Shown piece by piece: positions 1-46,751 of a DNA stretch of 46,751 bases. A program made the translations under genes and the position numbers. This stretch comes from a virus. The notes below the pieces were generated by a model that had not been told where the DNA came from, did no database searches, and saw nothing but the letters and a program-made list of their open reading frames with translations. The stretch covers positions 1-46,751 of the IMG/VR virus record IMGVR_UViG_3300032224_002724. One strand, written 5' to 3'. Every line of letters begins with the position of its first letter. Positions within the stretch are counted from its first letter, which is position 1.

Positions 1-267
1 ATGGTAATTAAAATTAAGAATTGGTGGAAAGATTTAAAATCTTATGATAGGTTCTTTTTTATATCATTTGTACCAGCTATGCTTTTCACAATTTGGGGGC
101 TAAGTGACCTTTATATTAATTACTTTGATTTATTAAGTAAGGAAGATCACCTTCAGTTTTTTCTTAGGATATTCTTTCCAATATCAGTAGCTACTTTAGT
201 AACAGTATTAGAACGCAATAAAAGACAAAAATTAATAAAAGATATTAAAGATTATCTTGATAAATAA
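1..267 (+). CDS. Small two-helix membrane protein, unknown function
   Basis: The product is 88 residues with two hydrophobic segments (about residues 18-40 and 52-70) and a Lys-rich end (NKRQKLIKDIKDYLDK), consistent with a small inner-membrane protein whose charged tail faces the cytoplasm. The reading frame begins with an ATG at the very first base, so a longer start upstream of the window cannot be excluded. I do not recognise a family. About 120 AT-rich bases without a gene separate it from the next one. Holin-like size and topology are compatible, but nothing specific supports that. Confidence 0.55.
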   Translation: MVIKIKNWWKDLKSYDRFFFISFVPAMLFTIWGLSDLYINYFDLLSKEDHLQFFLRIFFPISVATLVTVLERNKRQKLIKDIKDYLDK

Positions 268-389
268 TTATTTTAATCTTTCAATAAGATAAAATACATA
301 AATAAATACTGCTACACATATTAGTATACTAGATATAGTCATATTACATATTATATTAGAAAAGTGATTTTTCTGCTATATAATATTAT

Positions 390-1280
390 ATGAATTTAAA
401 CCTTCTCAAGTCTCATCCATATATTTCTCCAGATATTAAAATAGAAAAATTTACCGATCCCTACCCATATATCATTATTGATAATTTATTTAAACCAGAG
501 ATTTATCAGAAAATGTGTGATAAATTTCATACTTATATATCAAGAGTTGAAAAACCTTTTGGTAAAGTAGGAGATACTGGATTAGATTATGATGCTTTAA
601 TATATGCGGTGAAAGAAGAAGACTGTTCAGAAGGATATGATTTTTTTAAATTTAAACTTTGGCAAATTTTTATATCTAATATTTTTAATGTTGAATTTAA
701 TCAGCATATGGCATACAGTTTACATTTTCATAAAGGATCAATAGAAAAACCATCTAGAAATGGATGGCCACACTTAGATTTAAGCATATGTTCCGCTATA
801 GATAATCCAGAAAAATCAATAAATATTGGTGGAGATTGTATCTATCCTGATGATACTCATAATTTACAACCACATACAAAAAAGATAATAAGAAGTGTTG
901 CAATGTTATATTATTTTAATAATAAAAATGATCAACAAGAAGGAGATGGAGGAGGCACTGGAGTTTTTAAAAATTATAATTCTAATTCTTTTGTCAAAGA
1001 AGTCAAGCCAATTAATAATAGATTATTTGCATTTGAGATAAGCCCCAAATCTTATCATGGATTCGTTGGAGCTAAATTTGATAGATCTGCAATGGTATCT
1101 TGGTTTCATAGTAATCCGAGTTATATTGTAAATAAAAATTTAGATTTATATAAACAAAGGTTTATGCAAAATGGTGAAGTATTTGAATACTGGAAAAAAG
1201 ACAATAGATGGACGCTTGATATGGATCCAGAATATAATAAATTTTTTAATCAACCATATAATGAATTATTTAAAAAATGA
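390..1280 (+). CDS. 2OG-Fe(II) oxygenase-like protein
   Basis: This 296-residue protein has the facial triad expected of a 2-oxoglutarate/Fe(II) dioxygenase: His128-x-Asp130 in WPHLDLS, a distal His223 in SPKSYHGF, and Arg232 in FDRSAMVSWFH, the usual 2OG carboxylate ligand. The stretch between them (SVAMLYYFNN, then GDGGGTGVF, then NRLFAFEIS) fits the double-stranded beta-helix core. Such enzymes hydroxylate proteins, sugars or nucleic acids; the substrate is not visible here. The stop overlaps the next gene by 4 bases (ATGA), and that neighbour is also oxygenase-like, so the two are probably co-translated. Its place at the head of a glycan module suggests it modifies a sugar or a virion or host surface protein, which is inference. 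Confidence 0.7.
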   Translation: MNLNLLKSHPYISPDIKIEKFTDPYPYIIIDNLFKPEIYQKMCDKFHTYISRVEKPFGKVGDTGLDYDALIYAVKEEDCSEGYDFFKFKLWQIFISNIFNVEFNQHMAYSLHFHKGSIEKPSRNGWPHLDLSICSAIDNPEKSINIGGDCIYPDDTHNLQPHTKKIIRSVAMLYYFNNKNDQQEGDGGGTGVFKNYNSNSFVKEVKPINNRLFAFEISPKSYHGFVGAKFDRSAMVSWFHSNPSYIVNKNLDLYKQRFMQNGEVFEYWKKDNRWTLDMDPEYNKFFNQPYNELFKK

Positions 1281-1963
1281 AAAAAGATATAATTATTGTA
1301 GAAAATTTTTATCAAGATCCTAATAAAGTAAGAGATTATGCTCTTAATGAATTAAAAAATAATAATTATCTTCCATATGGTTTATCCACTTGGTATGCAT
1401 CTAAATTTAAAGAATGGAATGAATGCCCATTTAAATCTTCTCAATCTTTAATAAATAGATTAAATGATATAACTAATGAAGAAATTGATTTAGATTTTTG
1501 GAGAAAAAGCTATCCACCTCATGGAAGTAAAGAAGACTCTATAAGAGAAAATAAAAGTTGCAAATGGAATTGCTCTTTTCATATTAAACCTTTAACTGGT
1601 CAAAAATTAGGTCAAGGAGTACATAATCACGTAACGGATTGTTGGAATTCTGTTGAAGAAAATGGATGGGTAGGATTAATATATTTAAATCCAGATGCAC
1701 CAATTGATACTGGTTTATTTCTTTGGGAAAATAAAAATCAACAAAAAAATTATGATTGGATGACTCCAGAAGAAAATTGGAAATTAATAGATTCTTTGGG
1801 AGCAGTTTATAATAGATTAATATTATGTAGGGGTAGCAAACCTCATAGTGGAGCAGATGGATTTTCTGATATTTTTGAAAAAGGAAGATTATATCAAACA
1901 TTCTTCTTTAAAACAAAACTTTCCACATCTAAAACCTTTTCATCGGTATCTATAAATATTTAA
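1277..1963 (+). CDS. Second 2OG-Fe(II) oxygenase-like protein (DUF6445-like)
   Basis: The 228-residue product has an oxygenase-like layout: VHNHVTDCW (His116, His118, Asp121), then GWVGLIYLNPDAPIDTG, then RLILCRGSKPHSGADGF (distal His190) and GRLYQTFFF (Arg204). This resembles the DUF6445/prolyl-hydroxylase-like group, where a His/Asp pair, a distal His and an Arg surround the iron. The proximal motif is not a clean H-x-D, so the metal ligands are uncertain. The start overlaps the previous oxygenase by ATGA. The sequence is unrelated enough to its neighbour that it is not a simple tandem duplicate. Substrate unknown. Confidence 0.6.
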   Translation: MKKDIIIVENFYQDPNKVRDYALNELKNNNYLPYGLSTWYASKFKEWNECPFKSSQSLINRLNDITNEEIDLDFWRKSYPPHGSKEDSIRENKSCKWNCSFHIKPLTGQKLGQGVHNHVTDCWNSVEENGWVGLIYLNPDAPIDTGLFLWENKNQQKNYDWMTPEENWKLIDSLGAVYNRLILCRGSKPHSGADGFSDIFEKGRLYQTFFFKTKLSTSKTFSSVSINI

Positions 1964-1965
1964 AA

Positions 1966-2841
1966 ATGAAGTATATTTACTCTTTTGTTCCGTTTGAACA
2001 TGATTACCTATCAAGTACTTATAAATTAGATAATAATTTTATTAATTTAGCAAAAGCATCTATATCAAGAATTAAAAATTCTGGAAAAATTATTATTTAT
2101 ACAAAAGAAGAATTAATACCATTTTTTTCAAAAAATATAAATGAAAATATAATTTATAAAAAATTAGATTTTAATAAATCTTTTTTTTGGGCAAAATCTA
2201 AATTATTAGCTTTATACGAAGAAACAAAAATAGATCACGAACCCTTAATTCATTTAGATTTTGATATATTTTTTGTTAGAGATTTTTTAAAAGAACAAGT
2301 TCCAGAAATATTCTTAAGTCATGGAGAACCCCATAATATACTAGGTCAAGAAATTTTAAATGAAAGAAAAATAGTTCAGTCATGTATTCTTAAATGGTAT
2401 GATGAAACATTTAATTTCTTAAAAAGTAAAAATTTTTCAGAAGAAATATTAAAATTAAATATAAATTTTTCATATAATACTTCTACATTTGGTGGTAAAA
2501 ATATTAATTTAATAAATAATATTTGTAAAAGAATTTTAGATTTTGAAGAAAAATACAATAACTTATATTTAAAATTGATTGATGATATTAATACAAATAA
2601 ATTAAATCAAAATACTTTATTATTTACAGCTATAATGGAGCAATCATTAATTGCTTATTTATTTGAAGAATTAAAAATTATACCAAATTTTATGGATATT
2701 GGATATAAAACAAACTACATACATTTTGTTGGAGATATGAAAAGAAATGAATTATTTAGGCAAAAATTAAATTATTTTTGTCAAAATCATATAAATGAAG
2801 AGTCTTTTGATATTAAAAAATATTTTCATGGCAATTATTGA
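1966..2841 (+). CDS. Glycosyltransferase-like protein (GT-A, DUF6734-like)
   Basis: The product is 291 residues with an N-terminal Rossmann-like half and the acidic motif IHLDFDIFF (Asp98, Asp100), a D-x-D typical of metal- and nucleotide-sugar-binding GT-A enzymes. Two other genes in this window (minus-strand genes ending at 30240 and 39976) share the layout: a short beta strand, a central lysine-rich stretch, then IHLDYDFLIF or IIDLDTFLL, then YNCG or YNCA followed by G and an aromatic-rich C-terminal half. This one has YNTSTFGG in that position. They look like paralogues. The gene starts two bases after the previous stop without a Shine-Dalgarno. Acceptor and donor are unknown. Confidence 0.6.
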   Translation: MKYIYSFVPFEHDYLSSTYKLDNNFINLAKASISRIKNSGKIIIYTKEELIPFFSKNINENIIYKKLDFNKSFFWAKSKLLALYEETKIDHEPLIHLDFDIFFVRDFLKEQVPEIFLSHGEPHNILGQEILNERKIVQSCILKWYDETFNFLKSKNFSEEILKLNINFSYNTSTFGGKNINLINNICKRILDFEEKYNNLYLKLIDDINTNKLNQNTLLFTAIMEQSLIAYLFEELKIIPNFMDIGYKTNYIHFVGDMKRNELFRQKLNYFCQNHINEESFDIKKYFHGNY

Positions 2842-2865
2842 AATAGATCCTAGCAAACTTTGCAA

Positions 2866-3453
2866 ATGAATATTTATAAGGATTTACCATTTTTTGAAAA
2901 AGATTTAAGCGGATGGGGTGGTGATCATCCAATTTTTGAAAAACTTATTTTAAATTTAAAATCTCAACCTAAAGTCATCATAGAGATAGGTACTTGGAAG
3001 GGTCAATCAGCTATTAATATGGCTAATATTTTAAAAAGATATGATATCAAATGCAAAATATATTGTGTTGATACTTTTTTAGGTACTTGGGATTTAGAAG
3101 AAAAAGATTTAAAAAATGGTTATCCTCAAGTTTATTACAAGTTTCTTAACAATATTATTCACGAAAAATGTGAGGATTACATAATACCATGTCCAAACAC
3201 TTCTTTATTTTATTATAAAAAATTTAAAGAAATGAATCTTAAAGCAGATTTAATATATATAGATGGATCTCATATGTATGAGGATATATATGCTGATATA
3301 AGTAATTATTCAAATTTATTAAACTCAAATGGTATTATTTTCGGAGATGATTTCACTTGGGCACCAGACGTAGGTAAAGCAGTGAATAAATATTGCTCAG
3401 AAAATAATAAAAAATTTCAAGTAACTGAAAACAGATACTGGCAAATTATTTAA
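2866..3453 (+). CDS. Class I SAM-dependent methyltransferase
   Basis: The start is placed at the ATG at 2866, because the only extension upstream is a TTG two codons earlier. The 195-residue product carries a glycine-rich motif I (VIIEIGTWKGQSAINMA, near residues 37-53), an acidic strand-2 end (YCVDTF), and YIDGSHMYEDIYADI followed by GIIFGDDF. This is the layout of the Methyltransf_24/cephalosporin-hydroxylase-like class I methyltransferases that are frequent in glycan gene clusters. It probably methylates a sugar hydroxyl or a small molecule; this is inferred from family and context. It abuts the next gene with no gap (TAA then ATG). Confidence 0.7.
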   Translation: MNIYKDLPFFEKDLSGWGGDHPIFEKLILNLKSQPKVIIEIGTWKGQSAINMANILKRYDIKCKIYCVDTFLGTWDLEEKDLKNGYPQVYYKFLNNIIHEKCEDYIIPCPNTSLFYYKKFKEMNLKADLIYIDGSHMYEDIYADISNYSNLLNSNGIIFGDDFTWAPDVGKAVNKYCSENNKKFQVTENRYWQII

Positions 3454-4029
3454 ATGAATATCCTAATACTAGGTGGTAGTCAATTCGTAGGCAAGAATTT
3501 TGTAGATTATGTATCTATTAATAGTGATTATAACTTAATTCTAGCCAACAGAGGAATTACAAAAACTCCAGATATTAGCATAAATAGAGATAACGAAAAA
3601 GATTGCAGCAATTTAAAAAATAAAGAATATGATGTTGTAGTTGATTTTTCTTGTTATGATTTAAATCAATTTAAAAATACTTATCAATATCTAAAGTTTA
3701 ATAGATATATATTTATATCAACTAGCGCGGTTGAGGCTATACCATTTCAAAATGTAAGTCCAGATATGTATGAAATGGTTAGATATGCCCACAGTAAAAA
3801 AGAGTGCGAAGATTTTATTGTAAATAACATTAAAAATTATTCAATAATTAGACCTTGCTATATAGTTGGAAAAGATGATTATACCAATAGATTCTATAAA
3901 AAAGATAATAAGTATTACTGGAATAATGGCCTAGAATTGACTTATTATATAGAAGCTGATATTTTATCTAAGTTGATATTTAATCAACTTAATAATTCTT
4001 CTAATACCATAGTAAATCCATGTAAATAA
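3454..4029 (+). CDS. Short NAD(P)-binding SDR/epimerase-like protein
   Basis: The N-terminus has the Rossmann motif GGSQFVG (G-x-x-G-x-x-G form, residues 7-14). VVVDFSCYD and YIFISTSAVEA follow as core strands, and YAHSKKECE supplies a Y-x-x-x-K catalytic pair. At 191 residues it is about 100 shorter than typical extended SDRs: the NAD-binding half and YxxxK are present, but most of the substrate-binding C-terminal lobe is missing. It may be a minimal enzyme, a truncated one, or a subunit. The start directly follows the methyltransferase stop, so they share a transcript. Confidence 0.6.
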   Translation: MNILILGGSQFVGKNFVDYVSINSDYNLILANRGITKTPDISINRDNEKDCSNLKNKEYDVVVDFSCYDLNQFKNTYQYLKFNRYIFISTSAVEAIPFQNVSPDMYEMVRYAHSKKECEDFIVNNIKNYSIIRPCYIVGKDDYTNRFYKKDNKYYWNNGLELTYYIEADILSKLIFNQLNNSSNTIVNPCK

Positions 4030-4044
4030 TGTGTAATAATTGAT

Positions 4045-4794
4045 ATGCCAATTCCTCAACCTAAAAAGAACGAAAAAGAAAGCGATTATATGGGTCGCTG
4101 TATGCATTTTTTAAATAAAGATGGTGAAACTCCAAGACCACAAAATCAAAAAGTTGCTATTTGTTTGAATACTTTTCGTACTCCAGAGAAAAAAGCTAAA
4201 GGTGAAATCGAAATAGACTTTACCGAAGAAATTAAAAACATGAATAAACCAAAAGAAGAAGCTCCAAAAGTAGAAGTTAAAGTCGAGGAACAAAATAATA
4301 CAGCAGTAACCGCACCAGCTCCAGAAGTTAAAATTGAGGAAACTAAAGCTTCTTGTGGAAAACCAAATTGTGGATCAGTACAAGAAATACAACCAGTAGA
4401 AGAAGTCAAGGCAGAAACAGATGGTAAAGGCGAATTGATTCAAACAACTCTTCTTCAAATGCAACATCAATATAAAATACTACATTGGCAAACAACTTCA
4501 TTTTCACAACATAAATCATTTGATGAAATAGTAAGTAGTTTAATGGAAAATACTGATGAATTTATTGAAACCTACATGGGTAAATACGGCAGAGTAATTG
4601 CTGCTAATACTTTTAATATTTCTTTAGCTAATTATAAAGATACAGATTTTATAGCTCTTACAGATAAGTATATTGGATTCTTGATTGGATTAAATGATAT
4701 ACTAGATAAAGCTCAAGATTCAGACTTATTAAATATAAGAGATGAAATCCTTGGTTCTTTAAATCAATTAAAATATCTTTTGACATTAGCATAA
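4045..4794 (+). CDS. Head-protein-like N-terminus fused to ferritin-like helical domain
   Basis: The protein has 249 residues and two parts. Residues 1-45 (PIPQPKKNEKE, then MGRCMHFL, then QKVAICLNTF) resemble an N-terminal motif I associate with phage head-region proteins (P-x-P...E..F..RCM...AIC). A charged, Pro/Glu/Val-rich linker follows (about 60-125), with CGKPNC inside it. Residues about 130-249 are helical, with LHWQTTSFSQHKSFDEI, resembling the ferritin-like DUF5856 domain of large DNA viruses. The gene lies among glycan genes rather than virion genes. I suspect a virion-associated or small-molecule-binding protein, but the function is not established. The sequence GTGTAATAAT lies 14 bases before the ATG and may be a -10 element. 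Confidence 0.5.
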   Translation: MPIPQPKKNEKESDYMGRCMHFLNKDGETPRPQNQKVAICLNTFRTPEKKAKGEIEIDFTEEIKNMNKPKEEAPKVEVKVEEQNNTAVTAPAPEVKIEETKASCGKPNCGSVQEIQPVEEVKAETDGKGELIQTTLLQMQHQYKILHWQTTSFSQHKSFDEIVSSLMENTDEFIETYMGKYGRVIAANTFNISLANYKDTDFIALTDKYIGFLIGLNDILDKAQDSDLLNIRDEILGSLNQLKYLLTLA

Positions 4795-4799
4795 ATTGT

Positions 4800-4835
4800 T
4801 TGACTTATAATCTTATTTAAGATAAAATTTATTAT
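4800..4835 (+). promoter_or_regulatory. Sigma70-like promoter, near-leaderless, for the gene at 4837
   Basis: TTGACT at 4800-4805 and TAAAAT at 4823-4828 are separated by 17 bases. The expected start site (7 bases after the -10) is about 4835, two bases before the TTG start codon. This supports the TTG as the true start and fits the same geometry seen at several other genes in the window. Confidence 0.5.
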
Positions 4836-4836
4836 C

Positions 4837-5754
4837 TTGAATAATATAAAAGAGTATATCATATCATACTATTCGAATTTGGAGTCTGCAAAGAATAACA
4901 TTGATCAAGTCAAAGATTATTCCAATTATACAAATATAGTTAATTATAATAATGGCATCGGAGATGTTGTTACTTTAAATAATCTTTTATTCAAAGATGA
5001 AAACACAAGAAGCAATTTAAATATCTTTAGCCAATCCAAGCACTTCTCAGATATTTTACATTTTAATAAGTTTAAAGATTCTAATCATATTCAAAGTAAT
5101 GATTTCCTACGAGTAGAACTTTTAGAGTTTTACAATCTAGGCAGCGGGCATCTTATACAAAAAATGCGTAGATTCCTTAATTTGCCAATACATGCAAAAC
5201 CTAAATCTTATTTAAATACAAATAAACAAAAAGTTAAAAACAAAATTGGCATACATTTAAGCACAGGAGCGAGTGCATTTTCCTTAAATTCACATTCTAA
5301 ACCAAGACAAATATATCCAGAAAACATTAAAATTATAAATGATTTCATAAGCAAAAATCCAGAATATTCATTTGTAGAGTTTGGTGGTGAATCAGTTGGA
5401 CTGCAAAACTGCTCTAATTTTTGTAGTAAACCTATAATAGATTCAATAGAAGAACTTTCTACTTGCGAATACTTTATAGGTTTAAATAGTGGATTTATGA
5501 ACCTAGCTGTATGTTTTGATATCAAGTCTATAATCATTATAAATATTCCAATAAACGCCTCAGATGTGGTCTTGCCAGTTTTAAAGGATATACAGATATC
5601 AGATATGAATTGGCTATACCCTCAGAACGTACATCTTCATCAAGATAATGAATCCAAACTAGTTCCAAAAATATCATATGATAATATAAAAAAGGCACTT
5701 AATGGAGAAATATATCCGTTCTGGAAAGAAGATTGTTTAGATTTAATCTTTTAA
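4837..5754 (+). CDS. GT9-like (heptosyltransferase fold) glycosyltransferase
   Basis: The start is a TTG; no in-frame ATG lies near the N-terminus and a promoter sits just upstream. The 305-residue product has NNGIGDVVTLNNLLF near the N-terminus, as in GT9 enzymes (GDxxxx at the donor-domain edge). The C-terminal GT-B domain follows: KIGIHLSTGASAF, SFVEFGGESVG, CEYFIGLNSGFMNLAVCFDIKSIIII, matching the 'G-D-S-G-x-x-H' region of heptosyltransferases in layout, although Asn-Ser-Gly-Phe replaces the usual residues. It is likely an LPS- or glycan-type transferase with unknown sugar. The next reading frame starts 17 bases after this stop. Confidence 0.6.
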   Translation: MNNIKEYIISYYSNLESAKNNIDQVKDYSNYTNIVNYNNGIGDVVTLNNLLFKDENTRSNLNIFSQSKHFSDILHFNKFKDSNHIQSNDFLRVELLEFYNLGSGHLIQKMRRFLNLPIHAKPKSYLNTNKQKVKNKIGIHLSTGASAFSLNSHSKPRQIYPENIKIINDFISKNPEYSFVEFGGESVGLQNCSNFCSKPIIDSIEELSTCEYFIGLNSGFMNLAVCFDIKSIIIINIPINASDVVLPVLKDIQISDMNWLYPQNVHLHQDNESKLVPKISYDNIKKALNGEIYPFWKEDCLDLIF

Positions 5755-5771
5755 ATTATACATTATCTATT

Positions 5772-6110
5772 ATGATTAATTTATTAGTTGATGAAGCTTA
5801 TGCATTTGATTATTTAAGCATTCTTCATGTAAAAAAAAATATTAATCAACAAGTCGATTCTTCTTGGAAAGAATGCTTTGATTATATACAAAATCAAATT
5901 GGTGAAAATACAATGCAAGAGATCGTTAATTCAAAAGAGTATCACGGAATGATTGACGCAAATCAAATTACATTTGATGCAGTAGAAAAAGCTAGGTATG
6001 GAGAAATCACAGCGAAAAAAGTAGATAAAGCTAATATGTTAAGATATGAAAAAAAATGCCAATTACAAAAAAAGTTTTTTAATTCAAATATGAAAGAAAT
6101 AAAAACATGA
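5772..6110 (+). CDS. Small uncharacterised protein
   Basis: I chose the ATG at 5772 because the frame upstream of it lies inside the previous gene and offers only a TTG. The 112-residue product begins MINLLVDEAYAFDYLSIL and is mostly predicted helix, with a Lys/Gln-rich C-terminus. No catalytic motif is visible and I do not recognise the family. It overlaps the following glycosyltransferase by 4 bases (ATGA), so translation is probably coupled and the two may act together. Confidence 0.5.
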   Translation: MINLLVDEAYAFDYLSILHVKKNINQQVDSSWKECFDYIQNQIGENTMQEIVNSKEYHGMIDANQITFDAVEKARYGEITAKKVDKANMLRYEKKCQLQKKFFNSNMKEIKT

Positions 6111-6835
6111 GAGTTACAGTACTTACTTTATGGACAGGAAACTATGCTCCATTAGCTCAAATAACATCAAAAAATAAAAAAGAATATTGCGATTTGCACG
6201 GATATACCTTTGTAGAAAAAACTTCAGATTTTAAATTTCAGCACACAGGATTTGAAAAAATATATCAAGCACTTCAATTATTGAAAAATAACGAGTGCGA
6301 TGTATTGTTTTGGTGTGGCACAGATACATTTATTACAAATTATAAAATTAAAATAACTGATCTAATAGATGACGAGCATGACTTCTTCATAGCAACAGAT
6401 GCAAATGCAATAAATAGTGATTCTTTCATTATAAGAAATACGCCAAAAGCTATAGAGTTCTTTCAAGAGATTATTGATCTTTATGGTAAATATATAAAAC
6501 ATACATGGGCAGAGCAACAAGCTATTATAGAATTAACTCATATTGTTCATGATGAAAATTTTGTAGCTTGCACTGAAAATTGTGGTAAACCAAAATATGC
6601 TGATATAACTAAAATATTACCACAACATATAATTAACGCATACAACTATAAAATGTATCCACACCATAATTTTCACGGAAGTACAGACAGTATAACTCAT
6701 TATCAACAAGGTCAAGATTTTTATGGTAATCGAGGACAATGGGAATTTGGAGATTTTATGATACATTGGCCAGCAAGAACTTTAAGCGAAAGAATTGATT
6801 TGGCTAACGAATATAATCGATACATTGTTAAATAA
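6107..6835 (+). CDS. GT-A glycosyltransferase (GT34-like)
   Basis: The 242-residue product begins MRVTVLTLWTGNYAPLA, followed by YCDLHGYTFV, as in galactosyl/mannosyltransferases of the GT34 (GMA12/MNN10) type. LFWCGTDTFI (Asp73) sits where those enzymes have the nucleotide-sugar D-x-D-like motif. Later FIATDANAINSDSFIIRNTPKA, WAEQQAIIEL and GDFMIHWPA match the acceptor-side pattern (an aspartate/serine loop, an E-Q-x-A helix, and a final H near the C-terminus). Sugar and acceptor are unknown. It ends a small operon; a promoter for the next gene follows within 40 bases. Confidence 0.65.
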   Translation: MRVTVLTLWTGNYAPLAQITSKNKKEYCDLHGYTFVEKTSDFKFQHTGFEKIYQALQLLKNNECDVLFWCGTDTFITNYKIKITDLIDDEHDFFIATDANAINSDSFIIRNTPKAIEFFQEIIDLYGKYIKHTWAEQQAIIELTHIVHDENFVACTENCGKPKYADITKILPQHIINAYNYKMYPHHNFHGSTDSITHYQQGQDFYGNRGQWEFGDFMIHWPARTLSERIDLANEYNRYIVK

Positions 6836-6838
6836 AAC

Positions 6839-6874
6839 TTGATTTTATTATAAATATATAATAATATTATATTG
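6839..6874 (+). promoter_or_regulatory. Sigma70-like promoter with 1-base leader for the 3-dehydrase operon
   Basis: TTGATT (6839-6844), 17 bases, TAATAT (6862-6867). The expected start site is 6874, one base before the ATG at 6875. The region is very AT-rich, so the -10 alone would be weak evidence, but the 17-base spacing and the position relative to the ATG match the other promoters in the window. Confidence 0.45.
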
Positions 6875-8197
6875 ATGGATTCTAAACTAGAAAAGATATT
6901 ATCAGATATTTCTGATTATTTGTCAGAAAAAAATAACAATAAAATATGGGAAGCTGGAAAGGATTGGGTTCAATACGCTGGACCGTATTTCTCAAATGAA
7001 GAATATATTTCTTCTATAGAAACTCTTTTAAATGGTTGGCTAGTCCTTGGAGATAAAGGAATCTCATTTGAAAATCAATTTCCTAAAATCTTAAATAAAG
7101 AATATGGCATTTTAACGAATAGTGGAAGTAGCTCAAATTTGATTATGATGTCAGCTATGGCTTCTAAAAGACTTTATAATTTTCCTAAAGGAACTAAAGT
7201 TATAACACCAATAGCAGGATTTCCAACTACAATTAATCCAATTTTTCAAGTTGGATTTGTTCCAGCTTTTGTTGATATTGATTTAGATACTCTTAATCTT
7301 AATTTAGATCAAATTGAAGAACAAGCAAAGGATGGAGCTAAAATTATTACATTCGCTCATGTTCTAGGCAATCCACCAAATATGAGAGCTTTAATGGAAA
7401 TTATTAAAACATATAATCTAATCTTATTAGAAGATTGTTGTGATGCACTCGGTTCGACATTTGATAATAAACCTCTTGGTAGTTTTGGAGAATTTGCAAG
7501 TTGCTCTTTTTATCCTGCTCACCACATGACAATGGGAGAAGGAGGATTTGTAGCATGTAATACTCATCAACAAGAAATTGTGGCGAGAAGCTTTAGAGAA
7601 TGGGGAAGAGGATGTTATTGTGTTGGTAAAAAAGCTAATCTTTTAAAAAATGGAACTTGTAAAAATAGATTTGCAAATTGGCTTCCTTCTTTACCAGATG
7701 AAATTTTTGATCATAAATATGTTTATGATGAAATTGGCTATAATTTAAAACCAATAGAACTACAAGCTGCGATGGGTTTAGTTCAAATGAAAAAACTTCC
7801 AGAGATACATACTCTTAGAAAACTCAATCACATTAGATTAAATCAAATTTTTTATAAGTTTCAAGAACACTTTGTATTGCCTAAAGCAACTGATTGGGCA
7901 GATCCAAGTTGGTTTGCCTTTGCTTTGACTATTAAAGATAATGCTCCATTTAAAAGAAAAAATATTGTTCATTTTCTTGAAGATAAAAAAATTCAAACTC
8001 GCCCATATTTTGCTGGAAACATTATGCTTCAACCAGCCTATGCTGGAATAATTCCTCAAGAAGATGTGATCAAAAATTATCCAATTGCAAGAAAAGTAAC
8101 AACTGATACATTCTTTTTAGGAACAAGTCCAGTTATTACTAATCAACAATTAAATTATGTTGAAGAAGTTGTAAACGAATTTTTTAAAACTATATGA
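6875..8197 (+). CDS. PLP/[2Fe-2S] NDP-4-keto-6-deoxyhexose 3-dehydrase (RfbH/E1-like)
   Basis: The protein is a DegT/DnrJ/EryC1/StrS-fold enzyme of 440 residues. The usual PLP-binding lysine is replaced by His217 in SFYPAHHMTMGEGG, the hallmark of 3-dehydrases such as CDP-6-deoxy-4-keto-glucose 3-dehydrase (E1) and of ColD. Four cysteines are spaced C189-x57-C247-x-C249-x12-C262; E1 has C-x57-C-x-C-x7-C for its [2Fe-2S] cluster, so this is the E1 type, not ColD, with a longer last spacer. PLP-phosphate contacts are seen in NSGSSSN and EDCCDALGS. The reaction removes the C3 hydroxyl and needs an electron-supplying reductase (E3), not found in this window. An adjacent TTG three bases upstream is not used. 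It overlaps the 4,6-dehydratase gene by 4 bases. Confidence 0.85.
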   Translation: MDSKLEKILSDISDYLSEKNNNKIWEAGKDWVQYAGPYFSNEEYISSIETLLNGWLVLGDKGISFENQFPKILNKEYGILTNSGSSSNLIMMSAMASKRLYNFPKGTKVITPIAGFPTTINPIFQVGFVPAFVDIDLDTLNLNLDQIEEQAKDGAKIITFAHVLGNPPNMRALMEIIKTYNLILLEDCCDALGSTFDNKPLGSFGEFASCSFYPAHHMTMGEGGFVACNTHQQEIVARSFREWGRGCYCVGKKANLLKNGTCKNRFANWLPSLPDEIFDHKYVYDEIGYNLKPIELQAAMGLVQMKKLPEIHTLRKLNHIRLNQIFYKFQEHFVLPKATDWADPSWFAFALTIKDNAPFKRKNIVHFLEDKKIQTRPYFAGNIMLQPAYAGIIPQEDVIKNYPIARKVTTDTFFLGTSPVITNQQLNYVEEVVNEFFKTI

Positions 8198-9147
8198 AAA
8201 TTGTATATGTAACAGGCTGTCTAGGCTTCATAGGTTCTTATGTAACAAGGTTGTGCCTACAAAAAGGATGGTATGTAAAAGGAGTGGATAAAATTACTTA
8301 TGCAGCAAATAAGGATTTACTAGATGAATTTAATAAAAATCCAAATTTTTCATTTGTGCATTGTGACATAAATGATCTTAAATTTTTGTATGATTGCGAT
8401 TATATTATTAATACCGCAGCAGAAACTCATGTTGGAAACTCAATAAGTAATAGTGATGATTTTATACATTCAAACATTAATGGTGTTCATAACATTTTAA
8501 ATTTAATCAAGAATTATAGACAAGAATCAAATAAAAAACCAATACTATTACATTTTAGCACAGATGAAGTATATGGAGATATTAGTAATGGAATACATAT
8601 AGAAACAGATATCTTGAAACCATCAAATCCATATTCAGCAACAAAAGCCGCAGCAGACATGTTAATTTTAGCTTGGGCTAGAACATATGGTATTAAATAC
8701 GTTATAGTAAGACCAACAAATAATTATGGAATAGGACAATATGTAGAAAAGCTTATTCCTAAAACATGTAAATATTTAAATCTAGGAAGAAAAATTCCTC
8801 TTCATAATCATGGCACACCAATTAGAAATTGGCTACATGCGGAAGATACAGCTAAAGCTGTTTTGAAAATAATAGATTCAGAAGTAGAAAATCAAATATA
8901 TAACATATCGGGTGGTTTCGAGCAATCAAATCTAGAAACTGTAAGAAAAATAATTTCTGCGTTTTTGAATTCTAATGATTTTGATATTAATGAATATGTT
9001 GATTTTTCATTTTCAAGAGTTGGACAAGATATTAGATATGCATTGAATGATGATAAATTAAAAATGCTAGGTTGGAAATCTGAGGCAATTTTTGATAAAG
9101 AGATATCTCCTATTGTTAAATATTATAAAAATAAATTCATTTGGTAA
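8194..9147 (+). CDS. NDP-hexose 4,6-dehydratase (RmlB/RfbG-like)
   Basis: An extended SDR of 317 residues. It has NAD motif TGCLGFIGS (7-15), NTAAETHVGNS, the Thr-Asp-Glu catalytic triad in FSTDEVYGD (Thr123, Asp124, Glu125), YSATK (Tyr147, Lys151), and RPTNNYGIGQY plus RNWLHAEDTA. These are the signatures of dTDP-glucose 4,6-dehydratase, and CDP-glucose 4,6-dehydratase is a close relative, so the nucleotide is not decided by sequence. It makes the NDP-4-keto-6-deoxyhexose that the upstream 3-dehydrase needs. It overlaps that gene (ATGA) and the next (TAATG), so all three should be co-translated. Confidence 0.85.
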   Translation: MKIVYVTGCLGFIGSYVTRLCLQKGWYVKGVDKITYAANKDLLDEFNKNPNFSFVHCDINDLKFLYDCDYIINTAAETHVGNSISNSDDFIHSNINGVHNILNLIKNYRQESNKKPILLHFSTDEVYGDISNGIHIETDILKPSNPYSATKAAADMLILAWARTYGIKYVIVRPTNNYGIGQYVEKLIPKTCKYLNLGRKIPLHNHGTPIRNWLHAEDTAKAVLKIIDSEVENQIYNISGGFEQSNLETVRKIISAFLNSNDFDINEYVDFSFSRVGQDIRYALNDDKLKMLGWKSEAIFDKEISPIVKYYKNKFIW

Positions 9148-10892
9148 TGAAACTTTCAGATTACATAATAGACTTTTTAGAAAAAAAGGGGATAAAAGAA
9201 ATCTTCACAGTTTCTGGTGGAGGCTGTATTCATCTGATTGATTCTTTAGGTAAAAGTAAAAACATAAAATATATTTGTAATCATCATGAACAAGCTTCTG
9301 CGATGGCTGCGGAAGGTTATTCTAGGATTAACGAACATCTTGGAGTTGCATTGGTAACTACTGGGCCTGGAGGCATTAATGCTTTGAATGGAGTATTTGG
9401 ATGCTGGGCAGATTCGATTCCTTGCTTATTTTTATCTGGACAAGTTAGCTTAAACCAAACAATTCAAAATACTAAATGCAGACAAATAGGAGATCAAGAA
9501 TATCCAATTATTGAATCTGTAAAACCAATGACTAAATACGCAGTAATGATTACTGATAAAAATACAATAAGATATCATTTAGAAAGAGCTTATTACGAAG
9601 CTACGAATGGAAGAAAAGGCCCAGTTTGGATTGACATACCTTTAGATATACAAGGATCAGATATTAATCCAGATCAATTAGAATCTTTTATTCCAGCTCA
9701 AATTAATGAAACAATTAAGATTTCTGATATAGAAAATATTTTATCTTTAATTAAATCTGCTAGTAAACCTCTAATAGTAGTAGGAGGTGGAGTTAGGTCT
9801 GCTAATGCTATAGATGATTTAAATAACTTTTTATCAATAACTCAAATACCAGTTATGACTAGTTGCCATAGCGCAATAGATACAGTAAACGAGAGTTATT
9901 CATATTATGCTGGTAGACATGGCATCTTGGGGCAAAGATCATCAAACAAAATCATTCAAGAATGTGATCTATTGTTAGTACTAGGCTCTAGACTTATATT
10001 AAAAACTACAGGATATAATTTAAATTCATTTGCAAAAAATGCTAAGAAAATTATAGTAGATATAGATCAAAATGAAATAGACAAGCATAAGTTCAATATA
10101 GATATTAAAATCAACGCAGACATAAAGAAATTTTTAACTTTAATTAATGAATCAATCAAACAACCAGAAATCACTCAATGGAGAGAGTATTGCAAAAATT
10201 TAAGAAATGAAGATCGTTTTGTTTTTGACAAACATTATAATCTAAAAGATAAAACTAGCGTATACGTTTTTATAGAAAAATTAAGTAAAATTTTACCAAC
10301 TAATATTCCAATCGTCACAAGCGATGGTGCAGCGCATGTAGTTACTCAACAATCTATAAGACTAAAAGAAAATCAAAGACTATTTACTAATACTGGATGT
10401 GCTTCTATGGGATATGGATTACCAGCAGCTATTGGAGCATGTCTCGCAAATGATAAAAAAGAAATAATCTGTATAGAAGGTGATGGAAGTATTATGATGA
10501 ATTTACAAGAGCTTCAGACTTTGAAGCATTATGATATCCCTATCAAATTATTTATTATCAATAATAATGGATACTTTTCAATTAAGCAAACTCAAAAATT
10601 ATTCTTTAATGGAAATGAATATGCTTCTGGCCCAAATAATGGAGTGTCAATTCCTTCTTTTGAAAAAATAGCATATGCTTTTGATATTAAATATTTATCT
10701 ATAAAAACTAATAATGAAATAGACGAAAATATTCAAAAAGCATTATCTTCAACTGGACCTATCTTATGCGAGATATTTGCTCACGATAATGAAGCTTTCG
10801 AACCAAAAGTAGTACCAAAAGGTATAGACAATAACGGAAGAATAATTCCTGGAGAATTAACTGATATGTTTATATCAGAGAATTTCAGCTAA
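9147..10892 (+). CDS. Thiamine-diphosphate enzyme, acetolactate-synthase-like (YerE-like candidate)
   Basis: The start is the ATG in TAATG overlapping the previous stop. The 581-residue product has the three-domain ThDP fold. The N-terminal PYR domain carries the catalytic Glu48 in CNHHEQASAMAAEGYSR. A middle domain has VVGGGVRSAN. The C-terminal PP domain has the ThDP/Mg motif GDG (445-447) followed by IINNNGYFSI. Acetolactate synthases decarboxylate pyruvate and transfer two carbons. Next to an E1-type 3-dehydrase, the closest known precedent is YerE, the ThDP flavoenzyme that adds a two-carbon branch to a 4-keto-3,6-dideoxy sugar in yersiniose synthesis. That role is inference; a plain amino-acid-pathway enzyme is less likely because no small subunit or other Ilv gene is present. 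Confidence 0.75.
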   Translation: MKLSDYIIDFLEKKGIKEIFTVSGGGCIHLIDSLGKSKNIKYICNHHEQASAMAAEGYSRINEHLGVALVTTGPGGINALNGVFGCWADSIPCLFLSGQVSLNQTIQNTKCRQIGDQEYPIIESVKPMTKYAVMITDKNTIRYHLERAYYEATNGRKGPVWIDIPLDIQGSDINPDQLESFIPAQINETIKISDIENILSLIKSASKPLIVVGGGVRSANAIDDLNNFLSITQIPVMTSCHSAIDTVNESYSYYAGRHGILGQRSSNKIIQECDLLLVLGSRLILKTTGYNLNSFAKNAKKIIVDIDQNEIDKHKFNIDIKINADIKKFLTLINESIKQPEITQWREYCKNLRNEDRFVFDKHYNLKDKTSVYVFIEKLSKILPTNIPIVTSDGAAHVVTQQSIRLKENQRLFTNTGCASMGYGLPAAIGACLANDKKEIICIEGDGSIMMNLQELQTLKHYDIPIKLFIINNNGYFSIKQTQKLFFNGNEYASGPNNGVSIPSFEKIAYAFDIKYLSIKTNNEIDENIQKALSSTGPILCEIFAHDNEAFEPKVVPKGIDNNGRIIPGELTDMFISENFS

Positions 10893-10909
10893 ACAACATA
10901 TAATCTATT

Positions 10910-11995
10910 ATGAACAATATATTCAAAGATCTTTTTGTATTAGAAATGACAAACAATCACTTGGGCAGTCTTGAGAGAGGTTTAAAAATAGTAAGTGAAT
11001 TTGCCAAAGTAGTTAAATTTAATAATGTAAAAGCTGCTATTAAATTACAGTTTAGAGATGTGGATAACTTTATACATAAAGATTTTAAAGATAGAAAAGA
11101 TATAAGATATATTCGTAGGACAATTGAAACTAAAATGTCAGATCAAGATTATGAAGTGCTAGTTGATAATATTAAACATCAAGGCATGATTCCGATGTCT
11201 ACTCCATTTGATGAAAAATCAGTTGATTTATGTGAGAAATTAAATTTATCAATTATTAAAGTAGCAAGCGCAGACAATAACGATTGGGTTCTGCTAAACA
11301 AAATAGCTGAATTAAGAAAACCAGTTATAGTCTCATTAGGTGGTCTATCATTAAAAGACACGGATGATTTAGTAAGATTTTTTGCAAATAGAAATATACC
11401 ATTAGCTTTAAATCATTGTATAGCTACATACCCAACGAAAATTCAAGATCTTCAATTAAACCAAATTGATTATCTAGTAAATAGATATCCGTTAAACACA
11501 ATAGGTCTTTCTACTCATGAACAAGGAAATTCATATGACTCAATGCTTATATCTTATGGAAAAGGAGCAAGAACATTTGAAAAGCATATTGATATAAATA
11601 GCGATGGAAAAGAAACTTCTAAATACTCAGCTCTTCCTCAAGAAATAGATGAATGGTTTAAAGCTTGGCACAAAGCTAAAACTATTTGTGGTCATTCATC
11701 CATAGAAAGAATACTTCCACTCGAAGAAGAGTCTAATTTTCTAGATAATTATATTAGAGGAGTTTACTTTAAAAAAGATATAAAAGCTGGTCAAAAAATT
11801 AATAAAGAAGATATTTATTTAGCAATTCCTATACAAAAAGGACAAATCTCTGTTAGAGAATTAATGATAGGAGATTACGGTTTTATCTTAAACAAAGATT
11901 GTAAAAAAGATTCAGCAATGATGATTGATGATATTGATTGTGAATACTCAAGAAATGAAAGTTTAAAAAAGAGCATATATCAAAGAGGACTATGA
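10910..11995 (+). CDS. NeuB-family synthase (sialic/nonulosonic-acid synthase-like)
   Basis: The 361-residue product matches N-acetylneuraminate synthases in order: LEMTNNHLGS (E12 and the N-H pair), KLQFRDVDN, IPMSTPFDE (about 94-102), IKVASADNND, LNHCIATYPT, GLSTHEQGN and FEKHIDI. A C-terminal SAF/antifreeze-like domain follows (GVYFKKDIKAGQKINKEDI to the end). NeuB enzymes condense phosphoenolpyruvate with a C6 amino sugar to make a nine-carbon acid. No CMP-sugar synthetase of recognisable NeuA type is nearby, so the product may be an unusual acid or a different PEP condensation product. It overlaps the SDR gene by 4 bases. A TATAAT lies 5 bases before the ATG without a clear -35. Confidence 0.8.
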   Translation: MNNIFKDLFVLEMTNNHLGSLERGLKIVSEFAKVVKFNNVKAAIKLQFRDVDNFIHKDFKDRKDIRYIRRTIETKMSDQDYEVLVDNIKHQGMIPMSTPFDEKSVDLCEKLNLSIIKVASADNNDWVLLNKIAELRKPVIVSLGGLSLKDTDDLVRFFANRNIPLALNHCIATYPTKIQDLQLNQIDYLVNRYPLNTIGLSTHEQGNSYDSMLISYGKGARTFEKHIDINSDGKETSKYSALPQEIDEWFKAWHKAKTICGHSSIERILPLEEESNFLDNYIRGVYFKKDIKAGQKINKEDIYLAIPIQKGQISVRELMIGDYGFILNKDCKKDSAMMIDDIDCEYSRNESLKKSIYQRGL

Positions 11996-12648
11996 ATATA
12001 TTTTTAACTGGAGGTTCTAGAGGTATCGGTCTAGCAATAAAGAATAAATTTGAATCAGAAAAACATAAAGTTTTTGCGCCAACTAAACTTGAATTAAATC
12101 TATTAGATTTTAATGCTATAAATAAATACTCAGAAACTTTCACCGAAAATATTGATGTGTTAATTAATAACGCTGGAGTAAATAATATTTCAAATCTAGA
12201 AGATTTAGACATTTTTAATATAGCTAATACTTTACAAGTTAATGCAATTGGACCACTTTTATTAATTAAAAATTTATCCAAGAATATGATTAAAAATAAA
12301 AAAGGTCATATAATCAACATTAGTTCCATTTTAAGTTACATACCTAAAAAAGGCAGGATTACATACTCTGCATCTAAAGCAGCTTTAGATTCTATTACAA
12401 GAACTTGTGCATTAGAATTGAAAGAGCATAATATACAAGTCAATAGTATATGTCCAGGATATGTAGAAACAGAACTTACGTACAAGAATAATTCTCCAGA
12501 ACAAATAGAGGAAATTAAAAACTCTATGGCGATCAAAAGACTTTTAAAACCAGAAGAAATAGCAGAAGAAGTATATAAATTAGCATTAAATAAAAATGCA
12601 ACTGGTCAGATTATATCTGTAGATGGAGGATTATCTAGTGCTAATTAA
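11992..12648 (+). CDS. Classical short-chain dehydrogenase/reductase (FabG-like)
   Basis: The product has 218 residues and every classical SDR motif: TGGSRGIG (6-13) for NAD(P), NNAG (59-62), Ser111/112 in INISSILS, and YSASK with Tyr125 and Lys129, followed by CPGYVETEL and IISVDGGLSSAN. It reduces a ketone or oxidises an alcohol with NAD(P)H. Translation appears coupled to the NeuB-like gene (ATGA) and to the cyclase that follows, so the substrate is probably an intermediate of the same sugar pathway; this is inference. The family usually has about 240-250 residues, so this one is slightly compact. Confidence 0.8.
   Translation: MNIFLTGGSRGIGLAIKNKFESEKHKVFAPTKLELNLLDFNAINKYSETFTENIDVLINNAGVNNISNLEDLDIFNIANTLQVNAIGPLLLIKNLSKNMIKNKKGHIINISSILSYIPKKGRITYSASKAALDSITRTCALELKEHNIQVNSICPGYVETELTYKNNSPEQIEEIKNSMAIKRLLKPEEIAEEVYKLALNKNATGQIISVDGGLSSAN
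12625..12630 (+). promoter_or_regulatory. Shine-Dalgarno GGAGGA for the GTG start at 12638
   Basis: GGAGGA lies exactly 7 bases before GTG at 12638. Most genes in the window lack such a sequence, so it argues for the GTG rather than the ATG at 12623, which would overlap the preceding gene by 26 bases. The bases also encode Asp-Gly-Gly of the upstream SDR, so part of the match could be coincidental. Confidence 0.5.
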
Positions 12649-13648
12649 ATCATTTTACAAAGATTACTCACTTTCATTTGATTCTAATATATCTATGGAG
12701 AGTGATTTCATTATCGCAGATAAGAATATCTATAAACTATATCAAAATAAGTTCACAAAGACTCCCATACTAATTGATGCAATTGAAAGCAATAAAACCA
12801 TAAATACTTCAATAGATATATGTAAACAATTACTAGAAAAAAATATAAAGAAAAATAGTAAAGTCCTAGTTTTAGGAGGAGGAATAACTCAAGATGTTTG
12901 TGGATTTGCCATGAACATATTATTTAGAGGTATAAATTGGACTTATATTCCAACTACTCTTTTAGCTCAAGCTGATTCTTGCATTGGGAGTAAAACTTCT
13001 TTAAATTTAGATTCATATAAAAATATAATTGGTACATTTTATCCTCCCTCAAAAATTATAATTGACCGCAATTTTATCAAAACATTAGATGATAAAGATT
13101 ATTTTAGTGGAGTTGGGGAGATTGTAAAATTACATTTGATTGGTGGAGCATCATACTTTAAGCAATTCAATTTATTAATAGATAACATTTTGAATAGAGA
13201 CTTAATAGAATTAGAGAATATAATAAAAAATTGCTTGTCTATAAAAAAGCAATTCATTGAACAGGATGAGTTAGATTTAAATAAAAGACAAATTTTAAAT
13301 TTTGGTCATACTTTTGGCCACGCTATAGAAAGCGAAACTAATTATGAAGTTCCTCATGGTATTGCAGTTATATTTGGAATGATTATCGCCAATAAAGTTT
13401 CCTCAAAGATTGGCTTACTATCTAATGATACAACTAAAGATATACATGAAGTTTTAAGTAAAATTATTCAATCTGCTGGATTTAGCCCGTATCTTTTGAA
13501 AGATTTGAATAAAATGAATTTATTAGAAAAAACTAAAAAAGATAAGAAAAATACAGACGCAAGCACGATCAATATGATTCTGATGGACAATCTTTTTACT
13601 TTTGAAAAAATGCCGATTTCCTTAAAAGAATTAGAACAAATTATATGA
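12638..13648 (+). CDS. Dehydroquinate-synthase-like sugar phosphate cyclase
   Basis: About 336 residues. It follows the AroB superfamily closely: LVLGGGITQDVCGF for NAD, PTTLLAQADSCIGSKT, KNIIGTFYPPSKIIID, SGVGEIVKLH (the metal-ligand Glu and catalytic Lys), ILNFGHTFGHAIE and VPHGIAVIFGM (two metal-ligand His). Classic DHQ synthases have SVGGKT where this has CIGSKT and E-V-I-K-Y-G where this has E-I-V-K-L-H, so it may be a cyclase of the EEVS/DOIS type or use a different substrate. No other shikimate gene is present, which also argues against aromatic amino-acid synthesis. I chose the GTG with a good Shine-Dalgarno; an ATG 15 bases upstream is the alternative. Confidence 0.75.
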   Translation: MLIKSFYKDYSLSFDSNISMESDFIIADKNIYKLYQNKFTKTPILIDAIESNKTINTSIDICKQLLEKNIKKNSKVLVLGGGITQDVCGFAMNILFRGINWTYIPTTLLAQADSCIGSKTSLNLDSYKNIIGTFYPPSKIIIDRNFIKTLDDKDYFSGVGEIVKLHLIGGASYFKQFNLLIDNILNRDLIELENIIKNCLSIKKQFIEQDELDLNKRQILNFGHTFGHAIESETNYEVPHGIAVIFGMIIANKVSSKIGLLSNDTTKDIHEVLSKIIQSAGFSPYLLKDLNKMNLLEKTKKDKKNTDASTINMILMDNLFTFEKMPISLKELEQII

Positions 13649-14412
13649 AGGTTCTGATTACTGGTGGTAATGGATATATTGCAAAATCAATATACAATGC
13701 ATTATATAAATTTTATGATATAACAAGTATAACAAGAAAAGATTTTGACCTAGAAGACACACAATCAGTAAACGATTGGTTCAAAGATAAAACTTTTGAT
13801 ATAGTAATTCATACAGCTATACAAGGTGGATCTAGACTAAAAAGTGAAGATCAATCAGTTATAGACTCTAATTTAAATATGTTTAATAATCTTTTAATTA
13901 ATAAAGATAAATTTAAAAAATTAATATCATTTGGCTCTGGAGCAGAAATTCACGCAACAGAAACGCCTTATGGCAAAAGCAAAAGCATTATAAATGATAT
14001 AATTAAAAAAGAACCTAATTTTTATAATATAAGAATCTTCGCTGTATTTGATGAAAATGAATTAGATACAAGATTTATAAAGTCAAATCTATTAAAATAT
14101 ATAAACAAAGAACCAATGTTACTGCACGCTAATAAATTAATGGATTTTTTCTACATGAAAGATTTTATTAATTTAATTAAATATTATATTGACAATAACG
14201 ATTTAGCCAAACAAATAGATTGTTCATATAAACATAAAAGATCTCTTATAGAGATGGCTAATTATATTAATACATTGAATAATTACAGCGTACCTATCAA
14301 TCTAGAAAAAGATGTAATTATTGGAGATTATTGTGGTGTTAGTGATCTACCCATAGATGTTATTGGTCTAGAAAAAGGTATAGAAGAAGTATATAATAAA
14401 TTATGCACGTAG
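13645..14412 (+). CDS. NAD-dependent epimerase/dehydratase (extended SDR)
   Basis: The 255-residue product has an N-terminal Rossmann motif ITGGNGYIA, HTAIQGGSR, LISFGSGAE and the Y-x-x-x-K pair in YGKSK (Tyr109, Lys113), followed by IRIFAVFDEN. A C-terminal substrate lobe is present but short. It resembles nucleotide-sugar epimerases, reductases and dehydratases; the exact reaction cannot be read from the sequence. The last motif Gly is replaced by Ala (G-x-x-G-x-x-A), which is common in the family. It overlaps its upstream neighbour by 4 bases and its downstream neighbour by 10, so it belongs to the same operon. Confidence 0.7.
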   Translation: MKVLITGGNGYIAKSIYNALYKFYDITSITRKDFDLEDTQSVNDWFKDKTFDIVIHTAIQGGSRLKSEDQSVIDSNLNMFNNLLINKDKFKKLISFGSGAEIHATETPYGKSKSIINDIIKKEPNFYNIRIFAVFDENELDTRFIKSNLLKYINKEPMLLHANKLMDFFYMKDFINLIKYYIDNNDLAKQIDCSYKHKRSLIEMANYINTLNNYSVPINLEKDVIIGDYCGVSDLPIDVIGLEKGIEEVYNKLCT

Positions 14413-15038
14413 GCTCCTTTGAGGGACAGGATGTATTTGTGAAATATCTTTTCAAAGAAAAGAAAGATGGACTATTTTTAGATATAGCTTGCGATGATCC
14501 AATTCATGGTAGTAATACATATTTATTAGAGCAAGAATTAAATTGGGATGGATTTTGTTTTGATTTAAAAGATTATAACAATAACCCATTCCCATTAAGT
14601 AAAGGCAAATGGAACGACAATAGAAAACATTCTAAATTCATAATGATGGATGCAACTTCAGATGATTTGACATTTTTCTTAAAAGAAAATATTAAAGATC
14701 GAGTCGTGGATTACATTTCTTTAGATGTTGATGATAGAGGAATAAGAAATTTGTCACATTTAGTTCTTCCTAAAATCCTAGAAGCTGGAATTAAATTTAA
14801 AAGTATGACTATGGAGCATGAAGAATTCAAACGTGGAGATGCAGATATTAATCCTATAAGAGAAAATTTAATGAGCAAAGGATATATTATGTTATTCAAA
14901 AACATAACATTTGATACTGGTCAAGCTTTTGAAGATTGGTGGATTAATCCAATTTATTTTAGCAATGATATTATATCTTTAAAAACTGAAAATATTTATT
15001 GGAAAGAAGCTGTCGAGAAAATTAAGATCTTAAAATGA
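14403..15038 (+). CDS. FkbM-like SAM-dependent methyltransferase
   Basis: The product has 211 residues. SFEGQDVFV near the start matches the S-x-x-G-Q-D motif of FkbM-family O-methyltransferases. GLFLDIACDDPIHGSNTY is motif I (FVDIGA-like), with WDGFCFDL ending strand 2, and DYISLDVDDRGI is the strand-4 acidic motif. FkbM enzymes methylate sugar or polyketide hydroxyls. Here Ala-Cys replaces the usual Gly-Ala in motif I, so SAM binding may be altered. It sits between an epimerase and Gmd and overlaps both, suggesting it methylates a sugar made by this operon (inference). Confidence 0.65.
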   Translation: MHVGSFEGQDVFVKYLFKEKKDGLFLDIACDDPIHGSNTYLLEQELNWDGFCFDLKDYNNNPFPLSKGKWNDNRKHSKFIMMDATSDDLTFFLKENIKDRVVDYISLDVDDRGIRNLSHLVLPKILEAGIKFKSMTMEHEEFKRGDADINPIRENLMSKGYIMLFKNITFDTGQAFEDWWINPIYFSNDIISLKTENIYWKEAVEKIKILK

Positions 15039-16195
15039 GCAATAATTTTCAAGAAACATATCACGGCAAAAAAATAGATACGGCAAATATTCTTAATATC
15101 GAGGACGCAGCAAAAATCATTAATGGCAGAAAAACAGTAGTTATTACTGGAGTAACTGGTCAAGATGGTAGTCATATGGTTGATTTCCTATTAAAGAATA
15201 CTGATCTATTAATATTTGGCGGAGTTAGAAGACTTAGCGTTTATAATCATAAAAATATTAAACACATTAATTCTGATAGATTTCATTTGATTAATTTTGA
15301 CTTGACAGATTCTCATGCTATTGCTAGAACTGTAGAAAAACTGCAACCAGATTATTTTATTAATTTTGCTGCTCAAAGCTTCGTTGCAAGTAGTTGGGAT
15401 TTTGCTAGACAAACTTGGGCAACTAATTCCACTTCAGTTCTTGATATTCTTGAAGCGATTAGACTATATAAACCATCTTGTAGATTATATCAAGCTGGAT
15501 CAAGTGAAGAATTTGGAAATGTTGTTTATGCTCCTCAAGATGAAAAACATCCATTAAGACCAAGAAGCCCTTATGGAGCAAGTAAAGCTGCATCTAGGCA
15601 ACTTATTAAAGTTTATCGCGATTCTTATAAACTATATGCAATTCAAGGTTGGTTATTTAATCACGAAGGCACAAGGCGTGGAGAAGAATTCGTAACAAGA
15701 AAAATTACTAAAAATGTAGCTAGAATTTATAATTCAATCAAGAATAATGAAGAATTTGCTCCTTTAGAGCTAGGCAATATGGATGCAAAAAGAGATTGGA
15801 GCGATGCTGAAGATTTCATTGAAGGAGTTTGGATGATGCTTAATCAAGATATTTATAATAAAAATTACGATGGCACTCCTAAAGAATATGTATTTTCATC
15901 AAATGAAACTCATACAATTAAAGAATTTGTTGAAAAAGCATTTAGACATGTTGGAGTTGAGGGGCATTGGATTTATATAAATGATGGTCTTCCAGAAGAT
16001 GAAATATTTTGCATGAAGAAAAAAAATGATGATTTTCATTTATTAGTTAGAATTAATCCTAAATTCTATAGGCCAGCAGAAGTAGAATTATTACTTGGCG
16101 ATTCTACAATGGCTAGAAAAGAACTAGGATGGAAGCCAAAAATTTCATTTGACAATTTAGTACAAAAAATGGTTGAAAACGATTTGAATATATAA
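15035..16195 (+). CDS. gmd: GDP-mannose 4,6-dehydratase
   Basis: The product has 386 residues. After a roughly 33-residue N-terminal extension comes TGVTGQDGSHM (38-48), then FAAQSFVASSWD, AGSSEEFGNV (Ser156, Ser157, Glu158-Glu159 region), YGASK (Tyr180, Lys184), NHEGTRRGEEFVTRKIT and LGNMDAKRDWSDAEDF. These are the specific signatures of Gmd, which converts GDP-mannose to GDP-4-keto-6-deoxymannose, the precursor of fucose, colitose, rhamnose and perosamine. The catalytic Thr/Ser-Glu region is slightly different from E. coli (SSEE rather than STSE). Gmd is one of the commoner sugar genes carried by large phages. It ends the long overlapping gene run that began near 6875. Confidence 0.9.
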   Translation: MSNNFQETYHGKKIDTANILNIEDAAKIINGRKTVVITGVTGQDGSHMVDFLLKNTDLLIFGGVRRLSVYNHKNIKHINSDRFHLINFDLTDSHAIARTVEKLQPDYFINFAAQSFVASSWDFARQTWATNSTSVLDILEAIRLYKPSCRLYQAGSSEEFGNVVYAPQDEKHPLRPRSPYGASKAASRQLIKVYRDSYKLYAIQGWLFNHEGTRRGEEFVTRKITKNVARIYNSIKNNEEFAPLELGNMDAKRDWSDAEDFIEGVWMMLNQDIYNKNYDGTPKEYVFSSNETHTIKEFVEKAFRHVGVEGHWIYINDGLPEDEIFCMKKKNDDFHLLVRINPKFYRPAEVELLLGDSTMARKELGWKPKISFDNLVQKMVENDLNI

Positions 16196-16213
16196 TATAT
16201 ATTAAATATTAAG

Positions 16214-16228
16214 GTGTAATATCTTTTA
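16214..16228 (+). promoter_or_regulatory. -10-like element for the gene at 16229
   Basis: GTGTAATAT ends 6 bases before the ATG, so a start site would fall on the ATG. No convincing -35 lies 17 bases upstream. Very similar GTGTAA(N)AT strings precede the starts at 4045 and 21267 at almost the same distance, which is why I list it. Confidence 0.3.
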
Positions 16229-17275
16229 ATGATATTATTCTTTAATGTACTCGTAACTAATCACAGATTAAGTGGTCCAAATTCTTGCGACCGATTGGAT
16301 TTATTTAAATATTCTCTCTCTAGTTATTCCTGCATAGATATAATAAAAGATGTAATCATTTATTGTGAATTAGACCCAAGTTATAAACATAGAGAAGAAG
16401 AGCTTAAAGAATATATAGATTTAATATTTAAAGGTAAAAATATATCATTTAATAATTATAGTCCATGCAATCAAGGACAGTGGCAAAAAGCTTTACAAGA
16501 TTCAAATATATTAAATACAACTGAACCAATACTTTATTCTGGAAACGATGACCATGTATTCATAGATTACGATTTAACCTCAATTTATGAAGGAATAAAA
16601 TTATTAAAAAATGAACCTGATGATCAAATAAACTCTATAGCAATTAGTCATTGGCCAGAAGCGATTGGTCATGTATATCCTCGCGGTTTTATAGATCGAG
16701 ATATATTTTGGGAAAGAGAACTTTTATGCCCGATCGCAATTAAAATAACAAATAATAAATTTTTTGAACACTTGTTTTTTAATTTACAATTAGGAGATGG
16801 GCATTTTAGAAGAACTGATCTTATTTTAATAAATGTTTATCCTGATTTAGGCGATTTCGCTGTTCCATCTACTAAACCGCATCCAAAAATGAAAACTTTT
16901 TTTCCAATAAAAGGAGAAATGGTAAGGCATTTTGATGCTTACAATATTCATGTAAATATACCACATTCAATTTGTCCTCCGTTAAAAATTCCAAATGGAT
17001 TTTTTAAAAATGATATAAAAATAAATTATTGTGGAAAACCAAAAGAAAATTTTTATAATATTAATCCTTTAGGAGGAGAAGGAGTAGATGATAAAAAATT
17101 ACTACAAGATTTACCATTATTTTGGAAAGATAAAATTTCAATAATAGAAGATAACAGCGATCAATTTAAAACAGAAGATTTGGTTAATGCTAGAAATTTA
17201 AATCATAAAAATTTAATAACGGCTTCTTGTTTAAATTTGGAAGAAAAATATATTAAGATTGGATATAGAAAATAA
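16229..17275 (+). CDS. Putative GT-A-type glycosyltransferase
   Basis: The product has 348 residues. The N-terminal half (FFNVLVTNHRLSG, KDVIIYCELDPSYKHREEEL) has the alternating strand/helix pattern of a nucleotide-sugar-binding fold. PILYSGNDDHVFIDYDL provides an acidic cluster (N-D-D-H) at the place a D-x-D is expected. IAISHWPEAIGHVY and a Cys/Pro/Gly-rich C-terminus (NIPHSICPPLKIPNG, CGKPKENFYNI) are distinctive but unfamiliar. I assign glycosyltransferase from fold pattern and context, not from a recognised family. It sits directly before a nucleotidyltransferase gene. Confidence 0.45.
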   Translation: MILFFNVLVTNHRLSGPNSCDRLDLFKYSLSSYSCIDIIKDVIIYCELDPSYKHREEELKEYIDLIFKGKNISFNNYSPCNQGQWQKALQDSNILNTTEPILYSGNDDHVFIDYDLTSIYEGIKLLKNEPDDQINSIAISHWPEAIGHVYPRGFIDRDIFWERELLCPIAIKITNNKFFEHLFFNLQLGDGHFRRTDLILINVYPDLGDFAVPSTKPHPKMKTFFPIKGEMVRHFDAYNIHVNIPHSICPPLKIPNGFFKNDIKINYCGKPKENFYNINPLGGEGVDDKKLLQDLPLFWKDKISIIEDNSDQFKTEDLVNARNLNHKNLITASCLNLEEKYIKIGYRK

Positions 17276-17280
17276 TCAAA

Positions 17281-18024
17281 ATGAGTGATCTTACAGTTAT
17301 TTTACCATGTGCAGGAAAAGGTTCTCGATTAGGACTTCCTTTTTCTAAAGAAATATATAGTGTTGAAAAAGATAAAAGTTTAATTGATTATACTTTCGAC
17401 CTCTTTAAAGATTTTGGTAGAAAAGATATTCATTTTATTGTTACAATAAATGAATCTAAATTAGATTTAGTAGAATATTTAAAAAAATATAAAGATCGTT
17501 ATAATATAACGTTTACATTTTTTAATCCAAATGAAAAAGAGTATACAGGATCAATTAAAAGTGCAAAACATCTTTTTGGAGAAAAAAATTTAGTTTTACT
17601 TCCAGATTCTTTTTTTACGCTTAAAAAAACTCAAAATCTTTTAGATATTACTTCTAATAGTCTTAACGAAACAGGATTCACTTTCTTTTTTAAAAAAGAA
17701 AAATCAGAATCAATGCTTCGCACAAAAGGGGCTCTAATAATATCCAAAGATAATCTCGTATTAGATTATGAAGATAAACCGCAAGAAAATATTGCAAGAT
17801 TTAATGCTTTTTGGGGTTCATTTGCGTTTCGTAAAAGAACATTTGATGCTTGTATTGAATTTATGGAAAAATCTACATTAAATCATAATATTAAATTAGA
17901 TGAAATAAAAAATACGCCGATATACTTGTCAAAAGGAATTCAAATAAATGAATACTATGACCTTGGAACTTGGCAAGAAATTTACAAATTTATAAAAATA
18001 AAGCATGCAATAACTTTTAATTAA
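17281..18024 (+). CDS. Sugar-1-phosphate nucleotidyltransferase-like protein
   Basis: The 247-residue product has the nucleotidyltransferase N-terminal loop VILPCAGKGSRLGLPFSKEI (G-x-G-x-R-L, then P-x-x-K-E), VLLPDSFF for the metal/sugar-binding acidic strand, GSIKSAKHLF, and FNAFWGSFAFRK near the sugar-binding region. It activates a sugar phosphate to an NDP-sugar. Sequence does not fix the nucleotide; it is not a clear RmlA or RfbF. It may feed the 4,6-dehydratase and Gmd-type enzymes upstream, which is inference. It is followed 2 bases later by a HAD phosphatase. Confidence 0.65.
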   Translation: MSDLTVILPCAGKGSRLGLPFSKEIYSVEKDKSLIDYTFDLFKDFGRKDIHFIVTINESKLDLVEYLKKYKDRYNITFTFFNPNEKEYTGSIKSAKHLFGEKNLVLLPDSFFTLKKTQNLLDITSNSLNETGFTFFFKKEKSESMLRTKGALIISKDNLVLDYEDKPQENIARFNAFWGSFAFRKRTFDACIEFMEKSTLNHNIKLDEIKNTPIYLSKGIQINEYYDLGTWQEIYKFIKIKHAITFN

Positions 18025-18026
18025 AA

Positions 18027-18605
18027 ATGAACAAAAAAATATTATTTGATTGCGATGGAGTGCTTTTAGATTGGGCATATGCTTTCGATATATGGATGAG
18101 TGAAAATGGTTTTAAACGTATACCTAAAACAGATCATATTTATGAAGTTGAAAAACGTTTTGCAATTTCAAAATCTGAAGCTATAAAACAGATAAATAAA
18201 TTTAATGAATCTAATTCTGTAGGATTTATTCCAGCCCTCAACGATGCAGCTCAATTTATTCCAAAATTATATAAGGCGGGTTATAAACTTGAAGTTATAA
18301 GTTGTCTTCATAAAGATAAGCATGCTCAAAAATTAAGAGAAAAAAATTTAATTCATTTATTTGGAGAAGTATTTGAAGATATAAATTGCGGTCTTGATTT
18401 TACAAAAGGGAAAATTGAGTTTTTACAAAAAAAATATTCTGGAAAAAAATATTTTTGGTTAGAAGATTCTGTTGAACACGCAATAGCTGGTAAAAATATT
18501 GGCTTAAAAAGCGTTATAATGAGTCACCCCTATAATTCAAAATGGCGCGGTTTACGAGTTTCTTCAATGAAAGAATTTTATAAATTAGTAACAAAAACAA
18601 AATGA
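18027..18605 (+). CDS. HAD-superfamily phosphatase
   Basis: The 192-residue product has HAD motif I FDCDGVLLDW (Asp8 nucleophile, Asp10), motif II in LEVISC (Ser), a motif III lysine near DFTKGKIEF and motif IV FWLEDSVEH (Glu-Asp). The cap is small and helical, between motifs I and II (MSENGFKRI to KFNES). Probable substrates are sugar phosphates or nucleotides. It overlaps the DeoD-type phosphorylase gene by 4 bases, so a nucleotide-salvage role is as likely as one in sugar synthesis. Confidence 0.7.
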   Translation: MNKKILFDCDGVLLDWAYAFDIWMSENGFKRIPKTDHIYEVEKRFAISKSEAIKQINKFNESNSVGFIPALNDAAQFIPKLYKAGYKLEVISCLHKDKHAQKLREKNLIHLFGEVFEDINCGLDFTKGKIEFLQKKYSGKKYFWLEDSVEHAIAGKNIGLKSVIMSHPYNSKWRGLRVSSMKEFYKLVTKTK

Positions 18606-19288
18606 CTCCTCATATTTCAGCTAAAAAACACGAATACCATCCTATTGTATTAATGCCAGGTGACCCATTGAGGGCCGAATATATTGCAAAAAATTTTTTA
18701 TCAAATACAAAAAAAGTAAACAATGTTAGAAACTGTTATGGCTTTAGTGGCTCCTTTCAAGGTAAAAAAGTATCTGTTCAAGCAAGTGGAATGGGTCAAC
18801 CAAGCTTAGGAATTTATGCAACTGAATTATTTAATAATTATGGAGTAGAAAAAATAATAAGAGTTGGCAGTTGCGGTGGAATATCAAAAAAAATAAAAGT
18901 TGGGGATATAGTTGTTGCTATGACTGCTTCTACAGAAAGTCAAATGACACAAAAAATCACGCCTGGTTTTCATCTTTCTCCAGTATGCGATTATGAATTA
19001 CTTAAAAAATTTATAGATAAATGTCCTCAAGCACATGTAGGATCTATTGTATCTAATGATTTTTTTTATCAACCTGAAAAAAAATGGTTTCAAAATCTTC
19101 ATAAAATAGGGATTCTTGCTGTTGAAATGGAAACGCACCTTTTATATAGTTTAGCTATGCTTTATGGCAAAAAAGCATTATCAGTAAATACAGTATCCGA
19201 TCATATGTTTTTGAGAAAAAAAATGTCAGTTAAAGAAAGAGAACAAGGGTTAGATATAATGATTACGAAAGTTTTAGAAAGCCTTTAA
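18602..19288 (+). CDS. deoD: DeoD-type purine nucleoside phosphorylase
   Basis: The 228-residue product matches the hexameric bacterial PNP family: LMPGDPLRAEYIA (phosphate site), SGMGQPSLGIYATEL, RVGSCGGI, VEMETHLLYSLA (ribose-binding Glu-Met-Glu) and VNTVSDH (base-binding Ser-Asp). The length is close to E. coli DeoD (about 239). It splits purine nucleosides with phosphate into base and ribose-1-phosphate, which could recycle host nucleotides. It closes the plus-strand sugar/nucleotide module; about 70 AT-rich bases containing a promoter follow. Confidence 0.85.
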   Translation: MTPHISAKKHEYHPIVLMPGDPLRAEYIAKNFLSNTKKVNNVRNCYGFSGSFQGKKVSVQASGMGQPSLGIYATELFNNYGVEKIIRVGSCGGISKKIKVGDIVVAMTASTESQMTQKITPGFHLSPVCDYELLKKFIDKCPQAHVGSIVSNDFFYQPEKKWFQNLHKIGILAVEMETHLLYSLAMLYGKKALSVNTVSDHMFLRKKMSVKEREQGLDIMITKVLESL

Positions 19289-19323
19289 CTTTAATTTAAT
19301 GCAGATTATCTATAAAATAAAAC

Positions 19324-19358
19324 TTGCTTAAAACATAAATTTATATTATAAATATAGA
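19324..19358 (+). promoter_or_regulatory. Sigma70-like leaderless promoter for the recombinase operon
   Basis: TTGCTT (19324-19329), 17 bases, TATAAA (19347-19352), then exactly 6 bases to the ATG at 19359. The expected transcription start is therefore the A of the ATG. The -10 also reads TATAAATA, the T4 late-promoter motif, but that word is expected by chance several times in DNA this AT-rich. Confidence 0.55.
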
Positions 19359-19709
19359 ATGTCTAGTAAAAAACTTACTCCGCATAAACTTTGTCAATTT
19401 ATAGTTAAAAAATATGTTACTCAAAAAGTAGATTGGCCAAGAGAAATTAAAATAGCTCAAACGCTTATTAAAACATATAAAGGTTATTCATTTTGGAATA
19501 ATTTAAAAGATTTAAAATTACCTAGTTTAGCTTGGTTTTTAACAGACGAGGGCAAGAAGTTTATTGCAACAGAACAAATTAAAGATAAGCTAATCTTAGA
19601 ACGACCCGAAAAGATACAATTAAAAGAAAATAAATTAGGACAAGATAAAAAAGTTTGCCAAAAGCCTAAAAGTCTGTTAGAATTTATATCATATGGCAAG
19701 AAAACCTAA
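19359..19709 (+). CDS. Small uncharacterised protein upstream of the recombinase
   Basis: The product has 116 residues and is basic, with KLCQFIVKKYVTQKVDWPREIKIAQTLIKTY in the first half and a Lys/Gln-rich linker before a final SLLEFISYGKKT. The first half reads as a compact helical domain. I do not recognise a family. It is the first gene after a promoter, overlaps the RecA/UvsX-like gene by 17 bases, and is therefore a candidate accessory factor of recombination or replication, such as a loader or mediator. That is inference only. Confidence 0.45.
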   Translation: MSSKKLTPHKLCQFIVKKYVTQKVDWPREIKIAQTLIKTYKGYSFWNNLKDLKLPSLAWFLTDEGKKFIATEQIKDKLILERPEKIQLKENKLGQDKKVCQKPKSLLEFISYGKKT

Positions 19710-20835
19710 AGAAGAAGTCGTTGAATCATCTGGTCCAAGCGCATCAGATAGATTATTATCATTTTTAAAAGATAACAAAGAAGATCATTATAATTTTGAA
19801 GACGAGGTATATTACAAGGTATCTACTGGTAGCTTGAACCTGGATATAGCCACAAGCGGTGGTTTATGCCCAGGGTTGCATAGATTTATTGGAATGAATG
19901 AAGGTGGCAAAACCTCAGAAGCACTCGAAGTAACAAAGAACTTTCTTAAATCAGTAGACAACTCTAGAGCCTTACTTTTTAAGGCAGAAGGAAGATTAAG
20001 CAAAGAAATCAAAGAGCGTTCTGGAATTAAGTTTGTAACTGATCCTAAAGAATGGATTGATGGAACTTGTTTTGTATTTGAATGCAATATTTTCGAAACA
20101 GTTTCAGAATTAATGAAAGATTTGATTCAATCTAATGATGAAAATAAGAGATATATATTTATTCTTGATTCAGTTGACGGATTAATGACTAAAGGTGATT
20201 CTCAAAAAAGTATGACAGAAGCAACGAAGGTTGCAGGAGGAGCAGTTATCTCATCCATGTTAATGAAAAAGATTTCCCTTGCCCTTTCTAAGCGTGGTCA
20301 TATGGCAATCTTTATTAGTCAAGTACGATCTGATATTAAACTTGATCCTTATGCTGCGAATAAAGATATTCGTCAAACTACCGCTACTGGTGGAAATGCT
20401 TTATTGCATTTTGCTAATTGGATTCTTGAATTTGAACCAAAGTTCAACAAGGATCTTATTCTTGAAAAACCAAATGACAAATATGATCCAGTGAAGAATA
20501 AAATCATTGGACACAATGTAAAGATTGTAATTAAAAAATCAACTAATGAATCTACAAATTCCAAGATTCAATATCCAATCAAATATGGTCGCAAAGATGG
20601 ATCTTCTGTTTGGAGAGAGTATGAAGTTATTGATCAAATACTCGCTTGGGAATTTGCAACAGCAAAAGGCGCATGGGTAACATTCTCAGATGAGATTATT
20701 GATGAACTTAAAAATCAAAACCTTGAGCTTAAGAAGCAACATCAAGGAATTGATAATTTAAGATCATATCTTGAAGAAAATAAGCCTATTGTAGATTATT
20801 TTTATAATAAATTTATCAATACTTTGGCTTCATGA
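19693..20835 (+). CDS. RecA/UvsX-like recombinase
   Basis: The 380-residue product has the RecA-fold core. Walker A is GMNEGGKT (67-74), a variant of the usual GPESSGKT. Walker B is RYIFILDSVDGL (153-164). MAIFISQVRSDI and an adjacent TATGGNAL match the L2/ATP-sensing region. FKAEGRL corresponds to the RecA 'DAEGAL' segment. RecA-type proteins coat single-stranded DNA and drive strand exchange for recombination-dependent replication and repair. A C-terminal extension (about 320-380) is charged and helical. It is followed by a small nuclease gene whose ATG overlaps this stop. Confidence 0.8.
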   Translation: MARKPKEEVVESSGPSASDRLLSFLKDNKEDHYNFEDEVYYKVSTGSLNLDIATSGGLCPGLHRFIGMNEGGKTSEALEVTKNFLKSVDNSRALLFKAEGRLSKEIKERSGIKFVTDPKEWIDGTCFVFECNIFETVSELMKDLIQSNDENKRYIFILDSVDGLMTKGDSQKSMTEATKVAGGAVISSMLMKKISLALSKRGHMAIFISQVRSDIKLDPYAANKDIRQTTATGGNALLHFANWILEFEPKFNKDLILEKPNDKYDPVKNKIIGHNVKIVIKKSTNESTNSKIQYPIKYGRKDGSSVWREYEVIDQILAWEFATAKGAWVTFSDEIIDELKNQNLELKKQHQGIDNLRSYLEENKPIVDYFYNKFINTLAS

Positions 20836-21251
20836 GACTATTAAATATTAACGGCACGCTCGTTAATAAAAATGTAAGAAAATACTTAATAGATTGGGAA
20901 GGTAAAAGCCGTAGCAAATTACAGTTTAAATTTAAACAGTTCTTTTATCCTTATTGGAAAAATCATATAGTTTATGAAGAGTTTCCAGTTTATGGAAGCA
21001 TGCTTAAAGTTGATTTATTAAATGCAACGAAAAAGATAGCAGTTGAGATACAAGGTAATCAACATGAGAGCTTTAATAAGTTTTTTCATGATAATTCACG
21101 ATTAAAATACCTTCAAAGTATAAAAAGAGATGTTAAAAAAGAAAAATGGCTTGAAACTAATGGTTTTAAATTCCTAGAACTTTATGAAGATGACTTAAAA
21201 AATTTATCACCACAATATATAGAAGAAAAGTGCGGAATATTAATTATTTAA
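20832..21251 (+). CDS. Small PD-(D/E)XK-type endonuclease
   Basis: The 139-residue product carries a compact restriction-endonuclease core. The first acidic residue is likely Glu50 or nearby, then KVDLLNATKKIAVEIQGNQH holds Asp61 and Glu72-x-Gln74, the D...E-x-Q form used by several Vsr-like, DUF559-like and phage nucleases. The C-terminal part (KEKWLETNGFKFLELYEDDL) fits the helix-strand that closes the fold. Translation is coupled to the recombinase by a 4-base overlap, so it probably processes recombination intermediates or nicks DNA for repair; that role is inferred. Confidence 0.6.
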   Translation: MRLLNINGTLVNKNVRKYLIDWEGKSRSKLQFKFKQFFYPYWKNHIVYEEFPVYGSMLKVDLLNATKKIAVEIQGNQHESFNKFFHDNSRLKYLQSIKRDVKKEKWLETNGFKFLELYEDDLKNLSPQYIEEKCGILII

Positions 21252-21266
21252 GTGTAAAATGTTGTA
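21252..21266 (+). promoter_or_regulatory. -10-like element for the GTG start at 21267
   Basis: GTGTAAAAT (21252-21260) is followed by 6 bases and then the GTG start, so transcription would begin at the start codon. No -35 is visible. The element resembles those before 4045 and 16229 and supports the GTG start. Confidence 0.35.
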
Positions 21267-21557
21267 GTGACAAATAAAAAGAAATTCAATTTTCCTAATA
21301 ATCTGTTAAAGCAATTAGACGAATGCAGTTTCGGTGGATATATTTTATTTAATTTTAATTCTAAAGGTGATCCACAAGTTTTTACAAAATTTGATAATCA
21401 AATGAATGCTATGGCTCTTTTATATTATATTGGTTCTTGGAGTAGTACAGTAGATCAAATGAATATGGATGCAACAGCAGATGCTATAATGGAACAATCA
21501 GATAAAAATAATAATGATTTCGATAATGAAGATGATATAGAAGATAACGAAGAATAG
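21267..21557 (+). CDS. Small acidic-tailed protein, unknown
   Basis: The GTG start gives a 96-residue product. The body (FPNNLLKQLDECSFGGYILFNF, then YYIGSWSSTVDQMNM) reads as a small mixed domain, and the last 25 residues are almost all Asp, Glu and Asn. Acidic tails on small replication-locus proteins often bind partner proteins, for example a ssDNA-binding protein partner or a nuclease regulator, but I recognise no family. It stands alone between the nuclease gene and the helicase promoter. Confidence 0.4.
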   Translation: MTNKKKFNFPNNLLKQLDECSFGGYILFNFNSKGDPQVFTKFDNQMNAMALLYYIGSWSSTVDQMNMDATADAIMEQSDKNNNDFDNEDDIEDNEE

Positions 21558-21567
21558 AATACTTTAC

Positions 21568-21603
21568 TTGACTTTTAATTTTTAACGTAGTATCATATAT
21601 AGA
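21568..21603 (+). promoter_or_regulatory. Sigma70-like promoter with 1-base leader for the helicase operon
   Basis: TTGACT (21568-21573), 17 bases, TATCAT (21591-21596); the expected start site is 21603, one base before the ATG at 21604. It lies in the 46-base gap between two genes, which suits a promoter. Confidence 0.6.
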
Positions 21604-23088
21604 ATGATTTATTCTGTTCAGATTGAACGACATGTATTAAGCGGTTTAATTAAGTATCAAAATCTTTTTGCAGATATTGATACCTTTATTTCCGAAAACG
21701 ATTTCTATAATGATGTGCATTCCACAATATATGCGGTATATAAGAATATAAAACATAAAGGCGAAACAGTAGATAAAGTACTATTAGCAGAAAAGATTAA
21801 AAATCTTGGTATTTCTTTTAAAGATGATATTAATATTTATGACTATATTGATAATCTTTCTTTTTCACAAATCACAGAAAAAGCCACAGTAGAAGCTTGC
21901 AAAGAGTTATTAAAATTAAGAATTCGTAGAGAAATACTTGATACAGCAGATAAAATCAAAACTCATGTTTCAAAAAATAGTGAATTATCTATAGATCAAA
22001 TTTTAGCAGATGCGGATGCTATGTATAATGGAAAGATATCAGCTTATACAACAAATGATTTGCCAATTAATCTTTTTCAAGATGCAGAAGATATTATTGA
22101 AGAAATTGGAAATTCACCAAAAGAAGAAACTGGATTAATAACTCCATATCCAGAATTTAACAGAATGTATGGTGGTTTAAAGAATGGAAATATCTACGCA
22201 ATTGTAAGTCGTCCAGGCCAAGGTAAAAGTACATGGATTAATGATATGTGTTTTAAAACATCTATCAATCCAAAGAACAAAGTAAAAGCATTAATTTTAG
22301 ATACAGAAATGCAAGCAATAGATATTAGATTTAGAATGATATCTTCATTAACTGGTGTTCCAGTTTGGTATTTGGAAACTGGTAATTGGCGAAAGAATGA
22401 AGAAATGGTAGTAAAAGTTAGATCGGCATGGCCATTAATTAAAAATTACCAATATCATCACTATCATGTTGGTAGTAAAAATATTGATCAAATTTGTTCA
22501 ATGATTCGTAGATGGCATCTTTCCCATGTTGGAAGAGGAAATCAAGCAGTTATCGCATATGATTATATTAAACTTACTGGAGAAAAGGTTGGTCAAAACT
22601 GGGCAGAGCATCAAGCCATTGGAGATAAGATTGATAAGTTAAAAAGAATTTCTGAAGAATTACAAGCACCAATTATTACAGCGATGCAATTGAATCGAAG
22701 CGGAGAATCTTTTAATCGAAAAGGAGCAGATGTTACAGACGATGCCTCTGCAATTTCATTATCAGATAGATTACAATGGTTCGCTTCGTTTGTTGCAATC
22801 TTTAGAAGAAAAACTGTTGATGAATTAGCTTTAGATACTCCGCAATTTGGAACTCATAAATTAATTCCAACTAAAACTCGATTCCAAGGTAAAGATGCAG
22901 CTGGACACCAAGATATTGTAAGGAGATTAGATGCGACAGGAAAAGAAACATGGGCTCAAAATTATCTTAATTATAGAGTTGAAAATTTTAATATTACAGA
23001 ACATGGATCATTAGTAGAAATTGCAGCTAGACAAAGAGAACAATATGAATTAAATGACCAAAATCAAAATGATGGAGAATTACTATGA
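21604..23088 (+). CDS. DnaB-like replicative helicase
   Basis: The 494-residue product has an N-terminal DnaB-type helical domain (ERHVLSGLIKYQNLF, FYNDVHSTIYAVYKNI), a linker helix, and a RecA-type ATPase domain beginning GLKNGNIYAIVSRPGQGKST (Walker A around 203-210). ALILDTEMQA, VIAYDYIKLTG (Walker B), IITAMQLNRSGE and the C-terminal IPTKTRFQGKD arginine region match helicase motifs H1-H4. The enzyme forms a hexameric ring that unwinds DNA at the fork. No separate loader is recognised. The stop overlaps the ThyX gene by 4 bases, and GGAG lies 7 bases before that ATG. Confidence 0.85.
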   Translation: MIYSVQIERHVLSGLIKYQNLFADIDTFISENDFYNDVHSTIYAVYKNIKHKGETVDKVLLAEKIKNLGISFKDDINIYDYIDNLSFSQITEKATVEACKELLKLRIRREILDTADKIKTHVSKNSELSIDQILADADAMYNGKISAYTTNDLPINLFQDAEDIIEEIGNSPKEETGLITPYPEFNRMYGGLKNGNIYAIVSRPGQGKSTWINDMCFKTSINPKNKVKALILDTEMQAIDIRFRMISSLTGVPVWYLETGNWRKNEEMVVKVRSAWPLIKNYQYHHYHVGSKNIDQICSMIRRWHLSHVGRGNQAVIAYDYIKLTGEKVGQNWAEHQAIGDKIDKLKRISEELQAPIITAMQLNRSGESFNRKGADVTDDASAISLSDRLQWFASFVAIFRRKTVDELALDTPQFGTHKLIPTKTRFQGKDAAGHQDIVRRLDATGKETWAQNYLNYRVENFNITEHGSLVEIAARQREQYELNDQNQNDGELL

Positions 23089-23744
23089 ACGTTAAATTAA
23101 TATCAATCACTAAACCAGAAGTAGAAGGAGTTTATAATGTAGAAGATTTAGTAGCTTATTGCGCAAGAGTAAGTAATCCATCTAATCAAATAAATACAGA
23201 AACTGCTCCGAAACTTTTGAAATTTTTAATTAAACATAAGCATTGGAGTCCATTTGAAATGGTGGACTTAACTGTAGAGATAAAAACTAGCAGAGCAATT
23301 GCAGCGCAGATATTAAGACATCGTTCTTTTTCATTTCAAGAATTTAGTCAAAGATATAGCGCAGCAAATGAATTTGAAGATATTGAACTCAGAATGCAAG
23401 GAGATAAAAATAGACAAGTTGGAGAAGAATTAATATCTAGAAATCATCCAGAATATGATAATGTAACAACTTTTATGATGGAAAGTTTAGCAACAGCTCA
23501 AGATTGTTATGATCTTATGATACAAGCAGGAATAGCAAAAGAAGTTGCCAGAATGGTGTTACCATTAACAACTCAAACAACAATGTATATGAAAGGTTCT
23601 TTAAGAAGCTGGATTCATTATCTTGATCTTAGAACAGAAAAAAATACCCAAAAAGAACATAGACTACTTGCAGAAGATTGTAAAAAGATTTTCATGGAAC
23701 AATTCCCAACTATCTCGGAGGCTTTAGAGTGGAAACAGGAGTAA
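23085..23744 (+). CDS. thyX: Flavin-dependent thymidylate synthase
   Basis: The 219-residue product has the ThyX signature R-H-R-x7-S exactly: Arg78-His79-Arg80 then Ser88 in ILRHRSFSFQEFSQRY. WSPFEMVDLTVEIKTSRA, AKEVARMVLPLTTQTTMYM and LRSWIHYLDLR are further ThyX regions for FAD and dUMP binding. It converts dUMP to dTMP with methylenetetrahydrofolate, NADPH and FAD, which would support AT-rich genome synthesis. It lies between helicase and primase. A GGAG at 23074-23077, 7 bases upstream, serves as its ribosome-binding site. Confidence 0.9.
   Translation: MNVKLISITKPEVEGVYNVEDLVAYCARVSNPSNQINTETAPKLLKFLIKHKHWSPFEMVDLTVEIKTSRAIAAQILRHRSFSFQEFSQRYSAANEFEDIELRMQGDKNRQVGEELISRNHPEYDNVTTFMMESLATAQDCYDLMIQAGIAKEVARMVLPLTTQTTMYMKGSLRSWIHYLDLRTEKNTQKEHRLLAEDCKKIFMEQFPTISEALEWKQE
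23717..23721 (+). promoter_or_regulatory. Shine-Dalgarno GGAGG deciding the GTG start of the primase
   Basis: GGAGG ends 7 bases before the GTG at 23729 and lies inside the end of thyX. There is no nearby ATG in frame that would give a conserved N-terminus, so the GTG is favoured. The same 7-base spacing precedes the starts at 12638, 23085, 27465 and 38277. Confidence 0.6.
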
Positions 23745-24634
23745 ACATTCATCAAATATTAACTAGTATGGGATATTCTCTAAAAGATTTTGGTAGAGAA
23801 TATCGAACTAAACCTATTTATAGAGATAGCGACAATGATACTGTATTAAGAATTTATAAAGATTCTGGATTTTGGGTAGACTTCAAAGAAAATATTAGTG
23901 GAGATTTTAATTCTTTAGTTAAGATGAGCCTTAAACTAGAGACGGAAGAACAAGCTAAAGTTTGGCTTAAAAATAATAATTTTCAACATGTAATAAATAA
24001 AGACGAAAAACCTAAAATGAAAGATAAGAAAACTTTTGATAAAGATCTTCTTTTAAAATTAAATAAAAATCATGACTACTGGATTAATAGAGGAGTAGAA
24101 GAACAAATAATAAAACAATTTCAAGGTGGAATCGCTAGTGCTGGCAAAATGAAAGACAGATATGTATTTCCAATATTTAATAGCAAAAATGAAATCACAG
24201 GATTTTCTGGTAGAGATATTACAAATAAAAGTAAGATCAAATGGAAACATTTAGGAGACAAAAGCTCATGGTGCTATCCAATGTTTTTAAACTTAGAGCA
24301 AATAAAAGAAACAAAAGAGGTTTTCTTAATTGAAAGTATTGGAGATTGCTTGTCTCTTTATCAAGCTGGAGTAAAAAATACTATTGTAACTTTTGGATTA
24401 GAAATAAGTATTTCAATATTAAACTTCTTACTTAAAATTGATCCTAATAAAATTTATATATCATTTAATAATGATTCGCAGAAAAATAACGCTGGAAATG
24501 AAGCTTGCGAAAAAGGCATGAATAAATTATTAAGATATTTTGACTCAAGACAACTCTCAATTCAACTTCCAACTAAGAAAGATTTTGGAGAAATGAATAA
24601 AGAAGAAATATTACAATGGAAAAACAATCTCTAA
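23729..24634 (+). CDS. DnaG-like primase (Toprim), without zinc-finger cysteines
   Basis: The 301-residue product resembles DnaG-type primases. An N-terminal module (KPIYRDSDNDTVLRIYK, then FWVDFKENISGDFNSLV) occupies the place of the zinc-binding domain but has none of its cysteines. A catalytic core follows: YWINRGVEEQIIKQFQGGIAS, RYVFPIFNSKNEITGFSGRD. The Toprim region reads FLIESIGDCLSLYQAGV and ISFNNDSQKNNAGNEA; the usual E-G-x-x-D is E-S-I-G-D, and D-x-D is Asn-Asn-Asp. So it keeps one Glu and two Asp positions but with altered residues. It probably makes primers for the helicase-linked fork, though activity should not be assumed. The C-terminal helicase-interacting domain is short. Confidence 0.65.
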   Translation: METGVNIHQILTSMGYSLKDFGREYRTKPIYRDSDNDTVLRIYKDSGFWVDFKENISGDFNSLVKMSLKLETEEQAKVWLKNNNFQHVINKDEKPKMKDKKTFDKDLLLKLNKNHDYWINRGVEEQIIKQFQGGIASAGKMKDRYVFPIFNSKNEITGFSGRDITNKSKIKWKHLGDKSSWCYPMFLNLEQIKETKEVFLIESIGDCLSLYQAGVKNTIVTFGLEISISILNFLLKIDPNKIYISFNNDSQKNNAGNEACEKGMNKLLRYFDSRQLSIQLPTKKDFGEMNKEEILQWKNNL

Positions 24635-25563
24635 AAACATTATCAGCATCTAGAATTAAAACTCTTGAAACTTGTTCTTGGGTTTACTGGTTAAATTATC
24701 ACGCCAAAGTTCCACAATCCCAAAATGATGGAGCTTTAAGAGGCACAATCTGCCATACAATTTTTGAATTACTTTTAAATAAAAGACACCTTAAAAATTA
24801 TAAAAGAGTCATTAAGAAAAATTCGATAGATGGAGACCAAGCTATCGCAAGGTTAGTCAAGAAACTCGCTAAACAAGTTGAACTTAAAGAAGACAACTAT
24901 AAACTATTAAATGATATGATTCTAGTTGGTCTTAAAAATGATTTTTTTGGAGAAGGTGGACAAATAGTTAAACCAGAATACGCATTTGATATAACTAATG
25001 AAGAGCCTAAATATCATATTAAGGGCTTTATAGATAAGCCTATTAAAATAAAAAAAGAAATGCATATAATCGATTATAAAAGCTCCAAATATAAGTTTAG
25101 GGGTGATGACCTTGAAGCGAATATTCAAGCTATGATGTATAGTCTTGCTAGTAAAAAATTATGGCCTAAGTTGAAGCCTATTGTTAAATTCTTGTTTTTA
25201 AGATTTCCAAAACAACCAATTCAAGAATTGACCTTTGATGACAATCAACTTAAAGGATTCGAGCATTATCTGCAACATATAAATGAATATGTTAATAATT
25301 TTGATGAAAATTCAGCACAAGTAAACTTTGCAATAGATAATGTTAAGAATAAATGGATGTGCCAAGTTGGAGGATGGAAATGTCCATATAAAGATCCTTA
25401 TGAATATTATGTAAAAGTAAATGATAAAGGCGAAATAGTAGAAACTAGTTTGCAGAATAATTTTAAAGATGTTAAAGGATATAAAGTAGAAACAAGAAAA
25501 TACGAAGGATGTCCCAAATTTAATAATAAATCAGTATCTAAAGATGACGACTTTTTAGATTGA
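24616..25563 (+). CDS. RecB/Cas4-like PD-(D/E)XK nuclease
   Basis: The 315-residue product has the RecB-type nuclease motifs: GALRGTICHTIFE (His47), IKGFIDKPI (Asp140), HIIDYKSSK (Asp153, Lys155) and QAMMYSLA (Gln171, Tyr175). Cysteines at 20 (ETCSW), 249, 256 and 299 (GCPKF) are arranged as one N-terminal plus three C-terminal residues, the pattern that holds a [4Fe-4S] cluster in Cas4/AddB enzymes, so a cluster is plausible. It probably resects DNA ends for the recombinase and annealing proteins. The start overlaps the primase by 19 bases. Confidence 0.75.
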   Translation: MEKQSLKTLSASRIKTLETCSWVYWLNYHAKVPQSQNDGALRGTICHTIFELLLNKRHLKNYKRVIKKNSIDGDQAIARLVKKLAKQVELKEDNYKLLNDMILVGLKNDFFGEGGQIVKPEYAFDITNEEPKYHIKGFIDKPIKIKKEMHIIDYKSSKYKFRGDDLEANIQAMMYSLASKKLWPKLKPIVKFLFLRFPKQPIQELTFDDNQLKGFEHYLQHINEYVNNFDENSAQVNFAIDNVKNKWMCQVGGWKCPYKDPYEYYVKVNDKGEIVETSLQNNFKDVKGYKVETRKYEGCPKFNNKSVSKDDDFLD

Positions 25564-25594
25564 CAAAATAATACATTGATTATATAATAGCCCA
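25560..25594 (+). promoter_or_regulatory. Consensus leaderless sigma70-like promoter for the polymerase genes
   Basis: TTGACA (25560-25565), 17 bases, TATAAT (25583-25588), then 6 bases to the ATG at 25595. This is a perfect -35 and a perfect -10 with optimal spacing, and the predicted start site is the first base of the ATG, so no 5' leader or Shine-Dalgarno would exist. The -35 begins inside the last codons of the upstream gene. Confidence 0.75.
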
Positions 25595-26356
25595 ATGGAA
25601 GTATTACCAGTTTTTAAGTCTCATTTTAGTATAGGAAGATCAATCCTTACTCTAGAAGACGAAGAAATTTCAGAAAATGATCCAGATTCAATTATTGATA
25701 TAGTTAAAAAAAATAATATTAAAGATTTATTTTTAATTGAAGATAATATGTCTTCATTTCTTCAAGCATATACTAATACAAAAAAGAATAATATCAACTT
25801 AAGATATGGATTAAGATTATCAATTAATGATAATATAGAAGATAAAACAGAAGAGTCCAGAAGTAAAACATCAAAAGTAGTTATATTCTTTAAAACTAAT
25901 GAAGGTTATACTAGACTTATTAAAATTTTTACAGAAGCAGCAAAAAATGGATTCTATTACGAACCAAGAATTGATTATAAAACATTAGAAAAAATGTGGT
26001 CCGATAATGATTTGATGCTTTGTATTCCATTTTACGATTCTTTTATCTTTAATAACACATTAAAGAATTTCATTTGTGTTCCAAATTTTAATTTTACTAA
26101 ACCAGTTATGCTTTTAGAAAATAATTGCTTACCTTTTAATTTTATTATAAAAGAAAAAATAATTAAATATGCAGAAGCAAATAAACTTGAAATACTTAAT
26201 GTAAAGAGTATCTATTATAAAACTAAAAAAGATTTTAAATCTTATCTTACATTTAGATGCATCAACAACAGAACGACTCTAAATAAACCAGAACTAAATC
26301 ATATGAGCAGTGATGAATTTTCTTTTGAATCTTGGAAGGAACAAGCAAAATGCTAG
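25595..26356 (+). CDS. PHP domain of DNA polymerase III alpha, encoded separately
   Basis: The 253-residue product matches the N-terminal PHP part of bacterial Pol III alpha. It opens with FKSHFSIGRSIL (where active PHP domains have a His-x-His motif), then DLFLIEDNMSSFLQAY, NINLRYGLRLSIND, VVIFFKTNEGYTRLIKIFTEA and GFYYEPRIDYKTL, each matching the order in DnaE. It ends at NHMSSDEFSFESWKEQ, the point where the thumb/palm begins. Only one of the metal-binding His residues of motif 1 is kept, so phosphoesterase activity is doubtful and a structural role more likely. The catalytic half is a separate gene at 27679, with three genes between. No intein sequence is seen. Confidence 0.75.
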   Translation: MEVLPVFKSHFSIGRSILTLEDEEISENDPDSIIDIVKKNNIKDLFLIEDNMSSFLQAYTNTKKNNINLRYGLRLSINDNIEDKTEESRSKTSKVVIFFKTNEGYTRLIKIFTEAAKNGFYYEPRIDYKTLEKMWSDNDLMLCIPFYDSFIFNNTLKNFICVPNFNFTKPVMLLENNCLPFNFIIKEKIIKYAEANKLEILNVKSIYYKTKKDFKSYLTFRCINNRTTLNKPELNHMSSDEFSFESWKEQAKC

Positions 26357-26823
26357 TCAAGAAATTAACTATCAATGGCACAAAAGCCATCCAAAGAGAA
26401 GATCGAGAGGATAGATTAAGAGATTATAAACAATGGATTTATGATCAGCCTAAACTATACGCATCTGACATTGATCAAATTGAATGGGGTTATCAAAATA
26501 ATGAAGAAGAACCAGTCGCAGTTCTTGAATTGACAAGAATTGATAGAGAATTTAAACCTTCGGATAAATACTTCGAAGCCATAATCCACAGGTTCTTCGT
26601 AAGAGATACTCAAGCTAGAAGAATTATAAAAGTCGCAAATAGATTAGGGGTAGATGCTTATATCGTTGCTTTTTTACAAGATCTTTCTGGATTTTCTATG
26701 TATAATCTTTGTAAGCGGGACGGATGGAAACATATCTCACCACAAGAATATTTAAATTGGCATTACCAAATAAGAGGATTAAATGGATTTATTAAAACAA
26801 ATGCAGATCCATTTTTAGACTAA
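26350..26823 (+). CDS. Uncharacterised protein between the two polymerase pieces
   Basis: The ATG at 26350 is preferred over a TTG 18 bases upstream because GGAAGGA (26334-26340) lies 9 bases before it. The 157-residue product is charged, with RLRDYKQWIYDQ, then YFEAIIHRFFVRDTQARRIIKVANRLGVDAYIVAF and LCKRDGWKHISPQEYLNWH. No catalytic motif or known family is visible. Its place between PHP and exonuclease genes, with overlap on the PHP side and one base gap on the other, makes it a candidate polymerase accessory subunit (inference). Confidence 0.45.
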   Translation: MLVKKLTINGTKAIQREDREDRLRDYKQWIYDQPKLYASDIDQIEWGYQNNEEEPVAVLELTRIDREFKPSDKYFEAIIHRFFVRDTQARRIIKVANRLGVDAYIVAFLQDLSGFSMYNLCKRDGWKHISPQEYLNWHYQIRGLNGFIKTNADPFLD

Positions 26824-26824
26824 T

Positions 26825-27463
26825 ATGGACGAACATCTTTTAAGATATAATAAAAACAAGACTTTTGTTTTTATAGATTTGGAAACATTCAATCTTTGTT
26901 TAAATTTTTCTCATAATTTACCTTGGCAGATCGGACTTATTAAAGCTAAAGGAGATTTTAGAGTTGATAGCAAAAATTTTTATATTAAATGGGATACGGA
27001 TTTAAAAATAAGTGATGATGCAGCAAGGATTACAAGATACGATCACAAAAGGGTTCAAAAAGAAGGTTTGAATATTAAAGACGCTTTTCCAACAATCAAA
27101 GATTGGTTAGATCATACAGATTATATTGTTGGACATAATATTTTAGGTTTTGATGTTTATTTAATTAAAGAGCTTTATAAAACAATGGGTTGTAATTATG
27201 AGCATTTGTTAAATAAAATAATTGACACAAATTGTATAGCTAGAGGTATAAAATATGGAATTCCATATAAAAACGATATAAATCTATTAGAATATCAATA
27301 TAAAATCTATCATACTAAAAAGAAAAATGTAAAAAGTTCATTGACAGCTTTAGGTAAAGAGAATAGTATAGAACATGACTATGAGAAACTTCATGATGCT
27401 ATTAATGATCTTGACTTGAATTTAAAAGTATGGAATAAATTGAAATGGCAAATGGAGATATAA
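26825..27463 (+). CDS. DEDDh 3'-5' exonuclease (DnaQ/epsilon-like)
   Basis: The 212-residue product has all three exonuclease motifs: Asp18-x-Glu20 in FVFIDLETFNL (ExoI), IVGHNILGFDVY with Asp110 (ExoII), and LHDAINDLDLN with His190 and Asp195 (ExoIII, H-x4-D). It belongs to the DnaQ family that proofreads DNA polymerase III. Its position between the two parts of the alpha subunit suggests it is the viral epsilon subunit; that is inference, and a repair role is possible. No clamp-binding motif was identified by eye. Confidence 0.85.
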   Translation: MDEHLLRYNKNKTFVFIDLETFNLCLNFSHNLPWQIGLIKAKGDFRVDSKNFYIKWDTDLKISDDAARITRYDHKRVQKEGLNIKDAFPTIKDWLDHTDYIVGHNILGFDVYLIKELYKTMGCNYEHLLNKIIDTNCIARGIKYGIPYKNDINLLEYQYKIYHTKKKNVKSSLTALGKENSIEHDYEKLHDAINDLDLNLKVWNKLKWQMEI

Positions 27464-27464
27464 T

Positions 27465-27689
27465 ATGGCATCATTAGACGACGTATACGATATGACACAA
27501 AGACTAGAAGATAATAATATTGAATATCTTCTTATTACTGTCACAAAAGGTAAGAAACAAGGTAAAGCAGATGTATTTTATTATCTTAAAAGCGCAGAAT
27601 CCATGAGAGTTCTATCTAAAGGATTGCAAGCGTTTAATGAAGAAATAGATAAAATTGACAGAGAAGATAAACCAGAAGATGAACTGTAA
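27465..27689 (+). CDS. Small uncharacterised protein before the polymerase core
   Basis: The 74-residue product begins MASLDDVYDMTQRLEDNNIEY, then ITVTKGKKQGKADVFYYL, and ends in an acidic tail (DKIDREDKPEDEL). GGAG lies 7 bases before the ATG, so it is translated on its own and is unlikely to be an artefact. It overlaps the polymerase gene by 11 bases, so the two may be coupled. Function unknown; the tail could be a protein-binding segment for a replisome partner. Confidence 0.5.
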   Translation: MASLDDVYDMTQRLEDNNIEYLLITVTKGKKQGKADVFYYLKSAESMRVLSKGLQAFNEEIDKIDREDKPEDEL

Positions 27690-30243
27690 AGATTTTTCCT
27701 CAAGCTTCAGCAAGATTGATCTTCCTCTACATGGAGTAAGATTACCAGAGTTTGTTATAGATAAAGTATACAAACATCAAGTAGAGATTAGTGAAGATTC
27801 ATCGAATTACGATTTTTTAAGAGCTTTGTCTTTAAAAGGTTTCAAAGATTTAAATATTAAAAAAGATTTACCAGAATACAAAAAATATATTGATAGAGCT
27901 AAATATGAATTAGACACGCTAAAGGAACTAGGATTTATTGATTATATATTATTGGTTTGGGACGTTATCAATTATTGTAAAGAGCACAATATTCCAGTTG
28001 GTCTTGGACGAGGATCGGCTGCAGGATCATTAATTTTATATCTAATTGGCGTAACTAGAATTGATCCAGTTAAATATGGCCTTTATTTCGAAAGATTTAT
28101 ATCCAAGATTCGAGCTAAAAAGCAAGTTGTTGATGGAGTAACCTATTTAGATGGTAGTTTAATGTGTGACGTTGATTTGGATATTTGTTATTATAATAGA
28201 CCTAAAGTTTTGCAATATTTGGAAGAAAAATTTAAAGGTAAAACTAGTAAAATTTTAACATTAAATACTCTAAGTGGAAAACTGCTTATCAAAGAATGCG
28301 GTAAAATTATTGCTGAAAAATCAGAACAAGAGATGACTGAAGTATCATCTTTGATTCCAAAAGTATTCGGTCAAGTAAAAGATATTTCAACCGCTTATGA
28401 AGAAGTTCCAAAATTCAAAGATTGGTGTGACGCAAATAAAGAGATTTATCAAATAGCCTTAAAATTAAGAAATCTAATCAAGAACAAAGGAGTCCATCCA
28501 TCTGGAGTATTATTATCTTATGATTATTTAGAGAACACTTGCCCAACAGAGTTATCAAGCGATAAAGAGGCTGTCTCCAGTTTCGATATGAGTTGGGTAA
28601 GTTTATTTAATATCAAACTTGATATTCTAGGCTTAAGAAGTGTATCTGTTGTAGATGATGTTTGCAAAAGTATAAATAGAAAAGTCACGGAAATTGATTT
28701 GAATGATGAATCAATTTATAGAAATCTTCAAGACCTAAGATCACCACACGGATTATTTCAAATTGAAGCTGATACAAATTTTAGAGTATGTCAAAAAGTT
28801 AAACCTAAAAATCTAGAAGAATTAAGTGGAGTTCTAGCACTTGCAAGACCTGGAGCATTACAATTCGTAGATAAATATGCTGCTCATACAAATTTTCAAC
28901 AATCTGAAAGTATCCATCCATTTTTTGATGATATTCTAAAAGATACTGGTGGAGTTGCATTATATCAAGAGCAATTGATGCAAATGGCTCACAAGATTGG
29001 TTTCACATTAGATGAAGCAGAAATCTTAAGAAGAATCGTTGGAAAAAAGAAGACTGAAGAAATTAAAGAATGGCAATCAAAAATTAAACAAAAAGTAAAA
29101 GAAAATAAACTTCCAAAAGAAGTTGGAGATATTCTTTGGAAGATTATGGAAGATTCTGCTAATTATTCATTCAACAAATCTCATTCACTAGCTTATGCAG
29201 CTTTAGCAGCAGTTACTGTTTATCTAAAGTTTAACTATCCTCAACAATTCTTTTTATCTTTATTAAAGATGACTAGACACGAACCAGATCCAATTGGTGA
29301 AATTTCTAAAATTCAAAAAGAAATGGCATTTTTTGGAATCAAACTTTTAAGACCACACGTTATTAAATCTGAAATGGATTTCTCAATTGAAGGTCAAGAC
29401 ATCAGATTCGGATTGCTTTCTGTAAAAGGTATTTCTGATAAATCAATTGAAAAGTTAAATAGCTTCAGAAACAAATACTCAAATAAATTCGAAATTTTTC
29501 AAGCAGCAGAAGAGGCAGATTTAAACATAGGAGTATTATGTTCTTTGATTCAAGCTGGAGCATTAACTGGCTTTAAACAAAGCAGAAGTAAAATCGTACT
29601 AGAAGCTCAACTTTGGAATATCTTAACCACTAAAGAAAAAAGATATGTAATTTCATTTGCTGAGAAATTTGATCATGATTTGATTAAGATTATTAAACAT
29701 TTAAATTGTTTTACAGATGAAAAAAATAAAGTTATTATTAAAGGCTCTAGGTTAGAAACAATTAAAAATAAATACGAACCTTATCTTAAAATTTATAATC
29801 AGAATAGTAAAAGCGAAAGTTTCGCTAATTGGTATTATGAAAAACGACTTCTTGGTTATACTTATGAAAAATCATTAAGAGATATCTTCATTGAAAAGAA
29901 AGAAGACTTGATGACTATAAGTGAAATTCTAGATTTGCCAGTTAATTCTAAAGTAGCATTTGTGGCAGAAATTATGGATAGTTATTCTGGCACATCTAAA
30001 AATGAAAAGAAAACTAGATTTTTAAGATTAAATACTGCCGATGAAACTGGTAATATTAATGTCTTATTATTCAATGACAAGATAGATAATAATAAAACCT
30101 TAAATAAAGACAAAAATTTTGAAGAAAAGAATATTGTTATATTTAAAGGCATTAAAAAAGAAGATTGTATATTTGCAGATATTGCAGCAATTCAAGATCA
30201 TCAAATTTATATGAAATTAAGTGAACTTAAAAAAATTAATTAA
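27679..30243 (+). CDS. DNA polymerase III alpha catalytic core (without PHP)
   Basis: The ATG at 27679 is chosen over a TTG 24 bases upstream. The 854-residue product contains the DnaE palm: VGLGRGSAAGSLILYLIG, catalytic DVDLD (Asp164, Asp166, matching D401/D403 of E. coli) and KLDILGL (Asp315, matching D555). The fingers follow (NKGVHPSGVLLS, LFQIEADTNFRV, ALARPGAL, YQEQLMQMAHKIG, RRIVGKKK, SFNKSHSLAYAALAAV). A tandem helix-hairpin-helix (LLSVKGISDKSIEKL) and an OB domain (VAFVAEIMDSYSG onwards) complete it. It lacks the N-terminal PHP domain, which is the gene at 25595; together they make one full alpha subunit of about 1,100 residues. The last bases overlap a converging glycosyltransferase gene. 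Confidence 0.9.
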   Translation: MNCKDFSSSFSKIDLPLHGVRLPEFVIDKVYKHQVEISEDSSNYDFLRALSLKGFKDLNIKKDLPEYKKYIDRAKYELDTLKELGFIDYILLVWDVINYCKEHNIPVGLGRGSAAGSLILYLIGVTRIDPVKYGLYFERFISKIRAKKQVVDGVTYLDGSLMCDVDLDICYYNRPKVLQYLEEKFKGKTSKILTLNTLSGKLLIKECGKIIAEKSEQEMTEVSSLIPKVFGQVKDISTAYEEVPKFKDWCDANKEIYQIALKLRNLIKNKGVHPSGVLLSYDYLENTCPTELSSDKEAVSSFDMSWVSLFNIKLDILGLRSVSVVDDVCKSINRKVTEIDLNDESIYRNLQDLRSPHGLFQIEADTNFRVCQKVKPKNLEELSGVLALARPGALQFVDKYAAHTNFQQSESIHPFFDDILKDTGGVALYQEQLMQMAHKIGFTLDEAEILRRIVGKKKTEEIKEWQSKIKQKVKENKLPKEVGDILWKIMEDSANYSFNKSHSLAYAALAAVTVYLKFNYPQQFFLSLLKMTRHEPDPIGEISKIQKEMAFFGIKLLRPHVIKSEMDFSIEGQDIRFGLLSVKGISDKSIEKLNSFRNKYSNKFEIFQAAEEADLNIGVLCSLIQAGALTGFKQSRSKIVLEAQLWNILTTKEKRYVISFAEKFDHDLIKIIKHLNCFTDEKNKVIIKGSRLETIKNKYEPYLKIYNQNSKSESFANWYYEKRLLGYTYEKSLRDIFIEKKEDLMTISEILDLPVNSKVAFVAEIMDSYSGTSKNEKKTRFLRLNTADETGNINVLLFNDKIDNNKTLNKDKNFEEKNIVIFKGIKKEDCIFADIAAIQDHQIYMKLSELKKIN

Positions 30244-31076
30244 TTTAAATACATTTCTTGAAATCTTTTGTTATATTTAAACTCTCCATATAGATGAATA
30301 CATTTTGATTCTAAGAAAAATTCTTTAACATCTGGACAATAAGTATTTTTATACCATGCGGAAGTTAATGGCGCTAATTCTTTATAAAAAAAAGTAACAT
30401 TTTTATTTAATACACTACAAGCATTACTAAAATGGTATTGTTCTGCTAATATCGAAGTTGTCCAATGGTTAAATTTATTGTTAATTTTAAAATGTTCTAG
30501 ATAAGATTTAAGAAAAAAATTTTTATTTTTTATATTTAATATCATATCAATTGAAGCTTTAGAATATTTTTGAAAAAAATCATAATCTTGTCCACCAATA
30601 ATTCCACAATTATAAGCATAATCAATATTATTTGAATTTTCGCAATAATATTTATTTGGACATTCTTGTTTAAAATAATCTAAGCTATAACCATATCTAT
30701 ATAATTTTTTTTCTAAAGATTGAACAATTATATCTTTTTTTAAAATATACTCTGGTATTTTTTTAAAAATTAAAAAATCATAATCTAAATGAATAAAAGG
30801 TTGATTTTTATGAGCGATTTTATTTAAAGCAAACATTTTGCCTAAACACCATACATCACCATATTCTTTAGGAACATCATTTAAATAATTATTTATGGAA
30901 GCAAATTTTATATTTTTAAATATTTCTTTTCCTAAACTATCAGTAATAAGATGTACTTCGCCATTATATTGATTAATTAAATTAACAGATTTTTCAGTTA
31001 ATTTTAACATTAATTTTTGTTGCTCTTCAGTCTTATTCCTATCAGTATAATTCCAATAAGACATATAAAATTTCAC
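30240..31076 (-). CDS. Glycosyltransferase-like protein (GT-A, DUF6734-like)
   Basis: The product has 278 residues from a GTG; an ATG lies 12 bases inside. IHLDYDFLIF places Asp98 and Asp100 at the same positions as in the paralogue at 1966, which supports the GTG. YAYNCGIIGG and a C-terminal VKEFFLESKCIHLYGEF complete the family pattern. It is on the opposite strand to the replication genes, overlaps the polymerase gene tail-to-tail by 4 bases and faces the promoter of the next gene, so it looks like an inserted, independently expressed unit. GTGTAAAT lies about 13 bases before the GTG and may be its -10. Confidence 0.6.
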   Translation of the reverse strand: MKFYMSYWNYTDRNKTEEQQKLMLKLTEKSVNLINQYNGEVHLITDSLGKEIFKNIKFASINNYLNDVPKEYGDVWCLGKMFALNKIAHKNQPFIHLDYDFLIFKKIPEYILKKDIIVQSLEKKLYRYGYSLDYFKQECPNKYYCENSNNIDYAYNCGIIGGQDYDFFQKYSKASIDMILNIKNKNFFLKSYLEHFKINNKFNHWTTSILAEQYHFSNACSVLNKNVTFFYKELAPLTSAWYKNTYCPDVKEFFLESKCIHLYGEFKYNKRFQEMYLN

Positions 31077-31105
31077 TATTAATTTACACTTTTAAATCAA
31101 AATAT

Positions 31106-31140
31106 TTGACATTCATTAATAAGTATAGTATTATCTCAAT
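31106..31140 (+). promoter_or_regulatory. Leaderless sigma70-like promoter for the gene at 31141
   Basis: TTGACA (31106-31111), 17 bases, TATTAT (31129-31134), 6 bases to the ATG at 31141. The start site would be the ATG itself. It lies in the divergent gap between the minus-strand glycosyltransferase and this gene. Confidence 0.7.
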
Positions 31141-31695
31141 ATGATATCATTTTATAAACCAAATAGTAAAAATACAGGAACAGCCTGTAGTTTCACAGTA
31201 AACTCAAAAGATGCTTCAATTTGGGGATCTTTAATTAAGCAAAGTTCATGGAATGAAGCCAAGAAGATTGGTTCATTTTCAAATAATCAAAATAATCCCA
31301 ATAAGAGCGTTAAAGTTAAATTCTCTTTAACAGAAGCAGCTGGAATTCTAGATGCAATCGAAAGGAATACTGAATTTTCAGCTTATCATACTTCTGAAAA
31401 GCAAACTACTAGAATTAAGTTCTGCCCATATATTCGAGATGACAAGCAAGTTGGCTTTTCTTATTCAGTTAATAAAGAAGATAAGCAAAATAGTGAAAAC
31501 AAACAATCTTATTTAATTGGATTTTACTTTAATGAGGCTCGACTTGTTAAAGAGTTTTTGTCTTATGCTTTAAATTCAGTATTTGAAGCTCAAAGAATTG
31601 AAACAATTAAGAATTTAAAAAATTCTAAAAAAGAACAACTAGAAACTCCAACTACAGAAAGCTCCGATAATCAAGAAGATAGTGAACTTTGGTAG
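31141..31695 (+). CDS. Putative ssDNA-binding protein with acidic C-terminal tail
   Basis: The 184-residue product has a beta-rich, basic body (YKPNSKNTGTACSFTVNS, KFSLTEAAGILDAIER, YLIGFYFNEARLVKEFLSYAL) and then a Lys-rich, Ser/Glu-rich, disordered tail ending SSDNQEDSELW. An acidic tail with a terminal aromatic is the usual partner-binding end of ssDNA-binding proteins. Family membership is not certain and the fold was not recognised by eye. It has its own leaderless promoter, like the other replication genes, and 4 bases separate it from the glycosyltransferase cluster. Confidence 0.4.
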   Translation: MISFYKPNSKNTGTACSFTVNSKDASIWGSLIKQSSWNEAKKIGSFSNNQNNPNKSVKVKFSLTEAAGILDAIERNTEFSAYHTSEKQTTRIKFCPYIRDDKQVGFSYSVNKEDKQNSENKQSYLIGFYFNEARLVKEFLSYALNSVFEAQRIETIKNLKNSKKEQLETPTTESSDNQEDSELW

Positions 31696-31699
31696 TTGA

Positions 31700-33622
31700 A
31701 TGAAGAAAAAGAAACTATTATATCAATCTGATTTTAGTTTAGCCAAGACGGGCTTTGGAAGATCGGCTAAAGCTCTTTTATCTTATTTATATAAAACTGG
31801 TAAATATGATATAACTCACTATTCTTGTGGATTACCCTATGTTCATCCAGAATTTGAAAGAACTCCATGGAAAACAGTTGGATCATTACCTAATAATCCT
31901 CAAGAAATGCAAGAGCTAAATAAAGATCCAAATGTAGCTAGATTAGCTAGTTATGGGGCACATTATTTAGATAAAGTTGTTCAAGAAGAAAAGCCAGATG
32001 TATATATCGCAGTTCAAGATATTTGGGGAATTGATTTTGCAGTAGAAAAGAAATGGTTCGATAAAATAACTTCTGTGCTATGGACAACATTAGATTCTTT
32101 ACCTATTCTACCTTCTGCACTTACCAAAGCAGATAAAATTAAAAATTATTGGATTTGGAGTAATTTTGCTACAAAAGCTATGCATGAATTAGGCCATAAA
32201 CATATTAAAACTGTACATGGTCCAATTGAAACTCAAAATTTTTATAGATTAGAAAATTCTAAAAAAGAAGATCTTAGAAAAAGATTTAATATTCCATTAG
32301 AAGCATTTATCGTAGGATTTGTTTTTAGAAATCAATTAAGAAAAAGTGTTCCAAATCTTCTAGAAGGATATGCTCTTTGGAAGAGATCAAATCCACATAT
32401 TAAAAATACTTATTTACTTCTTCACACTCATTGGGGCGAGGGATGGAATATTCATAGATTAGCACAAGAGTATGGAATTAATTTAAATGAAATTTTAACT
32501 ACATATATTTGTAGAAACTGCGGAAATTATGAAGTTAAACCTTTTCATGGTCCAGAAGTAGATTGCAGATTTTGCAATACTCAAAAATCTCAAATTACCA
32601 CTAATGTAAGTTTAGGCATCACAGAAGATCAATTAAATGAAGTATATAATTTAATGGATGTATACTGTCATCCATTTACTAGTGGTGGTCAAGAAATACC
32701 AATTCAAGAAGCAAAGCTTACCGAGCTTATTACTTTAGTAACAAATTATTCTTGTGGAGAAGAAATGTGTGAACCAGAAGCAGGATCATTTGAATTAGAT
32801 TGGTCAGAATACAGAGAGCATGGAACAGAATTTAAAAAAGCATCCACAAAACCATCTTCAATAGCTAAACAATTAAATAAAATATACAATATGCCCATTC
32901 AAAAAAGAAGAGAAATGGGTAGAAAAGCCAGAGAATGGACTATAGAGTATTTCTCAGTTGAAACTGTTGGAAAATTTATAGAAGATTTTATTGATAATGC
33001 TCCAGAAACGAATTATGATTTTTCTACAAAAGAAGAAGAGAGGAATCCATACTTTCAAATACCAGAAATTAAAGATGACGCAGAATGGTTGACTTGCATG
33101 TATCATAATATATTAAAAATGCATCATGTAGATAATAATGATGATGGTCATAAATATTGGATTCAAGAAATTGCTAAAGGCGCAAAACGTAGTGATGTTG
33201 AAAATTATTTTAGAAAAATTGCAGCCCAAGAAAATGAAAAAAATAAAAAAATTAGCTTCGAAGAACTTTTGGGTGAAGAAAAACCAGAAGATAGAATTCT
33301 ATATGTTATGCCAGAATCAATAGGAGATATATATATTTCCACTAGCTTATTCCAATCAATTAAAAAACAATATCCAAATAAAAAATTATATGTTGCAACT
33401 AATCCTCAATACTTTTCAGTATTAGAAGGCAATCCTTTTATAGATAAGGTAATTCAATATGTGCCACAAATGGATCAATTATTGTGGTTAGAGGGTATTG
33501 GAGATCATAAAGGATATTTTGAAATTGCATTTTTACCACATATTGGAACTCAAAGAATGTTTAATTATCAACATAATGGTAAAACAAATATAGCTTTTGG
33601 TTTAAAAGATGAATCAAATTAA
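31700..33622 (+). CDS. Two-domain glycosyltransferase: GT4-like with zinc ribbon, plus GT9-like N-terminal half
   Basis: The 640-residue product has two regions. Residues 1-430 are a GT4-type GT-B enzyme: SLAKTGFGRSAKALLSYL, FIVGFVFRNQLRKSVPNLLEGY, and a nucleotide-sugar region YNLMDVYCHPFTSGGQEIPIQEA. Inside it, C271-x2-C274 and C289-x2-C292 form a zinc ribbon, unusual in this family. Residues about 531-640 (RILYVMPESIGDIYISTSLF, KLYVATNPQYFSVLEGNP) are the N-terminal, acceptor-binding half of a GT9 heptosyltransferase. The C-terminal half is in the gene at 34254, with another glycosyltransferase gene between. It could be an enzyme split in two or a fused domain that pairs with the other protein. 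Confidence 0.65.
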   Translation: MKKKKLLYQSDFSLAKTGFGRSAKALLSYLYKTGKYDITHYSCGLPYVHPEFERTPWKTVGSLPNNPQEMQELNKDPNVARLASYGAHYLDKVVQEEKPDVYIAVQDIWGIDFAVEKKWFDKITSVLWTTLDSLPILPSALTKADKIKNYWIWSNFATKAMHELGHKHIKTVHGPIETQNFYRLENSKKEDLRKRFNIPLEAFIVGFVFRNQLRKSVPNLLEGYALWKRSNPHIKNTYLLLHTHWGEGWNIHRLAQEYGINLNEILTTYICRNCGNYEVKPFHGPEVDCRFCNTQKSQITTNVSLGITEDQLNEVYNLMDVYCHPFTSGGQEIPIQEAKLTELITLVTNYSCGEEMCEPEAGSFELDWSEYREHGTEFKKASTKPSSIAKQLNKIYNMPIQKRREMGRKAREWTIEYFSVETVGKFIEDFIDNAPETNYDFSTKEEERNPYFQIPEIKDDAEWLTCMYHNILKMHHVDNNDDGHKYWIQEIAKGAKRSDVENYFRKIAAQENEKNKKISFEELLGEEKPEDRILYVMPESIGDIYISTSLFQSIKKQYPNKKLYVATNPQYFSVLEGNPFIDKVIQYVPQMDQLLWLEGIGDHKGYFEIAFLPHIGTQRMFNYQHNGKTNIAFGLKDESN

Positions 33623-34250
33623 AGTACTTGTTCCACAACTCATCTCTCCAAAAGGAGCATGGTTTATTTGGAAGCAAAATGCAGAGAATATATTTAATAA
33701 TTTAACATTTAAAAACAAACATCGAGCTGTATATGATGGTTATATTGAGGGCAATGAGCATAGATACGCTAAGTTGATTAGATTAAGAAATAAAATAATA
33801 GAGGAAAATCTTACTGATGATTATACTCATGTTTTTTGGATGGATTCAGATATAGTTGAATATCCATTTGATATAATTGAAAAATTATTATCAATTTCAA
33901 CAACAGAGGTAGTTGCACCATATGTTTATATAGAAAATAATGATTGGTGGCCTTGGAAAAGATTTTATGATATTGATGGATTTATTGATTCAAATGGAAT
34001 TAAATTTGACTTTAAACCCCCTTATAATAAATCCAATGGAGATGTTAAAACTGAAGTTAATTCTGTAGGCACATGTTTTATTATTCCAGCCCACTTACAT
34101 AAAAAAGTATCATATGATATTAACGATAAAAGATTAGATCATGTACCTTTTTTTGAGAAAGTTCGGGGTTTAGGACATAGAATCATAGTAGAACCAAATA
34201 TAGAAATAAGACATGCATTTTTACCTAAATATGGAGAAAACTTTCATTAA
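33609..34250 (+). CDS. Anp1/MNN9-like GT-A glycosyltransferase
   Basis: The 213-residue product has HVFWMDSDIVEYP (Asp-x-Asp at the predicted metal/donor site), RLRNKIIEE upstream, and VEPNIEIRHAFLP near the C-terminus. The RLRN...W-x-D-x-D-I arrangement resembles the Anp1/MNN9 (GT62) group. It overlaps the preceding gene by 14 bases and is followed after 3 bases by the other half of the GT9-like enzyme, so it appears to be inserted between two parts of one gene. The sugar is unknown. Confidence 0.6.
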   Translation: MNQIKVLVPQLISPKGAWFIWKQNAENIFNNLTFKNKHRAVYDGYIEGNEHRYAKLIRLRNKIIEENLTDDYTHVFWMDSDIVEYPFDIIEKLLSISTTEVVAPYVYIENNDWWPWKRFYDIDGFIDSNGIKFDFKPPYNKSNGDVKTEVNSVGTCFIIPAHLHKKVSYDINDKRLDHVPFFEKVRGLGHRIIVEPNIEIRHAFLPKYGENFH

Positions 34251-34253
34251 TTT

Positions 34254-35441
34254 ATGCACCTCGTAGAATCATACGCCACATCTTGTGGATTAAAAATAGG
34301 AAAACCATTTATATTGGAATCTTATTTTCCACTACCCTTTGATAAATATATATCATTTCAACCTTTTAGTAAATATACTGCAAAAGACTATGATTATTGG
34401 CAAGAGGTCATTAATTTAATTTCACCTATTTTAAGGCAGAATAATATTCAAATTGTTCAAATTGGTGGAGAGAAAGAAAAAATCATAGACAACTGCTATA
34501 CTGTGAATGGTCAAACAACAATAAGACAAGCAGCTTATATAATTAAAAACTCATTATTACATCTTGGTACTGATAGTTTTGGAGCCCACATAGCTTCTGG
34601 ATTTAATAAAAGAATTATAGCATTATATAGTAATAATAATATAAACAATGTAAAACCATATTGGACCAATGAAGAAGATATGGCTTTGCTATCTCCGAAA
34701 ATTGATAAAAAACCTAGTTATGCTGCTGAAGAAAATCCAAAATCAATAAATGAAATTAAACCAGAAAAAATCGCTCAAGCGGTTTTAAGACTACTTGGTA
34801 TAGATAATAATTTACATCTCATGGAAACCATTTATAATGGCAGATTATATAACAATAAAATTTTTCATATTATTCCCAATCATGTAGTCGAAAGATCTCA
34901 GATGATAAATAGTTGCATTGTAAGAATGGATTTAGATTTTAACGAAGATAATTTAAATCAACAATTAAAACTTATGCCATGTATTATTGCTTCTCATAAA
35001 CCAATAAATTTAGATATTTTAAAAGAAAATAAATCCAATATTCTAGGAATCAATTACTTTGTAGAAGACGAATCTAGTATTGAATTCATTAAAAACTTGA
35101 AAAATTTAAATATCAAATATCAATTATATTCTTATTTACCCAAAGAAAAGATAAATGACTATAAATTAGCCTATATTGATTATGGTATAATAATTAATAT
35201 TAGTTTAAAACATCCAGAAGTTGAAGATAAAATCAAACAATACATGGATAAAAAAATCTTTTATAAATCAAACAATTTAATACTAAGCAAAGGAGAAGTA
35301 TTCTTGAGCGAAAAAGCTTTAATTGATAATAAACCAGTTAAAAATATTAATGAAAATATCCAAGAATTTTATGATATTAACATATTAAATGAAAATCCAG
35401 AAAAATTCTATATCTTTACAATAGACTTGACAAAACAATAA
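34254..35441 (+). CDS. GT9-like C-terminal half with unknown extension
   Basis: The product has 395 residues. Residues 1-180 match the C-terminal half of GT9 heptosyltransferases: MHLVESYATSCGLKIGKPF (the usual interdomain linker), YISFQPFSKYTAKDY, IQIVQIGGEKEK, and SLLHLGTDSFGAHIASGFNKRIIALYSN (nucleotide-sugar site; G-T-D-S-F-G-A-H matches the G-D-S-G-x-x-H motif in form). The N-terminal half is at the end of the gene at 31700. Residues about 195-395 (HLMETIYNGRLYNNKIFHIIPNH onwards) are an unrelated domain that I do not recognise. The start lacks a Shine-Dalgarno. Confidence 0.55.
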   Translation: MHLVESYATSCGLKIGKPFILESYFPLPFDKYISFQPFSKYTAKDYDYWQEVINLISPILRQNNIQIVQIGGEKEKIIDNCYTVNGQTTIRQAAYIIKNSLLHLGTDSFGAHIASGFNKRIIALYSNNNINNVKPYWTNEEDMALLSPKIDKKPSYAAEENPKSINEIKPEKIAQAVLRLLGIDNNLHLMETIYNGRLYNNKIFHIIPNHVVERSQMINSCIVRMDLDFNEDNLNQQLKLMPCIIASHKPINLDILKENKSNILGINYFVEDESSIEFIKNLKNLNIKYQLYSYLPKEKINDYKLAYIDYGIIINISLKHPEVEDKIKQYMDKKIFYKSNNLILSKGEVFLSEKALIDNKPVKNINENIQEFYDINILNENPEKFYIFTIDLTKQ

Positions 35442-35461
35442 ATACGAACTATACTCATAGA
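35427..35461 (+). promoter_or_regulatory. Leaderless sigma70-like promoter for the gene at 35462
   Basis: TTGACA (35427-35432), 17 bases, TATACT (35450-35455), 6 bases to the ATG at 35462. The predicted start site is the first base of the ATG. The -35 overlaps the stop region of the preceding gene. Confidence 0.7.
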
Positions 35462-36265
35462 ATGAGTCCAAAAATTAAAGATAACGAAAATACTACTTCC
35501 ATTGGTAGTTCTGAATTGGTTGATATAGATATCATATCAAAGAATACTCAACCAGTACTTCAAGTTGTTCCTCCAAATCTTATTACTAGAAATCAATATG
35601 GACTTATTGATGATAAAAATCATAATTATATATTTAATGATGATGGAACAATTAATTGGCGTAAAATGGTAAAGACTGAGCACCTTGTGCCTAATAGACA
35701 AAAGACTCAAGAAACAGATGTTTCAAAACTTCAAGATAAAGATTTGCTTATTCTATTAGGTGGTATTAAAGAGCTTGCTCAAATTCGTGGATATACAAGT
35801 GTTGAATATAAAGTAGTGGCAGCAAGCGAAAACTATTTTGCAACAAGTTGTCGTATAACTTGGATTCCAAATTATGAAACTGGTGGTCGTGAAATTGTAT
35901 TTGAATCTCTCGCAGACGCAACAAGTAGTAATACTAAATCTTTTGCTAGATTCTTTTTAGCCGCAATTGCTGAAAATCGTGCATTCGTAAGATGTGTTCG
36001 CAATTTCTTAAAAATTAATATTGTATCTCAGGAAGAACTTGGAGATGCAAAATTACTAGACGAAGGATCTTCTTATCAAGAAAATCCAACTTCTCCATTA
36101 AGTTTATTGGAAAAGATTATGAAACAAAAAAATATTTCATTTGAAATTTTAAAAAGCAAACTGATTAAAGAAAATTTTGATAATGTAGAAAATATAAACT
36201 CTTTGAATGATATTCCTAAAGCTAAAATTTTTGAATTAATTGAAAGAATTAAAAAAATTAAATAA
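35462..36265 (+). CDS. Candidate single-strand annealing protein (Rad52-like)
   Basis: The 267-residue product has a central region (RGYTSVEYKVVAASENYFAT, TCRITW-like strands, ESLADATSSNTKSFARFFLAAIAENRAFVRCVRNFLKI, SQEEL) whose strand layout and 'A-x-A-x-N-R-A...R...L.I...EE' block resemble phage Rad52/Sak-type annealing proteins. A C-terminal helical module (SLLEKIMKQKNISFEILK to the end) resembles a small SAP/HeH-like DNA-binding fold. If correct, it would work with the RecA-like and RecB-like proteins. It has its own leaderless promoter and ends 3 bases from the converging virion genes. The assignment is tentative. Confidence 0.4.
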   Translation: MSPKIKDNENTTSIGSSELVDIDIISKNTQPVLQVVPPNLITRNQYGLIDDKNHNYIFNDDGTINWRKMVKTEHLVPNRQKTQETDVSKLQDKDLLILLGGIKELAQIRGYTSVEYKVVAASENYFATSCRITWIPNYETGGREIVFESLADATSSNTKSFARFFLAAIAENRAFVRCVRNFLKINIVSQEELGDAKLLDEGSSYQENPTSPLSLLEKIMKQKNISFEILKSKLIKENFDNVENINSLNDIPKAKIFELIERIKKIK

Positions 36266-36268
36266 AAA

Positions 36269-37597
36269 TTAAGGACATCCAGCACAAGCTTTATATGGTT
36301 TGTAAACTACTTTTCCATCGCTATAACCTGCGCCTAAATTAAAAGCTTGATCTTTAGTTAATACATCACAATATCCTGCTATCATTGGTAACATTCCCAT
36401 TGAAGCGATTCTAACTACTAGATCAAAATAATTTCCAAAAGTATCTATAGGAACTGAAGTAAAGAATTCTGGATATCCACCAAAAACACTAGTTCCTAAA
36501 TTTAATATTTCCATATTAGGATATTGAGAAGAATACAAAGTAGACATAACTCTAGTTGAAACTATAATTTTTGGATAATAAAAATATGATTTTTTAGATC
36601 TACATATATATGGCCCAAATATAGATTTTTCTTTTTTTGGATTTACATATCCTTTTTGTTTAGAAGAAAGTAAAACAGGAACATAATCTAAAAAATCTGC
36701 ATATATATAATTTGAACCTATATTAGTTTTATTTTTCATTACTTCTAATAATTGTTTTTTATATTTTTTAGAATTTTGTATAAAATTAGTTGTATCAATG
36801 AAATGTGTTTTTAACTTATCTATTTGAGAATTTTCTATTTCTAAATTTGCTATTAAATTACTTATATAATTTGAACCTTGTTCTCCACGAAGAAAAGTAA
36901 AAAATCCCCCACCACCATTAAATTGATATTTAGATAATGTCGTATCATAACTTGAATTTCCAGTTATTTTTCTAAATGCAGTTTTGCTTGATAAATTTAT
37001 TAAACTATCATTTTGAATTCCATTATTTTTATCAACATATGGATGTTTTCTTTTTATTAAATCTCCAAGAATACTTGATGATTTATTTTTTTTAGTTTCA
37101 TAAGTATAAAAATTACAATATCCTAATTTAGGTAATTGAAAAATAGCGCTAGAAGAATAAGCTGTTGCAAGAGTACCTAATAATATATAATAAATTGCTA
37201 GCGCTGCTAAAAGTTGGACTAAACTTCCTACTCCTGTAGTTAGAAGAGCTACTGTTAAAGGATCTATTGAAGGTGGTATACTAGCCATTCTAACATCCAA
37301 ACCATATGAATTATAAAATAAATCGGACATTTGACTTTCAGTAAATCCAATTGGTCTGATTGTTCCAGAACCGTGTATTGGGCCTCTACCTCTTTTTATT
37401 CTTTCGTCTTCTAAAGCTTTTTTAATTTCTGGAGTTAACTTTGTATCGTTATTTATTACTCTTCCAGCCCCATTATTAAAAAATACATAATGCTGATTTA
37501 TTGGTAATGCTCCTAAATGATTTATTTTATTTAAAATAAGTTTTGGATTATCCATCCCATAAGTATTATTCCAATTAGTTGAAGTTAAAAGACTCAT
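36269..37597 (-). CDS. Uncharacterised virion-type protein with hydrophobic hairpin
   Basis: The 442-residue product is at the 3' end of the minus-strand block and is probably its last gene. A hydrophobic segment near residues 113-150 (ALLTTGVGSLVQLLAALA, YYILLGTLATAY) could span a membrane twice. The rest is soluble and rich in Asn, Ser and Gly (FNGGGGFFTFLRGEQGS, NLGTSVFGGYPEFF), ending in CAGCP. The hydrophobic patch is unusual for a capsid or tail protein and could be an injected or membrane-penetrating segment. No family is recognised. Confidence 0.45.
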   Translation of the reverse strand: MSLLTSTNWNNTYGMDNPKLILNKINHLGALPINQHYVFFNNGAGRVINNDTKLTPEIKKALEDERIKRGRGPIHGSGTIRPIGFTESQMSDLFYNSYGLDVRMASIPPSIDPLTVALLTTGVGSLVQLLAALAIYYILLGTLATAYSSSAIFQLPKLGYCNFYTYETKKNKSSSILGDLIKRKHPYVDKNNGIQNDSLINLSSKTAFRKITGNSSYDTTLSKYQFNGGGGFFTFLRGEQGSNYISNLIANLEIENSQIDKLKTHFIDTTNFIQNSKKYKKQLLEVMKNKTNIGSNYIYADFLDYVPVLLSSKQKGYVNPKKEKSIFGPYICRSKKSYFYYPKIIVSTRVMSTLYSSQYPNMEILNLGTSVFGGYPEFFTSVPIDTFGNYFDLVVRIASMGMLPMIAGYCDVLTKDQAFNLGAGYSDGKVVYKPYKACAGCP

Positions 37598-37602
37598 TTT
37601 AA

Positions 37603-38277
37603 TTATGAAGTTTGGCTACTACTATAATAAAAGAAAGGATTCATAAAAGGAACTCCATAAGCTACAGGATTTCCATCATAATTAAATGTCGTCATCATTA
37701 TATTATAATCAATTACTTGAACTAATTTATTTACTTCTTTTATTTGATCTGAACCATTTGATATAGGAATAACTTTTCCTATTTGAGAAGTATCATTAGT
37801 TAAATAAGCTAATGGAAAATAAGCTGCAGTTTGTCTTCTATATATAATAGAACTTTTTAAGTTACCTTGTTGGTCAAATTCAATTCCAGGATTATATTCA
37901 AATGGTTCTGGATATCCACTCCAAGGATTATCTATTTTTCCAAGTTTTATTTCTGCTCCAGTTGCGTAAAGATTTGGTCCAATTCCAACTTTGAGATACA
38001 AAATTTGATTTGACTCTTCTATTTTAAATTCAGAACCTAATCCATTTATAACATGACCACTTAGATTTCCTTCAAAACCTTCAATTAGACCTTTTGTTTC
38101 CTTATCTATAAATCCAGTATATATCATCATATCTTTCAAATTAAAAGACCTATATATCACAGATCTAGGTTCTACTGTTAGATATATATATTTATCATTT
38201 TTTTGAATATAAGATACTTCAAATGGAATATAACTACCTTGTTTTGCTGCTGCAGTTTTAAATACTGGTGTTGGCAT
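37603..38277 (-). CDS. Uncharacterised virion-type protein
   Basis: The 224-residue product starts at an ATG with AGGAG 7 bases upstream (38285-38289 on this strand). It is beta-rich, with no transmembrane segment. EFKIEESNQILYLKVGIGPN and EPFEYNPGIEF suggest a compact beta domain, and the Gly/Asn/Tyr-rich composition is shared with its neighbours. No family is recognised. It is separated from the following gene by 5 bases, so both are on one transcript. Confidence 0.45.
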   Translation of the reverse strand: MPTPVFKTAAAKQGSYIPFEVSYIQKNDKYIYLTVEPRSVIYRSFNLKDMMIYTGFIDKETKGLIEGFEGNLSGHVINGLGSEFKIEESNQILYLKVGIGPNLYATGAEIKLGKIDNPWSGYPEPFEYNPGIEFDQQGNLKSSIIYRRQTAAYFPLAYLTNDTSQIGKVIPISNGSDQIKEVNKLVQVIDYNIMMTTFNYDGNPVAYGVPFMNPFFYYSSSQTS

Positions 38278-38279
38278 TT

Positions 38280-39953
38280 TTAAACTCCTGTTAAGTTTAT
38301 AGTGATTTGCTGTTCATTATTTAAAGTTATTTTTAATTCAGCAATATCATCATAAATTTTATTATTAATATTAATATATTTTATATTTATATTATATAGA
38401 TTTGTAGAAATATCGTCTATATAATTAGTGGTATATTTTATACCAGTAGTAGTAGTTAAACCACTGTATGCATTTAAATATATTGCAGATATAGGATTAT
38501 CAGATGCGTAAATATTCCATGTATTAATGAATGTCTTATATCCTAAAGTACCAGTTATATTTCCAGTGATATAATTAGAATAATTTTTATTCATTATTCC
38601 AGTCGCTAAAACAACACCATATACAAGAGCTTTGAATATTCCTGTAGAATTTAATGGTTCATAAAGTGAAATTCCACTCACTAAATAATTTCCAGTTTGA
38701 AGAGTTGGAGCACCAGCTGATCCAAAAGTTTGTATAAAAATTAAATTTCCACTTTCTCCAGAAGTTGATGAAGTCAACTTTAATTTTGATCCAACAATTT
38801 CCGAATATACTCCATAAGAACCACTTCCAGAATTTATAATATTATTAAGAGTATTTATAGAATTAAAATAAAGTGGAGGATTGAATAATGATCCACTTCC
38901 ATATGTAAGTGTACTTAATTTATCATTGACTGGATCTTCTATACTTATAAAGTCAAAATCTTCTGGACTATTATAATTTAAATAATTATAAGCATTTAAA
39001 TATCCAGTAGCATAAGATTGTTTTGCATTAATTCCAGAACCTGTAACAATTTGATTAAATATATAAATTCCACTATTTATTTCTAAAACTTTTCCAGTTA
39101 ATATTCCAGTTAATTCAGCGTAACCAGTTAAATTTTTTCTTGGTAATTTAACTTTTTGAATATTCCCACTACTGATTATTGTTCTTATTTCATCTACATA
39201 TCCAATACCATTATTCATAACTTTATTTAAAATAAAAGTTCCTGGTAAATCACCAGGATTATTTGCTACTGGATTAACAATATTAAAAGAATTAAACCAA
39301 TATTGATTTCCAGTTACAATATAATTATAATCTTTTCCAAAAGAAACCGTATAAGTATTTTCATTATAAAAATTATCTCTTAATTTAGCTATACCTGTAT
39401 ATACTCCAGTATATGTATTAGATCTATAAGTTAATGGAGCATTAATTGTAGATGAAACTTTTTGTAATTTTACTTCTAATGGACTTATATTATTTTTATT
39501 TTTATTACCAGTTAAAAGTCCAGATAAAGGATATTTAACATTATCAGAAGAATTTATAACAAAATTTTCGTTTATTGGTATTACTTCTCTCCCATATGCA
39601 TCATAAAAAGTTTGTCCACCACTAAAAGTTCCAGTATGATATCCACTAGCATTATAAACTCCTTGTGCATTAGTTTGTCCTATATCTATCAATTCTGCAA
39701 TTCCAGTAATTTTTGCATAAAGATTACCAGAATAATTAGAGTCATATAAAGTATCTACTCCAGTTAAAACTACTGATTCTGGATTTGGTACTGTAAAATT
39801 ATAATCTGAAAATAAGGTTATATTTTTTACTTTGATCTTATTAAGAGGAAAAGATTTAAAAGAATTTGGATTATTATTAAATTGTCTAAGTATATCTGGG
39901 TCAATAGGAGCACTCCTAAATCCTGTCATAAATATTCTTGCATATTTAGCCAT
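38280..39953 (-). CDS. Uncharacterised Thr/Gly-rich virion-type protein
   Basis: The 557-residue product consists of short beta-type segments joined by 'TG' and 'SG' turns (TGVYTGIAKL, LTGYAELTGILTGKVLEINSG, KQSYATGYLNAY). Residues about 350-410 (INTLNNIINSGSG, VGSKLKLTSSTSGESGN, IFIQTFGSAGAPT) resemble the repeated beta-fibre domain found in flagellar hook-like and phage tail-fibre proteins. It probably forms part of a tail, baseplate or decoration structure. The start ATG is preceded by AAGGAA close to the codon. It lies between a glycosyltransferase gene and another virion-type gene. Confidence 0.45.
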   Translation of the reverse strand: MAKYARIFMTGFRSAPIDPDILRQFNNNPNSFKSFPLNKIKVKNITLFSDYNFTVPNPESVVLTGVDTLYDSNYSGNLYAKITGIAELIDIGQTNAQGVYNASGYHTGTFSGGQTFYDAYGREVIPINENFVINSSDNVKYPLSGLLTGNKNKNNISPLEVKLQKVSSTINAPLTYRSNTYTGVYTGIAKLRDNFYNENTYTVSFGKDYNYIVTGNQYWFNSFNIVNPVANNPGDLPGTFILNKVMNNGIGYVDEIRTIISSGNIQKVKLPRKNLTGYAELTGILTGKVLEINSGIYIFNQIVTGSGINAKQSYATGYLNAYNYLNYNSPEDFDFISIEDPVNDKLSTLTYGSGSLFNPPLYFNSINTLNNIINSGSGSYGVYSEIVGSKLKLTSSTSGESGNLIFIQTFGSAGAPTLQTGNYLVSGISLYEPLNSTGIFKALVYGVVLATGIMNKNYSNYITGNITGTLGYKTFINTWNIYASDNPISAIYLNAYSGLTTTTGIKYTTNYIDDISTNLYNINIKYININNKIYDDIAELKITLNNEQQITINLTGV

Positions 39954-39975
39954 TTTCCTTATACCTTATTATGTA

Positions 39976-40809
39976 TTACACTGTATATTGAAGTAAATTT
40001 TTATATATATTTATATTTATATTTCGTATATTAGCTAAAATTTTTTCTTGAACATGATATTGTGTTTTAGTATTAGATAAATGAATATAAAAATTATTAC
40101 TTTTATGTATATTTTTTATAATACATTCGCAATTTAAATTATGATATTCTGCATAAAATTTAAGAAATAGTTGTTCTGGGATAGTTGGTATTAAAAAATT
40201 AAGTTTTATATTTTTTAAATATTCTATACTATATTTTTTGCGTAAAAATTCATAGATTAAAATTGATTTCTCAGCATAATCTTTTGCTATTTTTGGGTTT
40301 TTAAATCCTAAAACAGCACAATTATAAGCTTTTTCATATTTCGCTTCGGATCTTAATTGATTATTTAAAAAAAGTTTATCAATTAAAAAATCCCATTCTG
40401 GTATTATTTTTAAAGGAATAATATCTTTAAATTCATTCATTAATTTCATATACCATTCATTGTTTTCAAAAATTTCTTCGTTTTGACAAATTAAATCATA
40501 ATTTATTAAATTTTCTGTTATATCTTTTAACAAAAAAGTATCAAGATCTATAATTATTTGTTTTTTTTCAATTTTTAAAACTTGCATTTTAGAACAACTC
40601 CAATAAATGTCATAATATTTATTGAAGTCTATTTCATTAAATGAATCATATTCTAAACCTATATTTTTACAAAGATTTAAATGTTCTTTTGTAGAATAAA
40701 GATTAATTTTTAAATTTTGTTTTTTTAAACAAAGAAAAGATAGGGTTTGAGATATTAAGTATTTTTTTTTATCTAATATAGGTAAAAAAGTATGACTGAA
40801 TTCTATCAT
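39976..40809 (-). CDS. Glycosyltransferase-like protein within the virion gene block (GT-A, DUF6734-like)
   Basis: The 277-residue product is the third member of the family seen at 1966 and 30240: IIIDLDTFLL (Asp88, Asp90), YNCAVLGFKNP, and an aromatic-rich C-terminus with FYIHLSNTKTQYHVQE. Its ATG overlaps the stop of the Ser/Pro-rich gene by 4 bases, so the two are translationally coupled. This is strong context for glycosylation of the low-complexity Ser/Thr-rich virion protein upstream, although it could equally act on other partners. Confidence 0.6.
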   Translation of the reverse strand: MIEFSHTFLPILDKKKYLISQTLSFLCLKKQNLKINLYSTKEHLNLCKNIGLEYDSFNEIDFNKYYDIYWSCSKMQVLKIEKKQIIIDLDTFLLKDITENLINYDLICQNEEIFENNEWYMKLMNEFKDIIPLKIIPEWDFLIDKLFLNNQLRSEAKYEKAYNCAVLGFKNPKIAKDYAEKSILIYEFLRKKYSIEYLKNIKLNFLIPTIPEQLFLKFYAEYHNLNCECIIKNIHKSNNFYIHLSNTKTQYHVQEKILANIRNININIYKNLLQYTV

Positions 40810-42248
40810 TCGTTTATTTCTTTAATTTTATCTAAAGTTTCTTTTATTTTTATATCTTTTAAATTTTCTAAATTCATAAAATCCATATTTTCAATATCTT
40901 CAATAGGAATATCTAACAAAGTACTTAATAAATCTAAATTAACAATCGCAGATACGCCAGAAGAAGAAGATTCAGAAGAAGAAGAAGAAGGTTTGCAGTC
41001 AGAATAATCACATTCATAACAAGTAATTTCATCTCCTGCATTAATGCAGTTACTAGGAGATGGAACTTTTACTTTTTTAGGTTTCGTTTTTACATTACCC
41101 GTAGTTCCTGGTGGACAATTATCACAACCGCATGTTGCTGTATTATTATCTGGACATGCTCCTAGATCCTTACATGTACATTTTTTAACACAATCTTCAC
41201 ATATATAAGTATAATTATTGCATTCGTCACCACCATTAACAACTACCGATTTACAACTCCAATCACCTGGACCATATTTCCTTGCGCAATAAGAAAAATC
41301 ACAACCATTAGATGTTGTACCAACTCCAGCATCATAACCTTCACATGGTCTACATCTAGTAGGACTAGGTGAAGGGGATGATGGAGAGGGTGGTGGGGGT
41401 GGTGGGGGTGGTGGGGGTGGTGGGGGAGGTGGGGGAGGTGGGGGAGGTGATGGACTTGGTGATGGACTAGGACTTGGTGAAGGACTTGGTGAAGGACTAG
41501 GACTTGGTCCTGGATCAGATGATGAAGAAGATGAACTAGATGACGAAGATGAACTAGATGACGAAGAACTAGAGCTTGGTGGAGGTGGTGGAGGTGAACT
41601 AGAAGATGAAGAAGATGAAGGTGGCGGTGGAGGTGGTGGAGGTGAACTAGAAGATGAACTGCTACTCTCATCTTGGCATTGATAGCATTGTAAACCATTA
41701 ATATAAATAGGAACTACTTTTGCACCATTCCAACAATATATATTTGGAGTGCTATAATAACCATAATCAGCGCATGTACGTGAAGGACTAGGACCAGGTG
41801 AAGGACTTGGACTTGGTGAAGGACTTGGACTTGGTGAAGGACTAGGACTAGGAGAAGGAGGTTTTAGTTCGCACCCATAACAATTCAAATCTTTTACTCT
41901 CATTAAAACAACTTGATAATTATTTCCACAACTAAAATTTGGAGTAGAAGAATAAAAATAATCCTCGCAAGTTGGTTTAACTGGATTATCATAAATATAA
42001 ATACCAATAACTGCAGTTGAAACTCTATTCTCTCTATCATAAAAATAAATATATTGATTATGCCAACCTAAATTATAAATATATCCTATAATACGATTAT
42101 CTTTCGTTAATTCAAGAGTATTATGAGATAATATACTGTTTGTACTTATAAAATCACCAAAACTTTCAACTTGATATTCTATATAAGTATTACTATATGC
42201 ACCTATAGAGTAATTTTTTGTATATAAGATATCGTCTAAACTTTTCAA
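40806..42248 (-). CDS. Pro/Ser-rich, Cys-module surface-type protein
   Basis: The 480-residue product starts at TTG, since no ATG exists near the beginning and TATAAT lies 8 bases upstream. Two related roughly 40-residue modules (CEDYFYSSTPNFSCG to CYGC, and CADYGYYSTPNIYCW to CYQC) share C-x2-Y-x-Y-S-T-P-N. They are joined by (Ser-Pro)n, poly-Ser and poly-Pro tracts. A third Cys-rich region follows (CRPCEGYDA, CDFSYCARKYGPGDW, CEDCVKKCTCKDLGACP, CGCDNCPPG), then an acidic C-terminus. The layout is of a rigid, disulphide-stabilised surface stalk or spike. The low-complexity tracts resemble extracellular linkers. The next gene is a glycosyltransferase coupled by a 4-base overlap. Confidence 0.5.
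   Translation of the reverse strand: MKSLDDILYTKNYSIGAYSNTYIEYQVESFGDFISTNSILSHNTLELTKDNRIIGYIYNLGWHNQYIYFYDRENRVSTAVIGIYIYDNPVKPTCEDYFYSSTPNFSCGNNYQVVLMRVKDLNCYGCELKPPSPSPSPSPSPSPSPSPSPSPGPSPSRTCADYGYYSTPNIYCWNGAKVVPIYINGLQCYQCQDESSSSSSSSPPPPPPPPSSSSSSSSPPPPPPSSSSSSSSSSSSSSSSSSSSDPGPSPSPSPSPSPSPSPSPSPSPPPPPPPPPPPPPPPPPPPPSPSSPSPSPTRCRPCEGYDAGVGTTSNGCDFSYCARKYGPGDWSCKSVVVNGGDECNNYTYICEDCVKKCTCKDLGACPDNNTATCGCDNCPPGTTGNVKTKPKKVKVPSPSNCINAGDEITCYECDYSDCKPSSSSSESSSSGVSAIVNLDLLSTLLDIPIEDIENMDFMNLENLKDIKIKETLDKIKEINE
41391..41452. repeat. G-rich tract encoding poly-proline
   Basis: The plus strand reads repeated GGTGGGGG and GGAGGTGGGGG units with six runs of five G in about 60 bases, in a genome otherwise very poor in G. 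It encodes the Pro tract on the minus strand. Such runs can form G-quadruplexes and are prone to slippage. Confidence 0.7.
41510..41672. repeat. Serine-codon low-complexity tract
   Basis: The minus strand encodes runs of Ser with interspersed Pro; the plus strand reads GAT/GAA/GAC-type repeats of period 3 to 6 (for example GATGAAGAAGATGAAC). This is the poly-Ser linker of the Cys-module protein. Repeated codons are likely to vary in length between isolates. Confidence 0.65.
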
Positions 42249-42256
42249 TATAATAT

Positions 42257-42262
42257 ATTATA
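42257..42262 (-). promoter_or_regulatory. -10-like element for the TTG start at 42248
   Basis: On the minus strand, TATAAT lies 8 bases before the TTG, so a start site would fall 2 bases before the codon, as at 4837, which also uses TTG. A convincing -35 is not seen 17 bases upstream, so this is a weak call. Confidence 0.3.
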
Positions 42263-42282
42263 TTGATTTTAAAGGATTATGT

Positions 42283-45200
42283 TTAAAATAAATAATCATA
42301 ATATGATATTCTAAATCTATTAACTTCTTCTGTTAATATTTGAACTTCTGCTTGTTTTTCAGTTTCTCCATCCCCAATAGCCCCACTTCCACTAGGTTCT
42401 GGAATGCCGCTTTCATTTAATTTACAAGAAAAATTAATTAATTGATAATCTGCATAACCACTACCACAAACTATACCTGTTGCACCAGGAGTTCGCAAAC
42501 ATATTATAGATCCACTTGGTTGAGGAACATTTCCACTACCTAATTGATCTAATAAATCTTTTAATTTTTCTTCTACGTCAACTTTTTTATTTTCAACTTC
42601 AGATGAAATTGGTATTTCTTTAGTTATTGTATATTTTGTATTTTCAATTGAATCATATGGAATATTAGTTGTAACATTTGCATTAGGGCTTTTAATATAA
42701 GTATTAAGTGGTTGTAAATTTTGAGAAGTTACAACTCCAGTCCAATCAATATAATTATCTGAAACTTCTAACCTCATAATTTTAGGAACAAGATAGTTAT
42801 AGATTTGCAATCTAGGTTGTAAATTTAATTTAATATCATGGCTTCCAAATTTTCCACTTCTTAATGAAACAATATTTATTATACTATTTCCACTCTCATC
42901 AATTCCTCCATCAATTCCAGTGAGTAATGGCCCATATTCATATTGTATAGTTTTTTCATATTTTAATGGTTTCCAACTATATAATCCAGAGGATGCAAAT
43001 TTATAATTTATATTATTAATTAAACTTTGTTTTCCACTAAAATAGTCATATCCAGTAATTCCATTAGAATATATAAATTCGGTTGTATATTCTTTTATCG
43101 TTGGTCGTATACCATATAACGATGTAAATACTTTTTCGTAATCAAATGGATATTGTTTAAATGTAATTTTATCTCCATCATAAAAACTATTAACCGCAAT
43201 TTGTCCAGAATAATAATTTAAATTATATTTTAATTTAATTGTTAATGGGCTTGAATCATCTAAGAAAAATACTCCAGAATAAATAGCATCTCCACTTTCA
43301 GGAGTTTTAGGAAGATTTAAATTTGCATTTATTGCACTAGCCAAATCATTACTACATCCATTTTCTTTACAATAACAACATAAACTATTTAAATCTGTAT
43401 CTATCGCAACTCTATAAATAGATTCATTTGGAGAAGTATAAAAATTTAAATTTTTAGTGAAAACTGTAGATGGTAAGTATTTTTTTGGTATATCTATATA
43501 CGTTTCTCCATTCTTAAATTTTTTGGCAGCATCTTGACATATAACACAAAATGCAGTAGTACATGCTGCAGCTTTACCTGTTGAAATAGTAATACTTGGT
43601 ATACATAAATTTGAATATGCTCCAGTAATTTCTTTATAAAATAAAAATGGACTATCTACTGTTCCACTTATTGATCTTTCAAAATCAATAGCAAAAGCTA
43701 CTGGATTTTGATTATTTAAACTATTAAATCCAGATCCAGAAATTAGTTCTCTTAATCCTAATCCATAAGTTGCCCAAATTTTATCTTCGTTTTGCATGTA
43801 TATTTCTTTTAATTTTTCTCCAGTAACGTAATTAACGTTTAAAGATAGTAAACTAATGTTTTGATTTTTGCCACTTTGACTATTTTCAGTATACAAGAAA
43901 TCGTTTTCATTTCCAGAAAGTATAGTTGTATAAGTTCCAGGCTGTAGAAAGTATAAAAATCCAGTTTGTGTTCCTGTTATATAATTTCCATTTTGTAAGT
44001 AATTATTATTGTTATCAAATATTATAAATTTATATTCGCCAAGATTATAACTTAAATTATTATTTATATTTTTGTATTCAAATAAACAAGGTAAAGCTAT
44101 ATTTTTATTGTTAGATAATAATGGTGGATTTATTGTAATATTATTTTTTAAGAACTTATATTTTTCATTAACATAAGAACTTGTGTTAGTATGATGAGAA
44201 CTATCATAATTTATAAAATTATCTACTTTAAAATTTTGCAACATTCTTTTTTGAGAAAGATATTCATTAATATTATCAGTAATTCCAATAGGTTTTATTG
44301 GATCTAAAATTTCTATATTCAAAATACTAGGATTTTTTGGTATATCTTTGAAATATCCAGTTCTTAAAATAAGAGAATTCAATTCGATATCACAATCTTC
44401 TATACTATCTTCTTCAAAACCATATAAATTAAGATCTAATACAAGAATATGCTGTTCTCCACTTGATGGTAAAAATTGTTGATAATAAGAATCAATTGAA
44501 TTTTGCCTATAAGTTTTAGCACCATAATTAATATATTCATTATTTACAATTTCATAAGAAACTTTTGGTAATCCATATAAACCAGTATCATATTCATAAG
44601 GCTCTTTACCAGAAAATAATCCAGTATAAATTGTACCTAAATAATTTTTTAATTGTATAAAAGAAATATCATTTAAAATATTATAACCTGCAAAATTAGT
44701 ATAAGTTATTCCAGAAACGGGAAGATTAATATATTTTTGTATATATTGATTTATATTAATTTGTCCACTAGTATAATTATAAATACCAGTATCAAAAACT
44801 GGCTTTAATCTTTTATTGCTACTTTGTATTCCATTTAATAAAAATAAACCTGTATTAAATTCAAATTTACTTTGATCAGAATAGATTCCAATACCTGTAA
44901 AAAATATTTGTCCATAAGTATTATCTCCCCAACCAGTAATAGTTCCATTTTTTAATAAAGCTATATTAAAATATCCACCAGCACTAATCGCTCTAGCATT
45001 TGAGCCAATACCAATTGGTATATTAATTTGACCATAACTATTGTCTCCCCATCCAGTTATAGTTCCATTTTTTAATAATGCTAATGAATGATTTGCTCCT
45101 GCACTTATTCTACTAGCATTGGTACCAATTCCAATTGGAATATTTATTTGTCCATAACGATTATCTCCCCATCCAGTAACCCTTCCATCATTTAATAATG

Positions 45201-45711
45201 CAAGACTAAAATTTTCTCCTGCACTAATTCCTGTAGCATTTGAGCCAATACCAATTGGTATATTAATTTGACCAGAGTTATTATAACCCCAACCAGTAAT
45301 ACTTCCATCCTCTAGTAATGCGAGAGAATGCTTAAATCCAGCACTTATTTTATTAGCATTATTTACTATACCAGCAGGAATTGTTATCTGTCCATAAGTA
45401 TTATCTCCCCATCCAGTAATATTTTTATCATTTAATATAAGAAGTGAATGTGCATATCCAGCAGCTATTTCAATTCCATTTGTATCTGCGGGAATATTTA
45501 TTTGACCATAATCACGAAATCCAAAACCAGTAATTTCTCCATTATTTAATAAAGCAAGACCATGATAATATCCTGCCGAAATTTTATTAATATTATATAA
45601 ATATTTAATTTGATTATAATCATTATTTCCCCAACCAGTTACTATACCATTATTCAATAATGCTAATGAATAATTTAATCCCGCACTAATTGATTTTACA
45701 TCAGTGATCAT
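42283..45711 (-). CDS. Large virion-type protein with seven RCC1-like repeats
   Basis: The 1142-residue product begins with seven tandem RCC1-like repeats (residues about 4-280), each near 40 residues: 'ISAG..HSLALL.NG.ITGWGDN.YGQI.IP.GIGSNA'. Seven blades would form a complete beta-propeller, as in RCC1. The middle (about 300-1050) is Asn/Tyr/Gly/Thr-rich with beta character and Cys clusters (CTTAFCVICQDAAKKF, SLCCYCKENGC). The C-terminus is Gly/Ser-rich with paired Cys (IICLRTPGATGIVCGSG). It is probably a tail-fibre, spike or receptor-binding component. Its ATG overlaps the upstream stop by one base. Confidence 0.55.
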   Translation of the reverse strand: MITDVKSISAGLNYSLALLNNGIVTGWGNNDYNQIKYLYNINKISAGYYHGLALLNNGEITGFGFRDYGQINIPADTNGIEIAAGYAHSLLILNDKNITGWGDNTYGQITIPAGIVNNANKISAGFKHSLALLEDGSITGWGYNNSGQINIPIGIGSNATGISAGENFSLALLNDGRVTGWGDNRYGQINIPIGIGTNASRISAGANHSLALLKNGTITGWGDNSYGQINIPIGIGSNARAISAGGYFNIALLKNGTITGWGDNTYGQIFFTGIGIYSDQSKFEFNTGLFLLNGIQSSNKRLKPVFDTGIYNYTSGQININQYIQKYINLPVSGITYTNFAGYNILNDISFIQLKNYLGTIYTGLFSGKEPYEYDTGLYGLPKVSYEIVNNEYINYGAKTYRQNSIDSYYQQFLPSSGEQHILVLDLNLYGFEEDSIEDCDIELNSLILRTGYFKDIPKNPSILNIEILDPIKPIGITDNINEYLSQKRMLQNFKVDNFINYDSSHHTNTSSYVNEKYKFLKNNITINPPLLSNNKNIALPCLFEYKNINNNLSYNLGEYKFIIFDNNNNYLQNGNYITGTQTGFLYFLQPGTYTTILSGNENDFLYTENSQSGKNQNISLLSLNVNYVTGEKLKEIYMQNEDKIWATYGLGLRELISGSGFNSLNNQNPVAFAIDFERSISGTVDSPFLFYKEITGAYSNLCIPSITISTGKAAACTTAFCVICQDAAKKFKNGETYIDIPKKYLPSTVFTKNLNFYTSPNESIYRVAIDTDLNSLCCYCKENGCSNDLASAINANLNLPKTPESGDAIYSGVFFLDDSSPLTIKLKYNLNYYSGQIAVNSFYDGDKITFKQYPFDYEKVFTSLYGIRPTIKEYTTEFIYSNGITGYDYFSGKQSLINNINYKFASSGLYSWKPLKYEKTIQYEYGPLLTGIDGGIDESGNSIINIVSLRSGKFGSHDIKLNLQPRLQIYNYLVPKIMRLEVSDNYIDWTGVVTSQNLQPLNTYIKSPNANVTTNIPYDSIENTKYTITKEIPISSEVENKKVDVEEKLKDLLDQLGSGNVPQPSGSIICLRTPGATGIVCGSGYADYQLINFSCKLNESGIPEPSGSGAIGDGETEKQAEVQILTEEVNRFRISYYDYLF
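44880..45700. repeat. Tandem 120-base repeats encoding RCC1-like blades
   Basis: Units repeat at close to 120 bases (40 codons). The later units are very similar in DNA, and a string of about 34 bases is shared by 45001-45034 and 45241-45274, two units apart. High DNA identity between blades indicates recent expansion or recombination between units. Confidence 0.75.
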
Positions 45712-46751
45712 TAAATTTTCCTTGGTATATTATACGAAGTATCAGTATAAAAACTTTTTTCATATTTTATATTTGATGCTCTATCAAAAGATATAAAATC
45801 ACCAGTTTTAATATCCCCAATAGTTATATTTAAAAATGGATTACTAAAATTATTATTTATAATTTTTAATGGATTGTAATAAATTTCTAAAATTCCGCTA
45901 TAGATATTACCTTCTCCTGTAGTTAAATTTATTTTTTCAATACAGCTTTCACAACCAGAAAGTTGATATCCATATTGATAATAGGTTTTAAGAGTTGGAT
46001 CAAAGTTATCTAAAGTTCCAGAATCTTGAAATGAAAGATTTCCAATTAAATAATATAAAGTATGAAGATTAGACCAATCATTGGAATAAATTGGATTTTT
46101 TGTATATCTTAATTCATTACCAAAATAATTTAATATAAAATTAGAATCTATTAAAGCTCCACCGCCACCAGTTGATTTAATTAAATTAATATAAAGAGTA
46201 TCTTTTCTTCTCATTAAATTAGAAGAGAATGAAGTAGTATTTCCTGGAGTAGATATTATTCCATAAATTCCAGTTGTTAATAATGCATAAGAATTACCTG
46301 TTGGAAAAAATTTGCCATCTAAAAGATTTTCTGGAAGATAATATTTAGTTCCATCATGATATGCACCAAAACAAAAAAGTTTTATATTATGTTTCAAATA
46401 ATATTCATTTGAGGTTAATTTAATAGGTGCGCCAAAAAATTCTCCACTTTCATTACCATAATAAAGAGTATTTGTTTCTTTATAAGTTTTCGGTATAGAA
46501 ACTGTAACATATCTATCAAGTCCAGCTGTGCCACTAATTGATACATATTTTTCTAATTTTTTATTACCATATTCATCAAGATATATATTTAAAGGATTTC
46601 CACTATTTGAAGTTCCAGTTTGAATAAATTGATAACTTTTTCCTTTTTCAAAATAAAGACCAGAGCCTTGTGTTCCATTTAAATAATAACAATCATGTCT
46701 TTTTATTACCGCACCACCTCCAACTGGCACGGAAGTTATATTGTCTGTTTG
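45711..46751 (-). CDS. Virion-type protein, runs off the window
   Basis: The minus-strand frame is open from 45711 to the last base of the window. A GTG at 46730 is an internal possible start, but seven further in-frame codons without a stop lie upstream of it, so the true start is probably outside. The visible 346 residues are beta-rich with Gly/Thr/Asn turns (GSGLYFEKGKSYQFIQTGTS, NSGNPLNIYLDEYG, GGGALIDSNFILNYFGN) and one Cys pair region (LSGCESCIEK). Composition matches its neighbours; no family recognised. Confidence 0.5.
   Translation of the reverse strand, partial: QTDNITSVPVGGGAVIKRHDCYYLNGTQGSGLYFEKGKSYQFIQTGTSNSGNPLNIYLDEYGNKKLEKYVSISGTAGLDRYVTVSIPKTYKETNTLYYGNESGEFFGAPIKLTSNEYYLKHNIKLFCFGAYHDGTKYYLPENLLDGKFFPTGNSYALLTTGIYGIISTPGNTTSFSSNLMRRKDTLYINLIKSTGGGGALIDSNFILNYFGNELRYTKNPIYSNDWSNLHTLYYLIGNLSFQDSGTLDNFDPTLKTYYQYGYQLSGCESCIEKINLTTGEGNIYSGILEIYYNPLKIINNNFSNPFLNITIGDIKTGDFISFDRASNIKYEKSFYTDTSYNIPRKI

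What the first reader, a model, noticed from the sequence alone, without database searches (positions are those of the whole stretch)
25595..30243. DNA polymerase III alpha split into PHP and catalytic genes with an exonuclease gene in between
Seen: the PHP-type protein (253 aa) ends where the canonical DnaE domain ends, and the catalytic protein (854 aa) begins there. Between lie an unknown gene, a DEDDh exonuclease and a small unknown gene. No intein or trans-splicing sequence is seen. Inference: alpha and epsilon work as a multi-part enzyme assembled by protein contacts. The split at an exact domain border with the proofreading gene inside the gap is unusual.
Basis: partly seen in the sequence, partly recalled or inferred. 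Interest (0 to 1): 0.75.

Follow-up and report, generated by a model that had tools for sequence, protein, structure and literature searches.

The report
Phage replicase with stand-alone PHP subunit
A large group of uncultured aquatic viruses of bacteria (phages) makes its only recognisable DNA-copying enzyme from separate genes, with the enzyme's front domain broken off as its own dead-site protein and a proofreading gene always lying between that piece and the catalytic piece, a layout I did not find described.

Summary
A 253-aa protein (25595-26356) is only the PHP domain of DNA polymerase III alpha. The 854-aa protein (27679-30243) is the rest of a DnaE-type alpha: palm, fingers, helix-hairpin-helix and a C-terminal OB-like region. 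A 212-aa DEDDh exonuclease (26825-27463) lies between them. It is not an assembly error, a remnant or trans-splicing. Among 313 distinct polymerase sequences collected, 291 stretches show the order PHP-EXO-POL. No clade member is fused, and all but one of the other clade stretches lack upstream sequence. Polymerases in this clade are 48-98% identical to the window's and form one clade (support 100/99) apart from fused bacterial and phage DnaEs. Records of 74-211 kb each hold one PF07733 polymerase; 13 of the longest have no family A or B polymerase. All parts are under strong purifying selection. The PHP has lost 8 of 9 metal ligands, so it is very probably structural, while EXO and POL catalytic residues are invariant. 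The two 'unknown' genes are lineage-specific insertions. Best reading: a replicase core assembled by protein contacts, with PHP as adaptor for the proofreader. Physical association is inferred; my covariation test was inconclusive. Split alphas are known, but cut inside the polymerase domain.

The parts
25595..26356 (+). PHP: stand-alone PHP domain of DNA polymerase III alpha (253 aa), metal site lost
   Evidence: Pfam PHP E 6.7e-11; phrog_405 columns 60-293; AlphaFold pLDDT 91.7 and Foldseek to DnaE PHP, TMq 0.70-0.79 for the DnaE hits; 8 of 9 metal ligands replaced in the clade
26350..26823 (+). Unknown insert gene (157 aa from ATG), overlaps the PHP stop; present in about 27 of 140 loci, not core
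   Evidence: no Pfam hit above cut-off
26825..27463 (+). EXO: DEDDh 3'-5' exonuclease (212 aa), proofreading candidate; lies between PHP and POL in 291 of 291 complete loci
   Evidence: RNase_T E 1e-12; phrog_192 'DNA polymerase exonuclease subunit' E 2.8e-21; D18, E20, D110, H190, D195 invariant in 140
27465..27689 (+). Small unknown gene (74 aa), acidic C-terminus, overlaps the POL start by 11 bp; lineage-restricted, possible accessory subunit
   Evidence: homologues at this slot in 85 ORFs; overlaps of 8-20 bp with POL
27679..30243 (+). POL: catalytic part of DnaE-type alpha (854 aa), lacks PHP
   Evidence: Pfam DNA_pol3_alpha 7.6e-55, finger 4.3e-33, HHH_6 3.4e-16; D164, D166, D315 invariant in 27 representatives; Foldseek to DnaE

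Best explanation
This is the replicative DNA polymerase of a large uncultured clade of tailed phages. A DnaE-type alpha subunit was permanently divided at the PHP/polymerase border into two proteins, with the proofreading exonuclease gene between them. Three proteins (PHP, EXO, POL) are made from one operon and probably assemble non-covalently. POL makes DNA, EXO proofreads, and PHP, which has lost its metal site, acts as the adaptor that docks on POL and holds EXO near the primer end. Shown: separate intact genes, fixed order, single copy, selection on all three, intact POL and EXO catalytic residues, dead PHP site, no other family A or B polymerase found in the large records. Inferred: physical assembly and the adaptor role.
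For: Order PHP-EXO-POL in 291 of 313 distinct loci; of the 22 others, 2 are distant fused outgroups (26-28% identity) and 20 lack PHP and/or EXO in the stretch, 19 of them with less than 1.7 kb upstream. The split clade is one side of a branch with 100/99 support. Median pairwise dN/dS: PHP 0.048, EXO 0.028, POL 0.028. One PF07733 match in each of 32 records and none of PF00476 or PF00136 in 13 records of 132-211 kb. The PHP model's closest PDB matches are all DnaE PHP domains, including the isolated PHP-epsilon constructs 4gx8/4gx9. In E. coli, alpha residues 1-270 alone are soluble and sufficient to bind the proofreading exonuclease (PMC3642679), which is almost exactly the piece these phages encode separately.
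Against: No direct evidence of contact. Inter-protein covariation (291 pairs, effective number about 170) did not beat noise. EXO ends 17 residues after its last catalytic Asp, so it lacks the epsilon tail that wraps the E. coli PHP; any EXO-PHP contact must be built differently. One contig (L467, 54 kb) has POL without PHP or EXO next to it.
Confidence: 0.72

Rival explanations
1. The PHP-derived protein has left the polymerase and does another job (for example binding a ligand or a host protein); POL works with EXO only.
For: The metal site is replaced by other fixed residues (S12 and F146 invariant, K94 in 87 and R74 in 83 of 88 sequences), which suggests a re-used pocket; inserts of up to 2 kb separate PHP from EXO; covariation with POL is not convincing.
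Against: It keeps the DnaE PHP fold over its full length and matches DnaE PHP before any other PHP protein; it is single copy and stays just upstream of EXO-POL in 291 loci.
Confidence: 0.18
2. The two pieces are joined after synthesis, by a split intein or by trans-splicing of RNA.
For: Split inteins do occur in this clade: in L554 and L196 the POL gene itself is broken by one, and L558 has a contiguous intein at the same site.
Against: Those lie inside POL (between SANYSFN and SHS), not at the PHP/POL border. PHP stops at its domain end, and POL has only about 17 residues before its first conserved motif, too short for an intein C-half. No Rfam match.
Confidence: 0.02
3. Assembly error, frameshift, or decayed remnants of a full-length DnaE encoded elsewhere.
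Against: Same split in some 290 distinct contigs with low dN/dS; one PF07733 match per record in 32 records.
Confidence: 0.01
4. An ordinary case of phage gene fragmentation that happened at a domain border and was fixed by drift; the pieces assemble but nothing functional was gained. (Compatible with the assembly part of the best explanation, so the confidences overlap.)
For: Phage polymerase genes are often broken (phiT1, phi13:1, KLEB27-3); a single origin on the tree.
Against: The clade-wide fixed order with EXO inside and the conserved re-made PHP pocket suggest retained function, but do not exclude this.
Confidence: 0.3

Closest known systems
Bacterial DnaE alpha with epsilon (E. coli Pol III core)
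   Same: Same domains, catalytic Asp triad and GRGS motif; inactive PHP used as the docking site of a separate DEDDh exonuclease (PMC3642679)
   Different: PHP is part of the alpha chain there; epsilon has a PHP-binding tail and a clamp motif, EXO has neither
PolC (Gram-positive replicase)
   Same: Proofreading exonuclease lies between PHP and polymerase in the order of parts
   Different: PolC is one chain with the exonuclease inserted inside the PHP domain; POL here is DnaE-like (Foldseek DnaE TMq up to 0.68, PolC 0.47)
Split Pol III alpha of jumbo phage group 2.2 (PMC7824862)
   Same: Phage Pol III alpha encoded as two proteins
   Different: There the cut is inside the catalytic domain (NTP-binding and C-terminal parts), the genes lie far apart, and a family B polymerase is also present
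Alphas in two ORFs in Rossellomorea phage phiT1, Cellulophaga phage phi13:1 and Bacillus phage KLEB27-3
   Same: Adjacent alpha ORFs
   Different: Their first ORF keeps PHP together with the start of the polymerase domain; KLEB27-3 has an HNH gene in the break
Cyanobacterial split DnaE inteins
   Same: alpha encoded by two genes
   Different: Those are joined by protein splicing; no intein at this border

Membership tests
C-family DNA polymerase, DnaE type | Catalytic Asp triad and GRGS motif | tested here: met
   D164, D166, D315 in all 27 representatives; GLGRGSAAGS in the window protein, core of the motif invariant
C-family DNA polymerase, DnaE type | PHP, polymerase and (HhH)2 in one polypeptide | tested here: not met
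   Separate ORFs in 291 of 291 complete loci
[quoted passage not shown]
   Motif in 12 of 106 POLs, at scattered positions
C-family DNA polymerase, DnaE type | C-terminal OB fold and tail domain | tested here: inconclusive
   OB-like strands at residues 758-838 in the model and weak Foldseek hits to OB folds; no Pfam OB match
PHP domain | Fold and profile match | tested here: met
   Pfam E 6.7e-11, Foldseek
PHP domain | Active metal site HHDHEH[C/H]DH (motif from PMC12926913) | tested here: not met
   Only H10 remains; the other ligands are S, variable, D, R, K, F, S, Y
DnaQ / epsilon proofreading subunit | DEDDh catalytic residues | tested here: met
   All five invariant in 140
DnaQ / epsilon proofreading subunit | Clamp motif and alpha-binding C-terminal tail after the catalytic domain | tested here: not met
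   Protein ends about 17 residues after the last Asp, no clamp motif there
DnaQ / epsilon proofreading subunit | Physical association with alpha | not testable with these tools
   No complex prediction available; covariation inconclusive
PolC | Exonuclease inserted in the PHP domain of one chain | tested here: not met
   PHP is contiguous and EXO is a separate gene
Split-intein DnaE | Intein halves at the break | tested here: not met
   None at the PHP/POL border; true split inteins in L554 and L196 lie elsewhere
Jumbo phage group 2.2 split Pol III | Break inside the catalytic domain, with a family B polymerase present | tested here: not met
   POL has the whole catalytic domain; no PF00136 in 13 large records

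The most novel reading that the evidence does not exclude
A phage replicase core in which a catalytically dead, detachable PHP protein is a dedicated adaptor subunit joining a tail-less DEDDh proofreader to a PHP-less C-family polymerase, a subunit organisation not described for family C, fixed across a whole uncultured phage lineage.
Probability: 0.5. Interest if true: 0.75.

Novelty: new variant of a known kind. Interest (0 to 1): 0.57.

Why it matters
What the inactive PHP domain does in bacterial replicases is still debated. Here nature has cut it out as an independent gene and kept it, so its role (scaffold, proofreader dock, regulator) could be tested by leaving one protein out. The clade was found only in uncultured virus contigs and one MAG contig (more than 290 distinct loci collected), with no near relative among 50,697 deposited phage records, and this appears to be its only replicative polymerase.

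Tried and rejected
Residue covariation between PHP and POL (mean-field DCA, 291 pairs): couplings within PHP looked sensible, but PHP-POL and EXO-POL tails were similar and clustering of the top PHP-POL pairs gave p 0.06-0.10 at best; not used as evidence. Rfam for introns: nothing. Pfam search for a DnaN or gp45-type clamp in 10 records: nothing, though G001 has a clamp-loader-like gene. EXO against PDB sequences: no hit. Host inference from Shine-Dalgarno frequency (12-21% against 7% in shuffles): not decisive. The idea that the 157-aa and 74-aa genes are core subunits was dropped because many loci lack them. Literature searches for a PHP-only split found none, but only open-access full text is held.

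Full report
What is there. The window is a 46,751-bp IMG/VR virus record (G000). The region holds a replication operon on the + strand: RecA/UvsX-like gene, DnaB-like helicase, ThyX (by sequence, unscanned), primase and a phage exonuclease, then PHP, a 157-aa gene, EXO, a 74-aa gene and POL. PHP and POL tile the phage Pol III alpha profile phrog_405 (columns 60-293 and 322-1090). Aligned to E. coli DnaE, PHP ends near residue 256 and POL F25 aligns with F281, so the break is at the PHP/polymerase border. AlphaFold gives confident models of both parts (pLDDT 91.7 and 86.0), whose best solved matches are DnaE alpha subunits. Genes overlap or abut (PHP/157-aa gene by 7 bp, 74-aa gene/POL by 11 bp), as in a translationally coupled operon.

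It is not an artefact. A scan with POL gave relatives of 79-98% identity, nearly all with the same order. A DNA pattern for the PHP motif KSH[YF]S.G.SILT gave a further wide set; the stretches listed encode PHP relatives, mostly followed by EXO and POL. Five more scans widened this. After removing duplicates there are 313 polymerases: 291 with PHP-EXO-POL; 2 fused, which are distant (26-28%) outgroups L559 and L560; and 20 without PHP and/or EXO in the stretch, 19 of them with less than 1.7 kb upstream. The exception, L467, has the 74-aa gene and POL next to other genes on a 54-kb contig without PHP. The clade members' POLs reach down to 48% identity to the window. A bacterial-genome scan gave one clade member, in a Flavobacteriaceae MAG contig (L208), with the same order; the nearest other bacterial hits that my PHP profile recognised (L209, L210) are fused. 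In a maximum-likelihood tree the split clade is one side of a branch with 100/99 support. With fused outgroups a single split is the simplest history, although the root is not fixed and some outgroup branches are long.

It is the functional polymerase. PF07733 and PF02811 occur once in each of 20 records of 74-172 kb, and PF07733 once in each of 12 more. No PF00476 or PF00136 match was found in 13 records of 132-211 kb, with positive controls ringing in known genomes. Pairwise dN/dS medians are 0.048 (PHP), 0.028 (EXO), 0.028 (POL) and 0.074 (74-aa gene). These records may be incomplete, so absence is strong but not absolute.

PHP is very probably not a nuclease. Using phiT1 gp20 as a guide for the nine metal ligands, only H10 remains; the others are S12, a variable position, D50, R74, K94, F146, S205 and Y207, most of them fixed in the clade. 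EXO keeps all five DEDDh residues in 140 sequences and POL its Asp triad in all 27 representatives. EXO must therefore supply proofreading if the complex proofreads. An inactive PHP compensated by a separate DnaQ-type proofreader is established in bacteria (PMC12926913).

Mechanism. In E. coli, alpha residues 1-270 alone are soluble and bind the exonuclease, whose tail wraps around PHP (PMC3642679). The phage PHP corresponds to that fragment, so an independent, proofreader-binding PHP protein is plausible. EXO however ends about 17 residues after its last catalytic Asp and lacks both that tail and the clamp motif, so the contact would have to be made by the catalytic domain or by POL. Assembly is an inference from conserved order, single copy, fold and this precedent. 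My own covariation test was inconclusive.

What is not part of it. The PHP/EXO gap is at most 60 bp in 172 of 291 loci and holds unrelated cargo in many others; the EXO/POL gap is at most 60 bp in 144. Both are short in 90 loci. The 74-aa gene is a lineage-specific companion of POL and might be an accessory subunit; there is no test of that here.

No splicing at the border. Intein-like insertions were found in POL of three relatives at one site (SANYSFN/SHS): contiguous in L558, split in L554, and split with an HNH-like extension in L196 (identified by reading the translations, not by a profile search). They show what a splicing break looks like in this gene; the PHP/POL border has nothing similar, and Rfam finds no RNA there.

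Novelty. Split Pol III alphas are known (PMC7824862; phiT1, phi13:1, KLEB27-3), but those are cut within the polymerase domain or by an intron/homing gene. I found no description of a PHP-only break. The clade has no relative closer than about 31% (POL) in 50,697 phage records, and the best PHP hit covering most of the protein is 28%.

Noticed in passing
L558 (POL ORF), L554:4486-7542, L196:7023-10564: Inteins at one site in POL of three relatives: contiguous in L558, split into two ORFs in L554, split with an HNH/NUMOD-like homing endonuclease part in L196.
   Followed up: partly
gap between PHP and EXO across the clade, e.g. L120:12548-13594, L110:8308-8874, L135:9068-9937, L094:3045-3500: Cargo site: unrelated genes (IMPDH, SET, cupin-8/JmjC, cupin-2, possible PD-(D/E)XK nucleases) sit in this gap in different viruses.
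   Followed up: partly
window 27465-27689: 74-aa conserved gene overlapping the POL start, acidic tail; homologues at the same slot in many loci; possible polymerase accessory protein.
   Followed up: partly
L467: Only stretch with ample upstream sequence where PHP and EXO are not next to POL; no PHP found in the 54-kb record. Rearrangement or chimeric contig.
   Followed up: partly
G031:C1:68148-68900: PHP match with one internal TAA in a 200-kb record; sequencing error or a broken gene.
   Followed up: no
L292:2314-3303 (record G001): Adenylosuccinate-synthetase-like gene matching a phage PurZ-type family (phrog_1211, E 3e-65), but it reads WGDEGKGK, with the Asp that I recall as typical of ordinary PurA; whether these phages modify adenine is open.
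   Followed up: no
L293:3481-4413 (record G001): Clamp-loader-like AAA+ protein (phrog_5846) although no DnaN or gp45-type clamp was found by Pfam; a diverged clamp may exist.
   Followed up: partly
window 1966-18605: Long run of glycan and nucleotide-sugar genes (epimerases, aminotransferase, glycosyltransferases, synthase-like proteins), read by eye only.
   Followed up: no
window 42283-45711: 1142-aa protein with RCC1-like repeats (phrog_16766, regulator of chromosome condensation) next to a tail-fibre-like gene.
   Followed up: no
record G001 (L288-L296), L291:206-3342: Prepilin-like and secreted beta-repeat-like proteins that recall Planctomycetota or Verrucomicrobiota (by eye, from memory), in the 172-kb relative; possible host hint or chimera.
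   Followed up: no
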